The position numbers and the translations under genes were made by a program. A DNA stretch of 64,000 bases. Source: an uncultured Elusimicrobia bacterium (lineage in GTDB: Bacteria; Elusimicrobiota; Elusimicrobia; UBA1565; UBA9628). Positions 1 to 64,000 of this stretch are shown piece after piece. Where the stretch lies: the NCBI GenBank assembly GCA_903830945.1, contig CAIKVT010000060.1:62001-126000 (forward strand). The letters are read 5' to 3'. The notes under the pieces were generated by a model. The model ran no database searches, was not told the origin of the DNA, and worked only from the letters and a program-made list of their open reading frames with translations. The first letter of the stretch is position 1; each line of letters opens with the position of its first letter.

Positions 1-1478
1 TCGTGGTCCTGGTCGCCGACGGCTGCATGACCGGGGGCGAGGCCTACGAGGGACTGCAGAACGCCGGCATGCTGCAGTCGGACCTGCTCGTCATCCTCAA
101 CGACAACCAGATGTTCATCTCCAAACGCGTCGGCGCCTTAGGGACGTTTTTGACCAAGCTCCTGACCTTGGGCGCGGTGCGGGGGGCCGAGGATTCGGTC
201 AAGAAGTTCCTGGAGCGCTTCAAGTTCTGGGGGTCCAGCATCCTGCGCCTAGCCAAACGCGCGCGCGTGCTGCTCTTTCCCGGCATGCTCTTCGAGGAGA
301 TGGGCTTCGCCTACTTCGGCCCGGTGGACGGTCATGACGTGGTCCAGCTCGTGGAGGTTCTCGAGCACATCAAGTCCCTGCGCGGCCCCATCCTGCTGCA
401 TTGCATCACTAAGAAAGGCAAGGGCTACCCGCTGGCCGAGAACGATGCCGCCATGTGGCACGGGCCCGGCCGCTTCGACTTGAGCACAGGGCAATTCTTC
501 AAGAACCCGGCCATGAAGGACCCGCCCCCGAGTTACACCGCGGTCTTCGGCAAGGCCGTGGTCAAGGAAGGGCAGCGGGACTCGCGCGTGGTCGCCATCA
601 CCGCAGCCATGCCTGATGGCACCGGCCTGGACCGTTTCCGCGACGAGTTCCCCCGCCGGTTTTTCGACGTGGGCATCGCTGAGGAACATGCGGTGACCTT
701 CGCGGGCGGCTTGGCCGCCGAGGGCTGCCGGCCGGTCGTCGCCCTCTATTCCAGTTTTCTGCAGCGGGGCTTCGACCAGGTGGCCCATGACGTCTGCCTG
801 CAGAACCTTCCAGTCACCTTCGCCATCGACCGCGCGGGCCTAGTCGGCGAGGACGGCCCCACGCATCACGGGGTCTTCGACCTGGGATTGCTGCGCATGC
901 TGCCGAACATCACCGTGATGGCGGCGGCTGACGAGAACGAACTGCAGCACATGCTGCGCACGGCGCTGACCCTTGACGGCCCGGCGGCCCTGCGCTATCC
1001 TCGCGGCCTCGGGGTGGGCGTGGCCATGGACCCGGAGGCGCATTCACTGCCCATTGGCAGGGGCGTGCGGCTCAAAGAGGGCGGCGCGGTCACCCTGCTC
1101 GCCATCGGCAGCCGCGTGCATCCGGCTCTGGCGGCCGCGCATATGCTCGACGACCAAGGAATCTCCACGGGTGTCATCAACATGCGCTTCGTTAAGCCCT
1201 TGGACGTAGAACTCATGCGCCAAGCCGCGGCGGCCACGCCGCGCCTGGTCACGGTCGAGGACAACGCGCTGTCGGGAGGGTTCGGCAGCGCGGTCCTGGA
1301 GGCTCTCGCCGGCCGTGGCGTTGATGTGCTGCGTCTAGGCATACCGGACCGCTGGGTGGAGCATGGGTCTTTGGGCCAGCTCTACGATCTGGTGGGGATT
1401 TCGCCTGAGAAGATCGCGCTGCGGGTCGCCGAGTGGTGTAAAAATGTCCCGGGAGGATATGTCCATGATCATCGATGA
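1..1478 (+). CDS. dxs: 1-deoxy-D-xylulose-5-phosphate synthase, 3' part
   Basis: The gene enters from outside the window, so the N-terminus is missing and about 491 residues are visible. The enzyme is a cytoplasmic thiamine-diphosphate transketolase-type protein that condenses pyruvate and glyceraldehyde 3-phosphate in the MEP isoprenoid pathway. Visible marks are the TPP/Mg motif (VADGCMTGG followed by NDN), the general-base region EEHAVTFAGGLAAEG, and DRAGLVGEDGPTHHG of the pyrimidine domain, then a normal C-terminal transketolase domain. The usual GDG of the TPP motif reads ADG. The 3' end overlaps the next small gene by 14 bases. Confidence 0.93.
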   Translation, partial: VVLVADGCMTGGEAYEGLQNAGMLQSDLLVILNDNQMFISKRVGALGTFLTKLLTLGAVRGAEDSVKKFLERFKFWGSSILRLAKRARVLLFPGMLFEEMGFAYFGPVDGHDVVQLVEVLEHIKSLRGPILLHCITKKGKGYPLAENDAAMWHGPGRFDLSTGQFFKNPAMKDPPPSYTAVFGKAVVKEGQRDSRVVAITAAMPDGTGLDRFRDEFPRRFFDVGIAEEHAVTFAGGLAAEGCRPVVALYSSFLQRGFDQVAHDVCLQNLPVTFAIDRAGLVGEDGPTHHGVFDLGLLRMLPNITVMAAADENELQHMLRTALTLDGPAALRYPRGLGVGVAMDPEAHSLPIGRGVRLKEGGAVTLLAIGSRVHPALAAAHMLDDQGISTGVINMRFVKPLDVELMRQAAAATPRLVTVEDNALSGGFGSAVLEALAGRGVDVLRLGIPDRWVEHGSLGQLYDLVGISPEKIALRVAEWCKNVPGGYVHDHR

Positions 1479-1779
1479 GACCAAGACTCTGACCGAAGAG
1501 GAGTTCGCCGTCCTGACCGAAGACAGGCAGGCCGAGGCTCCGGCCGAGACCACGAAGGAAGAGACGGACATCAAAAAGATCCCGCAGCGCCGCCCTCCCA
1601 AGGAAGGCCCTTGCCGCCGTTGCGGCCAGGATAAGCCACTCAACCGCCTGATGTTGTGCTATTCCTGCTGGGTCAAGACCGAACTAGAAAAAACCGGCTG
1701 GCGGGAAGGCATGCCCCACCCGGATTGGTGCCACTGCGAAGGCATCAAAGACCATCAGCGCAAGTCGGACGGCAACTGA
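1465..1779 (+). CDS. Small zinc-ribbon-like protein
   Basis: This predicted protein of 104 residues has an acidic N-terminal half and a C-terminal Cys-rich module: CRRCGQ, then CYSC, then a WCHCEG segment. The paired CxxC motifs suggest one zinc site. I chose the ATG at 1465 because a GGGAGG element lies 8 bases upstream; in-frame ATGs at 1444 and 1459 fit worse. It overlaps the end of dxs and is probably translationally coupled to it. I do not recognise the family. A nucleic-acid or protein-binding adaptor role is only a guess. Confidence 0.6.
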   Translation: MIIDETKTLTEEEFAVLTEDRQAEAPAETTKEETDIKKIPQRRPPKEGPCRRCGQDKPLNRLMLCYSCWVKTELEKTGWREGMPHPDWCHCEGIKDHQRKSDGN

Positions 1780-1797
1780 AGCCGGAAATTCAAAATC

Positions 1798-2337
1798 CTA
1801 TTTAAACACCATCTTCCGGTAGTACGCCAGCTCCGCGATGGACTCGCGCACGTCTGCCAGGGCCTCATGCTGCGTGGCCTTGGCATAGTGGCATTCCTTT
1901 CCGGGATACCATCTTTGCACCAGTTCCTTGACCGTGCTGACGTCGATGGAGCGATAATGGAAAAAATCATGCAGCAGCGGCATGTAGCGCACCAGGAAGC
2001 GGCGGTCCTGACCGATGGTATTGCCGCACAGGAGGGATTTTCCGGGCCGGCACCATCGAGCCAGGGATTCCAAGGTCCTCGCCTGCGCATCCGCCAGGGA
2101 GAAGGTGGACCGGCGCACGCGCTGCGTCAGGCCGGACTGCCCGTGATGCTCGACGCACCAGGGATCCATTCCGGCCAATACATCGTCCGGCTGATGGATG
2201 GCCAGGCAGGGGCCCTCGGCCAGCTCGCGAAGGTCGCTGTCTGTGATGATGGTGGCAATCTCAAGGATGGCGTCCTTTTCGGGATATAGGCCCGTCATTT
2301 CCAGATCGAGCCAGACCAGATTCTTTTCGCTCACCAT
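1798..2337 (-). CDS. orn: Oligoribonuclease
   Basis: This 179-residue protein is a DEDDh 3'-5' exonuclease that degrades 2-5 nt RNA fragments, including pGpG, in the cytoplasm. The four acidic residues and the histidine are present in WLDLEMTGL, GNTIGQDRRFL and HEALADVRESIAELAYYR. The length is typical of Orn. It is convergent with the dxs operon. Its start codon sits only 10 bases from a TATCAT box with an upstream TGC, so the transcript is likely leaderless. Confidence 0.94.
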   Translation of the reverse strand: MVSEKNLVWLDLEMTGLYPEKDAILEIATIITDSDLRELAEGPCLAIHQPDDVLAGMDPWCVEHHGQSGLTQRVRRSTFSLADAQARTLESLARWCRPGKSLLCGNTIGQDRRFLVRYMPLLHDFFHYRSIDVSTVKELVQRWYPGKECHYAKATQHEALADVRESIAELAYYRKMVFK

Positions 2338-2347
2338 AGCGCCGGGG

Positions 2348-2353
2348 ATGATA
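2348..2353 (-). promoter_or_regulatory. Putative -10 box of orn, leaderless start
   Basis: TATCAT preceded by TGC (extended -10 form) on the minus strand, 10 bases before the orn ATG. No clear -35 and no Shine-Dalgarno sequence can fit in between. Confidence 0.5.
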
Positions 2354-2414
2354 GCAAATCTATGCCTGAACCATATCGGGATTTTCAGTCGACGATCACA
2401 GGATCAGAATCGCC

Positions 2415-2444
2415 TTGACATGAGTTTTAGGCTTCTGTTAGACT
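2415..2444 (+). promoter_or_regulatory. Sigma70-type promoter of the envelope operon
   Basis: A perfect TTGACA at 2415-2420 and TAGACT at 2439-2444 are separated by 18 bases. They lie about 55 bases before the ATG of the first lipoprotein gene, which has a normal AGGAGG ribosome binding site. Confidence 0.6.
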
Positions 2445-2498
2445 ACCTGCGCAGGTACGCCGACTCGTTTACGGCAGACCGAACAGGAGGACTTAGGA

Positions 2499-3071
2499 AT
2501 GTATCGACTCGCCAAGTTAGGGACTCTCGTCTTCGTCGCCGCGCTGACCGTCACGGCCGGCTGCGCGACTCACAAAGTTAGCCCGATCGCCAGCAACGCG
2601 CCGGAATGGACCAATAAGGGTTCCGGAGCCTTTAAGGACGCGCAAGGCAGCGCCGTGTTCTACGGCGTAGGTATCGCCCAAGGCATCCGCAACCGTGCCT
2701 TGCAGGTGACGGCCGCCGACGACCGGGGCCGCGCCGAGATCGCCAAGATCATGAACAGCTATGTCGTGGTCCTGACCAAGGACTACATGGCCTCCGTCAC
2801 AGCCGGCGACATGAGCAAGTCGAGCGAAGAACAGATGGTAAGCCAGACCATGAAGAACTTCGCCAAGTTCACCCTGCACGGCGCCATACCGGTGGACCAC
2901 TGGAAGGACCCGACGGACGGCACGCTCTTCGCCCTCATCAAGCTCGACATGGGCGCGGTCAAGAAGAGCCTCGACGAGTCCAAGGAGCTGGATTCCAAGA
3001 TGCGCGACTATGTCAAGGCCAACGCGGAGAAGGCTTTCGACGAGCTCGCGGCTGAGGAGTCCAAGCACTAA
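2499..3071 (+). CDS. LPP20 family lipoprotein
   Basis: This is a 190-residue lipoprotein. The signal peptide ends in a lipobox (TAGC, Cys at about residue 22) and is followed by PEWTNKGSG and a domain typical of LPP20 proteins: FYGVGIAQGIRNRALQ, then DDRGRAEIAKIM. The alpha-beta domain of this family occurs in FlgP and Helicobacter LPP20. It is probably anchored at the outer membrane. It starts an operon with an LpoB-like protein, a COG3014-like protein and a second LPP20 gene. The molecular function is unknown. Confidence 0.8.
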   Translation: MYRLAKLGTLVFVAALTVTAGCATHKVSPIASNAPEWTNKGSGAFKDAQGSAVFYGVGIAQGIRNRALQVTAADDRGRAEIAKIMNSYVVVLTKDYMASVTAGDMSKSSEEQMVSQTMKNFAKFTLHGAIPVDHWKDPTDGTLFALIKLDMGAVKKSLDESKELDSKMRDYVKANAEKAFDELAAEESKH

Positions 3072-3157
3072 GCCGGGCCTAGAGTCCCGAGGGCCGATCC
3101 CTACCGTGGGCGCATAGCGCCCACGGTAGGGACGATTCGACACCTGAAGGAGAGACC

Positions 3158-3766
3158 ATGTTTAAATTTCCATTATTGTCCGTTTGTACCGCTTTTTTGC
3201 TGTTCCCAGCCCTGACCGGCTGCGCCTCGACCGAGGTCAAGCGCATGGATGTTGGCGAAGTCAAGGACATCAGCGGCCGCTGGAACGATACTGACTCCCG
3301 CTTGGTCGCCGAAGAGATGATCAAGGACTGTCTCTCCCGCCCGTGGCTGGCCAATGCAACCTCCTCCAAAGGCAAGAGCCCTACAGTCATTATAGGCACG
3401 GTGCGCAACCAGAGCAGCGAGCACATCGCCACCGACACCTTCGTCGAGGATCTGCAGCGCGAGCTCCTCAACTCGGGCAAGGTCGAATTCGTGGCAAGCA
3501 AGAACGAGCGAGGCGAGGTCCGCGACGAACGCCTCGACCAGGACACCAACTCATCCGAGGAGACCCGCAAGGAGCATGGCCAGGAACTTGGCGCGGATTT
3601 CATGCTCAGCGGGATCATCAGCACCATCACGGACCAAGAGGGCGGCCAATCGGTGGTGCTCTACCAGACCAATCTCAAGCTCCTCAACATGAAGAGCAAC
3701 CAGATCGCCTGGAACGGCCAGAAGAAGATCAAGAAGTTCGTCAAGCGCGCCAAAGCGTCTTGGTAA
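3158..3766 (+). CDS. LpoB-like penicillin-binding-protein activator lipoprotein
   Basis: The 202-residue protein has a signal peptide with lipobox LTGC. The mature domain matches the LpoB/YcfM pattern: ISGRWNDTDSRLVAEEM at the start, PTVIIGTVRNQSSEHI, TFVEDLQRELLNSGKVEFV, and GADFMLSGII. In Escherichia coli LpoB spans the periplasm to stimulate PBP1b. The gene lies about 90 bases after the first LPP20 gene. A 13-base inverted repeat around 3100-3130 (CTACCGTGGGCGC and its complement) lies between them. Whether it activates a PBP here is inferred from the family. Confidence 0.78.
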   Translation: MFKFPLLSVCTAFLLFPALTGCASTEVKRMDVGEVKDISGRWNDTDSRLVAEEMIKDCLSRPWLANATSSKGKSPTVIIGTVRNQSSEHIATDTFVEDLQRELLNSGKVEFVASKNERGEVRDERLDQDTNSSEETRKEHGQELGADFMLSGIISTITDQEGGQSVVLYQTNLKLLNMKSNQIAWNGQKKIKKFVKRAKASW

Positions 3767-3802
3767 GCCGGTGAACGCCAGCCACTGCCGTCCGGAGAGA
3801 TT

Positions 3803-5230
3803 ATGCTAAGAATCCCCTCACGCATCCCCATCCGGACGGTGGTGGCCGCCGTCCTGTTGTGCGCCGTGGCCGGTTGCCAATCTGGACCTTCCGGCTCATA
3901 TAAGAGGAAGATCAACGCCGATATCGCGGCGCAGAACTACACCATGGCCGAAGTCGACATCGACAAGGCCAAAGAGGGCGAGTACGGCAAGAAGAACATG
4001 GTGCTGTACTACCTCGACAAGGGCACGGTCCTGCACCACGACGGAAAATATGGGGAAAGCGACGGCGCTTTCGACCAGGCCGAGCAGCGCATGGTTGAGC
4101 TCTACACCAAGAGCGTCACCAAGGCCGCGGGCATGATGGTCCTCAACGACAACACCGTGGACTACGCGGGCGAGCCGTTCGAGCGCGCGCTCACCAACGT
4201 CTACCGGGCCTTCAATTGGCTCCTCCAGGGTAAGATCGACGAGGCCCTGGTCGAGGCTCGCAAGGCCGGGATATTCCTCGATGAACTCAACCGCACCCTC
4301 GAAGGCAAGGCCAAGTATAAAGATGACGCCTTCGCCCAGTACCTCTCGGCCCTTCTCTACGCGGACGCGGGCAAGCTCGACGATGCGCGCATCTCCATGG
4401 AAAAGGCCATGGCTGCCTACGGTTGGTACCAGTCGTCCTACGGCTCCCCGACCCCGCACTTCGAATTCCCCAAGGAAGATCAGAAGGCGCCGCACGGCGA
4501 GCTAGTCTTCGTGCACTTCAACGGCGTGGCGCCGATCAAGATCTCCAAGACCTTCCAGGTCGCCTGGGGCAACGCGCTCGCCATCGCCAAGGAGAACGAC
4601 ACCGAGGCTCAAGGCGCGCAGTTCTCCAACGGCCTGCGCGCGGGAATCACGGGCAACTCCATCACGGTGTCCTACCCCGAGTACCAGGCCCAGCCGTTCA
4701 AGACCAAAAGCTCCGAAGTCCAGATCGACGGCGGCCAGGCCGTATCTTCCACGCTGATGGAAGACATCCAGGCCATCGCCACCAAGACCCTCCAGGACCG
4801 CGTGGCTCTCATCAAAACCCGCTCCATCGCCCGAGCCATGGTCAAATACGTCCTGGCCGAGGTGACCTCACGCGCCGCGGCCAAGGCCTGCGACCAGATG
4901 CCGGGCGGCTTCTTCGCCCAGCAGGCCTGCAAGCTGGCCACGCGAGGCGCGGCGCACGGGATCGCTGCGGCCAGCGAGGTCGCGGACACCCGTTGCTGGG
5001 GCACCCTGCCGGCCGAGATCCGCATGGCGCGCCTGAAACTGCCCGTGGGCAAGCACACGATCACGGTGAACTTCAAGGACGCCGTCGGCAACGTGGTCGG
5101 CTCGAAGATTTTCAACGATGTGAACATCACTGACGGCAAAAGGACTTATCTGAGCTACCGCACGGCGGACGCGATGCTGGCGGGACAACCAGACGCCGGC
5201 TCGCAGCCGGTGAAAACGGGGGTGAAATGA
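3803..5230 (+). CDS. COG3014-like TPR lipoprotein
   Basis: This 475-residue lipoprotein has the lipobox VAGCQS at about residue 25. It contains helical TPR-like repeats (LYYLDKGTVLHHDGKYGESDGAFDQAE, split over residues 60-90) and a C-terminal beta-rich part with LPVGKHTITVNF. It resembles COG3014 proteins, which are commonly encoded beside LpoB-like and LPP20 lipoproteins. Its stop overlaps the start of the next gene as ATGA, so translation is coupled. An envelope assembly or scaffolding role is inferred from context. Confidence 0.7.
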   Translation: MLRIPSRIPIRTVVAAVLLCAVAGCQSGPSGSYKRKINADIAAQNYTMAEVDIDKAKEGEYGKKNMVLYYLDKGTVLHHDGKYGESDGAFDQAEQRMVELYTKSVTKAAGMMVLNDNTVDYAGEPFERALTNVYRAFNWLLQGKIDEALVEARKAGIFLDELNRTLEGKAKYKDDAFAQYLSALLYADAGKLDDARISMEKAMAAYGWYQSSYGSPTPHFEFPKEDQKAPHGELVFVHFNGVAPIKISKTFQVAWGNALAIAKENDTEAQGAQFSNGLRAGITGNSITVSYPEYQAQPFKTKSSEVQIDGGQAVSSTLMEDIQAIATKTLQDRVALIKTRSIARAMVKYVLAEVTSRAAAKACDQMPGGFFAQQACKLATRGAAHGIAAASEVADTRCWGTLPAEIRMARLKLPVGKHTITVNFKDAVGNVVGSKIFNDVNITDGKRTYLSYRTADAMLAGQPDAGSQPVKTGVK

Positions 5231-5910
5231 AGAAGATACTGCCGATACTCATCGCCTTGGCCTGCGCGGCCACGGCCGGGGCCGGTTCTCACGCCAAGCC
5301 GGAGTGGGTGGATGGCGCGAGCATGCAGTTCCCTCACGAGCACTACTTGACCGGCGTGGGCAGCGCCGACGACCGCGCCACGGCGCAGGAACGCGCCCGC
5401 GGCGAGATCGCCAAGATCTTCTCCTCCCAGATGACGGTCAACAGCGCCTCCCAGGCGACGGAATCGACGACTCAGGCGTCGGGCAGCAAGGACCAGAACT
5501 CCTTCTCTCAGTCGGTGGCCTTGAGCGTGGAGAACGTGTCCAAGAAACTGTTGGAAGGCGTCGAGATCCATGAGACTTGGCAGGACGAGGCTTCGCGCGT
5601 CTATTACTCCCTGGCGATCCTCGACAAGTCCAAGGCGGTCTCGGCCGTGACCGATAAGATCGCGGACATGGACGCCCAGGTCAAGCAGTATTACGCGCAG
5701 ATGGCGCAGGCCACGGACAAGATGCCGCGGGTGAAGGCGGCCATGAAGCTTTTGGCCCTGTTCAAGGCCCGCAAGGACCTGGAAGCCGACCTGCGCGTGC
5801 TCGACGGCAAGGGCATGCCGAACCCGGTGGATGAGGCGGCCGTGAAGGCGACGGCGGCCAAGACGCTGGAAGAGATCGAGATCGTCGTGGACATCAACCA
5901 AGGAGCCTGA
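5227..5910 (+). CDS. LPP20 family secreted protein
   Basis: A 227-residue protein with an N-terminal signal peptide (cleavage expected near AGAGSHA), then KPEWVDG and the LPP20 core HYLTGVGSADDRATAQERAR. It is a paralogue of the gene at 2499 but lacks an obvious lipobox Cys, so it may be periplasmic rather than lipidated. The middle is rich in Ser, Thr and Gln. It overlaps the COG3014-like gene by 4 bases, and the next gene starts 1 base after its stop. Confidence 0.75.
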   Translation: MKKILPILIALACAATAGAGSHAKPEWVDGASMQFPHEHYLTGVGSADDRATAQERARGEIAKIFSSQMTVNSASQATESTTQASGSKDQNSFSQSVALSVENVSKKLLEGVEIHETWQDEASRVYYSLAILDKSKAVSAVTDKIADMDAQVKQYYAQMAQATDKMPRVKAAMKLLALFKARKDLEADLRVLDGKGMPNPVDEAAVKATAAKTLEEIEIVVDINQGA

Positions 5911-5911
5911 T

Positions 5912-6868
5912 ATGAGATCCCTCCTCTTTTTAGCCGCTCTGGCAGCGAGCCTCCTGGCGGCGCCGGCCTTCGCGCAGGACCATCCTCTTGTCCCGCCGCT
6001 GCCGGGCATGGACCTGAAGGACCGGAACATCGTGCAGTACGAGGAGATGAAGTTCCCCGTGGGCAAGATGTTCGAGAACAAGTTCGTCAAGGAGCTCGAC
6101 CTGGAGGGCAAGGTCACCTCCCTGAAATACGAGTATCCGAAGGACCTGTCCACCCTGCAGCTGTTTCGCAACTACCAGGACTACCTGCAGAAGGAGGGCT
6201 TCGAGACGCTGTACTCCTGCAGCAAGGAGGAGTGCGGCAACGGCGACCGGGACACGAGCGACTCGAACCACATCGGCATCGGGCACTGGTCGCCGCGCTA
6301 TGACACTCGCTACCTGGCGGCCAAGATCAGCCGAGGCGGTGGCGAGGCGCACGTGGCCATCAACATCTCGGGCTACTACCATAACATCTGGGTAACGGTG
6401 GTGGAGTCCAAGGGCATGGACACGTCCAGCATCAAGGCGGGGGCGATGGACGCGGCTCCGAGCCGGACTGTGACGCAGAGCGAGCCGGCGCCGATCGCCT
6501 CTGCCCCGCGCGGCGGGGCCAAGATCCCGGCCAACCAGATCGAGACCGGCGTGATCCAAGGACTCAACAACTTCGGCCTGCATGCCCGCGCAGGCACGGC
6601 GGGACCGAACACGGACATCCTCATCGACGGGAAGCTGGATGTCAGCCCGGTCGAGGGGACGGACCCGCGCTGGAAGTTCGCGCGCGCTTACTTGACGGTG
6701 AGCTGCAAAGACGCGAAGACCGGCAAGGTGTTCCTGCAGTTCGACGTGGCGGAGAAAGGCGCCGCGGGTGACTACAACACGGCGGTGCGCCGTGGCCTGG
6801 CCAACCTGTCGAAGAAGGTGGCTCAGCAGGTCAAAGACGGCATCACCGAGTACTTCGAGAACCAGTAA
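5912..6868 (+). CDS. DUF4892-like secreted protein
   Basis: This 318-residue protein begins with a clear Sec signal peptide (cleavage after AFAQ). The N-terminal domain has DHPLVPPLPGM, LEGKVTSLKYEYP and a LYSCSKEECGNG cysteine pair, the pattern I associate with DUF4892. The C-terminal domain (residues about 210-318), after an Ala/Pro linker, ends in a repetitive helix YFENQ. It is the last gene of the envelope operon and is followed by a strong terminator. The function is unknown; a periplasmic or outer-membrane location is likely. Confidence 0.6.
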   Translation: MRSLLFLAALAASLLAAPAFAQDHPLVPPLPGMDLKDRNIVQYEEMKFPVGKMFENKFVKELDLEGKVTSLKYEYPKDLSTLQLFRNYQDYLQKEGFETLYSCSKEECGNGDRDTSDSNHIGIGHWSPRYDTRYLAAKISRGGGEAHVAINISGYYHNIWVTVVESKGMDTSSIKAGAMDAAPSRTVTQSEPAPIASAPRGGAKIPANQIETGVIQGLNNFGLHARAGTAGPNTDILIDGKLDVSPVEGTDPRWKFARAYLTVSCKDAKTGKVFLQFDVAEKGAAGDYNTAVRRGLANLSKKVAQQVKDGITEYFENQ

Positions 6869-6877
6869 GACTTAGAA

Positions 6878-6915
6878 AAACAAGCCCCGCTCCCCATGGG
6901 ATCGGGGCTTGTTTT
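6878..6915. terminator. Bidirectional intrinsic terminator
   Basis: CAAGCCCCG (6881-6889) pairs with CGGGGCTTG (6903-6911). The hairpin is flanked by A-rich and T-rich tracts on either side, so it can stop both the envelope operon and the convergent AsmA gene. Confidence 0.85.
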
Positions 6916-6927
6916 ATTACCGGCGAG

Positions 6928-9900
6928 CTATTGCCCGCCTTCCGATGGCGCGGCGGCCGGTTGCTCCTGCGCCGGCGCCCGTTGGAAGAGGTCCTTGATG
7001 AACTTCCCGAGCTGAGTCTTGGTCACCGGCTTGTCGAAGCTGCCCGTCACCTTGATGTCCATGGGCGCCACACGTCCCACCTGTGCGGTCACCGTGAGGT
7101 CGAGCCTCTCCGAGGGAAGGTCGATGGCCCCCTCGGACTGCACCTGAGCCGCGTCGCTGTAGAGGTGCGTGTCCTTCAGGGTCATCAGGCCCTTGTCGAA
7201 GGCATAGTCGCCGGCGATCTCCGTGAAGCTGATGTTGTTGAAGTCCGGAAAGATGTGGATGCCTCCGATGCTCCCGATCTTCTGGATGATGAGCAACGGA
7301 AAGATGAGAACCTTCACCAAGGGAGACTGCGTAGCGAGCTTGCCGATGTTGTTAAAGTCCCCCCCCGCCACCAGCAGCTTGGCATTGCCGCCCAAGGACT
7401 TCATGTCCGGCGTGATGCCATCGAGCTCCCAGCTTACCTTCACATCCTTGGCCGTCACATTAGGATGGCGCAGCTCACCCACGCTGAAGCGCCCCCGGGT
7501 CGCCAGCGGCGAGGCCTTGGACATCTGCTCGGCCTTGGGCTTGGCCGACTCCCGCTCCTTCTTCTGAGCGGCCAAGACTGCCTTCGCCGTCAGATACTTG
7601 CCCAGGTCAAAACGGTCCAGAGAGGCCACCAGATCGACGTATGGCGCGGCCCGATAGTTTTTCACGGTCAAATCCATCTGCAAAGTCCCGTCGGCCACCT
7701 TGCCCGTAAGGTTCGGGATGTCGATACGCCGCTCATCGAACGACGCCGTGCCCGTGAAATCGGACAAAGGCAGGCCCGCCACGGTCACGCCAAGGCTCTG
7801 GAACTTCATCTTGCCTGAAAGCAGGAACTTGGAGAGCGGGCCGCTCACGCCGATGGCAAAAAAGCCTCTGCCGCCCAACTTGAGCTCCCGGGTCTGCGAA
7901 GTAATGGAGGTCAACTCGTCAAGCACGAACGAGCGGCATTTGAACAGCAGGTCCAGGGCCGGGTCTGCGGAGCGCGCCGCCTTGACCGTGCCTGAGACCT
8001 CCAGGTCGTTCTTGCCCAGCACCGCATGCAGGCGGCCGATGTTGAGGGAGTCCAACCCCCCAGCAGCCGTGATCTCCCAGAGGGACGCCGGGACCGTCAG
8101 CCCGGCCGGCACCTGCGGGAAGGGGATATCCGAGGACTTGAAGGCAGGCAGGTCCAGCTTGGCCTGCACCGATAGTGCCGGCTCAGGTTTACCGGAAAGG
8201 ACCTTGCGCACCATGCCTTTCACGTCCGCCTCGCCCGCCTGGGTCTTGAGATGCAGGGAGTCCAGGGTCACATCCTCCCCATCGGAGCGCAGGGCAGCGT
8301 CCACGACCGTAGCCGGGATGACAAGGCCGGGCGGCAATTGGACGAACGGGATATCCGAAGCCTTGGTCACCGGGAAGTCCAAGTGGACCTTGGCCTTGAA
8401 ATCCTGGGCTTTGGGCTTTCCCATGAGGTCCCGGACGGCTCCCGAGGCTTCCACAAAAGAGCCCTCTGCTTTCAGGCGCAAGTTGTTGATGCTCGCGTCC
8501 CAGGCCTTCAACGTCAGGTCGACATCTACGACGCAGGCAGGGATCATGACGCCCTCCGGCAGCTTCACAAAGGGCATGGCCGAAGCCTTGGTCCTGGGAA
8601 GCTCCAGGTGGGCCTTGGCCTTGAGAGTTCCGGGCTGGGGCTTGCCCATGAGGTCGCGGACGGTCCCCGCAGCGTCCATGAAAAATCCTTCGGCTTTGAC
8701 GCGCAAGGAATTGATTGCGATATCCCAACCCTGCAGTGTGAGATCCACATCCATCTTGGCAGCGGGCAGGACTAAACCGGCCGGCAGCTTGACGCCCGGA
8801 ACAGAGGCGGCCTTGGTCTCCGGAACGTCGAGGTGGACGACGACCTTAAGGTCCGGCTCGGGTCTGCCCGAGTACAACCTGGCCAAGCGCCCCGAGGCTT
8901 CGACCGTGCCAAACTTGGCCTGCGCCTTCAGTCCGTCGAAAGCGAGCTCCTCTCCGGAAAGGCGCAAGCGGCCTTCCAGACTGGCCTCCGGCACCTTCAC
9001 TGCCTTGGGCAAAGGGAGACTGACGAACGCCTTGATGGCGGCGTTCTGCGGGTCAAAACCGGGAGTATGCAGCTTGAGCGCCAGGTCAGCCGCCGGCCTG
9101 TGTCCGGTGTTGGTCACGACACCCTTAGCCTCCACGGAAGCCAGCTCCGCTCCGGAAAGGCTGAGCACGGCCGCCACATCGAGCTTAGGCGCGGTAAGGT
9201 TGGAAACCTTTCCGGAAATGCGCAGCTCGCGCCCGGAATCCTCAATATGGAACTGCTTGATGACCGCGGACATCCGTTCAGGATTGCCGTTGCCGATGTC
9301 CACCTTGCCGGAGAAGGACACCGCCGAGGCCACGGGCCTGCCGGAGACCTTGCCCTCGGCGCGCAGGTCCACCTCCGCGCTGAAGGGGCCGTCTAGACGG
9401 AAATCCGAGACCTTGGCGCTGGCCACCGCGACCTTCAGGTCCTGTCCGGCCGCCGCGTCCTGATAGGAGATATGCGCGTTGCGTAAGGCTGCCTTCTTGA
9501 CGAATAAGGACAGGGCTGGCCCCGCGGGAGCCCCCCCGGTGGTTGGCACGGTGGAGCCCGCGAGGTCTGAAAAATTAAAGCTCCCATCAGCGCGCTGGAT
9601 GACGGAGACCTTAAGCCCGTCGGCCACCACTTTGTCCACCACGAGTTGCCCGTGCAGCAGGGGCAGCAGACCCAGCCGCACGGAGAATGAGTCAGCCTCC
9701 GCGAACCGGCCCGCCTTGAAGTCCGGGCGTTCCGATATGGCGAACTTCTCCACCACCAAACCATGGACCAGACTCACGGATATGTTTCCCAGGCTCACCT
9801 CTCGCTGTAAAGACTTGCGCGCCTGACTGACGATTAAGTCGCGCACGCGCTGAGGGGTCAAATAGCGCTGCAACGCCCAGGTCCCGATACCCAAGCCGAT

Positions 9901-9966
9901 GATTCCAAGGACCGCGAGGACGGCCCCGACTTTAAACAAGGTCTTTAAAAGTGATTGGGTTTTCAT
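6928..9966 (-). CDS. AsmA family protein with internal repeats
   Basis: A 1012-residue AsmA-like protein. It has one N-terminal membrane helix (residues about 10-30) and then the AsmA N-terminal domain (YLTPQRVRDLIVSQARKSL, VSLGNISVSL). The C-terminal AsmA region includes GNAKLLVAGGDFNNIG and the AQVGRVAPMDIKVTGSF segment near the end. Such proteins are inner-membrane anchored, extend across the periplasm as a beta-taco groove, and are linked to phospholipid transport to the outer membrane. The central part holds four tandem repeats of about 75 residues. A TATAAT box lies 9 bases before its ATG. Confidence 0.85.
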   Translation of the reverse strand: MKTQSLLKTLFKVGAVLAVLGIIGLGIGTWALQRYLTPQRVRDLIVSQARKSLQREVSLGNISVSLVHGLVVEKFAISERPDFKAGRFAEADSFSVRLGLLPLLHGQLVVDKVVADGLKVSVIQRADGSFNFSDLAGSTVPTTGGAPAGPALSLFVKKAALRNAHISYQDAAAGQDLKVAVASAKVSDFRLDGPFSAEVDLRAEGKVSGRPVASAVSFSGKVDIGNGNPERMSAVIKQFHIEDSGRELRISGKVSNLTAPKLDVAAVLSLSGAELASVEAKGVVTNTGHRPAADLALKLHTPGFDPQNAAIKAFVSLPLPKAVKVPEASLEGRLRLSGEELAFDGLKAQAKFGTVEASGRLARLYSGRPEPDLKVVVHLDVPETKAASVPGVKLPAGLVLPAAKMDVDLTLQGWDIAINSLRVKAEGFFMDAAGTVRDLMGKPQPGTLKAKAHLELPRTKASAMPFVKLPEGVMIPACVVDVDLTLKAWDASINNLRLKAEGSFVEASGAVRDLMGKPKAQDFKAKVHLDFPVTKASDIPFVQLPPGLVIPATVVDAALRSDGEDVTLDSLHLKTQAGEADVKGMVRKVLSGKPEPALSVQAKLDLPAFKSSDIPFPQVPAGLTVPASLWEITAAGGLDSLNIGRLHAVLGKNDLEVSGTVKAARSADPALDLLFKCRSFVLDELTSITSQTRELKLGGRGFFAIGVSGPLSKFLLSGKMKFQSLGVTVAGLPLSDFTGTASFDERRIDIPNLTGKVADGTLQMDLTVKNYRAAPYVDLVASLDRFDLGKYLTAKAVLAAQKKERESAKPKAEQMSKASPLATRGRFSVGELRHPNVTAKDVKVSWELDGITPDMKSLGGNAKLLVAGGDFNNIGKLATQSPLVKVLIFPLLIIQKIGSIGGIHIFPDFNNISFTEIAGDYAFDKGLMTLKDTHLYSDAAQVQSEGAIDLPSERLDLTVTAQVGRVAPMDIKVTGSFDKPVTKTQLGKFIKDLFQRAPAQEQPAAAPSEGGQ
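7955..8851 (-). repeat. Four tandem ~75-residue repeats inside the AsmA gene
   Basis: Four consecutive units each start with a beta strand of the HLDxP type, followed by TKAS-IPF-LP-GLVIPA and a later VRDLMGKP or similar. The middle two units are closest to each other. Unit length is about 225 bases, without shifts. Confidence 0.8.
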
Positions 9967-9975
9967 ACGCGAGTG

Positions 9976-9981
9976 ATTATA
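9976..9981 (-). promoter_or_regulatory. Putative -10 box of the AsmA gene, leaderless start
   Basis: A perfect TATAAT on the minus strand, preceded by TTTGC (extended -10, identical to that of orn). It is 9 bases from the ATG. Confidence 0.6.
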
Positions 9982-10000
9982 GCAAAGTGCCTGGGAAAGC

Positions 10001-10029
10001 TTGCCCGACCTCGCTTGAATTGATAAATT
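10001..10029 (+). promoter_or_regulatory. Putative promoter of the S1 protease gene, leaderless start
   Basis: TTGCCC (10001-10006), a 17-base spacer and TAAATT (10024-10029). Only 6 bases separate the box from the ATG at 10036. Confidence 0.45.
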
Positions 10030-10035
10030 AAAGCC

Positions 10036-11973
10036 ATGAATCCTAGAGCGACCCTCTCCCTTCTTCTGTCCCTATCTTTGTGCTTGGCGGCCATCCCGGT
10101 CCACGCGACCTCCTCCGATAGAGCCCGGCCCGTTCCTTCCAAAAGTCCTTCCATCTCATCGCTGCTCAAGCGCGTCGCAGATTACATCAACTCCGACCCG
10201 GTGCAGAAGGCACCGGTCGCTGTGGCCGTGGCCGCGGTTCGCGGCGGCATCCCAACGGACCAGGGCGAGAACCTCGACCAACGGCTGCTGGACCGGGCCG
10301 ACTATCTTCGCCAGAAGCTCCTACTTGGGCCTTCCCCGAAGAACGACAAGCAGCTCAAGACGATTTACCGCGCCCTGGCTCTCTCCCAATGGGTCCAGGC
10401 GCTGGAACTCAACTCCAAGGCCGAAGTGGCGCAGGAGATATCGTCCGCTTTCAAGGAGTTCTCCGTCACGCCACCGGCCCTGCCCGAAGGGCTGCGCTCC
10501 TTGCTGATGGGCCCTGCCGACGCCATGAACGATAAAGCCTTAGTGGCCGCGGGCTGGGGCGCATATGTCCGGGATTTGACCCCGCCCGTGACGGACGAGG
10601 CGCCGCCGGCCACGAATTTGATGGCCCCGCCGCAGACCGCGCGCCTCGATGAGACGCTCAAGAGCCTGCAGGATTCCTGGACGAGGAAGGCTCTGCCCAA
10701 ACAGCAGGAGGCAGAGGCGCATTTCCTGGCCGGGCAGATTTATGTCCAACTCACGAACGCGCAGTACCCGGGTATGGCGGCGGCATCCGAGGGAACATCG
10801 TCCATCGTCGGCGCTGCCGCGCCGACGCCCGTTGCGCCCCGTCTCGCGGCGGCGCAGCCGGATGAGCCGGCGCCCAGCTCCGGGCCGGAGTTCAACCCGC
10901 GCTCCATCTACGCCAAGGCTTCGCCCGCCGTGGTGCTCATCCTCTGTTCGGACAAGGACGGCGGCGGCGAACTGGGCAGCGGCAGCATCCTGGATGTCTC
11001 TGGAAAGATCTTGACCAACGCGCATGTGGTCATCCGCGACTCCACGCGCCAGCCGTGGCCCACCATCCGGGTCTACTTCAAACCGGCCAAGATGACCGGC
11101 GACCCGCGGCAGGACCTAGTCAACCCCGTGGATGCAGAGGTCGTGCAGTACGACTCCAGCCTGGACCTGGCCCTCATCCAGACCAAGGCTGCGCCGCCGC
11201 GGCCGGCGACCTTATCCTTGGGCGACCCGGAAGGAGTCTCGGTCGGCGACCGCGTGGCCGCCATCGGGCACCCGGAGCAAGGCGGCATGTGGACCTTGAC
11301 CACGGGCATCGTGAGCACCGTGATCGCAAACCTGGGCAATGTCCAGGGCAAGAAGGGCTTCCAGACAGACGCCTCCATTAACCGCGGCAATTCGGGCGGG
11401 CCCTTGGTGGATGCCTCGGGCAACATCATCGGCGTGAACACCCTGATGTCGCGCAAAGCGGCCGACGGGCTGGCCATCACGGGCGTGAACTACGCGGTGC
11501 GCGCGGACGTAGCCAAGCGTTGGCTGGCTCAGAAGGCGGGCCTGCAGCTCGCCTATGCCGGTCCTGTGGTGGGCGAAGCCGCGGCCGCCGTGGCCATGAA
11601 CGCTCCCGTTCAAGAAACAATCGTTCCGGCGCCTCGCAAACCCGTGGTCCTGCCCCCAGCCCAGCCCCCGGCGGTTGCCGCATCGTCTATCCCCTCTGAA
11701 CTTCCCATAGCCAACCGCACCATGCCCCCGCCGCCGCCGACCATGCGCGAGGGCGTGACGCAGGCAGGCCGGGCGGGACGCATCCTGCCGCCGAAACCGG
11801 CGCGGGCCGCTGCTGCGACCCCGGCGCCGCCGGCCAAGGACGCCAAGCACCAGACAGTGACCGAAAGCCAGCCCTATGATCGTGACGCGGTCATCGAAGC
11901 CCAGATCAAGGAGATGGAGAACCTGGGCGAAGAGATGCACCAGGAAATCATGAAGCGCCAAGGGAGCCATTGA
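10036..11973 (+). CDS. Secreted trypsin-like (S1C/DegP-type) serine protease
   Basis: This 645-residue protein has a signal peptide (cleaved near VHATSS), a helical N-terminal region of about 250 residues, and a trypsin-like domain. The triad is His330 in TNAHVV, Asp377 in LDLALI and Ser453 in RGNSGGPL. After the protease domain there is no PDZ domain but a Pro/Ala-rich low-complexity stretch ending in a charged helix. It is therefore not a standard DegP. It overlaps the following NlpC/P60 gene region, suggesting an operon for envelope proteolysis and peptidoglycan turnover. Confidence 0.85.
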   Translation: MNPRATLSLLLSLSLCLAAIPVHATSSDRARPVPSKSPSISSLLKRVADYINSDPVQKAPVAVAVAAVRGGIPTDQGENLDQRLLDRADYLRQKLLLGPSPKNDKQLKTIYRALALSQWVQALELNSKAEVAQEISSAFKEFSVTPPALPEGLRSLLMGPADAMNDKALVAAGWGAYVRDLTPPVTDEAPPATNLMAPPQTARLDETLKSLQDSWTRKALPKQQEAEAHFLAGQIYVQLTNAQYPGMAAASEGTSSIVGAAAPTPVAPRLAAAQPDEPAPSSGPEFNPRSIYAKASPAVVLILCSDKDGGGELGSGSILDVSGKILTNAHVVIRDSTRQPWPTIRVYFKPAKMTGDPRQDLVNPVDAEVVQYDSSLDLALIQTKAAPPRPATLSLGDPEGVSVGDRVAAIGHPEQGGMWTLTTGIVSTVIANLGNVQGKKGFQTDASINRGNSGGPLVDASGNIIGVNTLMSRKAADGLAITGVNYAVRADVAKRWLAQKAGLQLAYAGPVVGEAAAAVAMNAPVQETIVPAPRKPVVLPPAQPPAVAASSIPSELPIANRTMPPPPPTMREGVTQAGRAGRILPPKPARAAAATPAPPAKDAKHQTVTESQPYDRDAVIEAQIKEMENLGEEMHQEIMKRQGSH

Positions 11974-11975
11974 CC

Positions 11976-13340
11976 ATGTCCAAGACCATCCGCGCCGTCC
12001 TGGCCTTGCTGCTTCTGGGTTTGACCGCTGCCCCGTGCCGCGCCGAGGCCCGACAGAACCTGATCGAGTACGTCAGCGCGAACCTGAAAATGGACGGGGG
12101 CTTGCCCCCGGCCGAACAGGCTCGCATCGTCTCCGCGGTGCGCGCGCGCTTCGCGGACTACGGGCTCAAGGTGGTGCCGGCCAAGGACACCACGTCGGCT
12201 GATGTGGTGATGCGAATGATCATCGAGGGCGTGTTCGACCAGAGCCCTGAGAACCGGATCGCGGACGTGGCTTTCGCGGCCTGGCAGGCTCTGTCGCGAG
12301 GCGCTCCGCCTGAAGTGGTGGAAGGCATCGCGCTCTACGGCTACCGCAAGAAGATCAGCGGCGAGGTCATCAGCGCCTGGGCCAGCGGCTACAAGAACCT
12401 GACCGACGCGAAGGTTCCGCCGGAAGTGGCCGCGGATTTGATCCGCAACGCGATGGAAAAGGACTGGGATCTTTCGACCTTCAACCTCTTCAAACAGAAC
12501 ATGTACGCGGCGGCCAAGGCGCGCTTCAATATGCGCGATTATGCGACTTACCTTTTCGGGACCTACCTGGCGGGCCAGAAGCTGCCGGGCGCCACGGCCG
12601 CGGACACGATGGGCTATTTCAAGAAATGCGCCTTAGCCAAGATCCAGCCGAAGCTCCCCCCCTATCAGGGCGTATTCTCGACCAAACCGTCAGAAAAAAT
12701 CGTCTATGAGGTCCAACCAATGCCAGAGGCTCCCGCGCCTCAGCCCGAACCGGTGCGGCCGACTGTGGAGCCGTCTCAGCCCGCGCAGCCAACCCCGGAG
12801 CCGGTCAAGCCGGCGGTGGAGCCGGCCGCGCCCGCGACCGAGGAGACACCTGCCCATCCGACGCAGACCGCGCCGGTAAAGCCCGCGGCTCCGGTCAAGC
12901 CGGCAGCGACGCCGAAGCCCGCGCCTCATCAGCCGACCCCTGCGGAATTGGGGCTGGCCATGGGTGCGCTGTGGCCCGGCCTGTATGCCTCAGCTCAGAC
13001 TTATCTGGGCACGCCTTATGTCTGGGGCGGCACCACTCACCAGGGCATCGATTGCTCGGCCTTCACGCAGAATTCCTACGGCGAGAACAAGGTGCGCATT
13101 CCGCGCGTGAGCCGCGACCAATGGAAGACAGGCGACACTATCCAATGGAAGGACCTGCAGAAAGGGGATCTGGTGTTCTTCAACACCATGGGCGCGGGTG
13201 TCTCCCATGTAGGCCTGGTCGTGGACCCTGTAGGCCCCAAGTTCTTCCACGCTTCTTCGTCGCACGGGGTGATGCAGCAAGATCTCAGCAAGAACTATTA
13301 CAAGACGCGGTATCTTGGCGCACGGCGAATAATCCCGTGA
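11976..13340 (+). CDS. Secreted NlpC/P60 peptidoglycan endopeptidase
   Basis: A protein of 454 residues with a signal peptide (ends near PCRAEA), a helical N-terminal domain (residues about 30-235), a Pro/Glu/Ala-rich linker and a C-terminal NlpC/P60 domain. The catalytic residues are Cys360 in GIDCSAF, His411 in VSHVGLVV and a polar third residue near FFHASSS. The family cuts stem peptides of peptidoglycan. The ATG at 11976 has AAGGGAG 10 bases upstream; a TTG at 11970 is also in frame. It lies 2 bases after the S1 protease stop. Confidence 0.85.
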   Translation: MSKTIRAVLALLLLGLTAAPCRAEARQNLIEYVSANLKMDGGLPPAEQARIVSAVRARFADYGLKVVPAKDTTSADVVMRMIIEGVFDQSPENRIADVAFAAWQALSRGAPPEVVEGIALYGYRKKISGEVISAWASGYKNLTDAKVPPEVAADLIRNAMEKDWDLSTFNLFKQNMYAAAKARFNMRDYATYLFGTYLAGQKLPGATAADTMGYFKKCALAKIQPKLPPYQGVFSTKPSEKIVYEVQPMPEAPAPQPEPVRPTVEPSQPAQPTPEPVKPAVEPAAPATEETPAHPTQTAPVKPAAPVKPAATPKPAPHQPTPAELGLAMGALWPGLYASAQTYLGTPYVWGGTTHQGIDCSAFTQNSYGENKVRIPRVSRDQWKTGDTIQWKDLQKGDLVFFNTMGAGVSHVGLVVDPVGPKFFHASSSHGVMQQDLSKNYYKTRYLGARRIIP

Positions 13341-13387
13341 CCTGCGCATCAGTCGGTTGACCCAGAAGAGTTAGCTGAGGAGGAAAA

Positions 13388-13678
13388 ATGAAGAAATCAC
13401 GATGGATATTCGCAGGTGTTTTAGCTGTGGCGGCAGTGGCTGCATTCGGACGTTGGACGCTCGGCCAGGAGTCTCAAAAAAAGATGCCTTCGATGGGCAT
13501 GCCTCCAATGATAGGGATGATGGGCGGTGGCAGTCCCTCGGTCACGGCCACGGAGAAGGGGGTTTACGTCGTGGTCGGGAACAGGATTTACCGGCTCGAT
13601 CCCGATACGCTTGCGGTGCGCGCTAAGGCTGCCCTGCCATCGCCATTATCGGGCTCGAAGGAAGATACGACGCCATAG
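13388..13678 (+). CDS. Small exported protein, propeller-like fragment
   Basis: A 96-residue protein with an N-terminal signal or anchor helix, a Met/Gly-rich segment (MPPMIGMMGGG) and a short module GVYVVVGNRIYRLDPDTL. That last phrase resembles one blade of a beta-propeller as found in PQQ-like repeats. A good AGGAGGA site precedes the ATG. It follows the NlpC gene by 47 bases and may be its operon partner. The function is unknown. Confidence 0.55.
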   Translation: MKKSRWIFAGVLAVAAVAAFGRWTLGQESQKKMPSMGMPPMIGMMGGGSPSVTATEKGVYVVVGNRIYRLDPDTLAVRAKAALPSPLSGSKEDTTP

Positions 13679-13681
13679 GCG

Positions 13682-14461
13682 TCAGTGGTAGCACTCGATG
13701 GCGCCGGTGGAGTCCATGTAATAGGCATCCCAGCTCCATTCACAGGTAATCAGCGGAAACCACCAGTTGGCCCACATACCGCTCGAGACGTGCCCGGTCA
13801 TTTCAATGGCGTCATAGGGGCGGCCGGAGGCTGCATAAAACTGGTATTTCGTTCTGCAACGGCCCGTAGCGCCGGAGTAACCTTTGGCCTGACAAAGCAT
13901 GTCCCCGGCATCGGTCACGGAGTTGACGTAGCCAGATTGGCCCCATTGTTTAGCGGGCCACCAATAGTAGGCATAGCTACCGTTAGTAGCAAGCGCGGCC
14001 CCGCTGTCGGCCACCACTGAGTCGCTCATAGGCAGCCAGATGGTTTGACGGAAAGCCTGGACCCAGCTCGTCCCGTTATAATACTCCATCTCGTTGGCCG
14101 TCGTGTTGTAAATCATCAGACCGGCGACCGCGGGCGAGATCATGTCGCGCTGAGCAGTAGTCATCCGAGGCGGGAGCAAGCCGGCGACCGTCGAGGTGAC
14201 GTCAAGGCTGGCGCTCGGATTCGGGGTGATGGTGCCGATACCGACATTGCTGCCTTGCGTCGCTAGGACTGTTTTCCCGGTCGTGCTTATCCGTTTGTAA
14301 ACCCCGGAGGGAGCCGGGTAATACGTGGTCATCGTCATGCTCTCGGAAACCAATTCATTGGCGCTGCAGCACAGCATCAGGACCGCCGCCCCCCAGACGA
14401 ACATCCGGCGCGAAACCTTGATGCGGATGGTGATATCACGGTCCATCATCACTGATTCCAT
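13682..14461 (-). CDS. Secreted tail-fibre-like surface protein
   Basis: This 259-residue protein has an N-terminal membrane/signal segment and then TYYPAPSGVYKRISTTG, SNVGIGTITPNPSASLDV and LLPPRMTTAQRD, GLMIYNTTANEMEYYNGTSW. The VGIGT and PPRMTTAQR phrases are typical of tail-fibre-like or surface proteins in Bacteroidota and related groups. TYYPAPSG after the signal peptide is a pattern I connect with Elusimicrobiota. The C-terminal third is Trp/Tyr/Cys-rich. GGAGAT precedes the start. Surface display is inferred. Confidence 0.6.
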   Translation of the reverse strand: MESVMMDRDITIRIKVSRRMFVWGAAVLMLCCSANELVSESMTMTTYYPAPSGVYKRISTTGKTVLATQGSNVGIGTITPNPSASLDVTSTVAGLLPPRMTTAQRDMISPAVAGLMIYNTTANEMEYYNGTSWVQAFRQTIWLPMSDSVVADSGAALATNGSYAYYWWPAKQWGQSGYVNSVTDAGDMLCQAKGYSGATGRCRTKYQFYAASGRPYDAIEMTGHVSSGMWANWWFPLITCEWSWDAYYMDSTGAIECYH

Positions 14462-14537
14462 ATCTCCAATATCGCATCATATCATAATAGTCGCGGAGAA
14501 GAAAAAATCGACTCGGACGAAAAAAGTGACAGACTCG

Positions 14538-15761
14538 CTAGCAAGCGGACGCCCTTGCCTCGTCGACAACCACCGCCGGCAGCAGCCACCAGCAGGCGAA
14601 CGTGCACACCGACCCGATTAGGATGAGTACGGCCGCGGCGCAATAGGCAGGATTGGCAGCGGCCGCGAACACCTGCCGCATCCGGTCGTACAGCATCCCG
14701 CCCACCGTGTTCGAAGCCAGCGCCGCCAGGTTGAAGACCGCCATATAAACCGCGAAAGCCGTGGCCTCGGCATGCTTCGGGCAGGACTGAGCGGCCAGGT
14801 CCATCAAAGCCAGCCTGAACACCACTCCCAAGAACCCAAAGATCACCGTCAGCACACCGGCCGACACCGGCCCCAGGTAGAAAAGATAAAGGAGGCTCAT
14901 CGTCCCGGACACCAATATCCCGACACGCAAAAAGCGTCCAGCACCCCGCTGTCGGATCGTCGTGCCGAAAAAAGCCGCGCCTGCGACCCCAGCCGCCCCG
15001 CCCATAGTGCTCAGCGCCCCAATGTACACCGGCCCTAGGCGCAGAGCCTCGCTCTGATAATAGAACTGCGCCGAGCCCAGGAAAGGATAGAAGCTCCACA
15101 AAAAGATCATCAGGCACAAAGCCCAGAAGCTCTTCTTGCGCATCATCCCCATCAGGCTGCGCACCCCCTCGCGGGCCGGCTCGCGAGCCGGCAGTTCCTT
15201 CACCCAGACCGCGGAGACCGCGATCATCAGCGGGAACATCGCGGCCAAAGCGAACACCGTGCGCATGGAGGCGTGCGCTGAAAGCCAGCCGCCGCCGATC
15301 CCCGTCAGCGCCAAGGTCGCGTAAAGCGTGCCGATCTGCACCGACTGGTAGGTCCCGGTCTTCCCCGCGGCCTTGCCCGCCTGCACCATCACCCCGTCGC
15401 AAACCACGTCGCAGAAGACCACGGAGAAATTAACCGCGGTCAACAGGGCTAAAAGGGACGCGTAGCGGTGCGTCGGATAAGTCGCCAGGATCAGCCAGCA
15501 GGCCGACCCCAGCAGGGCTCCGAGGACCAGATGCGGCCGCCGCAGGCCCCCGGGCAGGCGCACCAGGTCTGTCAGAAGGCCGAAGAGCGGCTTGATCACG
15601 AACGGCGCCGTCATCCAAGCCACGAAAACAGCCGCTTGACCGGCGCTGAGTTTCAGACCGTCTTTGAGCAGATAGTTGACCGGCTCATAGACGATGCCGG
15701 CCATGCCTTGCGCGAAATAGTTGACGGCGCAGAACAGATAGAGGCTGTCGAATCCAGACAC
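14538..15761 (-). CDS. Folate-biopterin (BT1-like) / MFS transporter
   Basis: A 407-residue integral membrane protein with about 12 predicted helices. The N-terminal pattern GMAGIVYEPVNYLLKDGLKLSAGQ, split over residues 19-42, and PFVIKPLFGLLTDL are typical of BT1/FBT-type major facilitator proteins. FCDVVCDGVMV is another family mark. The substrate cannot be read from sequence; pterins or folates are the family default. The GTG start is 8 bases from a TAGAAT box on the minus strand, divergent to the next gene. Confidence 0.75.
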   Translation of the reverse strand: MSGFDSLYLFCAVNYFAQGMAGIVYEPVNYLLKDGLKLSAGQAAVFVAWMTAPFVIKPLFGLLTDLVRLPGGLRRPHLVLGALLGSACWLILATYPTHRYASLLALLTAVNFSVVFCDVVCDGVMVQAGKAAGKTGTYQSVQIGTLYATLALTGIGGGWLSAHASMRTVFALAAMFPLMIAVSAVWVKELPAREPAREGVRSLMGMMRKKSFWALCLMIFLWSFYPFLGSAQFYYQSEALRLGPVYIGALSTMGGAAGVAGAAFFGTTIRQRGAGRFLRVGILVSGTMSLLYLFYLGPVSAGVLTVIFGFLGVVFRLALMDLAAQSCPKHAEATAFAVYMAVFNLAALASNTVGGMLYDRMRQVFAAAANPAYCAAAVLILIGSVCTFACWWLLPAVVVDEARASAC

Positions 15762-15769
15762 GGGCGCAG

Positions 15770-15775
15770 ATTCTA
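15770..15775 (-). promoter_or_regulatory. Putative -10 box of the MFS gene, leaderless start
   Basis: TAGAAT preceded by TGC on the minus strand, 8 bases from the GTG start. It lies in the 47-base divergent intergenic region. Confidence 0.5.
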
Positions 15776-15796
15776 GCAGTTTGGATTAAATCTATG

Positions 15797-15802
15797 TAGA
15801 AT
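15797..15802 (+). promoter_or_regulatory. Putative -10 box of the 15809 gene, leaderless start
   Basis: TAGAAT on the plus strand, 6 bases before the ATG at 15809. No Shine-Dalgarno sequence is seen. Confidence 0.45.
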
Positions 15803-15808
15803 GGTGTC

Positions 15809-16378
15809 ATGGCGACGCTTGCACTGCTGTTCTTCGGATTCCTCGGTTCCGCTCAAGCCCAGAAACACTCCGCTGATCCCGCCCCGGCACCGAATATGGA
15901 GGAGCGGTCGCAGGAATATCAATCCGATCAGACCGGACCGCAGGATCCGCCACCCGACTCGCCAGCCGACGAAACTTCCGCCGATAATAACAAGCAGTCC
16001 AGCTCCACGCCCATGGCCCTCGACGACGCGCGCCTGAATTTTCCCACCGTCATCGAAAGTTTCATCGCAGAGCATAGCCCCCACGGCTACTGGCCGCTCA
16101 AACAGAAGACCACGGGCAAGGTGCTCAAACTGAAATTCAAGAGCATCCTGCCCAAAAGCGTCCGCCAGCTCAAGGAGGGCCTCTACTTAGGCCGCGCGGT
16201 CCTGCGCGAGGTCCAAGCGGACTCCCCAATCACGGCCGACTTTACCGTGGACTTCAGCGGCAGCCGATGGAAGGTCGAAGGCATGCGCTTGGTCTCCGCC
16301 ACCCCCCCGACTCGCAAGCCGCACCGTAAAGCCCCGCCCCGATCGCCCTCCAAAAAGAAGCCCGCGACGCCGGACTGA
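15809..16378 (+). CDS. Secreted protein of unknown function
   Basis: A 189-residue protein with a short signal peptide (ends near GSAQAQ), a Pro/Ser/Asp-rich disordered segment, and a folded core of about 100 residues (LDDARLNFPTVIESFIAEHS to WKVEGMRLV). The tail is basic and proline-rich. I do not recognise a family. It is transcribed divergently from the MFS gene and converges on tatC. Confidence 0.55.
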   Translation: MATLALLFFGFLGSAQAQKHSADPAPAPNMEERSQEYQSDQTGPQDPPPDSPADETSADNNKQSSSTPMALDDARLNFPTVIESFIAEHSPHGYWPLKQKTTGKVLKLKFKSILPKSVRQLKEGLYLGRAVLREVQADSPITADFTVDFSGSRWKVEGMRLVSATPPTRKPHRKAPPRSPSKKKPATPD

Positions 16379-17107
16379 TCAGCGCAGGACTAAAAGAGTC
16401 AACTCGAAGATGAGGATCGTGGGAGCGGCCAGGGCGATCTGCGAGAATGCGTCCGGCGCCGGGGTCAGCACGCCGGCTACGATGAAGGCGCCCAAATAGA
16501 CGAAGCGCCAACGACTGCGCAGGGTCCGGCGCGAGACGATACCCATTCGGTTGAGCAGCACCAGCACGATCGGCATCTGGAACACTCCCCCGAAGGCCAG
16601 GGCCAGCCCCGTCACGAACCCCAGATAGCCGCTCAGCGTCATGAGCGGCCGTATCTCTTCGCTGCCGAAGGCCAGAAGGAACCTCATCGCCGACGGCACC
16701 ACCACGAACATCGCGATGGCCGCGCCCAGAGCGAAGAGCAGATAGGAGACGGCCGCTAGGGCGAAGACCAGCCGGCGCAACTTCGGGCTGAAAGCCCGCG
16801 CCACGAAGAGCCAGACCTGGTGCAGGATCAGCGGCAGGACGGCCAGCAGTCCCGTGAAAGCCGCCGCCTTGAGCCGGACCATGAAGGCCTCGGTCGGCAG
16901 AGTGAACACCACGCCGCCCGCGCTGCGGGCCAACCAAGTCAGCAGCTTTCCCGACCATCCGTAACAGAGCGCCGTTCCCGCCCCCCAGTAGAGCAGACAG
17001 AAGATGAGCCTACGGCGCAGCTCCACCAGATGGGCCGTCAGCGGCTCAGCCGGGTCCTGAACGCTGCTGAAGTCGCTGCTGGAGTCCACTAGAAGACGTA
17101 CTGGCAC
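16379..17107 (-). CDS. tatC: Twin-arginine translocase subunit TatC
   Basis: A 242-residue, six-helix membrane protein. Family marks are LTAHLVELRRRL near the N-terminus, FTLPTEAFMVRLKAA, and GVLTPAPDAFSQIALAAP before the last helices. TatC recognises the RR signal and starts export of folded proteins. The GTG at 17107 has AGGAG 9 bases upstream; it overlaps the upstream adenylyltransferase gene by 19 bases. No tatA/B gene is in the window. Confidence 0.9.
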   Translation of the reverse strand: MPVRLLVDSSSDFSSVQDPAEPLTAHLVELRRRLIFCLLYWGAGTALCYGWSGKLLTWLARSAGGVVFTLPTEAFMVRLKAAAFTGLLAVLPLILHQVWLFVARAFSPKLRRLVFALAAVSYLLFALGAAIAMFVVVPSAMRFLLAFGSEEIRPLMTLSGYLGFVTGLALAFGGVFQMPIVLVLLNRMGIVSRRTLRSRWRFVYLGAFIVAGVLTPAPDAFSQIALAAPTILIFELTLLVLR

Positions 17108-17487
17108 GCGTGGTGCTCCTCTTTGCCGGGGCTCCAGGGCAGAAAAACGACCCTCACGCCTAGTTCCCGCACGGCCGTCACTGTGGCGGCATCGGGCAGC
17201 CTTTGATCGTAGCCCAGGGCGAGTATGTCCACACGCTCGCGACGCAGGCTCTCAGCGAAGCTCCCCGCCGCGCCGACTACGACCCTGTCGGCCACACCCA
17301 GCGCCAGGATGCGCCGCCGGCGCTCCCGAATGGGCACCGCATTGGGCTTATGGTTGTGCGCATCGTTAGCCAGGACGACGACCAGCCGGCCGCCCAGCGC
17401 CCGGGCCAGGCGCAGCGCGCGCAGGTGGGCCTTATGCACGCGGTTGAAGCAGCCGGCTACGAAGACCGTCTCCTGATGTTCACTCAC
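17089..17487 (-). CDS. Cytidylyltransferase-like nucleotidyltransferase
   Basis: This 132-residue protein has the nucleotidyltransferase fold. The N-terminal VAGCFNRVHKAHLRAL holds the HxxH motif (usually HxGH, here HKAH), and the region IPIRERRRRI and DILALGYDQ match small cytidylyltransferase-like enzymes such as RibL or TagD types. It should transfer AMP or CMP to a phosphorylated small molecule. The substrate is unknown. It heads a two-gene operon with tatC. Its GTG start is 9 bases from a TAAAAT box. Confidence 0.8.
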   Translation of the reverse strand: MSEHQETVFVAGCFNRVHKAHLRALRLARALGGRLVVVLANDAHNHKPNAVPIRERRRRILALGVADRVVVGAAGSFAESLRRERVDILALGYDQRLPDAATVTAVRELGVRVVFLPWSPGKEEHHACQYVF

Positions 17488-17496
17488 TGCTCTATG

Positions 17497-17502
17497 ATTT
17501 TA
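17497..17502 (-). promoter_or_regulatory. Putative -10 box of the nucleotidyltransferase gene, leaderless start
   Basis: TAAAAT preceded by TGA (extended -10) on the minus strand, 9 bases before the GTG start. Confidence 0.5.
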
Positions 17503-17531
17503 TCATTTTGCCTCTGCAATTCCGGCCGTGC

Positions 17532-17560
17532 TTGACAAGGCGTCAGCAACGGGATAAACT
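17532..17560 (+). promoter_or_regulatory. Sigma70-type promoter of the DUF3015 gene
   Basis: Perfect TTGACA (17532-17537), a 17-base spacer and TAAACT (17555-17560). It is followed by a leader with an AAGGAGAG ribosome binding site. Confidence 0.65.
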
Positions 17561-17613
17561 CTTTTTGTCTTGAAGCGTCCGTAAAATTTTAAATGCGGGA
17601 CAAAGGAGAGAGC

Positions 17614-18099
17614 ATGAGAAAGGGACTATGGTTCGTATTAGCCGCGCTGTCGCTGGCGGCAGTGGCACGCGCAGCCGATACCAATCCGAATATCGGTTGC
17701 GGGTTCGGTACCAGGTTTTTCGGGGACAAGGACACGAAGATCCCGCTGATCCTCGGCGCCACGACCAACGGCACCTACACGCAGACCTTCGGCATCAGCT
17801 CGGAGACGGCGGGCTGCACGGCCAAGGGCGGCTGGGTGAAGAACGAAAAGAAAGCGACGGTCTACGCCGAGGTCAACCTGCCGAGGATCTCCAAGGAGAT
17901 GGCGCAGGGTGGCGGCGAGTACCTCAGCGCCTTCGCCGTTCTGATGGGCTGCCAAGACCAGACCGCCAAGCAGGCCTTCTTCAAGCTGACCCAACAGAAA
18001 TACGAGTCTATCTTCACGACGGCGAGCATCGATGCGCCGACCATGCTCCGGAACCTCCGGACGGTCATGGCCGCCGACCCCAAGCTCGCGACGCTTTAA
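17614..18099 (+). CDS. DUF3015 family exported protein
   Basis: From the ATG at 17614 (AAGGAGAG upstream) the protein has 161 residues, with a signal peptide ending ARAAD. The mature part NPNIGCGFGTRFFGDK and GISSETAGCTAKG with later MAQGGGEYLSAFAVLMGC match DUF3015. Three cysteines follow the family pattern. The function is unknown; the location is periplasmic. It has its own strong promoter and is followed by a hairpin, so it is probably monocistronic. Confidence 0.8.
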   Translation: MRKGLWFVLAALSLAAVARAADTNPNIGCGFGTRFFGDKDTKIPLILGATTNGTYTQTFGISSETAGCTAKGGWVKNEKKATVYAEVNLPRISKEMAQGGGEYLSAFAVLMGCQDQTAKQAFFKLTQQKYESIFTTASIDAPTMLRNLRTVMAADPKLATL

Positions 18100-18122
18100 A
18101 GCGGGCTCGCGCTCAAAGCCAG

Positions 18123-18152
18123 CGGCCCAGACAGCGAAGCCTGTCTGGGCCG
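18123..18152 (+). terminator. Hairpin after the DUF3015 gene
   Basis: CGGCCCAGACAG (18123-18134) pairs perfectly with CTGTCTGGGCCG (18141-18152). The T-tract is weak, so termination may be partial and the next gene may be read through. Confidence 0.55.
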
Positions 18153-18166
18153 TATCGTTATCGCCC

Positions 18167-20068
18167 ATGCGCCCATCCTTCAGCGCCATCCTCCTCGCGC
18201 TCGCACTCCTCTGGATGGCGAGCGCAGGCGCCACGCAAGAGTTCGCCTACCGCGACGAACTGATCGGGAGCTCGCGCGAGCTCAAGCTCTCCGCGCAGCG
18301 CAAATGGCACAGGCTCCTGCACTATCAGCCGAGCGGGCGCGGCTGGCGCAGCGAGGCCGACGGACCGCGGTTCTTTCTAGCCACCGAGGGCCGGACCGAC
18401 TCCCAAGCCGAGCTCGAGGCGACCATTACGGCCTTCTTCGAGCCTCTATCGACCGATCCCAAGGCCCAGCATCCCCAGTGCCGATTCCCGGCGCGCTATC
18501 TCTGGCTCCAGAACAAGCTGTCCTTCGATCCAGTCCGCCTGCCGCAGCGCCCCTGTCCGGACTTCGAAGCCTGGCGTGAGGCCATCGGCGCACAGGCCGT
18601 CTCTTTGGTCTTCGCCGACGCTTTCCTGGGCAACCCTTCTTCGATGTACGGCCACACCTTCCTGCGTATGCATCGCCAAGCGAGCGGTGAAGGCGACGCC
18701 CTGCTGGACTACACCATCAACTTCGAAGGGACCCCGGACACGGACAACATGATCCTCTATACCCTCCGCGGGGTCTACGGAGCGTTCCGGGGCGAGTATT
18801 CTTTGCAACCCTTCTATCTCAAAACGCAGGAGTACAGCGATCTGGAGTGCCGGGACCTCTGGGACTACAGGCTCAACCTCGCGCAGGCGCAGATCGATTT
18901 CATGCTCAGGCATGCCTGGGAGATGGGCAGCACCTATTTCAATTATTACTTCTTCACCAAGAACTGCTCATATCAACTCCTCACCCTCCTCGAAGCGGCC
19001 GATGACGCACTCGACGTCAGCGCGGGCTTTCGCCTGCAGGTCATCCCGGCGGACACCGTGCGCGTGCTGCTGGCTCAGCCGGGCCTGGTGGGAGACGTCC
19101 ATTACCGTCCCTCTTATGTGACCGAGACGAAGGCCCGTCGCGCCCGACTCTCCACAGATGAGCTTGCCGTCGCCACCGAGCTCGGCCGAAAGGTCGACGC
19201 TGCCGGGCTCGACGCGCTCAAGGCCTTCCCGCCCCAACGCCAGGTCCTGGTCCTCGACTCGGCCCACGACTACCTGCGCTACCGCAGCGGATTCTATCTC
19301 GACGAGAGCACCGAGACCCTCAAGGCGGAGCATGCCTTGCTCGTCGCGCGCGGGCGCCTGGGAAAACCGTCCCTGGACCTTGATATCCCGCGACCCAGAC
19401 CCCTTGAATCGGGCCATGACACGGCCCGGGCTGCTTTAGGCTTCGGGATCAACCGGACCTCCTCTTTCGAGGAGCTATCCTGGCGCGGAGCCCTGCATGA
19501 CCTGCCCGCCGCCGACGATGGCTACGCCCCAGACAGCCAGCTGGAGATGCTCGACGTGCGCTTGCGCTTCGACAACTCCAGCCGGCAGCCTTACATCGAG
19601 CGTCTCGATCTTGTCGACATCATCGCGCTGACGCCGTGGGATCCCTGGCTGCGCAAGCCCTCCTGGGAATTCTCAACCGGCGTCGACCAAGCCAAGGAAC
19701 TGGGATGCCACGGCGCCTCCTGCATGTCATACGACCTCAGGGGCGGCGCTGGCCTCTCCACCCTGACCCACCTAGGCCGCCGCGAACTCTATTACGCCAT
19801 GGCCGAGGCGGATTTCGGCGCCGCCCCCATCTTCGAGCAGGGTTGGCGCTCGGGTGCCGGCGGCAAGGCGGGAGTGCTGGTCGATGTGACGCATTCCTGG
19901 CGGACCATCTTCGAGGCGACCTACATCGGATATGCTCAGAGCCCGGCGCAGGAGAGCCTGCGGCTGGTGAGCGCCTGGCACCTGGGGCGCGACACGGAAC
20001 TGCGCCTGAGCCTCGACCGCCGGGTCCCGGACCGGGAGGCGGGAGTCTCTTTTCACCTCTACTTCTAA
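18167..20068 (+). CDS. DUF4105 (Lnb-like N-terminal) exported protein
   Basis: From the ATG at 18167, the 633-residue protein has a signal peptide (ends ASAGATQ). The central domain has NPSSMYGHTFLRMHR, YTLRGVYGAFRGEYS and FFTKNCSYQLLTLLE, the invariant His and Cys pattern of DUF4105 (CHAP/NlpC-like thiol hydrolase fold suggested). The C-terminal part is beta-rich, with repeated short strands ending in FHLYF, resembling an outer-membrane barrel end. An envelope hydrolase or amidase function is inferred. Confidence 0.75.
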   Translation: MRPSFSAILLALALLWMASAGATQEFAYRDELIGSSRELKLSAQRKWHRLLHYQPSGRGWRSEADGPRFFLATEGRTDSQAELEATITAFFEPLSTDPKAQHPQCRFPARYLWLQNKLSFDPVRLPQRPCPDFEAWREAIGAQAVSLVFADAFLGNPSSMYGHTFLRMHRQASGEGDALLDYTINFEGTPDTDNMILYTLRGVYGAFRGEYSLQPFYLKTQEYSDLECRDLWDYRLNLAQAQIDFMLRHAWEMGSTYFNYYFFTKNCSYQLLTLLEAADDALDVSAGFRLQVIPADTVRVLLAQPGLVGDVHYRPSYVTETKARRARLSTDELAVATELGRKVDAAGLDALKAFPPQRQVLVLDSAHDYLRYRSGFYLDESTETLKAEHALLVARGRLGKPSLDLDIPRPRPLESGHDTARAALGFGINRTSSFEELSWRGALHDLPAADDGYAPDSQLEMLDVRLRFDNSSRQPYIERLDLVDIIALTPWDPWLRKPSWEFSTGVDQAKELGCHGASCMSYDLRGGAGLSTLTHLGRRELYYAMAEADFGAAPIFEQGWRSGAGGKAGVLVDVTHSWRTIFEATYIGYAQSPAQESLRLVSAWHLGRDTELRLSLDRRVPDREAGVSFHLYF

Positions 20069-20071
20069 ACC

Positions 20072-20911
20072 ATGAAACGGATTCCGCTGTTGCTGGCATG
20101 GCTCTCGCTCTCCGGCTGCACTTCGCTCTACTTTCAGCCGACGCGCCGGTTCTACGTCTCCCCCGACGAATTCAAACTCAAGTACGAGGCGGTCCGGTTC
20201 GCCTCACGGGACAAGACAGGATTGACGGGCCTGTTTCTGCACGCCTCCACGGCCCCGGTCCGCGGCACGGTCATCCAGTTCCACGGCAACGGCGAGAACA
20301 TGACATCGCATTATGTCTACGCGGCCTGGCTCACGGCCCAGGGCTACAATGTCTTCGCCTTCGACTATCGCGGCTACGGGGCCTCCGAAGGCAAGCCGGG
20401 ACTGCCGGGAGCTGTTAAGGACGGGATCGCGGCCATCGACTACGTCATGGGCCGTCAGGACGTCGACTCGACCCGGGTCGCGGTGTGGGGCCAGAGCCTA
20501 GGCGGAGCCTTGGCCGTGACGGCCATGGGTTCGCGCCAAGGGCCCGCGGTGCAGGCCTTGGTGCTGGAGAGCTCTTTCGACTCCTACCGCGATCTGGCCC
20601 AGGACGTTCTGTCGCGTAACTGGCTGACCTGGGCTCTGCAGTGGCCGCTCTCACGCCTGCTCATATCCGACCGCTACCGGCCAAACAGGCACTTCGCGAG
20701 CCTGCCGCCCTGCCGCATCCTGGTCATCCACAGCGAGGCGGACCAGGTCGTTCCCTATCGGTTCGGGAAAAGGCTCTTCACTCGCTTGCCTGAACCCAAG
20801 GAATTCTGGAAGGTAGAACGAGCCCGCCACTTGGAGATCTTCGCCGGCTACGGCGCGATCTACAGGCCGCGGCTGAAGGATTTCCTCGATCGCGCCATGT
20901 CGAGCCGCTGA
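20072..20911 (+). CDS. Alpha/beta-hydrolase lipoprotein (BEM46/ABHD13-like)
   Basis: A 279-residue lipoprotein with lipobox LSGC. The hydrolase fold shows the oxyanion segment QFHGNGENM, nucleophile elbow GQSLGG, acid SEADQVVP and a final His in RHLEIF. This pattern is that of BEM46-like serine hydrolases. The substrate is unknown; a lipid or ester in the envelope is plausible. It begins 3 bases after the DUF4105 stop, so the two are likely co-transcribed. Confidence 0.82.
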   Translation: MKRIPLLLAWLSLSGCTSLYFQPTRRFYVSPDEFKLKYEAVRFASRDKTGLTGLFLHASTAPVRGTVIQFHGNGENMTSHYVYAAWLTAQGYNVFAFDYRGYGASEGKPGLPGAVKDGIAAIDYVMGRQDVDSTRVAVWGQSLGGALAVTAMGSRQGPAVQALVLESSFDSYRDLAQDVLSRNWLTWALQWPLSRLLISDRYRPNRHFASLPPCRILVIHSEADQVVPYRFGKRLFTRLPEPKEFWKVERARHLEIFAGYGAIYRPRLKDFLDRAMSSR

Positions 20912-21029
20912 AATCGCCTAGGTCCTTAGACCTATTTTGCCCTGGGCCTTCCGACCCTTTTTTAGGCCAAAGGACCCAGATAAAATACCCGCAAGTCCCA
21001 ACCCAATGAATCCGACAAGGAGAACCCGA

Positions 21030-22316
21030 ATGCAGCATGCTGAGAGACTTGCCTTGACCCTTGTTCTAGGCCTTCTGGCCCCCGCGGCCGTCCAAGCCAA
21101 GACGTGCCCGGCGGACACCAGCAAATTGCGCCGCCATATCGTGTCGTGCCGAGCCGAAAGCAGCATGGCAGAATGCCGCCAAGCAGTGGCAGCCATCAGC
21201 TGTTCCGTTCATCGTGAGCTCGCCCTTATCAACGCCATCGTCATCACGGTCCCGGAAGACGAGATGGGAATCATGGAGACCAAACTCGCCGCCGCTCCTG
21301 AAATCCAGAATTATGAGGAAGATAAGTACGTAAAGTGGATCAAGACCGAGACGCCGATGCTTCCCGCCTTCGAGTTCCCGTCTATCAGCAGGATGGTCCC
21401 GGCCTTCAAGCCCTCGGGGAAAAGCCGCAATCCCATCGACCCTCCATCCCCCAACCCGTTGCAGCCGCAAGCCAATGGACAACTGCCGTGGGGCATCGCG
21501 CGGGTCAACGCCCCCGAGGCCTGGAAGACATCCATGGGCGCTGGCGTGAAAGTAGCGGTCATCGACACGGGCATTGACTATAACCATGCGGCCCTCAAGG
21601 CCAATGTGAAGGGAGGCTTCAACGCCGTCGACCAGCAGAATCCGGACAACTTCATGGACGATCAGGGCCACGGCAGCCACGTCTCCGGCACCATCGCCGC
21701 GATCTATGGCAACGGAGCCGGCGCTGGGAAGTCGGGAGTCATCGGCGTAGCGCCGAAAGCTAGCCTCTACGGGGTCAAGGTCCTCGACGCCAACGGCGGC
21801 GGGAACTACTCCACCATCATCGCGGGCATCGAGTGGGCGGTTAAAAACGGGATGCAGGTGGCCAACATGAGCCTAGGCGCTCCAAAGGGGACGGAGGCCT
21901 TGCACAAGGCGATTATCGCGGCCCAGAAGGCCGGGCTGGTCATCATGGCGGCGGCGGGCAATGACTCGGGCGGGGCGGTGGGCTACCCAGCGGCATATCC
22001 GGAGACCATCTGCGTTTCCGCCTCCGACGACCAGGACGGCCTCGCCTCATTCTCCAGCAAAGGGCCGCAAGTGAACTTCATCGCCCCCGGGCAGGACGTC
22101 CTATCCGTGAAGCTAGGTGGGGGCTACATCGTGCACTCGGGCACGTCCATGGCGACGCCGCACATGACAGGCCTGGGCGCCCTGGCCGTCGCCGCCGGCG
22201 CAAAGGGCTTTGACGGCGTCAAGAGCGCTCTAAAGAACGCGGCCACGCCGCTGCCGAGTCTTACTGACGACGATCAGGGCTACGGGCTGGTCGACGCGGC
22301 CAGGGTCGTGCGCTAA
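21030..22316 (+). CDS. Subtilisin-like (S8) secreted serine protease
   Basis: From the ATG at 21030 (AAGGAG 7 bases upstream) the 428-residue pre-proprotein has a signal peptide, a Cys-rich segment (four Cys between residues about 20 and 60), an I9-like propeptide (NAIVITVPEDEMGIMETKL) and a subtilisin domain. The triad is Asp in VIDTGIDYNH, His in GHGSHVSGT and Ser in SGTSMATPHM; the oxyanion Asn is in AAAGNDSGG. It is probably secreted and self-processed. It stands alone with its own terminator. Confidence 0.9.
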   Translation: MQHAERLALTLVLGLLAPAAVQAKTCPADTSKLRRHIVSCRAESSMAECRQAVAAISCSVHRELALINAIVITVPEDEMGIMETKLAAAPEIQNYEEDKYVKWIKTETPMLPAFEFPSISRMVPAFKPSGKSRNPIDPPSPNPLQPQANGQLPWGIARVNAPEAWKTSMGAGVKVAVIDTGIDYNHAALKANVKGGFNAVDQQNPDNFMDDQGHGSHVSGTIAAIYGNGAGAGKSGVIGVAPKASLYGVKVLDANGGGNYSTIIAGIEWAVKNGMQVANMSLGAPKGTEALHKAIIAAQKAGLVIMAAAGNDSGGAVGYPAAYPETICVSASDDQDGLASFSSKGPQVNFIAPGQDVLSVKLGGGYIVHSGTSMATPHMTGLGALAVAAGAKGFDGVKSALKNAATPLPSLTDDDQGYGLVDAARVVR

Positions 22317-22332
22317 GCTCTACCGCAGCCAC

Positions 22333-22374
22333 AAAAGCCCGACTGGGGAATTGGCTCCCAGGCGGGCTTTTTAT
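22333..22374 (+). terminator. Intrinsic terminator of the S8 protease gene
   Basis: AAAAGCCCG...TGGGGA pairs with TCCCA...CGGGCTTTTT; a long stem followed by a T-rich tail. Confidence 0.85.
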
Positions 22375-22435
22375 TTCCTCAGGTTGGACTTAAAGACCTT
22401 GCCGCCGTTAGAGCCTCGAGACCCCGCTGGTTTTG

Positions 22436-22441
22436 TATAAT
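22436..22441 (+). promoter_or_regulatory. Putative -10 box of the FabH-like/FabD-like operon
   Basis: A perfect TATAAT with a 33-base leader to the ATG at 22475; AAGGAG lies before the start. No clear -35. Confidence 0.5.
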
Positions 22442-22474
22442 CGCACTGAAGACGGGACTTCCTAAGGAGAACGC

Positions 22475-23473
22475 ATGCTAAGCATCCTAGGCCTTGGATA
22501 CTCGCTCGCCAAGACCGAACTCAACAACGAATTTCTTCACAAAGAAGTCGGCATCGCCCTTGGCCCGGACTGGGTCAAGACTCGCCTGGGCATCAACAAG
22601 CGCTTCACCATCCTCACCAAGGACTACATCAAGGACACCAAGAACGCTGACCCCAGGGCCGCCATCGCGCTGGCCCGCAGTCAAGGCCAGACTCCCGTCA
22701 CCTTAGGCGCGCAAGCCGCCCGCCAAGCCCTGGAGCACGCCGGCGTCAAGCCCGAACAGATCGGTCTCGTCATCGCCAACAACGACACCCCATTTGAAAC
22801 CATCCCCAGCACGGCCAATCTGGTGGCCAAAGCCCTCGGCATCGGCTCCGGCCCCCATTTCGACGCCAACACCTCCTGCTCGAGCTTCGCCCGTCACATG
22901 CAGCTGCTCTGCGAGATGGAACCCAACCTGCCCGAGTACGTGCTGGCCGTCCAGACTTCGGCCTACACCACTCGCGCCGACTACACTGCTCGCTGCATGG
23001 ACGGCTACATCTGGGGCGACGGGGCCGCGGCCCAGGTGCTCTCCGCCAAGCGGTCGGGACGGCTGAAGGTTACGCCCGTCGATTTCGGCACCAAGCCGGA
23101 CGGCGCCGATGACGTCATCATCGACACGGCCGGTCACTTCCATCAAAAAGGCGCCGCGGTCAAGGAATTCGCCTTACAGAAGACCTGCGAGCTCTTCCAG
23201 GCCGCGGCTCAGCGCTACGGCCTGGACCTCAAGACCGCCTACACGATCTCCCATCAGAACAATTTCATAATGCAGAACAAGATCATCGCGAACCTCGGCC
23301 TGTCCGAGGACCGCCACCTGCGCAATGTCCAAGACCAAGGCAACACTGCGGCTGCGGGCGTGCCATCGGTACTGGCCCAGAACCTCACCCGGCTCAAGAC
23401 CGGAGACCGCGTCGCCTACGCCGTAGTCGGCTCGGGGCTGGCCTGGGGCGCCGGCATCCTCGAGATCCTCTAG
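22475..23473 (+). CDS. 3-oxoacyl-ACP synthase III-like protein (FabH family)
   Basis: A thiolase-fold condensing enzyme of 332 residues. The catalytic triad is visible: Cys in NTSCSSF, His in SHQNNF and Asn in QGNTAAAG. FabH-type enzymes start chains by condensing acyl-CoA with malonyl-ACP. The N-terminus (GLGYSLAKTELNN, KTRLGINKRF) matches a non-canonical FabH clade. It is followed after 8 bases by a FabD-like acyltransferase, so the two likely act together. The acyl product is unknown. Confidence 0.8.
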   Translation: MLSILGLGYSLAKTELNNEFLHKEVGIALGPDWVKTRLGINKRFTILTKDYIKDTKNADPRAAIALARSQGQTPVTLGAQAARQALEHAGVKPEQIGLVIANNDTPFETIPSTANLVAKALGIGSGPHFDANTSCSSFARHMQLLCEMEPNLPEYVLAVQTSAYTTRADYTARCMDGYIWGDGAAAQVLSAKRSGRLKVTPVDFGTKPDGADDVIIDTAGHFHQKGAAVKEFALQKTCELFQAAAQRYGLDLKTAYTISHQNNFIMQNKIIANLGLSEDRHLRNVQDQGNTAAAGVPSVLAQNLTRLKTGDRVAYAVVGSGLAWGAGILEIL

Positions 23474-23481
23474 GAGGTCGA

Positions 23482-24432
23482 TTGAGCCCAAAATACTGCG
23501 TGCTGTTCGCCGGACAATCCGTGCAGGCCCAGGGGATGTGCAAGGAGCTCTGGCGCATACCCGCCGCCCGACAGATCCTAGAGCGGCTCAAGCCAACCTT
23601 GGGAGATGACCTGGAGCACATCACCGTCGATATGCCCGGCCCGGAACTGGCCAAAACCTTCAACGCCCAGCGCGCCATCCACGCCCACCACCTGGGCAAC
23701 TGGTTCGCTTACCAGGCCCTGCATCCCGAGACCGAGCTTAATGGCGCTATCGGGCATTCCATGGGCGTGGTCGCCGCCTTGGTCGCGGCCGAGGCCATGA
23801 GCGTGGAAGACTCGGGCCTTTTCATCCGGGCCCGGGCGCAGGCCTTCTCCGACGTGTGTAAAGCTTTCGCCGAGCCGCAAGGCATGGCCGCAATCATCAG
23901 CAAGGACCTGCGCGAGTTCAAAGACAGGATCGCGGATTACCCGGGCGTTGCTTTGGCCTTACACAACACCATAGGCAAGGGCACCATCGGAGGCAAGCTC
24001 GCAGACATCGAGGCCTTCGCGGCCCACGTCAAGAAAGAAGGCTGGCCTATGAAGGTCCTGGTCCTGAAGGTCGAGGGCCCATATCACACCGCGGCGTTCT
24101 CCCCATGCAGGCCCGCCCTTAAGTCCGCGGTGGAGAAGATCGCGGTCCAGTCCCCCCGGACGCCGGTCTTCATGGGGACCTCCGGGCTCGCTGAATCCGA
24201 CCCGGCGCGCATCAAGGGACTTCTGGTGGAGCAGGCCGACCATCTGGAGCGGCATTTCGACGCGGTCCGGGCCGCCTATGGGCGAGGCTGCCGAGACTTC
24301 ATCGAGGTCGCGTACAAGCCCCAGCCTATCACCTGGCTCTCAGACCAACTCGTCGAAGAAGACGGCAAGGCTCTGGCAGGAGTCAGCGCCGTTGCGGTCA
24401 AGACCGGGGAGCTCGGAGAAAAGGTGCAATAG
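23482..24432 (+). CDS. Malonyl-CoA:ACP transacylase-like protein (FabD family)
   Basis: A 316-residue protein with a TTG start 4 bases after AGGAGG. The nucleophile elbow is GHSMGV and the His is in EGPYHTAAF; N-terminal LFAGQSVQAQGM is the family start. The position of the catalytic Arg is less clear than in E. coli FabD. It probably loads malonate or another acyl group on a carrier protein for the FabH-like partner. No acpP gene is adjacent. Confidence 0.75.
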   Translation: MSPKYCVLFAGQSVQAQGMCKELWRIPAARQILERLKPTLGDDLEHITVDMPGPELAKTFNAQRAIHAHHLGNWFAYQALHPETELNGAIGHSMGVVAALVAAEAMSVEDSGLFIRARAQAFSDVCKAFAEPQGMAAIISKDLREFKDRIADYPGVALALHNTIGKGTIGGKLADIEAFAAHVKKEGWPMKVLVLKVEGPYHTAAFSPCRPALKSAVEKIAVQSPRTPVFMGTSGLAESDPARIKGLLVEQADHLERHFDAVRAAYGRGCRDFIEVAYKPQPITWLSDQLVEEDGKALAGVSAVAVKTGELGEKVQ

Positions 24433-24437
24433 ACCCG

Positions 24438-24691
24438 ATGTCCGCTGCCACCAAGAGCCAACATCCTCATTCGCCGGTCTTCTGTCGGGACCTGCCCCGG
24501 CCCTCGCCTCGCATCGTGCGCGGAGAGGACTGGTGGTCTGGTCGAACGTGGGCCAAACCGACGACGCCAACGGCGACCTAGTCATGCTCGCGCCCCAGTT
24601 CATCATCCAGCCACCGAAGATCGACTCGTTGATCTTCCTGTTCAAGACCGCTCTCAAGAAGACCGGGGCCGTCCAGACGGTTCATTCCTAA
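24438..24691 (+). pseudogene. Remnant of a class III aminotransferase
   Basis: The first 30 codons from the ATG at 24438 read like the N-terminus of a class III aminotransferase (SPVFCRDL, then PRIVRGED). In a different frame the next 50 codons (GLVVWSNVGQTDDANGDLVM and APQFIIQPPKIDSLIFLF) read like the C-terminus of the same family. The centre of about 350 residues, with the PLP lysine, is missing. Deletion plus frameshift fits best. It lies just upstream of the lysine operon, which carries an intact class III aminotransferase. Confidence 0.6.
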
Positions 24692-24732
24692 GAGATCGAA
24701 GCGACCTTGCTTCTCGGCCATTAGGGCTCTAT

Positions 24733-24759
24733 TTGGATTATATCGAGAATATGTATAAT
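24733..24759 (+). promoter_or_regulatory. Putative promoter of the lysine operon
   Basis: TTGGAT (24733-24738) and a perfect TATAAT (24754-24759) with a short 15-base spacer. A 53-base leader with a small GCGTC/GACGC hairpin (24768-24782) and AGGAG follows before the ATG at 24813. Confidence 0.55.
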
Positions 24760-24812
24760 CCTGCAGGCGTCGCCAAAGACGCTTCCGGACGCACTCTCGT
24801 CAGGAGAAACGC

Positions 24813-25472
24813 ATGAAGAGGATCTGTTCGCCGGAAGAGGCAGTCCGCAACATCCATGACGGCGCCTCGGTCATGATCGGGGGCTTCATGTGCTGCGGCC
24901 AGCCCCTGCGCCTCGTCGACGCCCTCCTCGCCAAGGGCAGCAAGGACCTCACCGTCATCTGCAACGATGCCGGCTACCCAGATCGCGGCGTGGGCAAGCT
25001 CATCGTCGCCGGCCGAGTCAAAACCCTTATCGCCTCGCACATCGGGCTCAACACCGTGGCAGGCACAAAAATGGGCTCGGGAGAGTTGGCCGTGGAGTTG
25101 GTACCCCAGGGCACTCTGGCCGAGCGCATCCGCTGTGGCGGCGCCGGCCTCGGCGGCGTTCTCACCCCCACGGGGCTGGGCACCGAAGTCGAGAAGGGCA
25201 AGCGCACGGTCAAGATGCAGGACGCGACCTTCCTTCTAGAGGCGCCCCTGCGCGCGGACTTCGCCCTGATCAAGGCCAACATAACGGATTACTACGGCAA
25301 CTCATTCGTGGCCAAGTCGGCGAAAAACTTCAACGCAGTCATGGCCACGGCGGCGCGCCACACCATCGTCGAGACCGATGAACTCGTCGACGCCGGAAGC
25401 CTCGACCCCGAGCGGGTCGTCATCCCGGGCGTCTTCATCAACGACATCGTCGCCGGAGGCTCCCATGGCTGA
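24813..25472 (+). CDS. atoD: Acetoacetate CoA-transferase, alpha subunit
   Basis: A 219-residue subunit A of a 3-oxoacid/butyrate-acetoacetate CoA transferase. Family marks: [12 protein letters not shown], the VTG-like GLNT region, and [19 protein letters not shown]. With the beta subunit it moves CoA between acetoacetate and acetyl- or butyryl-CoA. As the first gene of the lysine operon, it would activate acetoacetate released by Kce. It overlaps atoA by 8 bases. Confidence 0.92.
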
Positions 25473-26121
25473 GGATCCCAAACGCGCCCGCATCGCCAAA
25501 CGCATCGCCCGTGAGTTCCCGGACGGCGCTCTAGTCAACCTCGGCATAGGCCTGCCCACGCTGGTGGCCGATTACCTGCCCAAGGACAAGACCGTCCTTC
25601 TCCACTCGGAGAACGGCTTCATCGGCCTGGGCCCTCAGGCCGAGAAAGGCCAGGAGGACCCTGACCTGGTCAACGCCGGCGGTCGCCCGGTCACGCTGGT
25701 GCCCGGAGGTTGTTATTTTGACTCGGCCGCGTCCTTCGTCATCATCCGCGGCGGTCACGTGGACGTGACCGTTCTGGGAGCCCTGGAGGTCGACGAGGAG
25801 GGCAACCTCGCCAATTACATGATTCCGGGCAAAATGGTCCCCGGCATGGGCGGGGCCATGGACCTGGTGGTGGGCGCCAAGAAGGTCATCATCGCCATGG
25901 AGCATGTCAGCAAAAGCGGACAGCCCAAGATCCTATCCAAGTGTACCCTGCCGCTGACGGCCCGCCGGGAGGTGGACCTCATCGTCACCGATATGGCGGT
26001 CATCCGGGTCACCCGCAGCGGGCTCGTGCTCGAAGAGATCGCCGAGGACACCACCGTCGAAGAAGTGGTGAGCAAGACCGCGGCGCACCTGCACCTTTCG
26101 CCTAAGATCACGGAGTTCTAA
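25465..26121 (+). CDS. atoA: Acetoacetate CoA-transferase, beta subunit
   Basis: Subunit B of 218 residues. The catalytic glutamate lies in [12 protein letters not shown]; further marks are [28 protein letters not shown] and [17 protein letters not shown]. The ATG at 25465 overlaps atoD by 8 bases. It forms an A2B2-type enzyme with AtoD. The next gene starts 10 bases downstream with a strong AAGGAGGAG site. Confidence 0.92.
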
Positions 26122-26131
26122 AGGAGGAGCC

Positions 26132-26953
26132 ATGGACAAGATCGTCATCACCTGCGCGGTCACCGGCGCCGAAACCACCCGTCAGCACAACCCCAACCTC
26201 CCGGTCACACCCGAACAGATCGCCGATGCCGCTTGCGATGCTCGCCGGGCCGGTGCCGCGGTCGTACACCTGCACGTGCGCGACGAGAACGAGAAGCCAA
26301 CCCAAGACCTCAAGGTCTTTCGGAAGGCGATGGAGCTCATCCGCAAAAAAAGCGATATCGTCATCGAGGTCACGACCGGCGGGGCCGTTGGCATGACCCC
26401 GGAGGAACGCCTGCAGCCGGTCAAGCTGGAGCCGGAGATGGCCTCCCTGGACTGTGGCACGGTAAACTTCGGCGACGAGTACATCGTCAATACCCTGCCC
26501 ATCATGCGCGAGTTCGCTTCCCAGATGAAGCGGCACGGAGTGCGCCCCACCCTGGAATGTTTCGATCTCTCCCACGTCTACGCCTCGCACGTGCTCATCA
26601 AGGAGGGCCTTGTGGAGCCGCCGTTCCACTACGGCTTGGTCATGAACGTCCCCGGCGGCGTCCGCTACGAACCCGACGTGCTGGAGCTCTTCGTGCGCAA
26701 GCTGCCCGCGGGCGCTTTCTGGACCGTGATGGGCATCGGCGGACGCGCCTCGGTGCTGGCCCACTACGGGGCCGTGGCGCTGGGCGGATTCATCCGCGTG
26801 GGATTCGAGGACAACGTCTATTACTCCAAGGGAGTTCTCGCCCAGAGCAACACACAGCTCGTCGAGCGCGCGGTCCGCGTCGCCCGCGAGGCCGGCCTGG
26901 AGCCGGCCCAGCCGGGCGACGTACGCAAACTACTCAAACTCAGAGGAGCCTAG
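26132..26953 (+). CDS. kce: 3-keto-5-aminohexanoate cleavage enzyme
   Basis: A 273-residue zinc-dependent TIM-barrel of the BKACE family. It converts 3-keto-5-aminohexanoate plus acetyl-CoA into 3-aminobutyryl-CoA and acetoacetate. The zinc ligands are visible in VVHLHVRDE and in GFEDNVYY; GLVMNVPGG and WTVMGIGGR are family signatures. The length agrees with known Kce. It sits between the CoA transferase and kdd, as expected for lysine fermentation. Confidence 0.93.
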   Translation: MDKIVITCAVTGAETTRQHNPNLPVTPEQIADAACDARRAGAAVVHLHVRDENEKPTQDLKVFRKAMELIRKKSDIVIEVTTGGAVGMTPEERLQPVKLEPEMASLDCGTVNFGDEYIVNTLPIMREFASQMKRHGVRPTLECFDLSHVYASHVLIKEGLVEPPFHYGLVMNVPGGVRYEPDVLELFVRKLPAGAFWTVMGIGGRASVLAHYGAVALGGFIRVGFEDNVYYSKGVLAQSNTQLVERAVRVAREAGLEPAQPGDVRKLLKLRGA

Positions 26954-26955
26954 TC

Positions 26956-28014
26956 ATGCCGACCAAGACCATAAGCCGCAAAGGCAATCCATTCGGATCA
27001 CACCGCGTGTTGGAGCCCATGGGCGTGCTGCCGCAACCCGCTCTCCGTCTAGATAACGACATGGACAAGATCTTCGACAACGAGATACTGGTCTCGGTCG
27101 ACACCTTGAACATCGATTCCGCCAGCTTCACCCAGATCGAGGCCGAGTCCGGCCACGACATAGAGAAGATCAAGAGCCGCATCCTGGGGATCGTTAAGGA
27201 GCGGGGCAAGATGCAGAACCCCGTGACCGGATCGGGCGGCATGTTCTTCGGCGTCGTGGAGCGCGTCGGAGAGGCGCTGCAGGGCCGTTGCCCGCTCAAG
27301 CCGGGCGATAAAATCGCCAGCCTCGTATCCCTATCCCTGACTCCGCTGCGCATCGACGAAATCCTCGAGATCAAACCCGCCATCGACCAAGTCCGCATCC
27401 GCGGCAAGGCCGTCCTTTTCGAGAGCGGCATCTACGCCAAGCTCCCCGCGGACCTGCCCGAGTCCTTGGCCCTGGCGGTCCTCGACGTGGCCGGCGCCCC
27501 GGCGCAGACCGCCAAGCTGGTGAAGCCCGGAGACACCGTGGTCATCATCGGCGCGGCGGGGAAGTCGGGCGTTCTGTGCTCCTACGAGGCCAGGAAGCGC
27601 GCCGGGGTCACGGGTCAGGTCATCGGCATGACCAGTTCGCAGAAGGGCTTCGCCAACCTCAAGGAGTGGGGCTTCTGCGACGTCAACCTGCTGGCCGACG
27701 CCACCGACGCATTGGCCTGCCACGAAGCCGTGCGCCAAGCCACCGGCGGTCGCATGGCCGACCTGGTCATCAACTGCGTCAACATCCCCAACACCGAGAT
27801 GGCCTCCATCCTGATGTGCCGCGACGATGGGACGGTCTACTTCTTCACCATGGCCACCTCCTTTACCAAGGCAGCCCTGGGGGCCGAGGGTGTGGGCAAG
27901 GACGTGAACATGGTCATCGGCAACGGTTACACGCGCAACCATGCCGCGATCACACTTAACATCCTGCGGGAATCCCAGGCCATCCGCAAGCTCTACGAGA
28001 AGCTCTATGCCTGA
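26956..28014 (+). CDS. kdd: L-erythro-3,5-diaminohexanoate dehydrogenase
   Basis: A 352-residue NAD(P)-dependent oxidoreductase converting 3,5-diaminohexanoate to 3-keto-5-aminohexanoate plus ammonia. It begins with KGNPFGSHRVLEP, and the Rossmann part holds TVVIIGAAGKSGVLCS. The ATG at 26956 follows GAGGAG and is 2 bases from the kce stop. The order kce-kdd is typical of lysine fermentation clusters. Confidence 0.93.
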   Translation: MPTKTISRKGNPFGSHRVLEPMGVLPQPALRLDNDMDKIFDNEILVSVDTLNIDSASFTQIEAESGHDIEKIKSRILGIVKERGKMQNPVTGSGGMFFGVVERVGEALQGRCPLKPGDKIASLVSLSLTPLRIDEILEIKPAIDQVRIRGKAVLFESGIYAKLPADLPESLALAVLDVAGAPAQTAKLVKPGDTVVIIGAAGKSGVLCSYEARKRAGVTGQVIGMTSSQKGFANLKEWGFCDVNLLADATDALACHEAVRQATGGRMADLVINCVNIPNTEMASILMCRDDGTVYFFTMATSFTKAALGAEGVGKDVNMVIGNGYTRNHAAITLNILRESQAIRKLYEKLYA

Positions 28015-28061
28015 ACGCAGCGATCCCTGCCGTCCCTGCATCGACTGGCGCCGGGCGTGGC

Positions 28062-28937
28062 ATGACTGAGCCGGCCATGGACCTTATCGATAACCTGGCT
28101 GGCCGCACCGTCTTCATCGTCGGCTCAGCCAAGAACGCCGGCAAAACCACTCTGCTCAACTTCGCGCTGCGGCGCCTGCATCCGCTGGGCGGCGTTGGTT
28201 TCTTAAGCATCGGCGTCGACGGCGAGGAGCGCGACATCGTCTTCGGCTGTCCCAAGCCCCACATCCGCGCCGAGGCGGGTGACTTGCTCGTCACCTCGGA
28301 CCGCATGCTGCAGGCCTCCGAATTGGGATGGGAACTCCTCGAAGTCTTCCCCGGCTCAACGGTGCTCGGCCGGCTCGTTCTGGCGCGGGTGAGGCGCGGT
28401 GGAACAGTGGAGCTCTGCGGCCCGGAGAACAACGAGCGGCTGGCCCCGGTGCTGACGGCCCTGCGCAACCACGGCGCGCGCACCGTCCTGGTCGACGGGG
28501 CCGTAGACCGGCTGACCCAGGTTGCCAGCCTGCCCGGCGCAGGCTTCGTGTACGTCGTGCGCGCGGACCCCGCGCGCCTGGACTCGATGCAAGAGACGAT
28601 GAGGCTCCTGCACGCCTTGGCTGCAGTCCCTCAAGCCGAGGGACTCCCCGAAGATGGGACGGCCGTCCTGTCCGGAGCGCTGACCCGCGGCCGGCTGGCC
28701 GTCCTGCCCGCTGCGACCCACGCGCTCGTCCTGGAGGACTTCACCAAGGTGTTCTTGACCTGGCGCGAATGGAAGGCCGCGGCGAAGCATCTTGACATAC
28801 GCTTCCAGAGACGATGGGAGATTTTCTTCTTCTGCGTGGTGCTCTGGGACGTCTCCCGCGAACGCTTCGCGTCCGGACTCGAACCCGAGCTGCTCGAGCA
28901 GGTCCTCTTCAATCCTCACGAGGTCGCCTGCGCATGA
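28062..28937 (+). CDS. kamB: Lysine 5,6-aminomutase reactivase subunit KamB
   Basis: A 291-residue protein with a P-loop GSAKNAGKTTLLN near the N-terminus. KamB of lysine-fermentation clusters is a P-loop protein thought to help exchange inactivated cobalamin in KamDE, together with KamC. It overlaps kamC as ATGA and lies upstream of kamD. The gap of 47 bases from kdd has no clear SD, and an in-frame ATG at 28077 is an alternative start. Confidence 0.82.
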   Translation: MTEPAMDLIDNLAGRTVFIVGSAKNAGKTTLLNFALRRLHPLGGVGFLSIGVDGEERDIVFGCPKPHIRAEAGDLLVTSDRMLQASELGWELLEVFPGSTVLGRLVLARVRRGGTVELCGPENNERLAPVLTALRNHGARTVLVDGAVDRLTQVASLPGAGFVYVVRADPARLDSMQETMRLLHALAAVPQAEGLPEDGTAVLSGALTRGRLAVLPAATHALVLEDFTKVFLTWREWKAAAKHLDIRFQRRWEIFFFCVVLWDVSRERFASGLEPELLEQVLFNPHEVACA

Positions 28938-30541
28938 AGCAAGCCCGAGATTTCGCGGAGATCGACGCCTTCCTAACCGACTACCGGCCGCTTTCCCCTT
29001 ACGGGCTGGCGGCCAAAGAACGCACCGCGTTCTTCGCGGAACCCGCCCCTCTGGAGCGCGAATACGGCCTCATCGAGAGGGGACTGGCCCTGCTGGCCTC
29101 GGCTCCGGCGGTCGCCGAGCGTTTGGGAGCGCGGCTCAAGCGCCTGCCGGCCCTGGATTTTGACCTGGAGGGCTCCCTGGGGCTCAGCGAGCTCTTTCTT
29201 CTGAAGAAGTTCCTGCTGCACGTCCGCGGTCTCTTCATGGACCTCCCCGAAGACCTGCGCGCCGCGGCCGGAGCAGACTGGCACTCCGAAGACCTGCACC
29301 GCCTGCTGGGCCAAGGCAGCCCGGTCCAGGAAGAAGAGGAGGAGGCTTTCCGCCTATCGGAAAGCCACATACCGGAGCTGGGAGAGGTGCGCGCCGGCCT
29401 GGAGAAGCTGGAAGGCGAACTGCGCGCTCTGCGTGAATCCTGGCTTCAGGGATTGCGGCAGCGCCTCGGCCTAGATTTTTCCGGCCGGGATTTCCTCCTG
29501 GTCCCCGCGGAAGAGACCGGGCGCCTGTTCGGCGAGCCGGACCTCCTCATCGAGCCTTTCGACGGCGCCCGCGTCTCGGTCAAGCTCGGGCTCGGCGCGC
29601 GCGGCCTGGAGCTGGCCACGCAGCGCGAGCGGCTCATCGCGCGGGAGCGCGCGTTAGAGGCTCAGGTCTTAGCCGGGCTGGCCGCGGCCGCGGGCCAGGA
29701 AGCCGCTAGAGTACGAGGCTATCAAAAAGCTGCCGAGCGCGTCGACGTCTGGCTGGCCAAGGCACGGCTGGCGGCCGCGCACCGGCTGGCACGGCCGCGC
29801 CTGCGCGAGGATGGGGCGGCCATCGAGATCCAGGGCGGGCGGCACGTGCCCCTGGAAGCGCGAAACCGCGCCCTCGGGCTCGACTACACTCCATTGACCT
29901 GCGTCTTCGACGCCCGGGTAGGGATCCTGCACGGCTCCAACATGGGAGGCAAGACCGCCGCACTTAAGACCGTGGCCCTGCTGCAGTTGCTGGCTCAGTC
30001 CGGGTTCTTCGTGCCGGCGGAATCCTTCGCCACTCCCCTTTTCGAGAATATCGACTACGTCGGAGAGGACGTCCGCGAGCCGGTCGCGGGCTTGAGCTCC
30101 TTCGGGCTGGAACTAAACGCCGTGCTCGGCCTGCTGCGCCGACCCGACGCTCGGCGGCTCGTGCTCATGGACGAATTCGCCAAAACCACGAATTCCCGCG
30201 AAGGCGCGGCCCTGCTCTCGGCCTTGCTGGCGGCGTTCTGGCGCAGGCCAGCCTGCCGCGCCCTGGCGACCACGCATCTTGCCGGCCTGACTCTGCCCTC
30301 GGGAGCGGCCGCCTACAGGATGCGCGGCTTCGACGCGGGCGCTTTCCGCGATTTCTTAGGCGCCGAAGCTGATTTGCCCCTGGCCGAGCGTCTGGCGCGC
30401 ATCCACCGCTTCATGCGCTACGAGCTTGTCGCCGACGACGGGGCGCCGCGCGTCGGAGACGCTCTGAAAGTCGCCCGCGTGCTGGGGCTCGATGCCGAGG
30501 TGGTCGACGAAGCCGAACGACTTCTGGAGAGGAGCCGATGA
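28934..30541 (+). CDS. kamC: Lysine 5,6-aminomutase reactivase ATPase KamC (MutS-like)
   Basis: A 535-residue protein with helical N-terminal regions, a short acidic run (EEEEE) near residue 135, and a C-terminal MutS-type ATPase: Walker A GSNMGGKTAALKT and Walker B LVLMDEF, then ATTHLAGL. KamC is the MutS-related partner of KamB. It overlaps both neighbours by ATGA junctions, so kamB-kamC-kamD should be produced in a fixed ratio. Confidence 0.85.
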   Translation: MKQARDFAEIDAFLTDYRPLSPYGLAAKERTAFFAEPAPLEREYGLIERGLALLASAPAVAERLGARLKRLPALDFDLEGSLGLSELFLLKKFLLHVRGLFMDLPEDLRAAAGADWHSEDLHRLLGQGSPVQEEEEEAFRLSESHIPELGEVRAGLEKLEGELRALRESWLQGLRQRLGLDFSGRDFLLVPAEETGRLFGEPDLLIEPFDGARVSVKLGLGARGLELATQRERLIARERALEAQVLAGLAAAAGQEAARVRGYQKAAERVDVWLAKARLAAAHRLARPRLREDGAAIEIQGGRHVPLEARNRALGLDYTPLTCVFDARVGILHGSNMGGKTAALKTVALLQLLAQSGFFVPAESFATPLFENIDYVGEDVREPVAGLSSFGLELNAVLGLLRRPDARRLVLMDEFAKTTNSREGAALLSALLAAFWRRPACRALATTHLAGLTLPSGAAAYRMRGFDAGAFRDFLGAEADLPLAERLARIHRFMRYELVADDGAPRVGDALKVARVLGLDAEVVDEAERLLERSR

Positions 30542-32097
30542 AAGCCAAGTTGGGATTATCCAAAGCGAAGATCTCTCAAGCCCGCCGCCGGGCGGCGGGC
30601 ATCGCCGGGCCGGTGCGCGAACACATCCGCCGGCATACCACGGTCGCAGTGGAGCGCGCCACACTGCGCTTGCTCGGTGCCGACGGCGCCAACCGCGACG
30701 GCGTGCCCGTGCCCAACCTGGTCCTCGAAGCCCTGCGCGGGCGCGTCGGCGAGGGTCTGAGCAAGCACTACATCAGCGCCCTGCTGCGCGAAGGCAAGAG
30801 CCCCGTGGAGCTCAACGCAGCTCTCGCCGAAGGTTTCGACATCGCCCAAGTTCCCCTGCTCGACCAGGGCCGAGTAGCGGCCAAGGCGGCGGAGCTCGTC
30901 CGAGAGCTGGAGGCCCGCCTGCGCGCCAACATTACGCATCGCGATGCCCGGCTTAAGGAGTTCTCGCCCAACGCCAAGAGCCCGATGCTCTACGTCATCG
31001 TAGCCACCGGCAACATCCACGAAGACGTCAAGCAGGCACGCGCCGCCGCCCTGCAGGGCGCCGACATCGTCGCGGTCATCCGCACCACGGCGCAAAGCCT
31101 GCTGGATTACGTTCCTTATGGGGCCACCACCGAGGGCTTCGGCGGGACCTACGCCACGCAGGAAAATTTCCGCATCATGCGCGCAGCGCTCGACGAAGTC
31201 TCCCAGAGTCAGCGCCGCTACATCCGTCTGGTCAACTACTGCTCGGGCCTGTGCATGCCCGAGATCGCGGCCATGGGAGCGCTGGAGCGGCTGGACATGA
31301 TGCTCAACGACTCCATGTACGGCATCCTCTTCCGCGACATCAACATGTACCGCACCTTCGTGGACCAGAACTTCTCGCGCATGATCAACGCCGCCGCGGA
31401 CATAGTCATCAATACCGGGGAAGACAACTACCTGACGACCTCCGACGCCGTGGAGAAGGCGCACACGGTGCTGGCTTCCCAGTTCATCAATGAACGCTTC
31501 GCCCTCGACGCGGGCATGCAGCCGCGCCTGATGGGGCTGGGCCACGCCTTCGAGATGGACCCTGCCATCAAAAATGGGTTTCTACTGGAACTGGCCCAGG
31601 CGCAGATGGCCCGGGAGATATTCCCGGAGCATCCTCTCAAGTACATGCCGCCGACAAAGTTCATGACCGGCGACGTGTTCAAGGGCCTGGCCATGAACGT
31701 GTTGTTCAACTTTGCATCCAAAGCCACGGGGCAGAGCATCCATCTGCTGGGGATGCTCACCGAGGCCATCCACACCCCTCATCTCCAGGACCGCTATCTC
31801 GCCATCCAGAACGCGCTTTACGTGATGAATTCCATGGCCGACTTCGCAGACGAGGTGGAATTCAAGCGGGGCGGCCTCATCAAGCGGCGAGCCCAGCAGG
31901 TCCTTGACGAGTCTTTGACTCTGCTGGCCGAGGTGGAGCGGCTGGGTCTCTTCACAGCCATCGCGCAGGGGCTCTTCGCCGAGGTCAAGCGTCCCCAGGA
32001 CGGGGGCAAAGGGTTCGACGGGGTCTGCGAAAAGGCGCCAGGGTACTGGAATCCCGTCGAAGATTGGCTGGAATGCCGGCTCAAGATCGCCGGTTGA
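30538..32097 (+). CDS. kamD: Lysine 5,6-aminomutase, alpha subunit
   Basis: A 519-residue large subunit, a TIM-barrel that binds adenosylcobalamin and PLP with KamE. It moves the 6-amino group of beta-lysine (or D-lysine) to C5. Family marks: RHTTVAVERATLRLLG, YVIVATGNIHEDVKQA, PYGATTEGFGGTYATQENF and MGLGHAFEMDP. The ATGA overlap couples it to kamC. The length matches characterised KamD. Confidence 0.95.
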   Translation: MKAKLGLSKAKISQARRRAAGIAGPVREHIRRHTTVAVERATLRLLGADGANRDGVPVPNLVLEALRGRVGEGLSKHYISALLREGKSPVELNAALAEGFDIAQVPLLDQGRVAAKAAELVRELEARLRANITHRDARLKEFSPNAKSPMLYVIVATGNIHEDVKQARAAALQGADIVAVIRTTAQSLLDYVPYGATTEGFGGTYATQENFRIMRAALDEVSQSQRRYIRLVNYCSGLCMPEIAAMGALERLDMMLNDSMYGILFRDINMYRTFVDQNFSRMINAAADIVINTGEDNYLTTSDAVEKAHTVLASQFINERFALDAGMQPRLMGLGHAFEMDPAIKNGFLLELAQAQMAREIFPEHPLKYMPPTKFMTGDVFKGLAMNVLFNFASKATGQSIHLLGMLTEAIHTPHLQDRYLAIQNALYVMNSMADFADEVEFKRGGLIKRRAQQVLDESLTLLAEVERLGLFTAIAQGLFAEVKRPQDGGKGFDGVCEKAPGYWNPVEDWLECRLKIAG

Positions 32098-32108
32098 GCG
32101 AGGTGGAC

Positions 32109-32861
32109 ATGTACATCAAACCCTACGGAGATACTCTCAACGATGGCGCGGTGCAGCTCTCCTTCTCCATGCCGGTCACCTGCAGCGGCAGGGCCAAGGA
32201 GGCCGCGCGCCAGTTGGTCCTGAAGATGGGCTTCGCGCAGTGCGACATCGTGCACGCCCATCCTCTCTCGGATGAATTCACCTTTTTCGTGGCCTACGCC
32301 AAGACTGCCGCGAGCATCGACTTCGACCGCGTCGAGTACGTGGAGGCCCTGGATGAGAAAAGCCTCTCCATGGACGAGGTCAACGCCTTCATCAAGGCCG
32401 AGTTCAAGCGCAAGCTCGTAGTGGTGGGCGCCTGCACCGGCTTCGACGCGCATACAGTCGGCATCGACGCCATCATGAACATGAAAGGCTATAACCACCA
32501 CTTCGGACTGGAGCGCTATCCCATGATCGAGGCCTTCAACCTCGGCGCCCAGGTGCCCAACGAGAAGCTCGTGGAGCGCGCCCGAGAATTGCGGGCCGAC
32601 GCGGTGCTCATATCGCAGGTGGTCACGCAGAAGGACACCCACGTGCAGAACCTGACCCGTCTCATCGAACTGGCCGAAGCCGATGGGCTGCACTCGCACT
32701 GCCTCATGATCGTGGGCGGGCCGCGCATCGGCAACAAACTGGCGCGCGAGCTCGGTTTCGACGCCGGGTTCGGCAGCGGCACCTACGCCGAGGATGTCGC
32801 CACGTTCATCGTCAAGAAGCTCAAGGAGCGCCAGACCGCCGGACCCAGGAGACAACAATGA
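32109..32861 (+). CDS. kamE: Lysine 5,6-aminomutase, beta subunit (B12-binding)
   Basis: This 250-residue subunit starts with MYIKPYGDTLNDG. Its Rossmann domain has the cobalamin base-off motif DAHTVG with His115 as the axial ligand; Lys126 in NMKGYN is a candidate for the PLP Schiff-base lysine. The later GGPRIGNKLARELG is typical of B12 domains. The ATG at 32109 follows GAGGTGG. It overlaps the aminotransferase gene by 4 bases. Confidence 0.94.
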   Translation: MYIKPYGDTLNDGAVQLSFSMPVTCSGRAKEAARQLVLKMGFAQCDIVHAHPLSDEFTFFVAYAKTAASIDFDRVEYVEALDEKSLSMDEVNAFIKAEFKRKLVVVGACTGFDAHTVGIDAIMNMKGYNHHFGLERYPMIEAFNLGAQVPNEKLVERARELRADAVLISQVVTQKDTHVQNLTRLIELAEADGLHSHCLMIVGGPRIGNKLARELGFDAGFGSGTYAEDVATFIVKKLKERQTAGPRRQQ

Positions 32862-34108
32862 GCCAGAAGCTGAAGCTGACCCGTTCGGAGTCGCTTTACA
32901 AGGAGTCCCAGGACCTCATCCCCGGCGGCATGATGGGGATCCGCCGGCCCTACAATTTCGTGACCGGCGAATACCCGATCTTCTTCGAGAGCGGGCAAGG
33001 CGGCTGGGTGCTCGACGCCGATGGAAACCGCTTCATGGACATGCTCTGCGCCTACGGCCCTATCATCATCGGACATCGCGAGGGTGAGATCGATGACGCG
33101 GTCATCGGGCAGATTCGCGGCAAGGGCTTCTGCCTGTCTCTGGTGCAGGAGGTCCAGAACACCCTGGCCAAAACCTTGCGAGACCTCATTCCCTCCTGCC
33201 AAAAGTGCGTATTCGTCAAGACCGGCTCCGACGCGACCACCACGGCGGTCCGCATCGCGCGCGCCTTCACCGACAGGGTCAAGGTCCTGCGCTGCGGCTA
33301 CCACGGCTGGCACGATTGGTGCGTGGAGGTCAAGGGCGGCATCCCGGTGAAGTTCTACGAGGACGTGACGGAATTCCATTACAACGACCTAGCCCAGGTC
33401 GAGGACCTCATGAAGAAGAGCGGCTCCGAGGTGGCGGCTATCATCGTCACCCCGGTGGGCCATCCGCTGGCCCATGAAGTCGAACTGCCCAAGCCCGGCT
33501 ACCTGCAGGGGCTCAAGACGCTGGCGGAGCGCCACGGCGCGGTCCTCATCTTCGATGAGATCCGCTCCGGCTTCCGCGTGAACCTGGGCGGCGCGCAGAA
33601 GGAGTTCGGTGTGACTCCCCACCTCTCCGTCTTCGGCAAGGCCATGGCCAACGGCTACGAGATCAGCGCGGTGGTGGGTCGGGCCGACATCATGGACATG
33701 CTGGTGCAGAAGGCCTTTTTAAGCTCGACCTTCTTCCCCAACAGCCTGGCGCAAGTAGCGGCGCTGGCGACGATCAGGATGCTCCAACGCGACCGGGTGC
33801 TCGAGGTCATCCGCCAGCGCGGCCAGGCCTTCGCCGCAAAGGTGCGGCGCATATGCGCCGACAGCGGCATCGCCTGCACCTTCAGCGGGGAGCCCTGGAT
33901 GCCCTACATCACCTTCGACCGGGACGCAAAGGGGCTTTACAAGAAGCTGCGCCCGGAGTTCTACACCCAACTCATCCGGCGTGGCGTGTTCCTGCAGCCG
34001 TTCCACCACGGCTACATCGCCTTCCGGCACACGGAAAAGGACCTCGACTTTGCCGCGGGCATGATCGCCGAGGCGTTCGAAGAGACAAAGAAAAATATAC
34101 TCAAATAG
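32858..34108 (+). CDS. Class III aminotransferase, candidate 3-aminobutyryl-CoA transaminase (Kat)
   Basis: A 416-residue PLP enzyme most like glutamate-1-semialdehyde aminomutases (SLYKESQDLIPGG, KTGSDATTTAVRIARAFT, DEIRSGFR, and the PLP lysine in SVFGKAMANGY). Placed between kamE and a thiolase, and with no kal lyase present, it fits the acyl-CoA beta-transaminase Kat described from Cloacamonas-type lysine degraders: 3-aminobutyryl-CoA plus 2-oxoglutarate to acetoacetyl-CoA plus glutamate. The assignment to Kat is inferred from context. It overlaps kamE by ATGA. Confidence 0.75.
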   Translation: MSQKLKLTRSESLYKESQDLIPGGMMGIRRPYNFVTGEYPIFFESGQGGWVLDADGNRFMDMLCAYGPIIIGHREGEIDDAVIGQIRGKGFCLSLVQEVQNTLAKTLRDLIPSCQKCVFVKTGSDATTTAVRIARAFTDRVKVLRCGYHGWHDWCVEVKGGIPVKFYEDVTEFHYNDLAQVEDLMKKSGSEVAAIIVTPVGHPLAHEVELPKPGYLQGLKTLAERHGAVLIFDEIRSGFRVNLGGAQKEFGVTPHLSVFGKAMANGYEISAVVGRADIMDMLVQKAFLSSTFFPNSLAQVAALATIRMLQRDRVLEVIRQRGQAFAAKVRRICADSGIACTFSGEPWMPYITFDRDAKGLYKKLRPEFYTQLIRRGVFLQPFHHGYIAFRHTEKDLDFAAGMIAEAFEETKKNILK

Positions 34109-34120
34109 GAGCGGACTACC

Positions 34121-35302
34121 ATGCAACAAGCTTTCATCATTTCGAGCGCGCGCACCGCTATCGGCAGCTTTCGGGGCGGACTCGCGGACGTAAGCGGAGC
34201 CGAACTGGGACGGGTCGTCCTATCGAGCCTGCTCCAGCGCGCGGATGTGGCCGCGGCGGACGTGGAGGAGGTCATCCTGGGCTCGGTGCTGCAGGCCGGT
34301 CTGGGCCAGAACGTTGCCCGGCAGTCCGCAATGCTGGCCGGCATCCCTCAGGAGCGCACGGCCATGACCGTAAACATGGTCTGCGGCTCGGGGCTGCGCA
34401 GCGTAGCCCTAGCGGCCCAATCCGTGCGCTGCAGCGACGTGCGCCTGGCCGCGGCCGGAGGTGTGGAGAGCATGTCGAACACCCCATACCTTCTCAAAAA
34501 GGCCCGCGGGGGACTGGGCATGGGACACGCCGAACTCACGGATTCCATGATCTACGACGGGCTCTGGGACGTGTTCAACAACTACCATATGGGCGTCACC
34601 GCTGAGAACTTAGCCGAAAAATACGGATTGACCCGGCAGGCCCAAGACGAGTTCGCGGCCCAGTCCCAGCAGAAAGCCGAGAAGGCCATCGCCGCCGGGC
34701 GCTTCCAGGACGAGATCGTCCCCGTTCTCATCCCCCAGAGGAAGGGCGATCCGGTTAGCTTCGCCAAGGACGAGTTCCCCCGGCCTGGAACGACCGCGGA
34801 GAAACTCGGCAAGCTGCGCGCGGCATTCAAGAAGGACGGCACGGTGACCGCGGGCAATTCCTCGGGCATCAACGACGGCGCCGCTGGCGTGCTCGTGGCC
34901 TGCGAGGACGAGGTGTCCAAACGCGGCCTCAAGCCGCTGGCGCGCATCGTCTCCTACGCCTGGGCCGGCACGGACCCGGCGATGATGGGCATCGGTCCGG
35001 TCCAGGCCGTCAAGGACGCGCTGGCCAAGGCCGGCTGGACGCTCTCCGACGTCGAGCTCATCGAAGCCAACGAGGCCTTCGCCGCGCAATCGCTGGCCGT
35101 GGCCATGGAACTCGGCTTCGACATGAGCAAGGTCAACGTCAACGGCGGCGCTATCGCTCTGGGCCATCCCATCGGGGCCAGCGGAGCGCGGATCCTGGTG
35201 ACTTTGCTCCACGAGCTCAAGAAGCGCTCGCTCAAAAAGGGCCTGGCCACTCTATGCATCGGCGGCGGGATGGGCATTGCGATGTGCGTGGAACGGGTCT
35301 GA
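34121..35302 (+). CDS. atoB: Acetyl-CoA C-acetyltransferase (thiolase)
   Basis: A 393-residue thiolase cleaving acetoacetyl-CoA to two acetyl-CoA. It shows the acylated Cys in VCGSGLRS, the NEAFAAQ motif, His in GHPIGASG and the second Cys in CIGGGMG. It is the last gene of the lysine operon, 12 bases after the aminotransferase, and consumes the acetoacetyl-CoA made by both the transaminase and AtoDA. Confidence 0.94.
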   Translation: MQQAFIISSARTAIGSFRGGLADVSGAELGRVVLSSLLQRADVAAADVEEVILGSVLQAGLGQNVARQSAMLAGIPQERTAMTVNMVCGSGLRSVALAAQSVRCSDVRLAAAGGVESMSNTPYLLKKARGGLGMGHAELTDSMIYDGLWDVFNNYHMGVTAENLAEKYGLTRQAQDEFAAQSQQKAEKAIAAGRFQDEIVPVLIPQRKGDPVSFAKDEFPRPGTTAEKLGKLRAAFKKDGTVTAGNSSGINDGAAGVLVACEDEVSKRGLKPLARIVSYAWAGTDPAMMGIGPVQAVKDALAKAGWTLSDVELIEANEAFAAQSLAVAMELGFDMSKVNVNGGAIALGHPIGASGARILVTLLHELKKRSLKKGLATLCIGGGMGIAMCVERV

Positions 35303-35306
35303 ACGA

Positions 35307-36236
35307 ATGCCTAACCGAACTGGGCGCCTGACGCGCGGACTGGCCGGCATTCTCTGGGCCGCCGCCCTCTGCACGACCCCATCGCCCGTCCAGGCCGGGC
35401 CGTCGCCCCTGACGCCCAACGCAATTGCTGATGAGCGTCAGGCCGGTGCCGCATCCGCGTCTCCGGTCGCCTCCACTGGGACCCTCGGTCTTCCCTTAGA
35501 CATCACCAGCCAGACGGGACTCTCCGCGATCATAGCCCGGGCGCGCGAAGCCCCAACGCCGCAAGAACGCCAGAAAGCTATCCGCGCTCTGCGACAGCCC
35601 ACCTATCACGGCCCGGAGGCCTTCCGCGCTTTATCGGCCGTTATGTCCGCTGATCGCAACAACGAAGTCCGGCAGGCCGCTGCCATCGCGTTGCTGGACT
35701 ATAAGAGGAGCGAGACCCTCAAGCAGATCGAGGCTTTCTTCAAGGCGGAATTCGGGGATGAAACGCGCCGTCAGGTCTGCGTAGCCCTGGCCACGGCACC
35801 GGCATATGCCCAAGATCCCGGCGTCACCAGCCTCCTGAGCGGTCTACTGGCTGAGGACCCATCGGCGGCGGTGCGCTGGGCCGCCACAGAGGGCCTCAGC
35901 GCGCGTCGGGACCTAAGCGCCCTAGGAGCGCTCCAGCGCGCCGCGGCCTGGGACCAAGATCTGATCGTACGCGCCGCAGCCGCTGCGGCTTATCGACAGC
36001 TCTCCCAGCCGCGCCGGATAAAGACGCCGCGGCCCAACAAACTCCAGCGCGCCCCATTCGACGCAGTCCCAGGAAAAGACCCCTGCCCACCCGGCAACGG
36101 CTGGTGCGCCTGTTCCCGGCCGCCGGTGAAGATCAAGCCTCACTGCGTCCCGCGCGCGGACTGTGTGCATACATTTTTCAACACCTTTCAGAGCCAGGGC
36201 TACTCCTGCGATTGGGACGGAGAGACCATCAGGTAG
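35307..36236 (+). CDS. Exported HEAT-repeat protein with Cys-rich tail
   Basis: From the ATG at 35307 the protein has 309 residues: signal peptide (ends VQAG), a Pro/Ala segment, four to five HEAT-like helical repeats (RQAAAIALLDY, VRWAATEGLSARR, VRAAAAAAYRQL), then a tail with six cysteines (DPCPPGNGWCACSRP, HCVPRADCVHTFF, SCDWDG). The Cys-rich tail probably forms disulfides outside the cytoplasm. It starts 4 bases after the thiolase stop but need not belong to lysine metabolism. Confidence 0.6.
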   Translation: MPNRTGRLTRGLAGILWAAALCTTPSPVQAGPSPLTPNAIADERQAGAASASPVASTGTLGLPLDITSQTGLSAIIARAREAPTPQERQKAIRALRQPTYHGPEAFRALSAVMSADRNNEVRQAAAIALLDYKRSETLKQIEAFFKAEFGDETRRQVCVALATAPAYAQDPGVTSLLSGLLAEDPSAAVRWAATEGLSARRDLSALGALQRAAAWDQDLIVRAAAAAAYRQLSQPRRIKTPRPNKLQRAPFDAVPGKDPCPPGNGWCACSRPPVKIKPHCVPRADCVHTFFNTFQSQGYSCDWDGETIR

Positions 36237-36301
36237 CTCTGAAAAAAATAAACGCCGACGGCTTGGATCCCGGCGCCAGGAATACAGCGCGGCAATTTAG
36301 C

Positions 36302-36307
36302 TAGAAT
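36302..36307 (+). promoter_or_regulatory. Putative -10 box of ettA, leaderless start
   Basis: TAGAAT, 8 bases before the ATG at 36316. Confidence 0.5.
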
Positions 36308-36315
36308 AGAAGAAT

Positions 36316-38013
36316 ATGGCAACGACGACAGACACCAAACAGATCATCTACTCCATGAAAGAGGTGGGCCGCATCCACCCGCCCAAGAAGCAGGTTTTGA
36401 AAGACATCTTCCTATCCTTCTACTACGGAGCGAAAATCGGCGTTCTGGGAGACAATGGCTCTGGCAAATCCACCTTGCTGCGCATCATGGCGGGCCAGGA
36501 CCAGGACTACGTCGGCCAGATCACCATGTCCAAAGGCTATACCGTCGGGATGCTGGAGCAGGAGCCCCATCTCGACAAGACCAAAACCGTCAGAGAGATC
36601 GTCGAGGAAGGCGTAGCCGAGACCAAGAAGATCCTCGACGACTACAATGCCATCAGCGAGAAGCTCTCCGACCCCGCCCTTACGCCTGAGGACATGGAAA
36701 AACTGCTCGACAAGCAAGGCAAGCTCCAGGAAAAGATCGAGGTTTGCGGCGCCTGGGAGCTCGACAGCCGGCTCGAACTCGCCATGGACGCCCTGCGCTG
36801 CCCCGCTGCCGACCAGATCGTGGGCAACCTCTCCGGCGGCGAGCGCCGCCGCGTGGCCCTGTGCCGGCTCCTCCTGCAGGAGCCGGACATCCTGCTTTTG
36901 GACGAACCCACGAACCATCTCGACGCCGAGTCCGTAGAATGGCTGGAAGTTCACCTGCGCCAGTACAAAGGCACGGTCATCGCCGTGACCCATGACCGCT
37001 ACTTCCTCGATAACGTGGCCGGCTGGATATTGGAACTCGACCGCGGGCAAGGCATCCCCTGGAAAGGCAATTACGCCTCCTGGCTCGAGCAGAAACAGGA
37101 CCGCCTGGCCCAAGAGGAGAAGAGCGAGTCCAAGTACCGCAAGAATCTGGCCCGCGAGCTGGAATGGGTGCGCATGGGCACCAAAGGCCGCCAGGCCAAG
37201 AGCAAGGCGCGCCTCAAGGCCTACGACGAGATGCTGGCCGAAGGCGAGAAGGATGAGCGCAACGAGACTTCGGAGCTCTTCATTCCGCCGGGGCCGCGCC
37301 TGGGCGACACGGTCATCGAGGCGCAGGGCGTGTCCAAGGCCTACGGAGACAAACTCCTCTTCGAGAACCTCTCTTTCCGCCTGCCGCCCAACGGGATCGT
37401 TGGCGTCATCGGCCCCAACGGCGCGGGCAAGACCACTCTCTTCAAGCTCATCACCGGCCGCGAGACGCCGGACGCCGGGACCTTCAAGACCGGCGAGAGC
37501 GTCAAGCTGGCCTACGTGGATCAGGACCGCGACGTGCTTGATCCCAAGAAGAACGTTTGGGAGGCCATCACAGACGGTCTCGACGTGGTGGCGCTAGGCA
37601 AGAAAGAGGTCAACTCACGGCAATACGTGGCGCGCTTCAACTTCTCCGGGACCGACCAGCAGCGGCCCGTGGGCGTGCTCTCCGGCGGCGAGCGCAACCG
37701 GGTGCACATGGCGCGCATGCTCAAGGAAGGAGGCAACGTCCTGCTTTTGGACGAGCCCACCAATGACCTGGATGTACACACTTTGCGGGCCTTGGAAGAA
37801 GCGATATGTAATTTTGCCGGCTGCTGCGTGGTCATCAGCCACGACCGATGGTTCCTGGACCGCATCGCCACCCATATTCTGGCCTTCGAGGGCGAGAGCA
37901 CGGTGCGCTTCTTCGAGGGCAACTACACGGCCTATGAAGAGGACCGCAAGGCTCGGCTGGGTGAGGCGGGCATTCAGCCCCACCGGATCCGCTACAAAAA
38001 GCTCACGCGATGA
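36316..38013 (+). CDS. ettA: Energy-dependent translational throttle protein EttA (ABC-F)
   Basis: A 565-residue soluble protein with two ABC domains. Walker A motifs are GDNGSGKST and GPNGAGKTT; signatures are LSGGERRRVAL and LSGGERNRVHM; Walker B motifs LLLDEPTNHLD and LLLDEPTNDLD. The interdomain linker (KSESKYRKNLARELEWVRMG) and the start IYSMKEVGRIHPPKK match EttA. It binds the ribosomal E site and gates translation according to ATP/ADP. It is monocistronic with a probably leaderless start. Confidence 0.93.
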   Translation: MATTTDTKQIIYSMKEVGRIHPPKKQVLKDIFLSFYYGAKIGVLGDNGSGKSTLLRIMAGQDQDYVGQITMSKGYTVGMLEQEPHLDKTKTVREIVEEGVAETKKILDDYNAISEKLSDPALTPEDMEKLLDKQGKLQEKIEVCGAWELDSRLELAMDALRCPAADQIVGNLSGGERRRVALCRLLLQEPDILLLDEPTNHLDAESVEWLEVHLRQYKGTVIAVTHDRYFLDNVAGWILELDRGQGIPWKGNYASWLEQKQDRLAQEEKSESKYRKNLARELEWVRMGTKGRQAKSKARLKAYDEMLAEGEKDERNETSELFIPPGPRLGDTVIEAQGVSKAYGDKLLFENLSFRLPPNGIVGVIGPNGAGKTTLFKLITGRETPDAGTFKTGESVKLAYVDQDRDVLDPKKNVWEAITDGLDVVALGKKEVNSRQYVARFNFSGTDQQRPVGVLSGGERNRVHMARMLKEGGNVLLLDEPTNDLDVHTLRALEEAICNFAGCCVVISHDRWFLDRIATHILAFEGESTVRFFEGNYTAYEEDRKARLGEAGIQPHRIRYKKLTR

Positions 38014-38064
38014 CGTGCCTAAGCGGCGCGATTTGCGTCGGCCTCTGCGCCGCGGAAAATAACC

Positions 38065-38070
38065 TATAAT
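38065..38070 (+). promoter_or_regulatory. Putative -10 box of the PIN-like gene, leaderless start
   Basis: A perfect TATAAT, 8 bases before the ATG at 38079. Confidence 0.55.
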
Positions 38071-38078
38071 AACCCATC

Positions 38079-38846
38079 ATGGAAAATGCAGACAAAATAA
38101 CACTCCGTGCCGGACTGGTGGACTCGGTTTTGCTCATCGACGCGGACAACGATCCTCACCTGCCGTCCGACTTCCCCCTCAGCACGGCCACTTTAGTCCG
38201 CGTCTTTCTTCGACCCAAGGCCGCCCTGCCCAGGACCTTGCAAAAACGCATCGCAGACCTGCCTCTATGCGCCACCATCTCCGCGCCTCAAGGCGGAAAG
38301 AACGCGGCCGACTTCGTCATGTCCATGCACGCGGGGCTGCTGCACGCAAGCCTGCCCATGCACATCCCCTTCTCCATCGTCACCAACGACAAGGCCCTCT
38401 CGGCCATCGTCCAGGAACTCCAGCGTGTAGGACGCGTGGCCACCTTGTGGACCTCACATCCAGACCGCCAGGAGCAGGCCCAATCCTCATCTATCCGCCG
38501 GTCCTCCTCTCCGCGTCCAACTCGGTCCCGGCGCGGCGGCCGGGGACGCGGCCGCAGTGCCAAAATCGTCCCTGCCCCGACCATGGCGGAACCTCAAAGT
38601 GCCGGAGTCAAGCCAGCCACCATCCCGGCCCCACCTTCGCCGAGCCGCTCCCTCGCGGACGTCACCGCGACCTACGAGCGCATGCTCTCCCGAGCCAAGA
38701 ATCCACCCAGCCGGCTCAAGGCTCTGCTCAACGACATCTCCAATCGCACCATCAACTTCGGTTATCCGGCCGACGCTATCCTCGAAGAGCTCAAGCGAAG
38801 CCACGGCCTGAGCATAGACGAAAGGGGCCACGTCAGCCGGAAGTAA
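38079..38846 (+). CDS. PIN-like/NYN-like domain protein with basic linker
   Basis: A 255-residue protein. The N-terminal 135 residues look like a PIN/NYN-type nuclease fold, with the acidic cluster LLIDADND, then GGKNAADFVMSM and SIVTNDKALSA. An Arg/Ser-rich basic linker (RRSSSPRPTRSRRGGRGRGR) follows, then a short helical C-terminal domain. RNA binding is likely from the linker. The family assignment is tentative. The next gene follows after 4 bases. Confidence 0.45.
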   Translation: MENADKITLRAGLVDSVLLIDADNDPHLPSDFPLSTATLVRVFLRPKAALPRTLQKRIADLPLCATISAPQGGKNAADFVMSMHAGLLHASLPMHIPFSIVTNDKALSAIVQELQRVGRVATLWTSHPDRQEQAQSSSIRRSSSPRPTRSRRGGRGRGRSAKIVPAPTMAEPQSAGVKPATIPAPPSPSRSLADVTATYERMLSRAKNPPSRLKALLNDISNRTINFGYPADAILEELKRSHGLSIDERGHVSRK

Positions 38847-38850
38847 GGCT

Positions 38851-39390
38851 TTGAGCGACATCCAGCTGGCGGTCCTGCTCGCGGCCCTCGCGGGCCTGAC
38901 CTGGTATGTGCGCGGCGGGTTGGAGCGCGCAAGCGGTCCCAGCGGCATTCTCGACGCCAAGGCTCCCACCCCCGCAACAGACTGCGCCGTAGCCGGCGTC
39001 CAATCCTTATTCTGGGGCCACTTCGCGAGCCTTCTGATCTGCATACCGCTCTTAGCCGACTCCCCCTTCAGTCTTGACGAAGGGCATTCCATGGGCCGCT
39101 GGCTCCATGAGTTCCTGGCGGCTTGGCTGCGTTGGACGGGGCTCATCCAACTGGCCTATCTAGTTCCGCTGTGGCGGAGCCTACGCTCCAAAGCCCGGCC
39201 CGCGGCGGCTCACAGCTTGCTCCTGGCCGGCGGCGCCACAGCTGCGGCGAGCGCCCTATCCTGGGCCTTCGCCCTCAACCATCGGCACACGTCAGTATCA
39301 CTGCAGGCCGGCTCCGGCATCCTGGCCCTGGCATCGGTCGTGGCTCTCGTTTGGTTCGGCCGCGAACTGCGCCATTCCTTGCGCGCCTGA
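38851..39390 (+). CDS. Membrane protein of unknown function
   Basis: A 179-residue protein from a TTG start, with four to five hydrophobic helices (residues 5-20, 52-70, 95-108, 123-140, 152-168). No catalytic or family motif is recognisable. It follows the PIN-like gene closely and is probably in the same transcription unit. Confidence 0.5.
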   Translation: MSDIQLAVLLAALAGLTWYVRGGLERASGPSGILDAKAPTPATDCAVAGVQSLFWGHFASLLICIPLLADSPFSLDEGHSMGRWLHEFLAAWLRWTGLIQLAYLVPLWRSLRSKARPAAAHSLLLAGGATAAASALSWAFALNHRHTSVSLQAGSGILALASVVALVWFGRELRHSLRA

Positions 39391-39408
39391 CCGCAAACCG
39401 GCTACAAT
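39379..39408 (+). promoter_or_regulatory. Putative promoter of the KamA-like gene, leaderless start
   Basis: TTGCGC (39379-39384), an 18-base spacer and TACAAT (39403-39408). The ATG begins 6 bases later, about where transcription should start. Confidence 0.5.
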
Positions 39409-39414
39409 AGGCGC

Positions 39415-40788
39415 ATGAAGACGACAGCCAAGTCCGTCAAGGCCCCCGCAAAGCAGCCTTTCCAATATCCCCTCCAACGGCAATATGCGGAGCCGGACTG
39501 GCACCGCCTTCCCGGCTACAAGAACGTCACGCAACAGGAGTGGGAGAGCGCCCTCTGGCAGCGCCAGCATGCGGCCAAGAACCTCTCCGAACTCAAGGCC
39601 GCGCTGGGCAGCTTCCTTGACGACGCCTTGCTCGCGGACCTGGAGGCTGACCAGCGCGATTGGGCCACCATGTCCATCCTCATCCCGCCCCAGATGATAA
39701 ACTGCATGGATGAGAAGAATCTACGCGAGGACCCGGTGCGCCGCTACATGCTCCCCGCGGCCAGCGACCGGCATCCGGATTGGCCCAGCCATCCCATGGC
39801 CTCGCGCGACAGCCTCCATGAAAGCGAGATGTGGGCTGTCGAAGGATTGACCCACCGCTATCCCACCAAGGTCCTGGCCGAACTGGTGGCGACCTGCCCC
39901 CAATACTGCGGCCACTGCACGCGCATGGACTTAGTAGGCCTCTCCACACCCCAGGTCAAAAAAGGTCGGTTCCAAACCCCTCCAAAGGAACGCTTCGAGA
40001 AGATCCTCGACTACCTGCGCAAGACTCCCGCGGTGCGCGACGTGGTAGTCTCTGGCGGCGACATCGCCAACGTCCCGATCCAGCAGCTCGAGCCTTTCGT
40101 CTCAGCGCTCATGGATATCCCCAACATACGCGACATCCGCCTGGCAACCAAGGGCCTGCAGGGCCTGCCCCAGCATTTCCTGCAGGATGAGGTCCTGCGC
40201 GGACTGGAGCGCCTGGCCAAGAAGGCGCGCGAGCGCAACATCGACATCGCCATGCACACGCACATCAACTGCGCCTCCCAGGTGACGCCACTGGTGGGCA
40301 AAGCTGTGCGCAAGATCCTGGAGGTCGGATTCCGAGATGTGCGCAACCAAGGCGTGCTCCTGCGCGGGGTCAACAGCACGGCCCAGCAGATGCTGGAACT
40401 CTGTTTCATGATGGTGGACCACGCCCGCATCATGCCTTACTACTTCTACATGTGCGATATTATCCCGAACTCCGAGCACTGGCGCCTCTCCGTGGCCGAG
40501 GCCCAGGCCCTGCAGCACGATATCATGGGCTATTTGCCCGGCTTCGCCACGCCCCGGGTCTGCTGCGACGTCCCATTCGTGGGCAAGCGCTGGATTCACC
40601 AACTCGCAGACTACGACCGGATCAAGGGGATCTCCTACTGGACCAAGAACTACCGCACCTCCATCGAGCACGACGACCCCGAGGCGCTCTCGCGGCGCTA
40701 CGAGTACTACGACCCGGTCTACACTTTGCCGCCGGAAGGAATCGAGTACTGGCACAAACAAAAGATTCAGACCCCGGCGCACTCCTGA
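39415..40788 (+). CDS. KamA-family radical SAM aminomutase (lysine 2,3-aminomutase-like)
   Basis: A 457-residue radical SAM enzyme. The cluster motif is CPQYCGHC (Cys161, Cys165, Cys168), followed by VVSGGD and HTHINCASQVTP. The start WESALWQRQHAAKNLSELKA is typical of the family. It would provide beta-lysine for KamDE. However, the glycine-rich PLP loop PGGGGK of classical enzymes is replaced by VPFVGKRW, and the classical GVND reads GVNS (Ser321). It is 4 kb from the lysine operon, with its own promoter. Lysine specificity is therefore likely but not certain. Confidence 0.78.
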   Translation: MKTTAKSVKAPAKQPFQYPLQRQYAEPDWHRLPGYKNVTQQEWESALWQRQHAAKNLSELKAALGSFLDDALLADLEADQRDWATMSILIPPQMINCMDEKNLREDPVRRYMLPAASDRHPDWPSHPMASRDSLHESEMWAVEGLTHRYPTKVLAELVATCPQYCGHCTRMDLVGLSTPQVKKGRFQTPPKERFEKILDYLRKTPAVRDVVVSGGDIANVPIQQLEPFVSALMDIPNIRDIRLATKGLQGLPQHFLQDEVLRGLERLAKKARERNIDIAMHTHINCASQVTPLVGKAVRKILEVGFRDVRNQGVLLRGVNSTAQQMLELCFMMVDHARIMPYYFYMCDIIPNSEHWRLSVAEAQALQHDIMGYLPGFATPRVCCDVPFVGKRWIHQLADYDRIKGISYWTKNYRTSIEHDDPEALSRRYEYYDPVYTLPPEGIEYWHKQKIQTPAHS

Positions 40789-41333
40789 TGCCTTTCAAGG
40801 CTTCTCCCTATCAACTCCAGGGGCTCCTAATCATCGAGGGCCGCTCATTCCCTGACGAACGAGGCTTCTTCGCGGAGAGTTCCCGCGACGACGAACTGCG
40901 CGGACTAGGCCTGCCGCCATTGGTGCAGGACAACCTCTCCCGTTCCCGCAAAGGCGTGCTGCGCGGCCTGCATTTCCAGAAGCCGCCTATGCCTGTAGGC
41001 AAGCTGGTGCGCTGCGTGCGCGGCCGCATCTTCGACGTGGCCGTGGATCTGCGCCGGGGGTCGACCTCCTTCGGCCAATGGGCGTCCATCGAGCTCTCGG
41101 ATGAGGGCAACCGCATGTTCTGGATACCGACGGGCTTCGCCCACGGCTTCTGCGTGCTCTCGGACCAGGCGGACGTGCTCTACAAGGTCACGGACTACTG
41201 GAAGCCCGAGGTGGACGGCGGCATCCGCTGGAACGACCCCGCCCTGGGCATCCCCTGGCCGGAACGACGGCCCACCATCACAACCAAGGACACGTCCCTA
41301 CCTCTGCTCGCCGACGCCGGCGTCTTGTTCTGA
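40788..41333 (+). CDS. rfbC: dTDP-4-dehydrorhamnose 3,5-epimerase
   Basis: A 181-residue cupin epimerase for dTDP-L-rhamnose synthesis. Marks: FPDERGFFAES, the catalytic His in RGLHFQ, the region VRGRIFDVAVDLRRGS, WIPTGFAHGF, and Tyr in DVLYKVTDYW. The start overlaps the kamA-like stop by 1 base (TGATG). No other rhamnose genes are near. Its 3' end overlaps the convergent pseudouridine synthase gene by 36 bases. Confidence 0.92.
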   Translation: MPFKASPYQLQGLLIIEGRSFPDERGFFAESSRDDELRGLGLPPLVQDNLSRSRKGVLRGLHFQKPPMPVGKLVRCVRGRIFDVAVDLRRGSTSFGQWASIELSDEGNRMFWIPTGFAHGFCVLSDQADVLYKVTDYWKPEVDGGIRWNDPALGIPWPERRPTITTKDTSLPLLADAGVLF

Positions 41334-42008
41334 GAATTGCTCCGGACCCTGGAAAGACAAGCCATACCGGCCTAGGACCTCCAAGAAATCCTCTCCGGGA
41401 GGGGCGCAGAGACGATAGCAAGCCTGATGCAGCTCGAAGTCGAGCCGCCACGCATGGAGCATGAGACGTCCCACGCCTCCCACGGGCCGATTCTTGCCGT
41501 AGAGCGGATCTCCCAAGATGGGATGGCCAAGACTGTGCAGGTGGACCCGGATCTGGTGGCGCCGGCCGGTCTCAGGCGCGGCCTTGAGCAGGGCAGCCTG
41601 CTCGGCGCGACCCAGAACTCGGTAGCGCGTCAGTGAAGCTTTCCCCACACCGGTTGAGGCTAGGCCCATGCGTCCGGAACCGAAAGCGCGCAAGGGCCGG
41701 TCCACGGCGCCATCCGCTTCCAAGCGCCCCTGGACCAGAGCCAAATAGAGCTTGTGCATTCGCCGGCCTTCGAAGAGCAGACTGAGGTCACGATGCGTGG
41801 CCGCGTCCTTGGCGAAGATGACCAGTCCGCTGGCGCCGCGGTCGAGACGGTGAACCACGAAGACCTTGCCGCCCAAAGCGCGGCTCGCCAGCAGGCTCAG
41901 GGGCTCCTCCACCAGCCCACGCCCGGGAATGACGGCAAGGCCTACAGGTTTGTCCACGGCCAGGACGCGGCCGTCCTCGTAAACGACGCTCAGCCGTGCC
42001 TTGTCCAT
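41298..42008 (-). CDS. RluA-family pseudouridine synthase
   Basis: A 236-residue enzyme isomerising uridine in RNA. It has VYEDGRVLAVDKPVGL, the catalytic HRLDRGASGLVI and TGRRHQIRVHLHSLGHPILGD. There is no N-terminal S4 domain, so it is of the short RluA/TruC type. The RNA target is unknown. It is convergent with rfbC and overlaps it by 36 bases. Confidence 0.88.
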   Translation of the reverse strand: MDKARLSVVYEDGRVLAVDKPVGLAVIPGRGLVEEPLSLLASRALGGKVFVVHRLDRGASGLVIFAKDAATHRDLSLLFEGRRMHKLYLALVQGRLEADGAVDRPLRAFGSGRMGLASTGVGKASLTRYRVLGRAEQAALLKAAPETGRRHQIRVHLHSLGHPILGDPLYGKNRPVGGVGRLMLHAWRLDFELHQACYRLCAPPGEDFLEVLGRYGLSFQGPEQFSEQDAGVGEQR

Positions 42009-42047
42009 CGCAGCCGCCGGCTCAGTAGCCGGTCAAGGATAAGCGGC

Positions 42048-43784
42048 TCATATGAAAAGAGGCACGACTTTGAACTCAACCGCGTCGATGAGTCCACGGT
42101 CCGTGATCTTGAGCTCGGGTATGGGCGGCAGGGTCAAAAAAGACATGGCCATGTAAGGGTCTTTGAGCCTCGATCCCATGCCGTGTGCTGCGGCGATGAG
42201 GCGGTGAAGCTTCTCGCGCACGAATTCGGAGCTGCGGTCGGACATGAGGCCGGCGATAGGCAGAGGCAGGGCTTCTATGACCTGGCCATTGGACGCGGCC
42301 ACGATACCGCCCTGCATCTTGACTACCTGGACCGCGGCGGTGTACATGTCCCTGTCGTTCACGCCGATGACCACGATATTGTGAGAGTCGTGTGAAATGG
42401 AGGAGGCGATGGCGCCTTTCTTGAGGCCAAAGCCTTTGACGAGACCCTTAGCAATGCGGCCGGAGGCCATATGCCGTTCGATGACCGCTATTTTCACGAT
42501 GTCCTTGTCCGGATCCGCTGTCACGAATCCGCCGTCCGTCTTGACCGGACAGACGAGGCTCTTGGTCACGATCTGGTCCGGCACCACGCCGATGACGCGA
42601 GCCCGGCGGCCTTCGGCCTTGATGGCGAAGTCATCGCACTCTATCCAACGCACATTGACGGTGCCGCGCACCTTCCCTTTATAATCCGTGACGGCCGAGG
42701 GCGCAAGCACACCGTTCTCAGCAACCAGCCTGCCGTCCTTGATCACTTTGGATATCTTGAGCTTCTTGAAATCGTCGAACACGATGAGGTCGGCGCGATA
42801 TCCCGGCGCCACGGCGCCAAGGTCCTTGATGCCGAAGTACTCGGACGTGTTGATGCTGGCCATCTGGATGGCGCGTATGGGGTCTACGCCCAAGCGGATG
42901 GCGCAGCGCACCAGATGGTCCATGTGACCCTCGGTGAAGATGTCGTCTAAGTGACGGTCGTCAGTGACGAACATGCATTTACGGGAGTTCTCGGAATTGA
43001 CCAAGGGCAAAAGGGCCCTAAGATTCTTAGCCGCGGTGCCTTCCCTTATCATGATGAACATGCCGGCGCGGAGCTTCTCGCGGGCCTCCTCGACCGTAGT
43101 GCATTCATGATCGGACTTGATGCCGGCGGAAATGTAGGCATTGAGGTCCTTGCCGCTCACCATGGGGGCGTGACCGTCGATGCGCTTGCCGTGGGCGATG
43201 GAGATCTTCTCCAAGGCATCCATGGATCCATTGACCACGCCAGGGTAGTTCATCATCTCGGCCAGACCAAGGACGCGTTCGTCGTTGAGCAGGAGGCTCA
43301 GGTCATGGCCGGAGAGTTCGGCGCCGGCGGTCTCCAGGCCGGTGGCTGGCACGCAGGATGGCAGCATGATGTAGACGCCCAGCACCGAGTTGAGGCTAGA
43401 GGCGAGCATGTAGCGGATGCCATCCAAGCCCAAGACGTTGGCGATCTCGTGGGGGTCGGCCACGACGGTGGTGGTGCCGAGAGGGACGATGATGCGGCCG
43501 AACTCAGGGACTTTGACCATGGTGCTTTCAATATGGACATGGCCGTCGATGAAGCCGGGGGCGAGATAGGAACCGCGCAGGTCGATGGCGCTCTTCGCTT
43601 TATACGTACCGAAGCCGACGATGCGGCCGCCGTGGAGCGCGACGTCGGTCTTGTGGATGTCGCCGGAGAAGGTGTTGATGACCCGGGCGTTGCGCAGGAG
43701 GAGGTCGACGCGACGCTTGCCGCCGGCGATCTCGATGGTCTCGCGGATGTCCGACATGGGTTTATCCAAAGTAGGATTGCTCAT
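42048..43784 (-). CDS. ade: Adenine deaminase
   Basis: A 578-residue amidohydrolase (AdeC type) that converts adenine to hypoxanthine. Family marks: LAPGFIDGHVHIESTMV (metal ligands), VADPHEIANVLG, GLAEMMNYPGVV, GHAPMVSG and DHECTTVEEA. The C-terminal adenine deaminase domain runs from about residue 400. It is divergent from the P-loop gene at 43893; the shared intergenic region holds promoters for both. It supports purine salvage or degradation. Confidence 0.93.
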   Translation of the reverse strand: MSNPTLDKPMSDIRETIEIAGGKRRVDLLLRNARVINTFSGDIHKTDVALHGGRIVGFGTYKAKSAIDLRGSYLAPGFIDGHVHIESTMVKVPEFGRIIVPLGTTTVVADPHEIANVLGLDGIRYMLASSLNSVLGVYIMLPSCVPATGLETAGAELSGHDLSLLLNDERVLGLAEMMNYPGVVNGSMDALEKISIAHGKRIDGHAPMVSGKDLNAYISAGIKSDHECTTVEEAREKLRAGMFIMIREGTAAKNLRALLPLVNSENSRKCMFVTDDRHLDDIFTEGHMDHLVRCAIRLGVDPIRAIQMASINTSEYFGIKDLGAVAPGYRADLIVFDDFKKLKISKVIKDGRLVAENGVLAPSAVTDYKGKVRGTVNVRWIECDDFAIKAEGRRARVIGVVPDQIVTKSLVCPVKTDGGFVTADPDKDIVKIAVIERHMASGRIAKGLVKGFGLKKGAIASSISHDSHNIVVIGVNDRDMYTAAVQVVKMQGGIVAASNGQVIEALPLPIAGLMSDRSSEFVREKLHRLIAAAHGMGSRLKDPYMAMSFLTLPPIPELKITDRGLIDAVEFKVVPLFI

Positions 43785-43806
43785 TATGGTTGCCCTCGCA
43801 AACAGG

Positions 43807-43812
43807 ATTCTA
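43807..43812 (-). promoter_or_regulatory. Putative -10 box of ade
   Basis: TAGAAT on the minus strand, 22 bases before the ATG of ade; GAGG lies in the leader. Confidence 0.45.
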
Positions 43813-43848
43813 TCATTACGTGGGGGGCTTGGCCTAAATGCTTTTTGC

Positions 43849-43854
43849 TATACT
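43849..43854 (+). promoter_or_regulatory. Putative -10 box of the 43893 operon
   Basis: TATACT preceded by TTTTTGC (extended -10); a second TAGAAT lies at 43863-43868. The leader has CGGAGG before the ATG at 43893. Confidence 0.45.
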
Positions 43855-43892
43855 GCCCTACGATAGAATTGTATTAAATCGGAGGACAACAC

Positions 43893-45224
43893 ATGCCTGC
43901 CAAGAGCCAGACCAAGAAGAACCTCATCATCATGGGCGCCGCAGGGCGCGACTTCCACGATTTCAACGTCTATTGGAAAAACCAATCCAACTACCGCGTC
44001 GTGGCCTTCACCGCGGCGCAGATTCCGGACATCGCCGGCCGGTCCTATCCCAAGCAGCTCGCCGGCCGCAACTACCCCAAAGGGATACCGATCAAGAACG
44101 AGTGCGAGATCACCGACCTCATCAAGAAGCACAAGGTCGACGAGGTGACGCTGGCCTACTCCGACCTCAACTACCTCGATGTCATGCACAAAGCCTCCAT
44201 CGTCAACGCCGCAGGCGCAGACTTCCGCCTCATGGGCTGGAAGCAGACCATGCTGAAGTCTAAAAAACCCGTAATCGCGATTTGCGCCGTGCGCACCGGC
44301 TGCGGCAAGAGCCAGACCACTCGCAAGGTCTGCGAGTACCTCAAGGCCATGGGCAAGAAGGTCGCGGTCATCCGCCACCCCATGCCTTATGGAGACCTGG
44401 TCAAGCAGGCCTGCCAGCGCTACGCCAAGCTTTCGGACATGGACCTGCACAAGTGCACCATCGAGGAGCGCGAGGAGTACGAGCCGCACATAGCGGCAGG
44501 CAACATTCTCTACGCGGGCGTGGACTACGGCGAGATCCTGCGCCGCGCCGAGGCCGAGGCGGACGTCATCCTCTGGGACGGCGGCAACAACGATCTGCCC
44601 TTCTATATGCCCGACCTCCATATCGTGGTCACGGACCCGCATCGGCCCGGCCACGAGCTGGCCTACTACCCCGGCGAGACCAATCTGCGCATGGCGGATG
44701 TCGTCATCATCAATAAAGTCGACACCGCCGAGGCCTCCAAGGTCGCGCTCGTTGAGAAAAACATCCGCGCCGCAAACCCCAAGGCCAAGATCATCCGCGC
44801 CGCCTCCCCGGTCACCGTGACCGATCCGAAGTCGGTCAAGGGCAAGCGCGTACTCGTCGTCGAGGACGGCCCGACGCTGACCCACGGAGAGATGCGCTAC
44901 GGCGCCGGCCATGTGGCCGCGCGAGCGGCAGGCGCCAGGAAAATCGTCGACGCCCGGCCCTACGCCGTGGGCTCAATCAAGACGACCTTCCAGAAGTACA
45001 CCCACATCACGGACATACTTCCGGCCATGGGCTACGGGGACAAGCAGATGTCGGACCTGCGCAAAACCATCGACGCCACACCCTGTGATCTGGTCATCAT
45101 CGGCACGCCCATCGACCTGACCAAGCTCCTGAAGCTCAACAAGCCATCGGTCAGGGTCACCTACGACCTCAAGGAATCCGGCACCTGCTTGCGCGACTGC
45201 ATCGCCAAGGTCATGGCCGCCTGA
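43893..45224 (+). CDS. P-loop protein, cyclic 2,3-diphosphoglycerate synthetase-like
   Basis: A 443-residue protein. Its N-terminal Rossmann-like part starts NLIIMGAAGRDFHDFNVYW; a P-loop follows in VRTGCGKSQTTRKV; later parts include ILWDGGNNDLPFY and VVIINKVDTAEASKV. This is the pattern of the cyclic 2,3-diphosphoglycerate synthetase family, which also includes GTPase-like members of unknown function in many bacteria. It heads an operon with rocD, arcC and argF (gaps of 9, 15 and 1 bases), so a role in arginine/ornithine or purine catabolism is more likely than cDPG synthesis. Confidence 0.7.
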   Translation: MPAKSQTKKNLIIMGAAGRDFHDFNVYWKNQSNYRVVAFTAAQIPDIAGRSYPKQLAGRNYPKGIPIKNECEITDLIKKHKVDEVTLAYSDLNYLDVMHKASIVNAAGADFRLMGWKQTMLKSKKPVIAICAVRTGCGKSQTTRKVCEYLKAMGKKVAVIRHPMPYGDLVKQACQRYAKLSDMDLHKCTIEEREEYEPHIAAGNILYAGVDYGEILRRAEAEADVILWDGGNNDLPFYMPDLHIVVTDPHRPGHELAYYPGETNLRMADVVIINKVDTAEASKVALVEKNIRAANPKAKIIRAASPVTVTDPKSVKGKRVLVVEDGPTLTHGEMRYGAGHVAARAAGARKIVDARPYAVGSIKTTFQKYTHITDILPAMGYGDKQMSDLRKTIDATPCDLVIIGTPIDLTKLLKLNKPSVRVTYDLKESGTCLRDCIAKVMAA

Positions 45225-45233
45225 GGAAAAGAC

Positions 45234-46463
45234 ATGATCACCACTGCCACCCCTGAAACCAAGACCCCTACCCAGGAGTTCATCGAGTATACCGAGATCT
45301 TCGGCACCCCCAACTACAAGCCCCTGCCCGTAGTCATCTCCGAGGCCAAGGGCGTCTGGGTCAAGAACCCGGAGGGCTGCAAGTACCTCGACATGCTCAG
45401 CTCTTATTCGGCCCTGAACCACGGCCACCGCCACCCGGCCATCATCAAGGCCTTGATCGACCAAGCCAAGAAAGTCACCTTGGTCTCACGCGCCTTCCAC
45501 AGCGACCAGTTGGGCCTCTTCCTCAAAGAGCTCTCGGATTTGACCGGCTTTGGCCGATCCCTGCCCATGAACTCCGGGACCGAGGCCGTAGAGACCGCCA
45601 TCAAGACCGCGCGCAAGTGGGGTTACATCAAGAAGGGCCTGCCCCAGGGCCAGGCCGAGATCATCGTGGCGGCCAACAACTTTCACGGCCGCACCGTGAC
45701 CATCGTGAGCTTCTCCACCGACGAACAGTATCGCAAAGACTTCGGGCCGTTGACCCCGGGCTTCAAAGTCGTTCCCTTCGGCGACGCCGAGGCCATAAAG
45801 TCCGCCATCACGCCCAACACCGTGGCGTTCCTGGTCGAGCCCATACAGGCCGAGGCCGGCATCCTCATGCCGCCCCCGGGCTATTTCCAGAAGGTGCGCG
45901 AGATCTGCACACGGAACAACGTCCTGTTCATGCTCGACGAGATACAAACCGGCATGGGCCGCACCGGCAAGATGTTCGCCTTCGAGCACGAAGGCGTGCG
46001 CCCCGACGTGCTCATCCTGGGCAAGGCCCTGGGCGGCGGAGCTATGCCCGTCTCCGCGGTCTGTGCTTCCTCCGAGATCCTGGGCGTGTACCAGCCCGGC
46101 GACCACGGCTCCACCTTCGGCGGCAACCCCCTAGCCTGCGCTGTGGCCCGCGCCGCCATCAGGATCCTGAAAGAAGAAAATCTAGTCGAACGCTCGGCGC
46201 AGATGGGCGAATATCTCATGAACAAGCTGCGCACACTCAAAAGCGGCTACATCAAGGAGATCCGCGGCCGAGGCCTGCTCATCGGCATCGAGCTGCACGC
46301 CGCGGCCGGCGGCGCCCGCCGCTTCTGTGAGGCCCTCATGCATCGAGGCGTGCTCTGCAAGGAGACCCACGAGCATGTCATCCGCCTAGCCCCGCCGCTA
46401 GTCATTACGGAAAAGGAGATCGACTGGGCCTTCTCGCGCCTCAAGAAGGTGCTTGGGACCTGA
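45234..46463 (+). CDS. rocD: Ornithine aminotransferase
   Basis: A 409-residue class III aminotransferase. The PLP lysine is in ILGKALGGGAMPVSAV, with DEIQTGMGRTGKM and YLDMLSSYSALNHGHRHP typical of ornithine-oxo-acid transaminases (ornithine plus 2-oxoglutarate to glutamate semialdehyde plus glutamate). Acetylornithine transaminase activity cannot be excluded. Its place beside arcC and argF supports ornithine as substrate. Confidence 0.88.
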   Translation: MITTATPETKTPTQEFIEYTEIFGTPNYKPLPVVISEAKGVWVKNPEGCKYLDMLSSYSALNHGHRHPAIIKALIDQAKKVTLVSRAFHSDQLGLFLKELSDLTGFGRSLPMNSGTEAVETAIKTARKWGYIKKGLPQGQAEIIVAANNFHGRTVTIVSFSTDEQYRKDFGPLTPGFKVVPFGDAEAIKSAITPNTVAFLVEPIQAEAGILMPPPGYFQKVREICTRNNVLFMLDEIQTGMGRTGKMFAFEHEGVRPDVLILGKALGGGAMPVSAVCASSEILGVYQPGDHGSTFGGNPLACAVARAAIRILKEENLVERSAQMGEYLMNKLRTLKSGYIKEIRGRGLLIGIELHAAAGGARRFCEALMHRGVLCKETHEHVIRLAPPLVITEKEIDWAFSRLKKVLGT

Positions 46464-46478
46464 GCCGAAAACGCGGCC

Positions 46479-47435
46479 ATGGAGCATGAGCTCTTCGTCG
46501 TAGCTTTGGGCGGGAACGCCCTGCTGGGCCCGCACGAAAAAGGCACGACCGAAGAACAGATGCGCAACGCCGAGCGCACCTGCGAACAGCTCGCACCCCT
46601 GCTCAAGCCGGAGTTCCACCTGGTCATCACGCACGGCAACGGGCCGCAGGTAGGAAACATCAACTTGCAGCAAGAGCTGGCCGCCTCGGAAGTCCCCCCC
46701 CTCTCTTTAGACGCATGCGTGGCCATGTCCGAAGGGAGCATGGGCCACTTCCTGCAGATGGGCATGCTCAACGTCCTGCGCCGGCACAATTACCGGCGCT
46801 ACGTGGTCACCACCATCACCCAGGTCATCGTAGACCCCCAAGACCCCGCTTTCCAGAACCCCACCAAACCGGTAGGCAGCTTCTACACCGAGGCGCAGGC
46901 CCAGAAGCTCATGGCCGAGCGCCAGTGGATCATGCGCGAGGACTCCAAGCGCGGCTGGCGCCGCGTGGTGCCCTCGCCCAAGCCGGTCAAGGTCATCCAG
47001 CGCCACATGATCAAGACCCAGGTTCTCTTCGGCGACATCGTCATCTGCGTCGGGGGCGGCGGGGTGCCGGTCATGAAGCTGCCGGACAAGACCTACAAGG
47101 CTGTGGAAGCGGTCATCGACAAGGACCTGGCCAGCGCCAACCTGGCCAGCACTATCCGCGCCGACTGCCTCATCATCCTCACCGCCGTGCCCAACGTCTG
47201 CCTCAACTATAAGACTCCGCAGGAAAAACAACTCGGACACGTGACCACCAAGGAGCTGCGCAAGTATCTCGAAGAAGGCCACTTCGCCGCGGGCAGCATG
47301 CGTCCCAAGGTTGAAGCCGCTCTTTACCATATCGCCAATGAAGGGCGCCGAGTCATCATCACGGACATCGAAAGCCTGCCCAAGGCCCTTGAGGGCAAGG
47401 CCGGGACGCACATACAACGATACCACGAGGACTAA
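46479..47435 (+). CDS. arcC: Carbamate kinase
   Basis: A 318-residue amino acid kinase fold enzyme: VVALGGNALLGP, ITHGNGPQVGNI, VVPSPKPVKV, ICVGGGGVPV and AVIDKDLASANLAS. It makes ATP from carbamoyl phosphate and ADP, the last step of fermentative citrulline degradation. The OTC gene starts 1 base after its stop. No arginine deiminase gene is in the window. Confidence 0.94.
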   Translation: MEHELFVVALGGNALLGPHEKGTTEEQMRNAERTCEQLAPLLKPEFHLVITHGNGPQVGNINLQQELAASEVPPLSLDACVAMSEGSMGHFLQMGMLNVLRRHNYRRYVVTTITQVIVDPQDPAFQNPTKPVGSFYTEAQAQKLMAERQWIMREDSKRGWRRVVPSPKPVKVIQRHMIKTQVLFGDIVICVGGGGVPVMKLPDKTYKAVEAVIDKDLASANLASTIRADCLIILTAVPNVCLNYKTPQEKQLGHVTTKELRKYLEEGHFAAGSMRPKVEAALYHIANEGRRVIITDIESLPKALEGKAGTHIQRYHED

Positions 47436-47436
47436 T

Positions 47437-48387
47437 ATGAAAACAAAGCACATGACCAAGACCCGCAAGGACGTGACCAGCCTCTCCGACGTGACCAAGG
47501 CCGAGCTGGAGGCCTGGTTCGATCTCGCGCTCAAGCTCAAGGCCGAGCAGAAAGCGGGCAAGACCCACCCCATCCTCGCCGGCAAGAATCTGGCCATGAT
47601 CTTCCAGAAGTCATCCACCCGCACCCGGGTCTCCTTCGAGATCGCCATGCGCCAGCTGGGCGGCGGAGGGCTCTACCTCTCAGGCAACGACATGCAGCTG
47701 GGCCGCGGCGAAACCGTCGCGGACACCGCCCAGGTTCTCTCGCGCTACTGCGACGGGATCATGGCCCGGGTCTTCGCCCACTCCGACATCACGACACTCG
47801 CCAAGTTCGCCAGCGTCCCGGTCATCAACGGGCTCTCCGACTACTCGCACCCCTGCCAGGCCGTGGCCGACTATCTGACCGTCCTGGAGCACAAAGGCAG
47901 GCTCAAGGGCCTGACCTTGGCCTACGTGGGCGACGGCAACAATGTGGCGCACAGCCTGCTCTTCGGCGGCGCCAAACTGGGCGTTTCGGTCACCATCGTC
48001 TGCCCCAAGGGATACGAGCCGCAGAAATCCGTTGTGGATCAGTGCATCGAAGACGGCAAAGTGACCGAGTCCCGCATCCTGGTCACTAACGACACCGCCG
48101 CGGTCAAGGGCGCGGACGTCATCTACACGGACGTCTGGGCCAGCATGGGCCAAGAAAAGGAGCACGAAACGCGCGTGCGCCTGTTCAAGGATTACCAGAT
48201 CAACGCCACTCTCATGGCCAAGACCGGCAAGAAGGACACTTTATTCATGCACTGCCTGCCCGCGCACCGCGGCGAAGAGGTGACCGACGCGGTGGTGGAC
48301 AGCCCGAACTCCGTGGTCTTCGACGAGGCCGAGAACCGCCTGCACGCACAGAAGGCTATCCTGGTCAGCCTCATGGCTGGACGCTGA
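47437..48387 (+). CDS. argF: Ornithine carbamoyltransferase
   Basis: A 316-residue enzyme with the carbamoyl-phosphate loop SSTRTRVSF, HPCQAVADYL, the ornithine-binding DVWASMGQE and HCLPAHRGEEV. The ATG at 47437 is preceded by a weak CGAGGA. Co-transcription with arcC suggests the catabolic direction (arcB role: citrulline phosphorolysis), but the sequence alone does not separate argF from arcB. Confidence 0.93.
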   Translation: MKTKHMTKTRKDVTSLSDVTKAELEAWFDLALKLKAEQKAGKTHPILAGKNLAMIFQKSSTRTRVSFEIAMRQLGGGGLYLSGNDMQLGRGETVADTAQVLSRYCDGIMARVFAHSDITTLAKFASVPVINGLSDYSHPCQAVADYLTVLEHKGRLKGLTLAYVGDGNNVAHSLLFGGAKLGVSVTIVCPKGYEPQKSVVDQCIEDGKVTESRILVTNDTAAVKGADVIYTDVWASMGQEKEHETRVRLFKDYQINATLMAKTGKKDTLFMHCLPAHRGEEVTDAVVDSPNSVVFDEAENRLHAQKAILVSLMAGR

Positions 48388-48413
48388 GACCAACTGGACC
48401 GATACCCTCGGCC

Positions 48414-49808
48414 ATGACTGTAAACGCTGTACGTGAGAAGCGCCGCGTCGCGTTCCTGTCGGTAAGCGCCGCCATCCTACTTACCGCCACAAAGCTCGCG
48501 GTCGGTCTGTGGACCAACAGCCTCGGCATCCTCTCCGAAGCCGCCCATTCAGGCCTTGACCTCCTGGCTGCGGGCATGACCTTCTGGGCCGTCTCGGTCT
48601 CGGGCCGGCCCGCGGACGAGGAGCACCCCTACGGTCATGGTAAAGTCGAAAACCTCTCCGCGCTCTTCGAAACGCTCCTTCTGCTTCTCACCACGGTCTG
48701 GATCGTCTGGGAAGCCCTGGAGCGCCTCTTCTTCCTCGACGCGCGCGTGGCGGTCAACGCCTGGTCGTTCCTGGTCATCGCCCTCTCCATCGTCGTCAAC
48801 ACCGTGAGCTCAAAGGCCCTCCAGCGTGCGGCGGTTAAGCACTCCAGCCAGGCCCTGGAGGCCGACGCCCTGCATTTCTCAACGGACGTCTGGTCCTCCT
48901 GGGTGGTACTCGTGGGCCTGGCCGGCGTGCTCGCGGCCCAACGATTCGGCATGCCCGTCTTGACCAAGGCCGACGCCGTGGCCGCCATGGGGGTAGCGCT
49001 CATCGTCCTGTGGGTTTGCTGGCAGCTGGGCAAGAAGTCCGTGGACGACCTCCTCGACGCCACCCCGAAGGAACTTCACGAGAAGGTATTGGCTGCGGCC
49101 CGGGTGGAGGGCGTCTGCCTGGTCCGCCAGGTGCGCGTGCGCCGCAGCGGACCTTCGATCTTCGCGGACGTGATCATCACGGTGAGCCACGACACTCCTT
49201 TGGAACGCGCCCATGAGACCGCGGACCGCTCCGAGGCCGCGGTGCGCGCCGCCCTGCCCGGCGCGGACGTGGTCGTGCACGTGGAACCCAACGCGGACGA
49301 CGACAGCCCCCTCACCATGGCCCGAGTTCTGGCCGCGCGCCACGGCCTGGGCGCCCACGGCATCCGCATCAGCGAGGAAGACGGCCGGCTCTCCATGGAG
49401 CTCCACCTCGAGGTCCGGGAGGACCTCTCCCTCGACCAGGCTCACGCCTTAGCCAGCCGCTTCGAAGCCGACCTGCGCGGCCGCGTGCCGCGGCTCTCCT
49501 CCGTGGTCACGCATATCGAGCCGGGGGGAGAGTGTCTCCTGATCCGGCCCGACCAGGATGGGGAGCGCCGCGTCCGGGAAAGTTTGGATAAGTTCATGGC
49601 CGCTGAGAAGTCTCCCCTCACCCCTCACGACCTCAAGGTGAGCGCCGCGGGAGAGGAGCTCTCCATTTCCCTGCATTGCGTGCTGGCCCCGCAGACGGCC
49701 ATCAAGGCCGCCCACGACCTTACGGTGCGCCTAGAGAAGCACCTGCGCGCCGCCATCCCGGAGCTGGGCCGCGTGGTCATCCACGTAGAGCCCCCCGAAG
49801 CGACGTAA
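48414..49808 (+). CDS. Cation diffusion facilitator with three C-terminal domains
   Basis: A 464-residue CDF transporter exporting divalent metals (Zn, Fe, Mn or Co). The membrane part (residues 1-215) has HSGLDLL on helix 2, HPYGHGKVENL and DALHFSTDVWSS on helix 5, with the metal site residues in place. Normally one cytosolic dimerisation domain follows; here three consecutive copies of about 80 residues can be seen, each ending in HVEP, HIEPGG or HVEPPE. The specificity is not readable. Confidence 0.88.
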   Translation: MTVNAVREKRRVAFLSVSAAILLTATKLAVGLWTNSLGILSEAAHSGLDLLAAGMTFWAVSVSGRPADEEHPYGHGKVENLSALFETLLLLLTTVWIVWEALERLFFLDARVAVNAWSFLVIALSIVVNTVSSKALQRAAVKHSSQALEADALHFSTDVWSSWVVLVGLAGVLAAQRFGMPVLTKADAVAAMGVALIVLWVCWQLGKKSVDDLLDATPKELHEKVLAAARVEGVCLVRQVRVRRSGPSIFADVIITVSHDTPLERAHETADRSEAAVRAALPGADVVVHVEPNADDDSPLTMARVLAARHGLGAHGIRISEEDGRLSMELHLEVREDLSLDQAHALASRFEADLRGRVPRLSSVVTHIEPGGECLLIRPDQDGERRVRESLDKFMAAEKSPLTPHDLKVSAAGEELSISLHCVLAPQTAIKAAHDLTVRLEKHLRAAIPELGRVVIHVEPPEAT

Positions 49809-49880
49809 CCGGGACGCCGCGGCCTGACCTGATTTGTTAGAATCCCGATAAGCTCAAAGCCCGAAAATCAAGGAGGCACC

Positions 49881-50480
49881 ATGATCCACCAGCTGCCCGA
49901 ACTGCCCTACGCCAAGGACGCCCTCGCTCCGCACATTTCAGCCGAGACCATCGATTTTCACTATGGCAAACACCACAAGACCTACGCAGACAACCTCAAC
50001 AAGTTCCTGGCCGGCACCCCCCTGGAACAGGAAACAACCCTAGAAGCCGTGGTCCGCAAGGCGCCACAAGGCCCGATCTTCAACAACGCGGCCCAGGTCT
50101 GGAACCACACCTTCTACTGGAACAGTCTCAAGCCTAAGGGCGGCGGTGAGCCGACGGGCAAGCTCGCCGAAGCCGTAACCAAGGCCTATGGCTCCTTCGC
50201 CAGGTTCCAGGAGGAGTTCACGGCTAAGGCTGTAGGCCACTTCGGTTCAGGCTGGGCCTGGCTGGTCCTCAAGGACGGCCAGATCTCGATCGAGGCCACG
50301 CCGAACGCCGGCACGCCCCTGACCTACGGCTGCACGCCTCTGCTGACCTGCGACGTCTGGGAGCACGCCTACTACATCGACTACCGCAATGCGCGGGCCA
50401 AATACGTTGAGAACTTCTGGAAGATCGCGAACTGGGAGTTTGCAGCGAATAATTTGGAGGCGGCGGCCGTGAAGAAGTAA
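49881..50480 (+). CDS. sodB: Iron/manganese superoxide dismutase
   Basis: A 199-residue SOD. The metal ligands are in FHYGKHHKTY (His27), QVWNHTFYW and CDVWEHAYYIDY; GSGWAWLV is a family signature. The C-terminal pattern is closer to Fe-type (FeSOD) enzymes, but Fe/Mn choice is uncertain. A TAGAAT box at 49837 and an AAGGAGG site precede it. Followed by a strong terminator. It points to some oxygen exposure. Confidence 0.93.
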   Translation: MIHQLPELPYAKDALAPHISAETIDFHYGKHHKTYADNLNKFLAGTPLEQETTLEAVVRKAPQGPIFNNAAQVWNHTFYWNSLKPKGGGEPTGKLAEAVTKAYGSFARFQEEFTAKAVGHFGSGWAWLVLKDGQISIEATPNAGTPLTYGCTPLLTCDVWEHAYYIDYRNARAKYVENFWKIANWEFAANNLEAAAVKK

Positions 50481-50501
50481 CCTCAGGTCAGCCGAGGAAT
50501 G

Positions 50502-50530
50502 GAAAGGCGCCCCCTGCGGGGGCGCCTTTC
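50502..50530 (+). terminator. Terminator of the SOD gene
   Basis: GAAAGGCGCCCC pairs with GGGGCGCCTTTC around a short loop; a GC-rich hairpin with a weak T-tract. Confidence 0.75.
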
Positions 50531-50531
50531 G

Positions 50532-50560
50532 ACTTCCGGGTCGCAGTGCGACCCGGAAGT
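50532..50560 (-). terminator. Terminator-like hairpin after fabF
   Basis: ACTTCCGGGTCGC pairs with GCGACCCGGAAGT; perfect arms around a tiny loop, lying just beyond the fabF stop on the minus strand. Confidence 0.65.
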
Positions 50561-50575
50561 TCATTCTACGGCAAG

Positions 50576-51820
50576 TTAGCCGCCGTATCGCTTAAACAGC
50601 AAGCAGGCGTTCGTGCCGCCGAACCCGAAAGAATTCGACATCGCGCACTCAACATTGGCCTCGCGCATCTTATTGGGCACGCAATCCAAGTCACATTCCG
50701 GATCCGGGTTCTCATAGTTGACGGTCGGCGGGACTTTCCCATGAAAAATCGCCAACGCCGCAATGCCTGCCTCCACGCTGCCCGCCGCGCCCAGCATATG
50801 CCCGGTCATGGATTTGGTCGAGCTGACCATCAGACCCTTCTTGGCGCAATCACCGAAGACCTTCTTGATAGCCATAGTCTCAAGCTTGTCGTTGAACGGG
50901 GTAGAGGTACCGTGTGCATTGATGTAACCCACCTGCTCCGGCTTAATGCCCGCGTCGTTGAGCGCGTTCTGCATGACACGGCAGGCACCGTCACCGTCTT
51001 CGGAAGGCGTGGTGATGTGAAAGGCGTCGCCGGACATACCGTAGCCAACCAGCTCGACGATGATCTTAGCGCCACGCGCCTGAGCATGTTCGAGCGCCTC
51101 CAGCATAAGTATGCCGGAGCCCTCACCCATAACAAAGCCGTCGCGCTCCTTGTCGAACGGCCGGCTGGCACGCTGGGGCTCCTCATTTCGCCTGGAAAGG
51201 GCGCGCATGTTGCCGAACCCACCCACGGCCAACGGCGTGATAGCCGCCTCGGCCGCGCCGCAAATCATGACGTCCGCATCGCCACGCTGAATAACGCGGA
51301 ATGAGTCTCCAATAGCGTGCGCGCCCGAGGAGCAGGCCGTGCAGGTCGCAGTGTTGGGGCCCTTGGCGCCATGGCGGATGGAGACCTGCCCGGCCGCCAG
51401 GTTGATGATGCTGCCGGGGATGAAGAACGGTGAGATCCGGCGCGGTCCGCCCTTCATGAGCTCGGTGTGCTCATTTTCGATAGTGGAGAAGCCGCCAATG
51501 CCGGAACCGATGTTGACCCCTACGCGAGGGCCGTTCTCACCGTTGATGACCAGGCCCGACGACTTGACGGCGAAGTCGGCGGCGGCGATGGCGTACTGGA
51601 TGAAGGGGTCCATCTTCTTGACCTCCTTCTTCTCGACCCAGAGCAACGGGTCGAAGCCTTTGAGCTCGGCCGCGATCTTCGTGGAGAACTGGGTGGTGTC
51701 GAATTTAGTGATGAGGCCCACGCCGCTCTTGCCCTGCATGAGCGAGCTCCAGGTCAGCTCCGTCCCGATGCCGACCGGAGTCACCAGGCCGATTCCGGTC
51801 ACGACCACTTTGCGTTTCAC
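50576..51820 (-). CDS. fabF: 3-oxoacyl-ACP synthase II
   Basis: From the GTG at 51820 (AGGAGG 7 bases upstream) the protein has 414 residues. The thiolase-fold enzyme elongates fatty acids. The Cys-His-His triad is in [22 protein letters not shown] and [10 protein letters not shown]. Start [17 protein letters not shown] is typical. It is divergent from the Pls-like gene, with a 170-base intergenic region holding a TATCAT box (51861-51866, minus strand). Confidence 0.93.
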
Positions 51821-51927
51821 GATGACGCCTCCTGAAAATTCCAGATTACAGCGAAGCCTAATGATACCAAAATGCCCCACCCTTGTCCTCCCTTTAGGAA
51901 ACTAAGACGAGGAAGACCGATTTTTGA

Positions 51928-51933
51928 TATAAC
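51928..51933 (+). promoter_or_regulatory. Putative -10 box upstream of the Pls-like gene
   Basis: TATAAC, 6 bases before the ATG of a 16-codon ORF that ends 2 bases before the Pls-like start. No convincing -35. Confidence 0.35.
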
Positions 51934-51939
51934 TCCGTG

Positions 51940-51990
51940 ATGCTCGAAATAGTACCCCTGCGCCCCCTCACCGCCCTGGCTTCCCGCTGA
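51940..51990 (+). other. Possible 16-residue leader ORF before the Pls-like gene
   Basis: ATG to TGA, encoding MLEIVPLRPLTALASR. It starts 6 bases after a -10-like box and stops 2 bases before the ATG at 51993, in another frame. Neither start has a Shine-Dalgarno sequence. Coupled re-initiation is possible; chance occurrence is not excluded. Confidence 0.3.
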
Positions 51991-51992
51991 CC

Positions 51993-54900
51993 ATGTCAGC
52001 GCTGGATCACCTCTCGTTTCTAGCCAATCCCGATCCCACTCTGGCCGCCGATGGCCTGCTCCATGCGCTCTTCACGGACAGCGCGCGGCGCCATGGCCCG
52101 CTGCCGGCCCTGGAATGCGAGGGTCGTCGGCTCTCCTACGAAGATCTCGACGCCGCCTCCAATCAATTCGCGCATCAGCTGCGCGCCCAAGGAGTCATTG
52201 CCGGAGACAGGGTCTGCATCCTGCTCAACAAGTCTCCCGAGATCTACATATCCTTGCTCGGCGTCCTCAAAGCCGGCGCGGCTTATGTCCCGCTCGATCC
52301 CTCCTATCCGCCGGAGCGCGTGCGCTTCATCACCGAAGACTGCGGCGCCGCCCTATTGGTCACAAGCCTGGAGTTTCTGCCCGTCGCAGGAAAAGTCGCG
52401 AGGCAGAAGTTGTATTGGAACGAAGCGCGCCACGAGATCGCCCGGCAAAGCACAGTGCCTACGCACTGCGATCGCATGCCGGAGGACGAGGCCTACGTCA
52501 TCTACACCTCCGGCACCACGGGAAACCCAAAGGGCGTGGCCGTGACCCACGGCAGCGTTTTCCATCTAGTGCGGGCCGAAGCCAAAATCTATCAGGTCCG
52601 AGGCGATGACCGGGTGCTGCAAGGCTTCTCCGTGGCTTTCGACGCCTCCGTGGAGGAGATGTGGGCCGCTTGGAACGTGGGTGCGACCTTGGTGGCAGGC
52701 ACCGCGGCCATCATGCACTCGGGACCGGATCTGGGCCGACTCTTGTCCGAGCTGAAGATCACGATATTCTCGACCGTGCCCACGCTGTTGACCATGCTCA
52801 CGGAGCCGGCGGCCTGCGTGCGCCTGCTCATCCTCGGAGGCGAAGCCCTGCCCGCGGAACTCATCCGGCCGTGGCTTTCTCCCGAAAGGCGCATCTACAA
52901 CACCTATGGTCCGACCGAGACCACGGTCATCGCGACGCTCTGCCTGTGTCGGCCGGAAGCTCGCGTCACCATCGGCCGGCCATTGGCCAACTACACAGCC
53001 ACCATCTGCGACGAACGCGGCGCCATCATTGAGAGAGGGCAGGAGGGCGAACTCCTCATCGGAGGTCCGGGCGTCGCCAAGGGCTACCTCAACTGCGATG
53101 GACTCACCCGCGCGAAATTCGTGCGCAATACCCACGCCGAACTGACCGGCGATCAGAGCCCCATTCTATATCGCACCGGGGACCTGACTCGTATCGACGG
53201 CGACGGGGACATCGAGTTCCTCGGGCGCATCGATACCCAGGTCAAGATTCGCGGCTACCGCGTGGAGCTCGCGGAGATCGAATCCTTGCTGCGCGAGCTT
53301 TCCGGAGTCCGCAACGCGGTCGCGCTGGTCCAGGAAAGCCCGGGCGGCAGCGTGTTGGGCGCCTACGTGGAGCTCGCGGCCGGGACGGCCTTCGACGAGG
53401 CCGATGCGCTCGCGGGGCTCAAACGGCGCCTACCGCCCTACATGGTCCCCCTTTTCATCGAAACCCTCTCCAAATTCCCCACGCTGGCCAGTGGAAAAGT
53501 CGACCGGAAATCCTTCCCGCCGCCCAAAAGGAAAGTCGTCGCAGGCAGACGGCCCGATTTCGGATCTCCGCTCAAAAATGCCGTTTACGAAGCCTGGGCG
53601 CGGCTCTTCGAGAACGAGCAGATCTCCGAGACCGACAATTTTTTCATGGACCTCGGGGGCCATTCCCTACTGGCCGCGCAATTCATATCGGAGATGCGCC
53701 GGGAGGAACGCTTTGCGGAACTCGCCATCAGCGACCTCTACGCTCATCCCTCTATCTGCGAGCTGGCCATTTGTCTGGAACACAAGCTCGCGACACGGCC
53801 TGCAGCCGGCTCACAGGGCCAGTCAGCCGCCGATTTCCATAGCGTGCCGCAGTGGCAGTACCGTCTGAGCGTTGTGGCCCAGGTCGTCATACTCTATTTC
53901 ATCAACGGCTTCTTCGCCCTGCAATGGATCACGCCCTTCATGGCTTACAGCTTCATGAGGGCCTATGAACGGCCTTACTTGGAATCCCTGCTCATCGCCT
54001 TCCTGAGCCTATGCTGCATCTACCCCCTTATGCTGCTGCTGGGTATCGGGGCCAAATGGCTCATCCTGGGCCGCCTGCGGGAAGGCGACTATCCCATCTG
54101 GGGGACCTACTATCTGAGATGGCTCATGACCCAGCGTCTGCTGGCCGCGGTACCCCTGCATTTTTTAGCCGGCACGCCGCTGATGGCGCACTACCTCAGG
54201 CTGCTGGGATCAAAGGTCGGGCGGGACGCTTACATCGATTCTTATCTCATTTCAGGGCTCGATCTTCTGGACATCGGGGACCATGCCAGCATCAACGCGG
54301 AAGCCAACATCTCGACCTATAGCCTGGAAGACGGGTTCCTCAAGCTGCGCCGCGTCGAGATCGGCGAGGGCGTCTCGGTGGGCGCCCGCTCCGTTGTAGG
54401 CCCGGGCGTAGTGATCGGCGCCGGCACGGTGATAGGCGACCTCAGCTGCATCCGCAGCGGCCAGCGGGTCGGCCCCGCGCAGTATTGGTCGGGTTCGCCG
54501 GCGTGCCAGAGCACGCCGACGTTTCTGGGCAGCCCTTCTCCTCTCCCGAAAACGGCCGCCACTCATATCCCCGACTGGCTGTCCACGGTCTTCTACACCG
54601 CCTGCTTCTTCACCCTTCCGGCCCTGGGGCTGCTGCCCATCTTCCCGGGCATCATGCTGATGTACCACATGGACCTCAGGACCGAGCACTATGCTTACCT
54701 CCTGCTGGCACCACTGGTCGCGATCGTCTTCGTCGTGCTCTCAGCCCTCCAGGTCCTGGCCTTGAAGTGGCTCCTTCTGGGACGGCTCAAAGAAGGCGTC
54801 TACCGTATCAAGAGCTGCTTCTATATGCGCAAATGGGTCTTAGACAAACTCATGGAAAACAGCCGAGAGCTCCTGCAGACGCTCTATGCCACTCTCTACC

Positions 54901-55961
54901 TCAATCCCTGGTACCGCGCCCTGGGCGCAAAAATCGGAGAGAACGCCGAAATATCCACTGCCTCCTTCATCCTGCCCGACCTCCTGCATGTCGGAGCGGG
55001 GAGCTTCATCGCCGACGGGGCTGGGCTGGGCCCAGCCAAGGTCGTGGGCGGGGAAATCATCCTAAGGAAAACCGAGCTAGGGACGCGGACCTTCATCGGC
55101 AACAGCGCCTTCGTGCCGGTGGGCTCGCGGCTGGGCGACAACTGCCTACTGGGCTGCCTCTCCATCCCGCCCGGCGAGTCCACCCCGGACGGCACCTCCT
55201 GGCTGGGATCTCCGGCCGTGAACCTCCCCCAGCGCCAGAAGCCCGCCAATCAGTTCGCCGAGGAGAGGACTTATCATCCCACCCGAAGCCTCTATGGCCA
55301 GCGTCTATTCATCGAATTCTTCCGAGTCATCCTGCCCTCCACGGCTTTCGTAGTCTTCACGACACTGATGCTCTCCTTCGCCGTCCAGATGGAGGACCTG
55401 CATGGGCCTCTGCTGACCGTCCTGATGTTTCCTGCCGTCTATATCGTCTTCGGAGTCGTCGCGATGCTGCTCACCGCGGCCATGAAGTACGCGATCGTGG
55501 GACGCTACCGTCCGGACGAGCAGCCGCTCTGGAGCACCTTTGTCTGGCGCACGGAGCTCATGACCGGTTTCTGCGAGAACTTCGCCAACGAGTTCTTCGT
55601 CCGCCAGCTCGAGGGCACGGTGTTCTTGCCCTTCTATTACCGGCTCCTGGGCATGAAGGTGGGCCGGCGCGCCTGCCTGCTGACCACGGATTTCACGGAA
55701 TTCGACCTCGTCGCGCTGGGCGATGACGTGGCGCTCAACGAGGACTGCACCATCCAGACCCATCTCTTCGAAGACCGTGTCATGAAGATAGGCCCGGTCA
55801 AGATCGGCTCGCGCGTTTCCATCGGCAGCAATACGGTGATCCTCTATGGCAGCGTTATCGAGGACGACGTCAAGGTGGGAGATCTTTCACTGCTGATGAA
55901 AGGCGAGCGCCTGCGCGCCGGCTCGCAATGGGCCGGCTCCCCCCTCAAGAGCTGCCGGTAG
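51993..55961 (+). CDS. Pls/PosA-like membrane non-ribosomal peptide synthetase
   Basis: A single 1322-residue protein with the architecture of epsilon-poly-L-lysine synthetase (Pls) and polyornithine synthetase PosA. Order: adenylation domain (residues about 20-510; YTSGTTGNPKG at 171, FDASVEEMW with Asp217, YGPTETTV, KIRGYRVELAEIE), carrier domain (LGGHSLL with Ser558), then three hexapeptide-rich C domains separated by three pairs of membrane helices (about 627-680, 862-925, 1109-1165). Pls activates one amino acid and polymerises it on the membrane without a normal condensation domain. My manual pocket reading is D-A-E-S-L-L-T-V-I-K, whose start matches lysine codes. A homopolymer of lysine or a similar basic amino acid is inferred. 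Confidence 0.85.
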   Translation: MSALDHLSFLANPDPTLAADGLLHALFTDSARRHGPLPALECEGRRLSYEDLDAASNQFAHQLRAQGVIAGDRVCILLNKSPEIYISLLGVLKAGAAYVPLDPSYPPERVRFITEDCGAALLVTSLEFLPVAGKVARQKLYWNEARHEIARQSTVPTHCDRMPEDEAYVIYTSGTTGNPKGVAVTHGSVFHLVRAEAKIYQVRGDDRVLQGFSVAFDASVEEMWAAWNVGATLVAGTAAIMHSGPDLGRLLSELKITIFSTVPTLLTMLTEPAACVRLLILGGEALPAELIRPWLSPERRIYNTYGPTETTVIATLCLCRPEARVTIGRPLANYTATICDERGAIIERGQEGELLIGGPGVAKGYLNCDGLTRAKFVRNTHAELTGDQSPILYRTGDLTRIDGDGDIEFLGRIDTQVKIRGYRVELAEIESLLRELSGVRNAVALVQESPGGSVLGAYVELAAGTAFDEADALAGLKRRLPPYMVPLFIETLSKFPTLASGKVDRKSFPPPKRKVVAGRRPDFGSPLKNAVYEAWARLFENEQISETDNFFMDLGGHSLLAAQFISEMRREERFAELAISDLYAHPSICELAICLEHKLATRPAAGSQGQSAADFHSVPQWQYRLSVVAQVVILYFINGFFALQWITPFMAYSFMRAYERPYLESLLIAFLSLCCIYPLMLLLGIGAKWLILGRLREGDYPIWGTYYLRWLMTQRLLAAVPLHFLAGTPLMAHYLRLLGSKVGRDAYIDSYLISGLDLLDIGDHASINAEANISTYSLEDGFLKLRRVEIGEGVSVGARSVVGPGVVIGAGTVIGDLSCIRSGQRVGPAQYWSGSPACQSTPTFLGSPSPLPKTAATHIPDWLSTVFYTACFFTLPALGLLPIFPGIMLMYHMDLRTEHYAYLLLAPLVAIVFVVLSALQVLALKWLLLGRLKEGVYRIKSCFYMRKWVLDKLMENSRELLQTLYATLYLNPWYRALGAKIGENAEISTASFILPDLLHVGAGSFIADGAGLGPAKVVGGEIILRKTELGTRTFIGNSAFVPVGSRLGDNCLLGCLSIPPGESTPDGTSWLGSPAVNLPQRQKPANQFAEERTYHPTRSLYGQRLFIEFFRVILPSTAFVVFTTLMLSFAVQMEDLHGPLLTVLMFPAVYIVFGVVAMLLTAAMKYAIVGRYRPDEQPLWSTFVWRTELMTGFCENFANEFFVRQLEGTVFLPFYYRLLGMKVGRRACLLTTDFTEFDLVALGDDVALNEDCTIQTHLFEDRVMKIGPVKIGSRVSIGSNTVILYGSVIEDDVKVGDLSLLMKGERLRAGSQWAGSPLKSCR

Positions 55962-56202
55962 ACTCCCGAATTGATTTTCCTCCCAGCACCTGTCCGCAGA
56001 CCGCGCAAGCGATGAAGGCAGGTATGGCCCAGAGACTGACGTGACTGACAATTCGCAGGCAGATGATGAAGGGGACGGAGAGATGAGCGTAAAGGAACCA
56101 GGCCGTTGAGTAGACGCGACTCCTCACCCGGAAGCGTCCCAGAAGCACATTCGCCGATAAGGCCGTCAAACCGATGGCCACGGTCGTCGCGCCAGAGGTC
56201 AT
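55945..56202 (-). CDS. Small conserved membrane protein
   Basis: An 85-residue protein with two to three hydrophobic helices: ANVLLGRFRVRSRVYSTAWF, then LYAHLSVPFIICLRIV and IPAFIACAVCGQVLGG. The LGRFR...WFLYAHLSVPF layout resembles small uncharacterised membrane proteins of many bacteria. It converges on and overlaps the end of the Pls-like gene by 17 bases. The function is unknown. Confidence 0.5.
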   Translation of the reverse strand: MTSGATTVAIGLTALSANVLLGRFRVRSRVYSTAWFLYAHLSVPFIICLRIVSHVSLWAIPAFIACAVCGQVLGGKSIRESTGSS

Positions 56203-56252
56203 GATAAGAGTATAGCAGATGATCCCAAAAACCAGGCTCGCCCCGTCAATGG

Positions 56253-56258
56253 TATGAT
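56253..56258 (+). promoter_or_regulatory. Putative -10 box of the MoeB-like gene, leaderless start
   Basis: TATGAT, 10 bases before the ATG at 56269; no ribosome binding site in between. Confidence 0.4.
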
Positions 56259-56268
56259 ATCTTCAGTC

Positions 56269-57399
56269 ATGCCTACCCCAGATTTAAGTCCTGAAGACCT
56301 TTGCCGCTATAGTCGACAGATCGTTCTGCCCGAGCTCGGTTTCGAAGGGCAGAAAAAGCTCAAGGCCGCACGAGTGTTGGTGGTGGGCATGGGCGGTCTG
56401 GGCGCGCCGCTAAGCCTTTACCTGACCGCAGCCGGGATCGGGACCTTGGGATTGGTCGACCATGACGCAGTCGAGCTGGCCAACCTGCACCGCCAGATCC
56501 TCTACGCGAACGAGTCCGTGGGCCGATCCAAGCTGACCGAGGCCGAGACGCGGCTCAAGGCCCTCAACCCCGGGGTGAAGATCATCCGCCACGAAGAGCG
56601 CTTGACCTCGCGCAACGCCCTGAACATCATCAATGGCTACGACGTGGTAGCCGACGGAACGGATAATTTTCCGACCCGCTATCTGATCAACGACGCCTGC
56701 GTCCTGGCCGGCAAACCCAACGTGCACGCAGCCGTGTTCCGCTTCGAGGGACGACTCTCCGTGTTCGATGGCCGCAAAGGCCCCTGCTACCGCTGCCTCT
56801 TTCCGCAGCCGCCCGTGCCCGGCACGGTTCCGGACTGCGCCGCCGGCGGGGTGCTGGGCGCTCTGCCCGGCGTGATGGGTTCGCTGCAGGCCGTAGAGGT
56901 CGTCAAGCTCATCCTGGGCGCTGGAGTGCCGGCCATAGGCAAGCTCGTGGTATTCGACGCGCTCTCCATGGAGTGGCAGACTATATCCATCCGCAAAGAC
57001 CCGCGCTGCCCGCTCTGCGGGGCCAAGCCCACGATCCGGGAATTGGCGGACTATGAAGCCTTCTGTGGCGACGTCATGCCAGAGGCGTCGGTAGAGGAAC
57101 TCAAGGCCAAGCTGAACCGCAAGGACGACTTCCTGCTGCTAGACGTGCGGGAACCGGCGGAGCACGCTCTAGCCAACATACCAGGCGCCATGCTCATCCC
57201 TCTTGGTGAACTCCCAAAGCGCCTGCAGGAGCTGGAGCCGTATCGGAGTCAACCCATTCTAGTGCACTGCCGCACGGGAAATCGTTCGGCTACCGCGGTC
57301 AGACTATTGCGCGAACAAGGTTTCCCTGGCGCGGTCAACGTGGCGGGCGGCATCGCGGCCTGGTCCGAGCGCGTCGACCCGTCGGTTCAGAAATACTAA
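56269..57399 (+). CDS. MoeB/ThiF-type adenylyltransferase with rhodanese domain (MoeZ-like)
   Basis: A 376-residue E1-like protein from the ATG at 56269 (an ATG at 56254 is also in frame). The ATP site is VVGMGGLGAPLSLYL; DNFPTRYLINDAC follows; the zinc site is formed by CYRC and CPLC; VPDCAAGGVLGALPGV is the E1 segment. The C-terminal rhodanese domain has HCRTGNRS with the persulfide Cys. Such fusions adenylate and thiolate small sulfur carriers (MoaD, ThiS, CysO) for molybdopterin, thiamine or cysteine synthesis. No carrier gene is adjacent. Confidence 0.9.
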   Translation: MPTPDLSPEDLCRYSRQIVLPELGFEGQKKLKAARVLVVGMGGLGAPLSLYLTAAGIGTLGLVDHDAVELANLHRQILYANESVGRSKLTEAETRLKALNPGVKIIRHEERLTSRNALNIINGYDVVADGTDNFPTRYLINDACVLAGKPNVHAAVFRFEGRLSVFDGRKGPCYRCLFPQPPVPGTVPDCAAGGVLGALPGVMGSLQAVEVVKLILGAGVPAIGKLVVFDALSMEWQTISIRKDPRCPLCGAKPTIRELADYEAFCGDVMPEASVEELKAKLNRKDDFLLLDVREPAEHALANIPGAMLIPLGELPKRLQELEPYRSQPILVHCRTGNRSATAVRLLREQGFPGAVNVAGGIAAWSERVDPSVQKY

Positions 57400-57543
57400 A
57401 TTTCTTTCCTTGCCGGGGCAGCATTTTCCAATCCAAGAATGAGCCTGAATGACGTTGATGGTTTGGCGTAGCTTTTAGGTCCGTCTCCTTTGTTGTTGTT
57501 GGAAAGATTATCTGAAGAGATGTCGTTGGTTGGGCCGTAGCCG
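57400..57543. other. Intergenic, nothing recognised
   Basis: AT-richer than the flanks, with short reading frames only; probably part of the decayed insertion. Confidence 0.4.
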
Positions 57544-57789
57544 TTATCCGTTCCATTTTCTATTGTTGAGAAGCCGTTCTGCTTCGAACGTTTTAAAAGG
57601 TCGGTCACGTGCTGCCTGCATCAGAACGGCGGCTTCATGGTCCGTCTGCTTGGCCGCGATCACATCCAAGGCCTGGAGGTTGACGCCCTCACGTAGATAC
57701 TTCTCGACGTTTTTGATTGATCTGAGGCGTTCGTAGGGCGTCTGGTAGGTCTTGTATTTCTTGCGTCTCCTGCCCTTCTCATCGACCAT
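57544..57789 (-). pseudogene. C-terminal transposase/integrase remnant
   Basis: About 80 codons from MVDEKGRRRKKYKTYQTPYE to the stop. KTYQTPYERLRSI, YLREGVNLQALDVIA and a final ARDRPFKTFEAER resemble the C-terminal tail of DDE integrase-type transposases. The catalytic part is absent. It abuts the truncated gene at 57804, whose reading frame runs into it. Confidence 0.45.
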
Positions 57790-57803
57790 CACCGTCGCAC
57801 AGC

Positions 57804-58169
57804 CTAGTCTTGGTCTGTCGGCCAATGTTTGCAGAAATCCTCTAGGAATTCGTCCCAAGACCGGAGGCCGTACCTTTGAAAATAGGTGTCCGGAAAAGAG
57901 AAGCCGTGGTCGATGCCGACTATTGCGGGTTCAGGATCCTTCAACTGATAAAGTAACCAATGGGCTAGTTCCTTTCGTGTCCAGTTCCAACGCATGTGCT
58001 TGGAAGTGGTTCCATCACCGGTCGTTGTATTTTGCTCCGTGGGTTGCCCGCCCGAGACAGCCATGAAGACTCTCAAGCCTGACAGCCGGCTCGTCGGGGT
58101 CTCGGCGCCGGAGTAGTCAATTCCGATGTAACGTCCGAACCGCGTCTGGCTCACCTGTCGCTCATCCAA
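57804..58169 (-). pseudogene. Truncated IGIDYSGAETP-type protein
   Basis: 121 codons remain: GRYIGIDYSGAETPTSRLSG, then HWLLYQLKDPEPAIVGIDHG and FSFPDTYFQRYGL up to HWPTDQD. This is the start of a longer family that I recall as about 250-300 residues, with a DUF429/RNase H-like look (acidic residues in GIDYSG and GIDHG). The frame stops where the transposase remnant begins. Its ATG overlaps the upstream nucleotidyltransferase gene by 19 bases, so it was the third gene of that operon. Confidence 0.6.
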
Positions 58170-58750
58170 TCCGGCAGGTCAATCTCCGTCTCCTGGACCT
58201 GGTAGTAATCGCGCTCCACGACATGGAGATTGGTGATGAACTTCGGCAACTCCTCCGCCCGGGCATCAAGCTCGTAGCCGTCCACGGCGGAGCGGAAGCG
58301 CTCAATGAGCCGGTCGTGCTCAACCACACCCGTACTTACCATGGCCTCAACGTCGTCAGCATCATTGGCGTTGAAGCGCTTAAGTTTGCTGACTACAACA
58401 TCCACCGTGTCCAGTGCATCCACCACAAAGTTCTTGAGTCCCTTAAGGCTCTCTACCGGCCTATAGTCCGGCGGATGCGGCAGGAAGGGCGTAGCGCGGG
58501 CGACGATATCCAGATACATGCCGTAGCGTGTGTGAAATTCGGTTTTCTGCCCGGCGATTTCCAGCAAAGCCTTCCTGACCGGCTCCGTGATGAAATCCGT
58601 CTCTATCACGTCGCTGTCCTTGGTCCGGCGTTCATACTCGGTGAGAAGCATGAGCGCCGCAGAGCCGATGACCCGCAACGGAATGCGCGCCGCCTGGGGC
58701 TGCTTCCAATGCCGATCCAGGTCGATAAAGAAATCTCTAATCAGCGCCAT
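58151..58750 (-). CDS. Nucleotidyltransferase-like protein (DUF6036 type)
   Basis: A 199-residue protein with the minimal nucleotidyltransferase motif: RVIGSAALMLL followed by RRTKDSDVIETD, then VSKLKRFNANDADDVEAM. The usual DxD reads DSD. Similar proteins occur beside HTH regulators in toxin-antitoxin-like pairs. It overlaps the XRE gene by 14 bases and the truncated downstream gene by 19, indicating tight co-translation. A toxin role is inferred. Confidence 0.65.
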   Translation of the reverse strand: MALIRDFFIDLDRHWKQPQAARIPLRVIGSAALMLLTEYERRTKDSDVIETDFITEPVRKALLEIAGQKTEFHTRYGMYLDIVARATPFLPHPPDYRPVESLKGLKNFVVDALDTVDVVVSKLKRFNANDADDVEAMVSTGVVEHDRLIERFRSAVDGYELDARAEELPKFITNLHVVERDYYQVQETEIDLPDWMSDR

Positions 58751-59522
58751 GGGCTTGCCTCAGTGCGTGGACGAAATCTTCCGTCTGAAATCGGGTCACG
58801 ATGCGCCAAGCCTTGGAGATCCTGGAGGATGATGCGCGAACCTGCTCCACGGTTTCCTGACTGGCAATCCCCTTGTCGAGGATATCCTCAGCAGGTGTGC
58901 TGGCAGAATTGTCTCTCTCATTCAGCCAGGGAGCAAGGAAATTCTCAAGGACAGTCTCGGCCCTTTTGTATCGGACCCGCCACTCGCGACTGCGGGTCGG
59001 GTCCTTCTCCTGCCGCAGTGCCTCAAGGGTGTTCTCAAGGACCCAGCCCAGGTGTCGTTCGAAGCCGGCTTGCCGCAGGTCCTCTCTCAGCTTGGAGAGA
59101 TTGATCCTGTTGATGTTCGCGACGATGACAGGCGCCAGGGCCGAAGTCTGTCTTGGCGACTCCCCGCTGACCAAGGTCTGCAGTATTACCTCGTTGACCT
59201 CCTTCAGCGCTTCGGTGGGCAAGACTTCCGAACTTTCGAAGAGGTGGCTGCCGCCAAGACGGGCCAGGGCGTTCTGGAGTTGAGATTCGGCCGAGGCCTT
59301 GGAAGAAGCAAAGTAGTCCACCGGGACATTGAAGGTCTTGAGGACAACAAGCAACTGCTCGGCCGTGAAAGAGCCCTGGCCAAGCTCTATCTCTGATAGG
59401 CGGTTCTGTGAGAGACCTAGAAGCTTGGCCAATTGTGCCTGCGTCCACCGGCGCTCGGTGCGCAGCTGGCGCACCTTGCCGGCGATGGATGTCCGCAGCT
59501 TCTCTGGGGCGTCTTGTTTCAT
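58737..59522 (-). CDS. XRE-family HTH regulator with C-terminal domain
   Basis: From the ATG at 59522 the protein has 261 residues. The helix-turn-helix is at residues about 16-70 (RQLRTERRWTQAQLAKLLGL, SQNRLSEIELGQGSFT). The long C-terminal region of helices has no recognisable motif. An inverted repeat lies just upstream, typical for autoregulation. It probably acts as antitoxin and repressor for the nucleotidyltransferase operon. Confidence 0.75.
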   Translation of the reverse strand: MKQDAPEKLRTSIAGKVRQLRTERRWTQAQLAKLLGLSQNRLSEIELGQGSFTAEQLLVVLKTFNVPVDYFASSKASAESQLQNALARLGGSHLFESSEVLPTEALKEVNEVILQTLVSGESPRQTSALAPVIVANINRINLSKLREDLRQAGFERHLGWVLENTLEALRQEKDPTRSREWRVRYKRAETVLENFLAPWLNERDNSASTPAEDILDKGIASQETVEQVRASSSRISKAWRIVTRFQTEDFVHALRQAHGAD

Positions 59523-59530
59523 ATCGGATA

Positions 59531-59556
59531 ATCGATATTTATATCGATATATCGAT
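59531..59556. promoter_or_regulatory. Operator candidate of the XRE operon
   Basis: ATCGATAT and ATATCGAT form a perfect 8-base inverted repeat around TT (59531-59548); a further ATATCGAT follows at 59549-59556. It lies 8 bases upstream of the XRE start. Confidence 0.65.
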
Positions 59557-59646
59557 AGTATATGATGAAATACGTTATTTGTCAATGCTTTAATTGTTCG
59601 ACACAAAAATACAGACTAAGTGCAAAATTCCCCATCTGATGGAATT

Positions 59647-59822
59647 TCAGGCGCTCACACTGTTACTGAGTAAGCGGTCCATGGGCGAGAACTTACGGTG
59701 CTGTTCGTACACGTCCCGGCTGGCCAGGTTAACGTAGTTGCGCACCATCTCCAAGGTCAAGTGGCCCAGGATCTCCTGCAGGCTGAAAGGGTCCCCCCCA
59801 TTGCGGATATATATGAAGAGCA
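59647..59822 (-). pseudogene. Tyrosine recombinase C-terminal remnant
   Basis: About 55 codons: IRNGGDPFSLQEILGHLTLE and MVRNYVNLASRDVYEQH match the catalytic tail (GH and final Tyr) of tyrosine recombinases. It is similar to, but diverged from, the recombinase at 60433-61396. Upstream it is interrupted by the helicase fragment. Confidence 0.7.
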
Positions 59823-59826
59823 GCCG

Positions 59827-60207
59827 GCAAAACGCCGCCACTTCGCATGGAAGAAATCGCTTCCCAATGCCAACGACCCACCGAAACCAAGTTCTGTGTC
59901 CGAACCTAAAATATCCACAAATGAGCATGAATCGTCGCTTGAGGCCGAGGGCGACGACGACTCCGGCCGACAAATTGACGATATCCCCCGAGAGGACATC
60001 CGCGAAGCGCTCCGACATCTGGTTCCGAAGGGGTTGAGAATAGAGCGAGAAGACCTCCTAAAGAAACTGGCGACAGCCCTTGGCCAACAGCGGCTAGGGC
60101 GCAAAATCCGTAGTCGGCTCAATCGAGCAATCGGAGGTGAGGCTCGTGCCGGGAACCTCGAGACCGACTGGGATTTCGTCTGGAGGACGCCTGATACAGG
60201 ACCTTAA
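59827..60207 (+). pseudogene. C-terminal fragment of a DUF3320-type helicase
   Basis: In the plus strand, DDIPREDIREALRHLV, GLRIEREDLLKKLATALG and QRLGRKIRSRLNRAI followed by a stop after about 50 more bases resemble DUF3320, the end of large DUF4011-type helicases. No helicase motor motifs remain. It sits between two recombinase pieces, so it looks like debris of an earlier element. Confidence 0.5.
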
Positions 60208-60432
60208 GACGCGAATCAAGGGACTACAGGCCTTCGGAGATAAGCTCACAAAAAAGGCTCGAGTCGATTCCCGGTTCGCCGCCGCTTGGATTCGTCGCCA
60301 GAAACAGAACATTCAAGAAAGGTCGAACTGGATATTGCGGGGCGGATTCCTGATTACCCACTTCGGTATCATCGACCGCATCAAATTGTCATGAGCCCTC
60401 GCGAATTCGAACTGGACCATATCGAACGGCCA
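60208..60432. other. Short intergenic stretch in the accessory zone
   Basis: No gene, repeat or promoter that I can support. Confidence 0.4.
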
Positions 60433-61396
60433 TCAATGCATGACGATCTTCCTGGAAGCCCCCGGCATCGGTCCCATCAAGTCGATCGGCGAATACTTCT
60501 TGTGCTGCAGCGCCACGTCGCGGTTGGCCAGCCGCACATAGATCTTCACCATCTCCAACGTCGAGTGCCCTAGTATCTGCTGCAGGCTGAACGCATCACC
60601 GCCGTTGAGGATATACTGCGTCGCGAACGTATGCCTCAGCGTATGCGGCGACACCCGCACCCCCTGGATGCCGGCAGCGGCGCCGTAACGCTTGAGCGTG
60701 ATCTGGAAGTGCCGCTGGCAAATCTGCCCACCGAACTGGTCAAGGAAGAAGATATCCTGTCCCGGCACATCCCCCCTTCGCAGGGAATAGTCCCATAGCG
60801 CCTTCTTAACCCCGGTCCCGAACGGCACGGCGCGTTCCTTGTCCCCCTTACCCTGCACAAAGACTCGGTTGCCCGGCCAGTCGATACGGTCTCGCCGCAG
60901 GCCCAGGACCTCCCAACCGCAGCCCCGTGTCCACCAACGTCAACATCATCACCCAGTTCCGAAAGCCCACGAACGTCTTAACCTTCGGCTGGGCCAAGAG
61001 CAGCCGGACCTGGTCCATGGACAATGGATGGATCAGCACCTGGCTCTTGCGCGGCTTCTCGACCAAGGTCACCGGGTTCTGCGGGATGAGCCGCTCCTGG
61101 GTCAGGTAGCGGAAGAAGCAGCGCAGGCCGCCGTAAGTCCGGTCGACCGTGATGGACGATATCCCACGCTCGCGCAGGTGGTCCAGGTAGGCCCTAAAGT
61201 GGTTCGGGGTAGTCTCGCGAGGGGACGGGGCCCCATTGGCCTCCAGGAAGCGCGTAAAGCCCCCTAGGACGAACTTGTACCAGTCCAGGCTATGGTGAGA
61301 CAGGTTGCGCGACCGGCAGCGCAAGGAGAAGAGCTCCAGCGCCTGCCCATAAGTGACGGCTTGCGAGCCCACCAAGGTCGGCCACAATCTGCGCAT
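60433..61396 (-). pseudogene. Tyrosine recombinase, frameshifted
   Basis: The N-terminal part (from about 61396, MRRLWPTLVGSQAVTYGQAL, SAM-like core-binding domain, then LVDTGLRL with the first catalytic Arg) and the C-terminal part (GKGDKERAVPFG, HTLRHTFATQ, LGHSTLEMVKIY) lie in different frames. Both join perfectly if one G is removed from a GGG run (CCC at 60912-60914 on the plus strand), giving LRLEVLGLRRDRID. Either a real inactivating insertion or a sequencing error. All catalytic residues except for the shift are present. Confidence 0.8.
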
Positions 61397-61515
61397 GTTC
61401 GCCTCCCGAATTTCGGCTAACCTTGCGAACTCGCAGACACCCTGGAAAATCGGCTTTCTCGTCGGGAGACGCCGATTTAGCTTGACACCACCACCTCCCA
61501 ATGCTATGCTTATCC

Positions 61516-61592
61516 TGCGGGGTAGAGCAGCCCGGTAGCTCGCAAGGCTCATAACCTTGAGGTCGCTGGTTCAAATCCAGCCCCCGCAACCA
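61516..61592 (+). tRNA. tRNA-Met (CAT), initiator-like
   Basis: A 77-base cloverleaf with CCA encoded (61590-61592). Acceptor arms TGCGGGG and CCCCGCA; D-stem GAGC/GCTC with A11:U24, an initiator mark; anticodon CAT in CTCATAA; T-loop GTTCAAATC. The body matches bacterial initiator tRNA. Two points differ: the first pair is U1-A72 (weak, not the usual C-A mismatch), and one of the three G-C pairs of the anticodon stem is A-U. Confidence 0.88.
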
Positions 61593-63267
61593 GCTTAGTA
61601 AGATAAGCGTTACCGAAGGCTGAGGCAAGAGTCGGATGCCTCCCTTCGGTAACTTCTTTTTGGGGCCTCGGGACCTTGTAAAAGTAGTGCGTGGCCTGGG
61701 GCCGGCCGGAAGCGTGGGCGATGCGCGTCTCGTAAAGGAACGCTCTCAAGAAGGCCTTCCTCTCGCTGTTGTTGCCGTTCTGGATGACGCCCTCGAACTC
61801 ACCCAACAACTCCTTCATCTCGCGCACCACTTCGTCGACCGCGATGTGCGCGCATCGGCGCTTGAGGATGTTGTCTTTCTCTTCCATCAGCTGCCGCCGC
61901 GCGGCCTCCAAACGGCCCAGCTCCTCGCGCACAAACGGTGAAAGCAGCCCGTTCTTGATGGCGTCCAACAGATTGTCGATCTGCTTCTGGTTGCGGGCCA
62001 GGGAATCCTGTATATCCTCTGCCGTCAACCCAGGTTTCTCGCGCAACTCCGTCTCCACGACCTGATCGATCCGCTCCCGCAAACCGTCCATCCACTCCTT
62101 ATCGCTTATCCGGCGGCGGATAGTCTCAATAACGAAAAGCTCCAGGGCCTCCCTCGGCACATGAATGCTCCTGCAAACCTGCGTGCCCTTCATGACATAC
62201 CCGCCGCAAGTATAGTATTCGGCGGTCCGGCCGTTGCCCTTCTTGGTCAGCCCCTGGAATCGATGACCGCACTCCTGGCAGACTATGAGCCCGCTGAGCA
62301 GCCAATTCTTCCTCCGGTTGGCGGCGCCATGGCCGAACGGCCTGGACTTAAGCTTCGCGTGAACGCTTAAAAACAGTTCCTTGGACACGATCGCCTCGTG
62401 CGCATCCTCGCAAACGATCCACTGCTCCTCGGGCTTGATGGATCCCCGCTTGGTCACACCAGTACGGTCATGGAAGCTGTGCTTATTGTAAACGCGCGTC
62501 CCGATGTAGGCGACGTTGCGCAAGAGGTAGTGGACCTGGTTCTTGCTCCACGCCCCGCCTGCGGGTCCGGCAATCCCTTGCTTGTTCAACTCATCGACAA
62601 TCATGAAGAGGCCTTTGCCGCGGTTCGACATCTCGAAAATGGAAAGGACGACCTTGACCTTCTGCGGGTCGCCGGGCACCCACACGATTCTCTGGAGCTT
62701 GTCCGCCTTGTGCTGGCCGGGCCCGAGCCGCTTAACCTCCGCGCCGGAAGCATCCATGATCATGCGGTCATAGCCGTAAGGCGCCCGCCCGCCGCAGCTG
62801 GTCCCCCGCGCCGCGTGGGTCTTGCAGCCGCGCAGCGTGTCCTCGGAAAGCTTGATGCTGTACTGGTGGGCCTCGCTGTGCTTGACGGCCCGCATGATCA
62901 CGTCGCCGATGGAGCCGTCGTTCTTGAAGTCGTCCTTGACGTAGATGATCTGGAGGCCGCCCTGTTTCTTAAAGCGCTGCTCCCAATAGATCTTCGCCTC
63001 CGGGTCGAGGCGGCCGAAACGGCTCACGCTGTAGATTATGAGGCAGGAAGCGCCGTGGCCGCCCGCCTCCGCCAGCCGGAGCATCTCGCGGAAGCCGGGG
63101 TCTTTGTCGATGGTCAGGCCCGAGGCGTAGCCCTTGGGTGGGACGAACTCCCTGGAGATAACGCACCCCATCTCCGCGGCCTTGGCGCGGCAGGCAGCGC
63201 GCTGGTCGTCGATAGAGACCTCCTGCATGTTCGTGGAACGCCTGTAAAAAGCCCATGCATTCTTCAT
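61549..63267 (-). CDS. Large serine recombinase
   Basis: A 572-residue recombinase. The resolvase domain starts AFYRRSTNMQEVSIDDQ with the catalytic Ser11, then YSVSRFGRLDPEA. A recombinase domain (GGRAPYGYDRM, WSKNQVHYLLRNVAYIGTRV), a zinc ribbon (CQECGHRF, CGGYVMKGTQVC) and a coiled coil (residues about 425-480) follow. It integrates DNA at att sites. Its 3' end, ending GAGFEPATSRL, lies over the 3' half of the tRNA-Met gene in antisense. The start overlaps vapC by 4 bases. Confidence 0.9.
   Translation of the reverse strand: MKNAWAFYRRSTNMQEVSIDDQRAACRAKAAEMGCVISREFVPPKGYASGLTIDKDPGFREMLRLAEAGGHGASCLIIYSVSRFGRLDPEAKIYWEQRFKKQGGLQIIYVKDDFKNDGSIGDVIMRAVKHSEAHQYSIKLSEDTLRGCKTHAARGTSCGGRAPYGYDRMIMDASGAEVKRLGPGQHKADKLQRIVWVPGDPQKVKVVLSIFEMSNRGKGLFMIVDELNKQGIAGPAGGAWSKNQVHYLLRNVAYIGTRVYNKHSFHDRTGVTKRGSIKPEEQWIVCEDAHEAIVSKELFLSVHAKLKSRPFGHGAANRRKNWLLSGLIVCQECGHRFQGLTKKGNGRTAEYYTCGGYVMKGTQVCRSIHVPREALELFVIETIRRRISDKEWMDGLRERIDQVVETELREKPGLTAEDIQDSLARNQKQIDNLLDAIKNGLLSPFVREELGRLEAARRQLMEEKDNILKRRCAHIAVDEVVREMKELLGEFEGVIQNGNNSERKAFLRAFLYETRIAHASGRPQATHYFYKVPRPQKEVTEGRHPTLASAFGNAYLTKLVAGAGFEPATSRL
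61609..61661 (+). terminator. Terminator of the tRNA gene
   Basis: GTTACCGAAGG (61609-61619) pairs with CCTTCGGTAAC (61643-61653), with a second inner pair GAGGCA/TGCCTC and a following TTCTTTTT. It lies antisense inside the recombinase coding region. Confidence 0.8.
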
Positions 63268-63662
63268 GGCTCGACCCTCCTGACCGGCAGCTTGTCGAAA
63301 TCCCTGTCGAACGAGGCTACGCCCTCCATCCCCTCCTCAATGGAAGCGGCGGCCAGATAGCAGTCAATAAAATCCACGTTGTGGACCGAGAACAGTTCCA
63401 GCGCCCTCATCATGCGGTCACGATGCTCGATGGCCAACATGGGGGCGGCGATGATCGGCTCCACCATCTCGGCCACCTGGGCCGGCCGCAGGCGAAAAAC
63501 CCGCTGGAGGACCCACACCACTTCAGCGACGACGATGTCGGCGACCCAGACCAGAACGCCCGTCTTCTCCGCGGTATGAAACAGCCGAGCGGCAGCCTCG
63601 GCCTGCGGCCGGTCGTCGTTGGTCAGCCAGCGCACGAAAAGGTTGGCGTCGGCCGCGATCAT
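63264..63662 (-). CDS. vapC: PIN-domain toxin VapC
   Basis: A 132-residue PIN nuclease starting at 63662 (ATGA overlap with vapB). Acidic site residues appear in IAADANLFVRWL, in VAEVVWVL, in NVDFIDCYLAA and in ASFDRDFDKL. VapC toxins usually cut initiator tRNA-fMet or rRNA. The stop overlaps the recombinase start by 4 bases. Confidence 0.88.
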   Translation of the reverse strand: MIAADANLFVRWLTNDDRPQAEAAARLFHTAEKTGVLVWVADIVVAEVVWVLQRVFRLRPAQVAEMVEPIIAAPMLAIEHRDRMMRALELFSVHNVDFIDCYLAAASIEEGMEGVASFDRDFDKLPVRRVEP

Positions 63663-63925
63663 GCGCCCTCCGGGCGGATCGACTGGCGCGCGCCCCGCCA
63701 TTTTCTGACCTCTTGCCTGACCTTCTTCCAGTCCCAGGACTTCTTCTTGGCGTACTTCTGCAACGCGCCGCGGACGCTCCAAATGTCGCCCTTGAGCGGC
63801 ACCATGATGGCTCTATCCCGGTCTGCCACGAAATACACCTTGTCTCCGGTGCGAATGCCCAAGGCCGCACGCACCTCTTTCGGCACCGTTACCTGCCCGT
63901 TCGATGTCACGCTAGTCCCCAACAT
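63659..63925 (-). CDS. vapB: AbrB/MazE-type antitoxin VapB
   Basis: An 88-residue protein with an N-terminal SpoVT-AbrB domain: TSVTSNGQVTVPKEVRAALG, then KVYFVADRDRAIMVP. The basic C-terminal part (KKSWDWKKVRQEV) would wrap the toxin. It precedes vapC with a 4-base overlap. An inverted repeat lies just upstream. Confidence 0.85.
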   Translation of the reverse strand: MLGTSVTSNGQVTVPKEVRAALGIRTGDKVYFVADRDRAIMVPLKGDIWSVRGALQKYAKKKSWDWKKVRQEVRKWRGARQSIRPEGA

Positions 63926-63942
63926 AGCCTCCCCCCATTATC

Positions 63943-63967
63943 TAATAGAGCAGTAGATGCACTATTA
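63943..63967. promoter_or_regulatory. Operator candidate of vapBC
   Basis: TAATAG (63943-63948) and CTATTA (63962-63967), an inverted repeat with a 13-base spacer, upstream of vapB in an AT-rich stretch. Confidence 0.4.
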
Positions 63968-64000
63968 GTATAACAGGCTATCTATTAATTTTCAAGACCT

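What the first reader, a model, noticed from the sequence alone, without database searches (positions are those of the whole stretch)
51993..55961. Pls/PosA-like synthetase: possible poly-lysine (or similar) polymer maker
The 1322-residue protein has the full layout of epsilon-poly-lysine synthetase: A domain, carrier domain, six membrane helices, three C-terminal hexapeptide-rich domains, at nearly the same length as the Streptomyces enzyme. Manual alignment to the GrsA pocket gives D-A-E-S-L-L-T-V-I-K; DAES is the start of lysine codes. Known producers are Actinobacteria and a few Proteobacteria, so this lineage would be new, and the host also ferments lysine.
Basis: partly seen in the sequence, partly recalled or inferred. 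Interest (0 to 1): 0.85.

Follow-up and report, generated by a model that had tools for sequence, protein, structure and literature searches.

The report
Probable polylysine-making enzyme in Elusimicrobiota
An uncultured Elusimicrobiota bacterium carries a complete gene for a membrane enzyme that very probably links lysine molecules into a short antimicrobial polymer; the enzyme family is already known from many phyla, so this is a new host rather than a new kind of system.

Summary
ORF 51993-55961 (1322 aa) is a full-length Pls/PosA-family NRPS-like homopolymer synthetase: NCBIfam TIGR02353, 628 bits against a cut-off of 423; adenylation domain; carrier domain with GGHSL; six membrane helices; three left-handed beta-helix repeats (AlphaFold2 pLDDT 90, pTM 0.90). 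The aligned code is DAESIGTVIK, 9/10 identical to epsilon-poly-lysine synthetase (DAESIGTVVK). It is clearly unlike PosA/ornithine (DMEHNGTVSK), poly-beta-lysine (DGESISVVNK) and a probable diaminobutyrate enzyme (DFECLSAVTK). L-lysine is the best call and epsilon-poly-L-lysine the likely product; neither is assayed.

The host is an Elusimicrobiota of GTDB order UBA1565. The gene is rare there (4 of 56 genomes) and syntenic in one sister species, so it is not contamination. The polymerase half belongs to a PosA/Holophagaceae/Planctomycetes clade, not to actinobacterial Pls. The family was already published in many phyla, so the new-lineage point is modest.

By-product: the only invariant histidine in the polymerase half (H1257, 41/41 sequences) aligns with catalytic His115 of galactoside acetyltransferase. 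This suggests a fused acyltransferase trimer with one surviving active site. The lysine-fermentation genes nearby are unrelated to this gene.

The parts
51993..55961 (+). Pls/PosA-family homopolymer synthetase gene, 1322 aa, apparently a single-gene unit
   Evidence: TIGR02353 628 bits
52056..53513 (+). Adenylation domain (residues 22-507)
   Evidence: TIGR01733 417 bits; PF00501/PF13193; phmmer to 7wew (Pls A domain) E 7e-87 and 8g95 (PosA A domain) E 9e-73
52641..52655 (+). Pocket residues D217, A218, E221 (alpha-amine anchor, chain-length position, side-chain amine anchor)
   Evidence: alignment with Pls and PosA; roles from PMC10522769
52770..52931 (+). Pocket residues S260, I280, G282, T304, V312, I313
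53496..53498 (+). Pocket lysine K502
53580..53771 (+). Peptidyl carrier (thiolation) domain, residues 530-593
   Evidence: PF00550 E 4.5e-8
53664..53666 (+). Carrier serine S558 in LGGHSLL, expected phosphopantetheine site
   Evidence: PPTase genes in the genome
53874..55943 (+). Membrane polymerase domain (residues 628-1317): six helices plus three left-handed beta-helix repeats
   Evidence: AlphaFold2 model; hydropathy
54060..54512 (+). C1 repeat (left-handed beta-helix)
54765..55232 (+). C2 repeat (left-handed beta-helix); holds invariant D1008 (55014-55016)
55479..55958 (+). C3 repeat (left-handed beta-helix) with the family-invariant QTHLFEDR loop
55761..55763 (+). H1257, only invariant histidine of the polymerase half; aligns with catalytic His115 of E. 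coli LacA
50576..51880 (-). Divergent neighbour: beta-ketoacyl-ACP synthase (FabF-like); flanking gene, not part of the system
   Evidence: conserved in G002 and G006
56254..57399 (+). Downstream neighbour: MoeB/ThiF-rhodanese; flanking gene, not part of the system

Best explanation
The gene encodes a membrane-bound NRPS-like cationic homopolymer synthetase that most likely makes epsilon-poly-L-lysine. Proposed cycle: (1) a PPTase primes S558; (2) the A domain binds L-lysine, D217 holding the alpha-amine and E221 the epsilon-amine, and adenylates it; (3) lysyl-AMP is passed to the carrier as a thioester; (4) at the membrane, the C1-C3 domain transfers the carrier-bound lysyl carbonyl to the epsilon-amine of a free lysine or growing chain, forming isopeptide bonds iteratively without template, condensation domain or thioesterase; (5) the cationic chain leaves the cell. 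The A-domain call, carrier motif and polymerase fold are shown by sequence or model. Lysine activation is inferred from the pocket. Polymerisation is inferred from characterised homologues. Use of C3 H1257 as general base, in a fused pseudo-trimer of left-handed beta-helix acyltransferase type, is my own inference. Export and antimicrobial role are assumed by analogy.
For: Family model over cut-off. Pocket 9/10 to Pls, with only the ninth position differing (I for V); 7WEW, the solved epsilon-poly-L-lysine synthase A domain, shares the Pls pocket segments. The pocket signal does not follow overall relatedness: the probable diaminobutyrate enzyme L123 is closer over the A domain (47.3% against 42.5% for Pls) but matches only 4/10 code positions. 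Holophagaceae, planctomycete, verrucomicrobial, Hymenobacter and other Elusimicrobiota relatives carry the same DAESIGTV[IV]K. C-terminal model pLDDT 90, pTM 0.90, with six long helices and three beta-helices, as described for PosA. The genome has AcpS plus two further PPTase-family loci and LysA. The same layout in Corynebacterium variabile gave 26-35-residue epsilon-PL on heterologous expression (PMC8117764). Syntenic copy in G002.
Against: No biochemistry. In PosA the M218A change, which puts Ala at this position, still left kcat/KM about 17 times higher for ornithine than for lysine, so Ala218 alone does not prove lysine. The polymerase half groups with PosA-type enzymes rather than actinobacterial Pls (97/98; 31% identity to Pls). 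Ornithine-metabolism genes (aminotransferase 45234-46463, carbamate kinase, OTC) lie 3.6-6.8 kb upstream. No clear ribosome-binding site precedes the ATG.
Confidence: 0.8

Rival explanations
1. [quoted passage not shown]
For: The C-terminal half is in one clade with PosA (97/98); ornithine genes lie upstream; PosA M218A still prefers ornithine.
Against: The pocket matches PosA at 6/10 against 9/10 for Pls. It lacks H260, N280 and S313; losing the S313 hydroxyl cost PosA 183-fold. True PosA-like pockets (DMEHNG[TS]V[ST]K) recur in Sphingomonas and Bacteroidota and are distinct.
Confidence: 0.09
2. It is an epsilon-poly-beta-lysine synthetase, fed by a lysine 2,3-aminomutase.
For: A KamA-like gene lies at 39415-40788 in the same window and is 58% identical to the KamA directly upstream of a DGESVSVVNK synthetase in Actinoplanes. 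beta-Lysine would be an intermediate of lysine fermentation in this host.
Against: The characterised poly-beta-lysine code is DGESISVVNK (PMC10522769); this pocket differs at 4-5 of 10 positions. KamA is not adjacent (11 kb away) and is a core gene of the order, in 37 of 57 searched relatives, most without the synthetase.
Confidence: 0.04
3. It makes another cationic monomer's polymer (arginine-like, a longer diamine, or a mixed polymer).
For: The family holds uncharacterised pockets, and a Bdellovibrionales member activates arginine.
Against: This pocket is not one of the unknown types; it is the Pls type.
Confidence: 0.05
4. The gene is inactive, silent or an assembly contaminant.
For: No Shine-Dalgarno seen; present in only 4 of 56 genomes of the order.
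Against: Reading frame and invariant residues are intact; the G002 copy is 84% identical with the same flanking genes; flanking genes on the same contig have G002 orthologues of about 72-93% identity; GC is level with the surroundings.
Confidence: 0.02

Closest known systems
epsilon-Poly-L-lysine synthetase Pls (Streptomyces; A domain PDB 7WEW)
   Same: A-T-TM/C1-C3 layout, length (1322 aa; 1320 aa for the Streptomyces homologue L125), pocket 9/10
   Different: 42.5% A-domain and 31% polymerase identity to L125, a homologue whose A domain matches 7WEW at 873 bits; placed outside the actinobacterial Pls clade in both trees; none of the M1 metallopeptidase neighbours seen in L125 and L130
PosA, delta-poly-L-ornithine synthetase (Acinetobacter baumannii; PDB 8G95-8G98)
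   Same: Layout, single-gene setting, polymerase clade, pocket anchors Asp217/Glu221/Thr304 at the same residue numbers
   Different: Pocket DAESIGTVIK against DMEHNGTVSK
epsilon-Poly-beta-lysine synthetase (Streptoalloteichus; probable homologues L089, L036)
   Same: Layout; beta-lysine could be made in this host
   Different: Code DGES[IV]SVVNK; KamA gene adjacent there, not here
Left-handed beta-helix acyltransferases (LacA/GAT, maltose O-acetyltransferase)
   Same: Fold of C1 and C3 (Z 8.0, rmsd 2.8-3.7 A); catalytic-His loop of C3
   Different: Fused pseudo-trimer on a membrane bundle, no CoA-dependent activity expected, one histidine instead of three

Membership tests
Pls/PosA (CHPA) synthetase family | TIGR02353 C-terminal domain over curated cut-off | tested here: met
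   627.8 against 423.1 bits, profile 1-694/695
Pls/PosA (CHPA) synthetase family | One A domain and one carrier domain with active-site Ser; no condensation or thioesterase domain | tested here: met
Pls/PosA (CHPA) synthetase family | Six TM helices in three pairs separating C1-C3 | tested here: met
   hydropathy; model
Pls/PosA (CHPA) synthetase family | Asp and Glu at code positions 1 and 3 | tested here: met
   D217, E221
Pls/PosA (CHPA) synthetase family | Makes an isopeptide-linked homopolymer | not testable with these tools
   needs enzyme assay and mass spectrometry
epsilon-Poly-L-lysine synthetase (Pls) | Lysine pocket DAESIGTVVK | tested here: met
   DAESIGTVIK, 9/10; the sister species G002 has 10/10
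epsilon-Poly-L-lysine synthetase (Pls) | Falls in the actinobacterial Pls clade (orthology) | tested here: not met
   outside the Pls clade in both trees; works like Pls by pocket, not an orthologue of it
epsilon-Poly-L-lysine synthetase (Pls) | Activates L-lysine and polymerises it | not testable with these tools
   needs adenylation assay and product analysis
PosA (delta-poly-L-ornithine synthetase) | Pocket DMEHNGTVSK | tested here: not met
   6/10
PosA (delta-poly-L-ornithine synthetase) | Polymerase domain clade shared with PosA | tested here: met
   97/98 support
epsilon-Poly-beta-lysine synthetase | Pocket DGESISVVNK with an adjacent lysine 2,3-aminomutase gene | tested here: not met
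   5/10 to the Actinoplanes form; KamA 11 kb away and a core gene of the order

The most novel reading that the evidence does not exclude
The isopeptide-forming site of the whole Pls/PosA family, unassigned in the literature I could read, is a single left-handed-beta-helix acyltransferase site. C1-C3 would be a fused trimer in which only C3 keeps the catalytic histidine loop (QTHLFEDR, H1257 here), working against neighbouring-repeat residues such as invariant D1008 of C2.
Probability: 0.5. Interest if true: 0.6.

Novelty: new member of a known kind. Interest (0 to 1): 0.38.

Why it matters
It places a probable polylysine synthetase in Elusimicrobiota, a nearly uncultured phylum, and shows that lysine pockets occur on PosA-type polymerase domains in several phyla. 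Comparing it with PosA would separate pocket effects from polymerase effects on monomer choice and chain length. The conserved-histidine analysis gives one residue to mutate in order to locate the unknown bond-forming site of a family that includes the source of an approved food preservative.

Tried and rejected
Link to lysine fermentation: rejected; lysine 5,6-aminomutase is in this genome only (1 of 57) and absent from the sister species that has the synthetase. Link to KamA/beta-lysine: rejected on pocket and on core distribution. Link to upstream ornithine genes: considered; conserved in G002 as chromosomal synteny, but the pocket disagrees. My provisional label of the Mycobacterium avium plasmid homologue L128 as a diaminopropionate enzyme (from a cysteine-synthase neighbour) was wrong by its pocket, DAESIGTVVK; it is Pls-type. 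A 16S gene was not found in G000, so host placement rests on contig lengths of related genomes. No solved structure of the whole polymerase half appeared among Foldseek's matches; this is not proof that none exists. PDB matches cover single beta-helix repeats at Z about 8, which alone could be a common arrangement, so the His claim rests on the profile alignment and invariance. The A-domain tree does not resolve the query's nearest relatives (weak forks).

Full report
WHAT IS THERE. The + strand ORF 51993-55961 encodes 1322 residues; the open frame from stop to stop allows at most 20 more, and no usable start precedes the ATG. NCBIfam names the C-terminal half directly: TIGR02353, Pls/PosA family non-ribosomal peptide synthetase, 627.8 bits against a cut-off of 423.1 over profile positions 1-694 of 695. 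Upstream lie an adenylation domain (TIGR01733, PF00501, PF13193) and a carrier domain (PF00550) with LGGHSLL; no condensation or thioesterase domain was found. Hydropathy gives six segments in three pairs.

POCKET. I aligned 44 sequences, including A. baumannii PosA (L120, whose A domain matches 8G95 with no visible differences over 412 residues) and a Streptomyces enzyme (L125) whose A domain matches 7WEW, the solved epsilon-poly-L-lysine synthase, at 873 bits. The alignment reproduces the published PosA code DMEHNGTVSK. The query reads DAESIGTVIK. Pls reads DAESIGTVVK. Over the 34-residue pocket signature the query matches L125 at 25, PosA at 23, the Actinoplanes beta-lysine-type enzyme L089 at 22 and the probable diaminobutyrate enzyme L123 at 18. 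L123, next to a diaminobutyrate aminotransferase and aspartate kinase, is nevertheless the nearer over the whole A domain (47.3% against 42.5%), so the pocket agreement with Pls is not simply shared ancestry.

BETA-LYSINE AND ORNITHINE CONTROLS. The window holds a KamA-like gene, and the homologous KamA lies directly upstream of the synthetase in Actinoplanes (L089; a partial KamA match also lies downstream in Pilimelia L036), whose code DGESVSVVNK matches, bar one V/I change, the characterised epsilon-poly-beta-lysine synthetase DGESISVVNK. This made beta-lysine a serious rival. It is weakened because the pocket differs at four to five positions and because KamA is a core gene of the order, present in 37 of 57 searched relatives, most of them without the synthetase. 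Ornithine remains the better rival: the polymerase half is in the PosA clade, and PosA M218A still prefers ornithine.

POLYMERASE HALF. AlphaFold2 on 23 aligned sequences gave pLDDT 90 and pTM 0.90, with six long helices and three left-handed beta-helices, matching the published description of the PosA model. Single repeats match maltose and galactoside O-acetyltransferases (Z 8.0; 142-147 residues, rmsd 2.8-3.7 A); middling by the tool's own calibration. H1257 is the only invariant histidine in the polymerase half (41 of 41). A C3 profile aligns with E. coli LacA (hhalign probability 97.2, E 4.4e-11) so that H1257 falls on LacA His115, which from my own knowledge is the catalytic histidine; LbH acyltransferases share such a histidine on a protruding loop (PMC3046976). 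The matching positions in C1 and C2 are not histidine. A single active site supplied by C3 is therefore a testable inference. PMC10522769 notes the acyltransferase resemblance but, in the text I read, assigns no catalytic residue; PMC8117764 also calls C1-C3 acetyltransferase-related.

HOST AND DISTRIBUTION. A same-class genome has a single 1,643,562-base contig, the length I recall for Elusimicrobium minutum. A same-family genome has a 3,802,950-base contig, exactly the published length of JAD_PAG50586_1, Elusimicrobiota order UBA1565 (PMC9476967). The synthetase occurs in 4 of 56 genomes of the order: this one, one sister species (84% identity, same FabF and MoeB-rhodanese neighbours), a relative with two copies at 44-45%, and a fragmented copy in another family. 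In a third congener (G006) SOD-FabF and MoeB-rhodanese are 5.7 kb apart with no synthetase between them, so the site is variable. The C-terminal tree puts the query in a clade with Holophagaceae, a planctomycete, Bacteroidota, Alphaproteobacteria and PosA (97/98), and apart from the G017/G084 enzymes within that clade, which suggests more than one acquisition in Elusimicrobiota. Full-length homologues in many phyla agree with PMC10522769.

VERDICT. Confirmed observation with a corrected pocket; strong case for a lysine homopolymer synthetase; a new host lineage for a known, widespread family. Synthesis of the polymer is not shown.

Noticed in passing
window 26132-35302: Lysine-fermentation genes (3-keto-5-aminohexanoate cleavage enzyme, KamC-like ATPase, lysine 5,6-aminomutase alpha at 800 bits and beta, acetyl-CoA acetyltransferase). 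Lysine 5,6-aminomutase was found in this genome only, of 57 relatives, so probably acquired horizontally.
   Followed up: partly
window 39415-40788: Divergent KamA-family radical SAM protein (457 aa, 174 bits to AblA, below cut-off 525), conserved across the order at 70-91% and 58% identical to the KamA next to a probable poly-beta-lysine synthetase in Actinoplanes. Its role in genomes without lysine fermentation is open.
   Followed up: partly
L089 6523-11885; L036 8001-12495: Actinoplanes and Pilimelia synthetases with code DGESVSVVNK and a neighbouring KamA match: probable epsilon-poly-beta-lysine loci.
   Followed up: partly
window 57544-63267: Stretch of lower GC just downstream with a large serine recombinase, an integrase N-terminal part and further integrase-like fragments, and an HTH regulator: a probable integrated element near the synthetase.
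   Followed up: no
L151 3120-8840 (G006): In a congener the FabF to MoeB interval lacks the synthetase and holds 5.7 kb whose four ORFs scanned have no Pfam match.
   Followed up: partly
L128: Mycobacterium avium plasmid (also in M. intracellulare by search hit) carries a synthetase with the Pls lysine pocket DAESIGTVVK beside a cysteine-synthase-family gene.
   Followed up: no
window 43893-45224: 443-aa GTP-binding protein (resembles cyclic 2,3-diphosphoglycerate synthetase from memory; only a weak CobW hit) heading an ornithine aminotransferase, carbamate kinase and ornithine carbamoyltransferase group, mostly conserved in G002.
   Followed up: no
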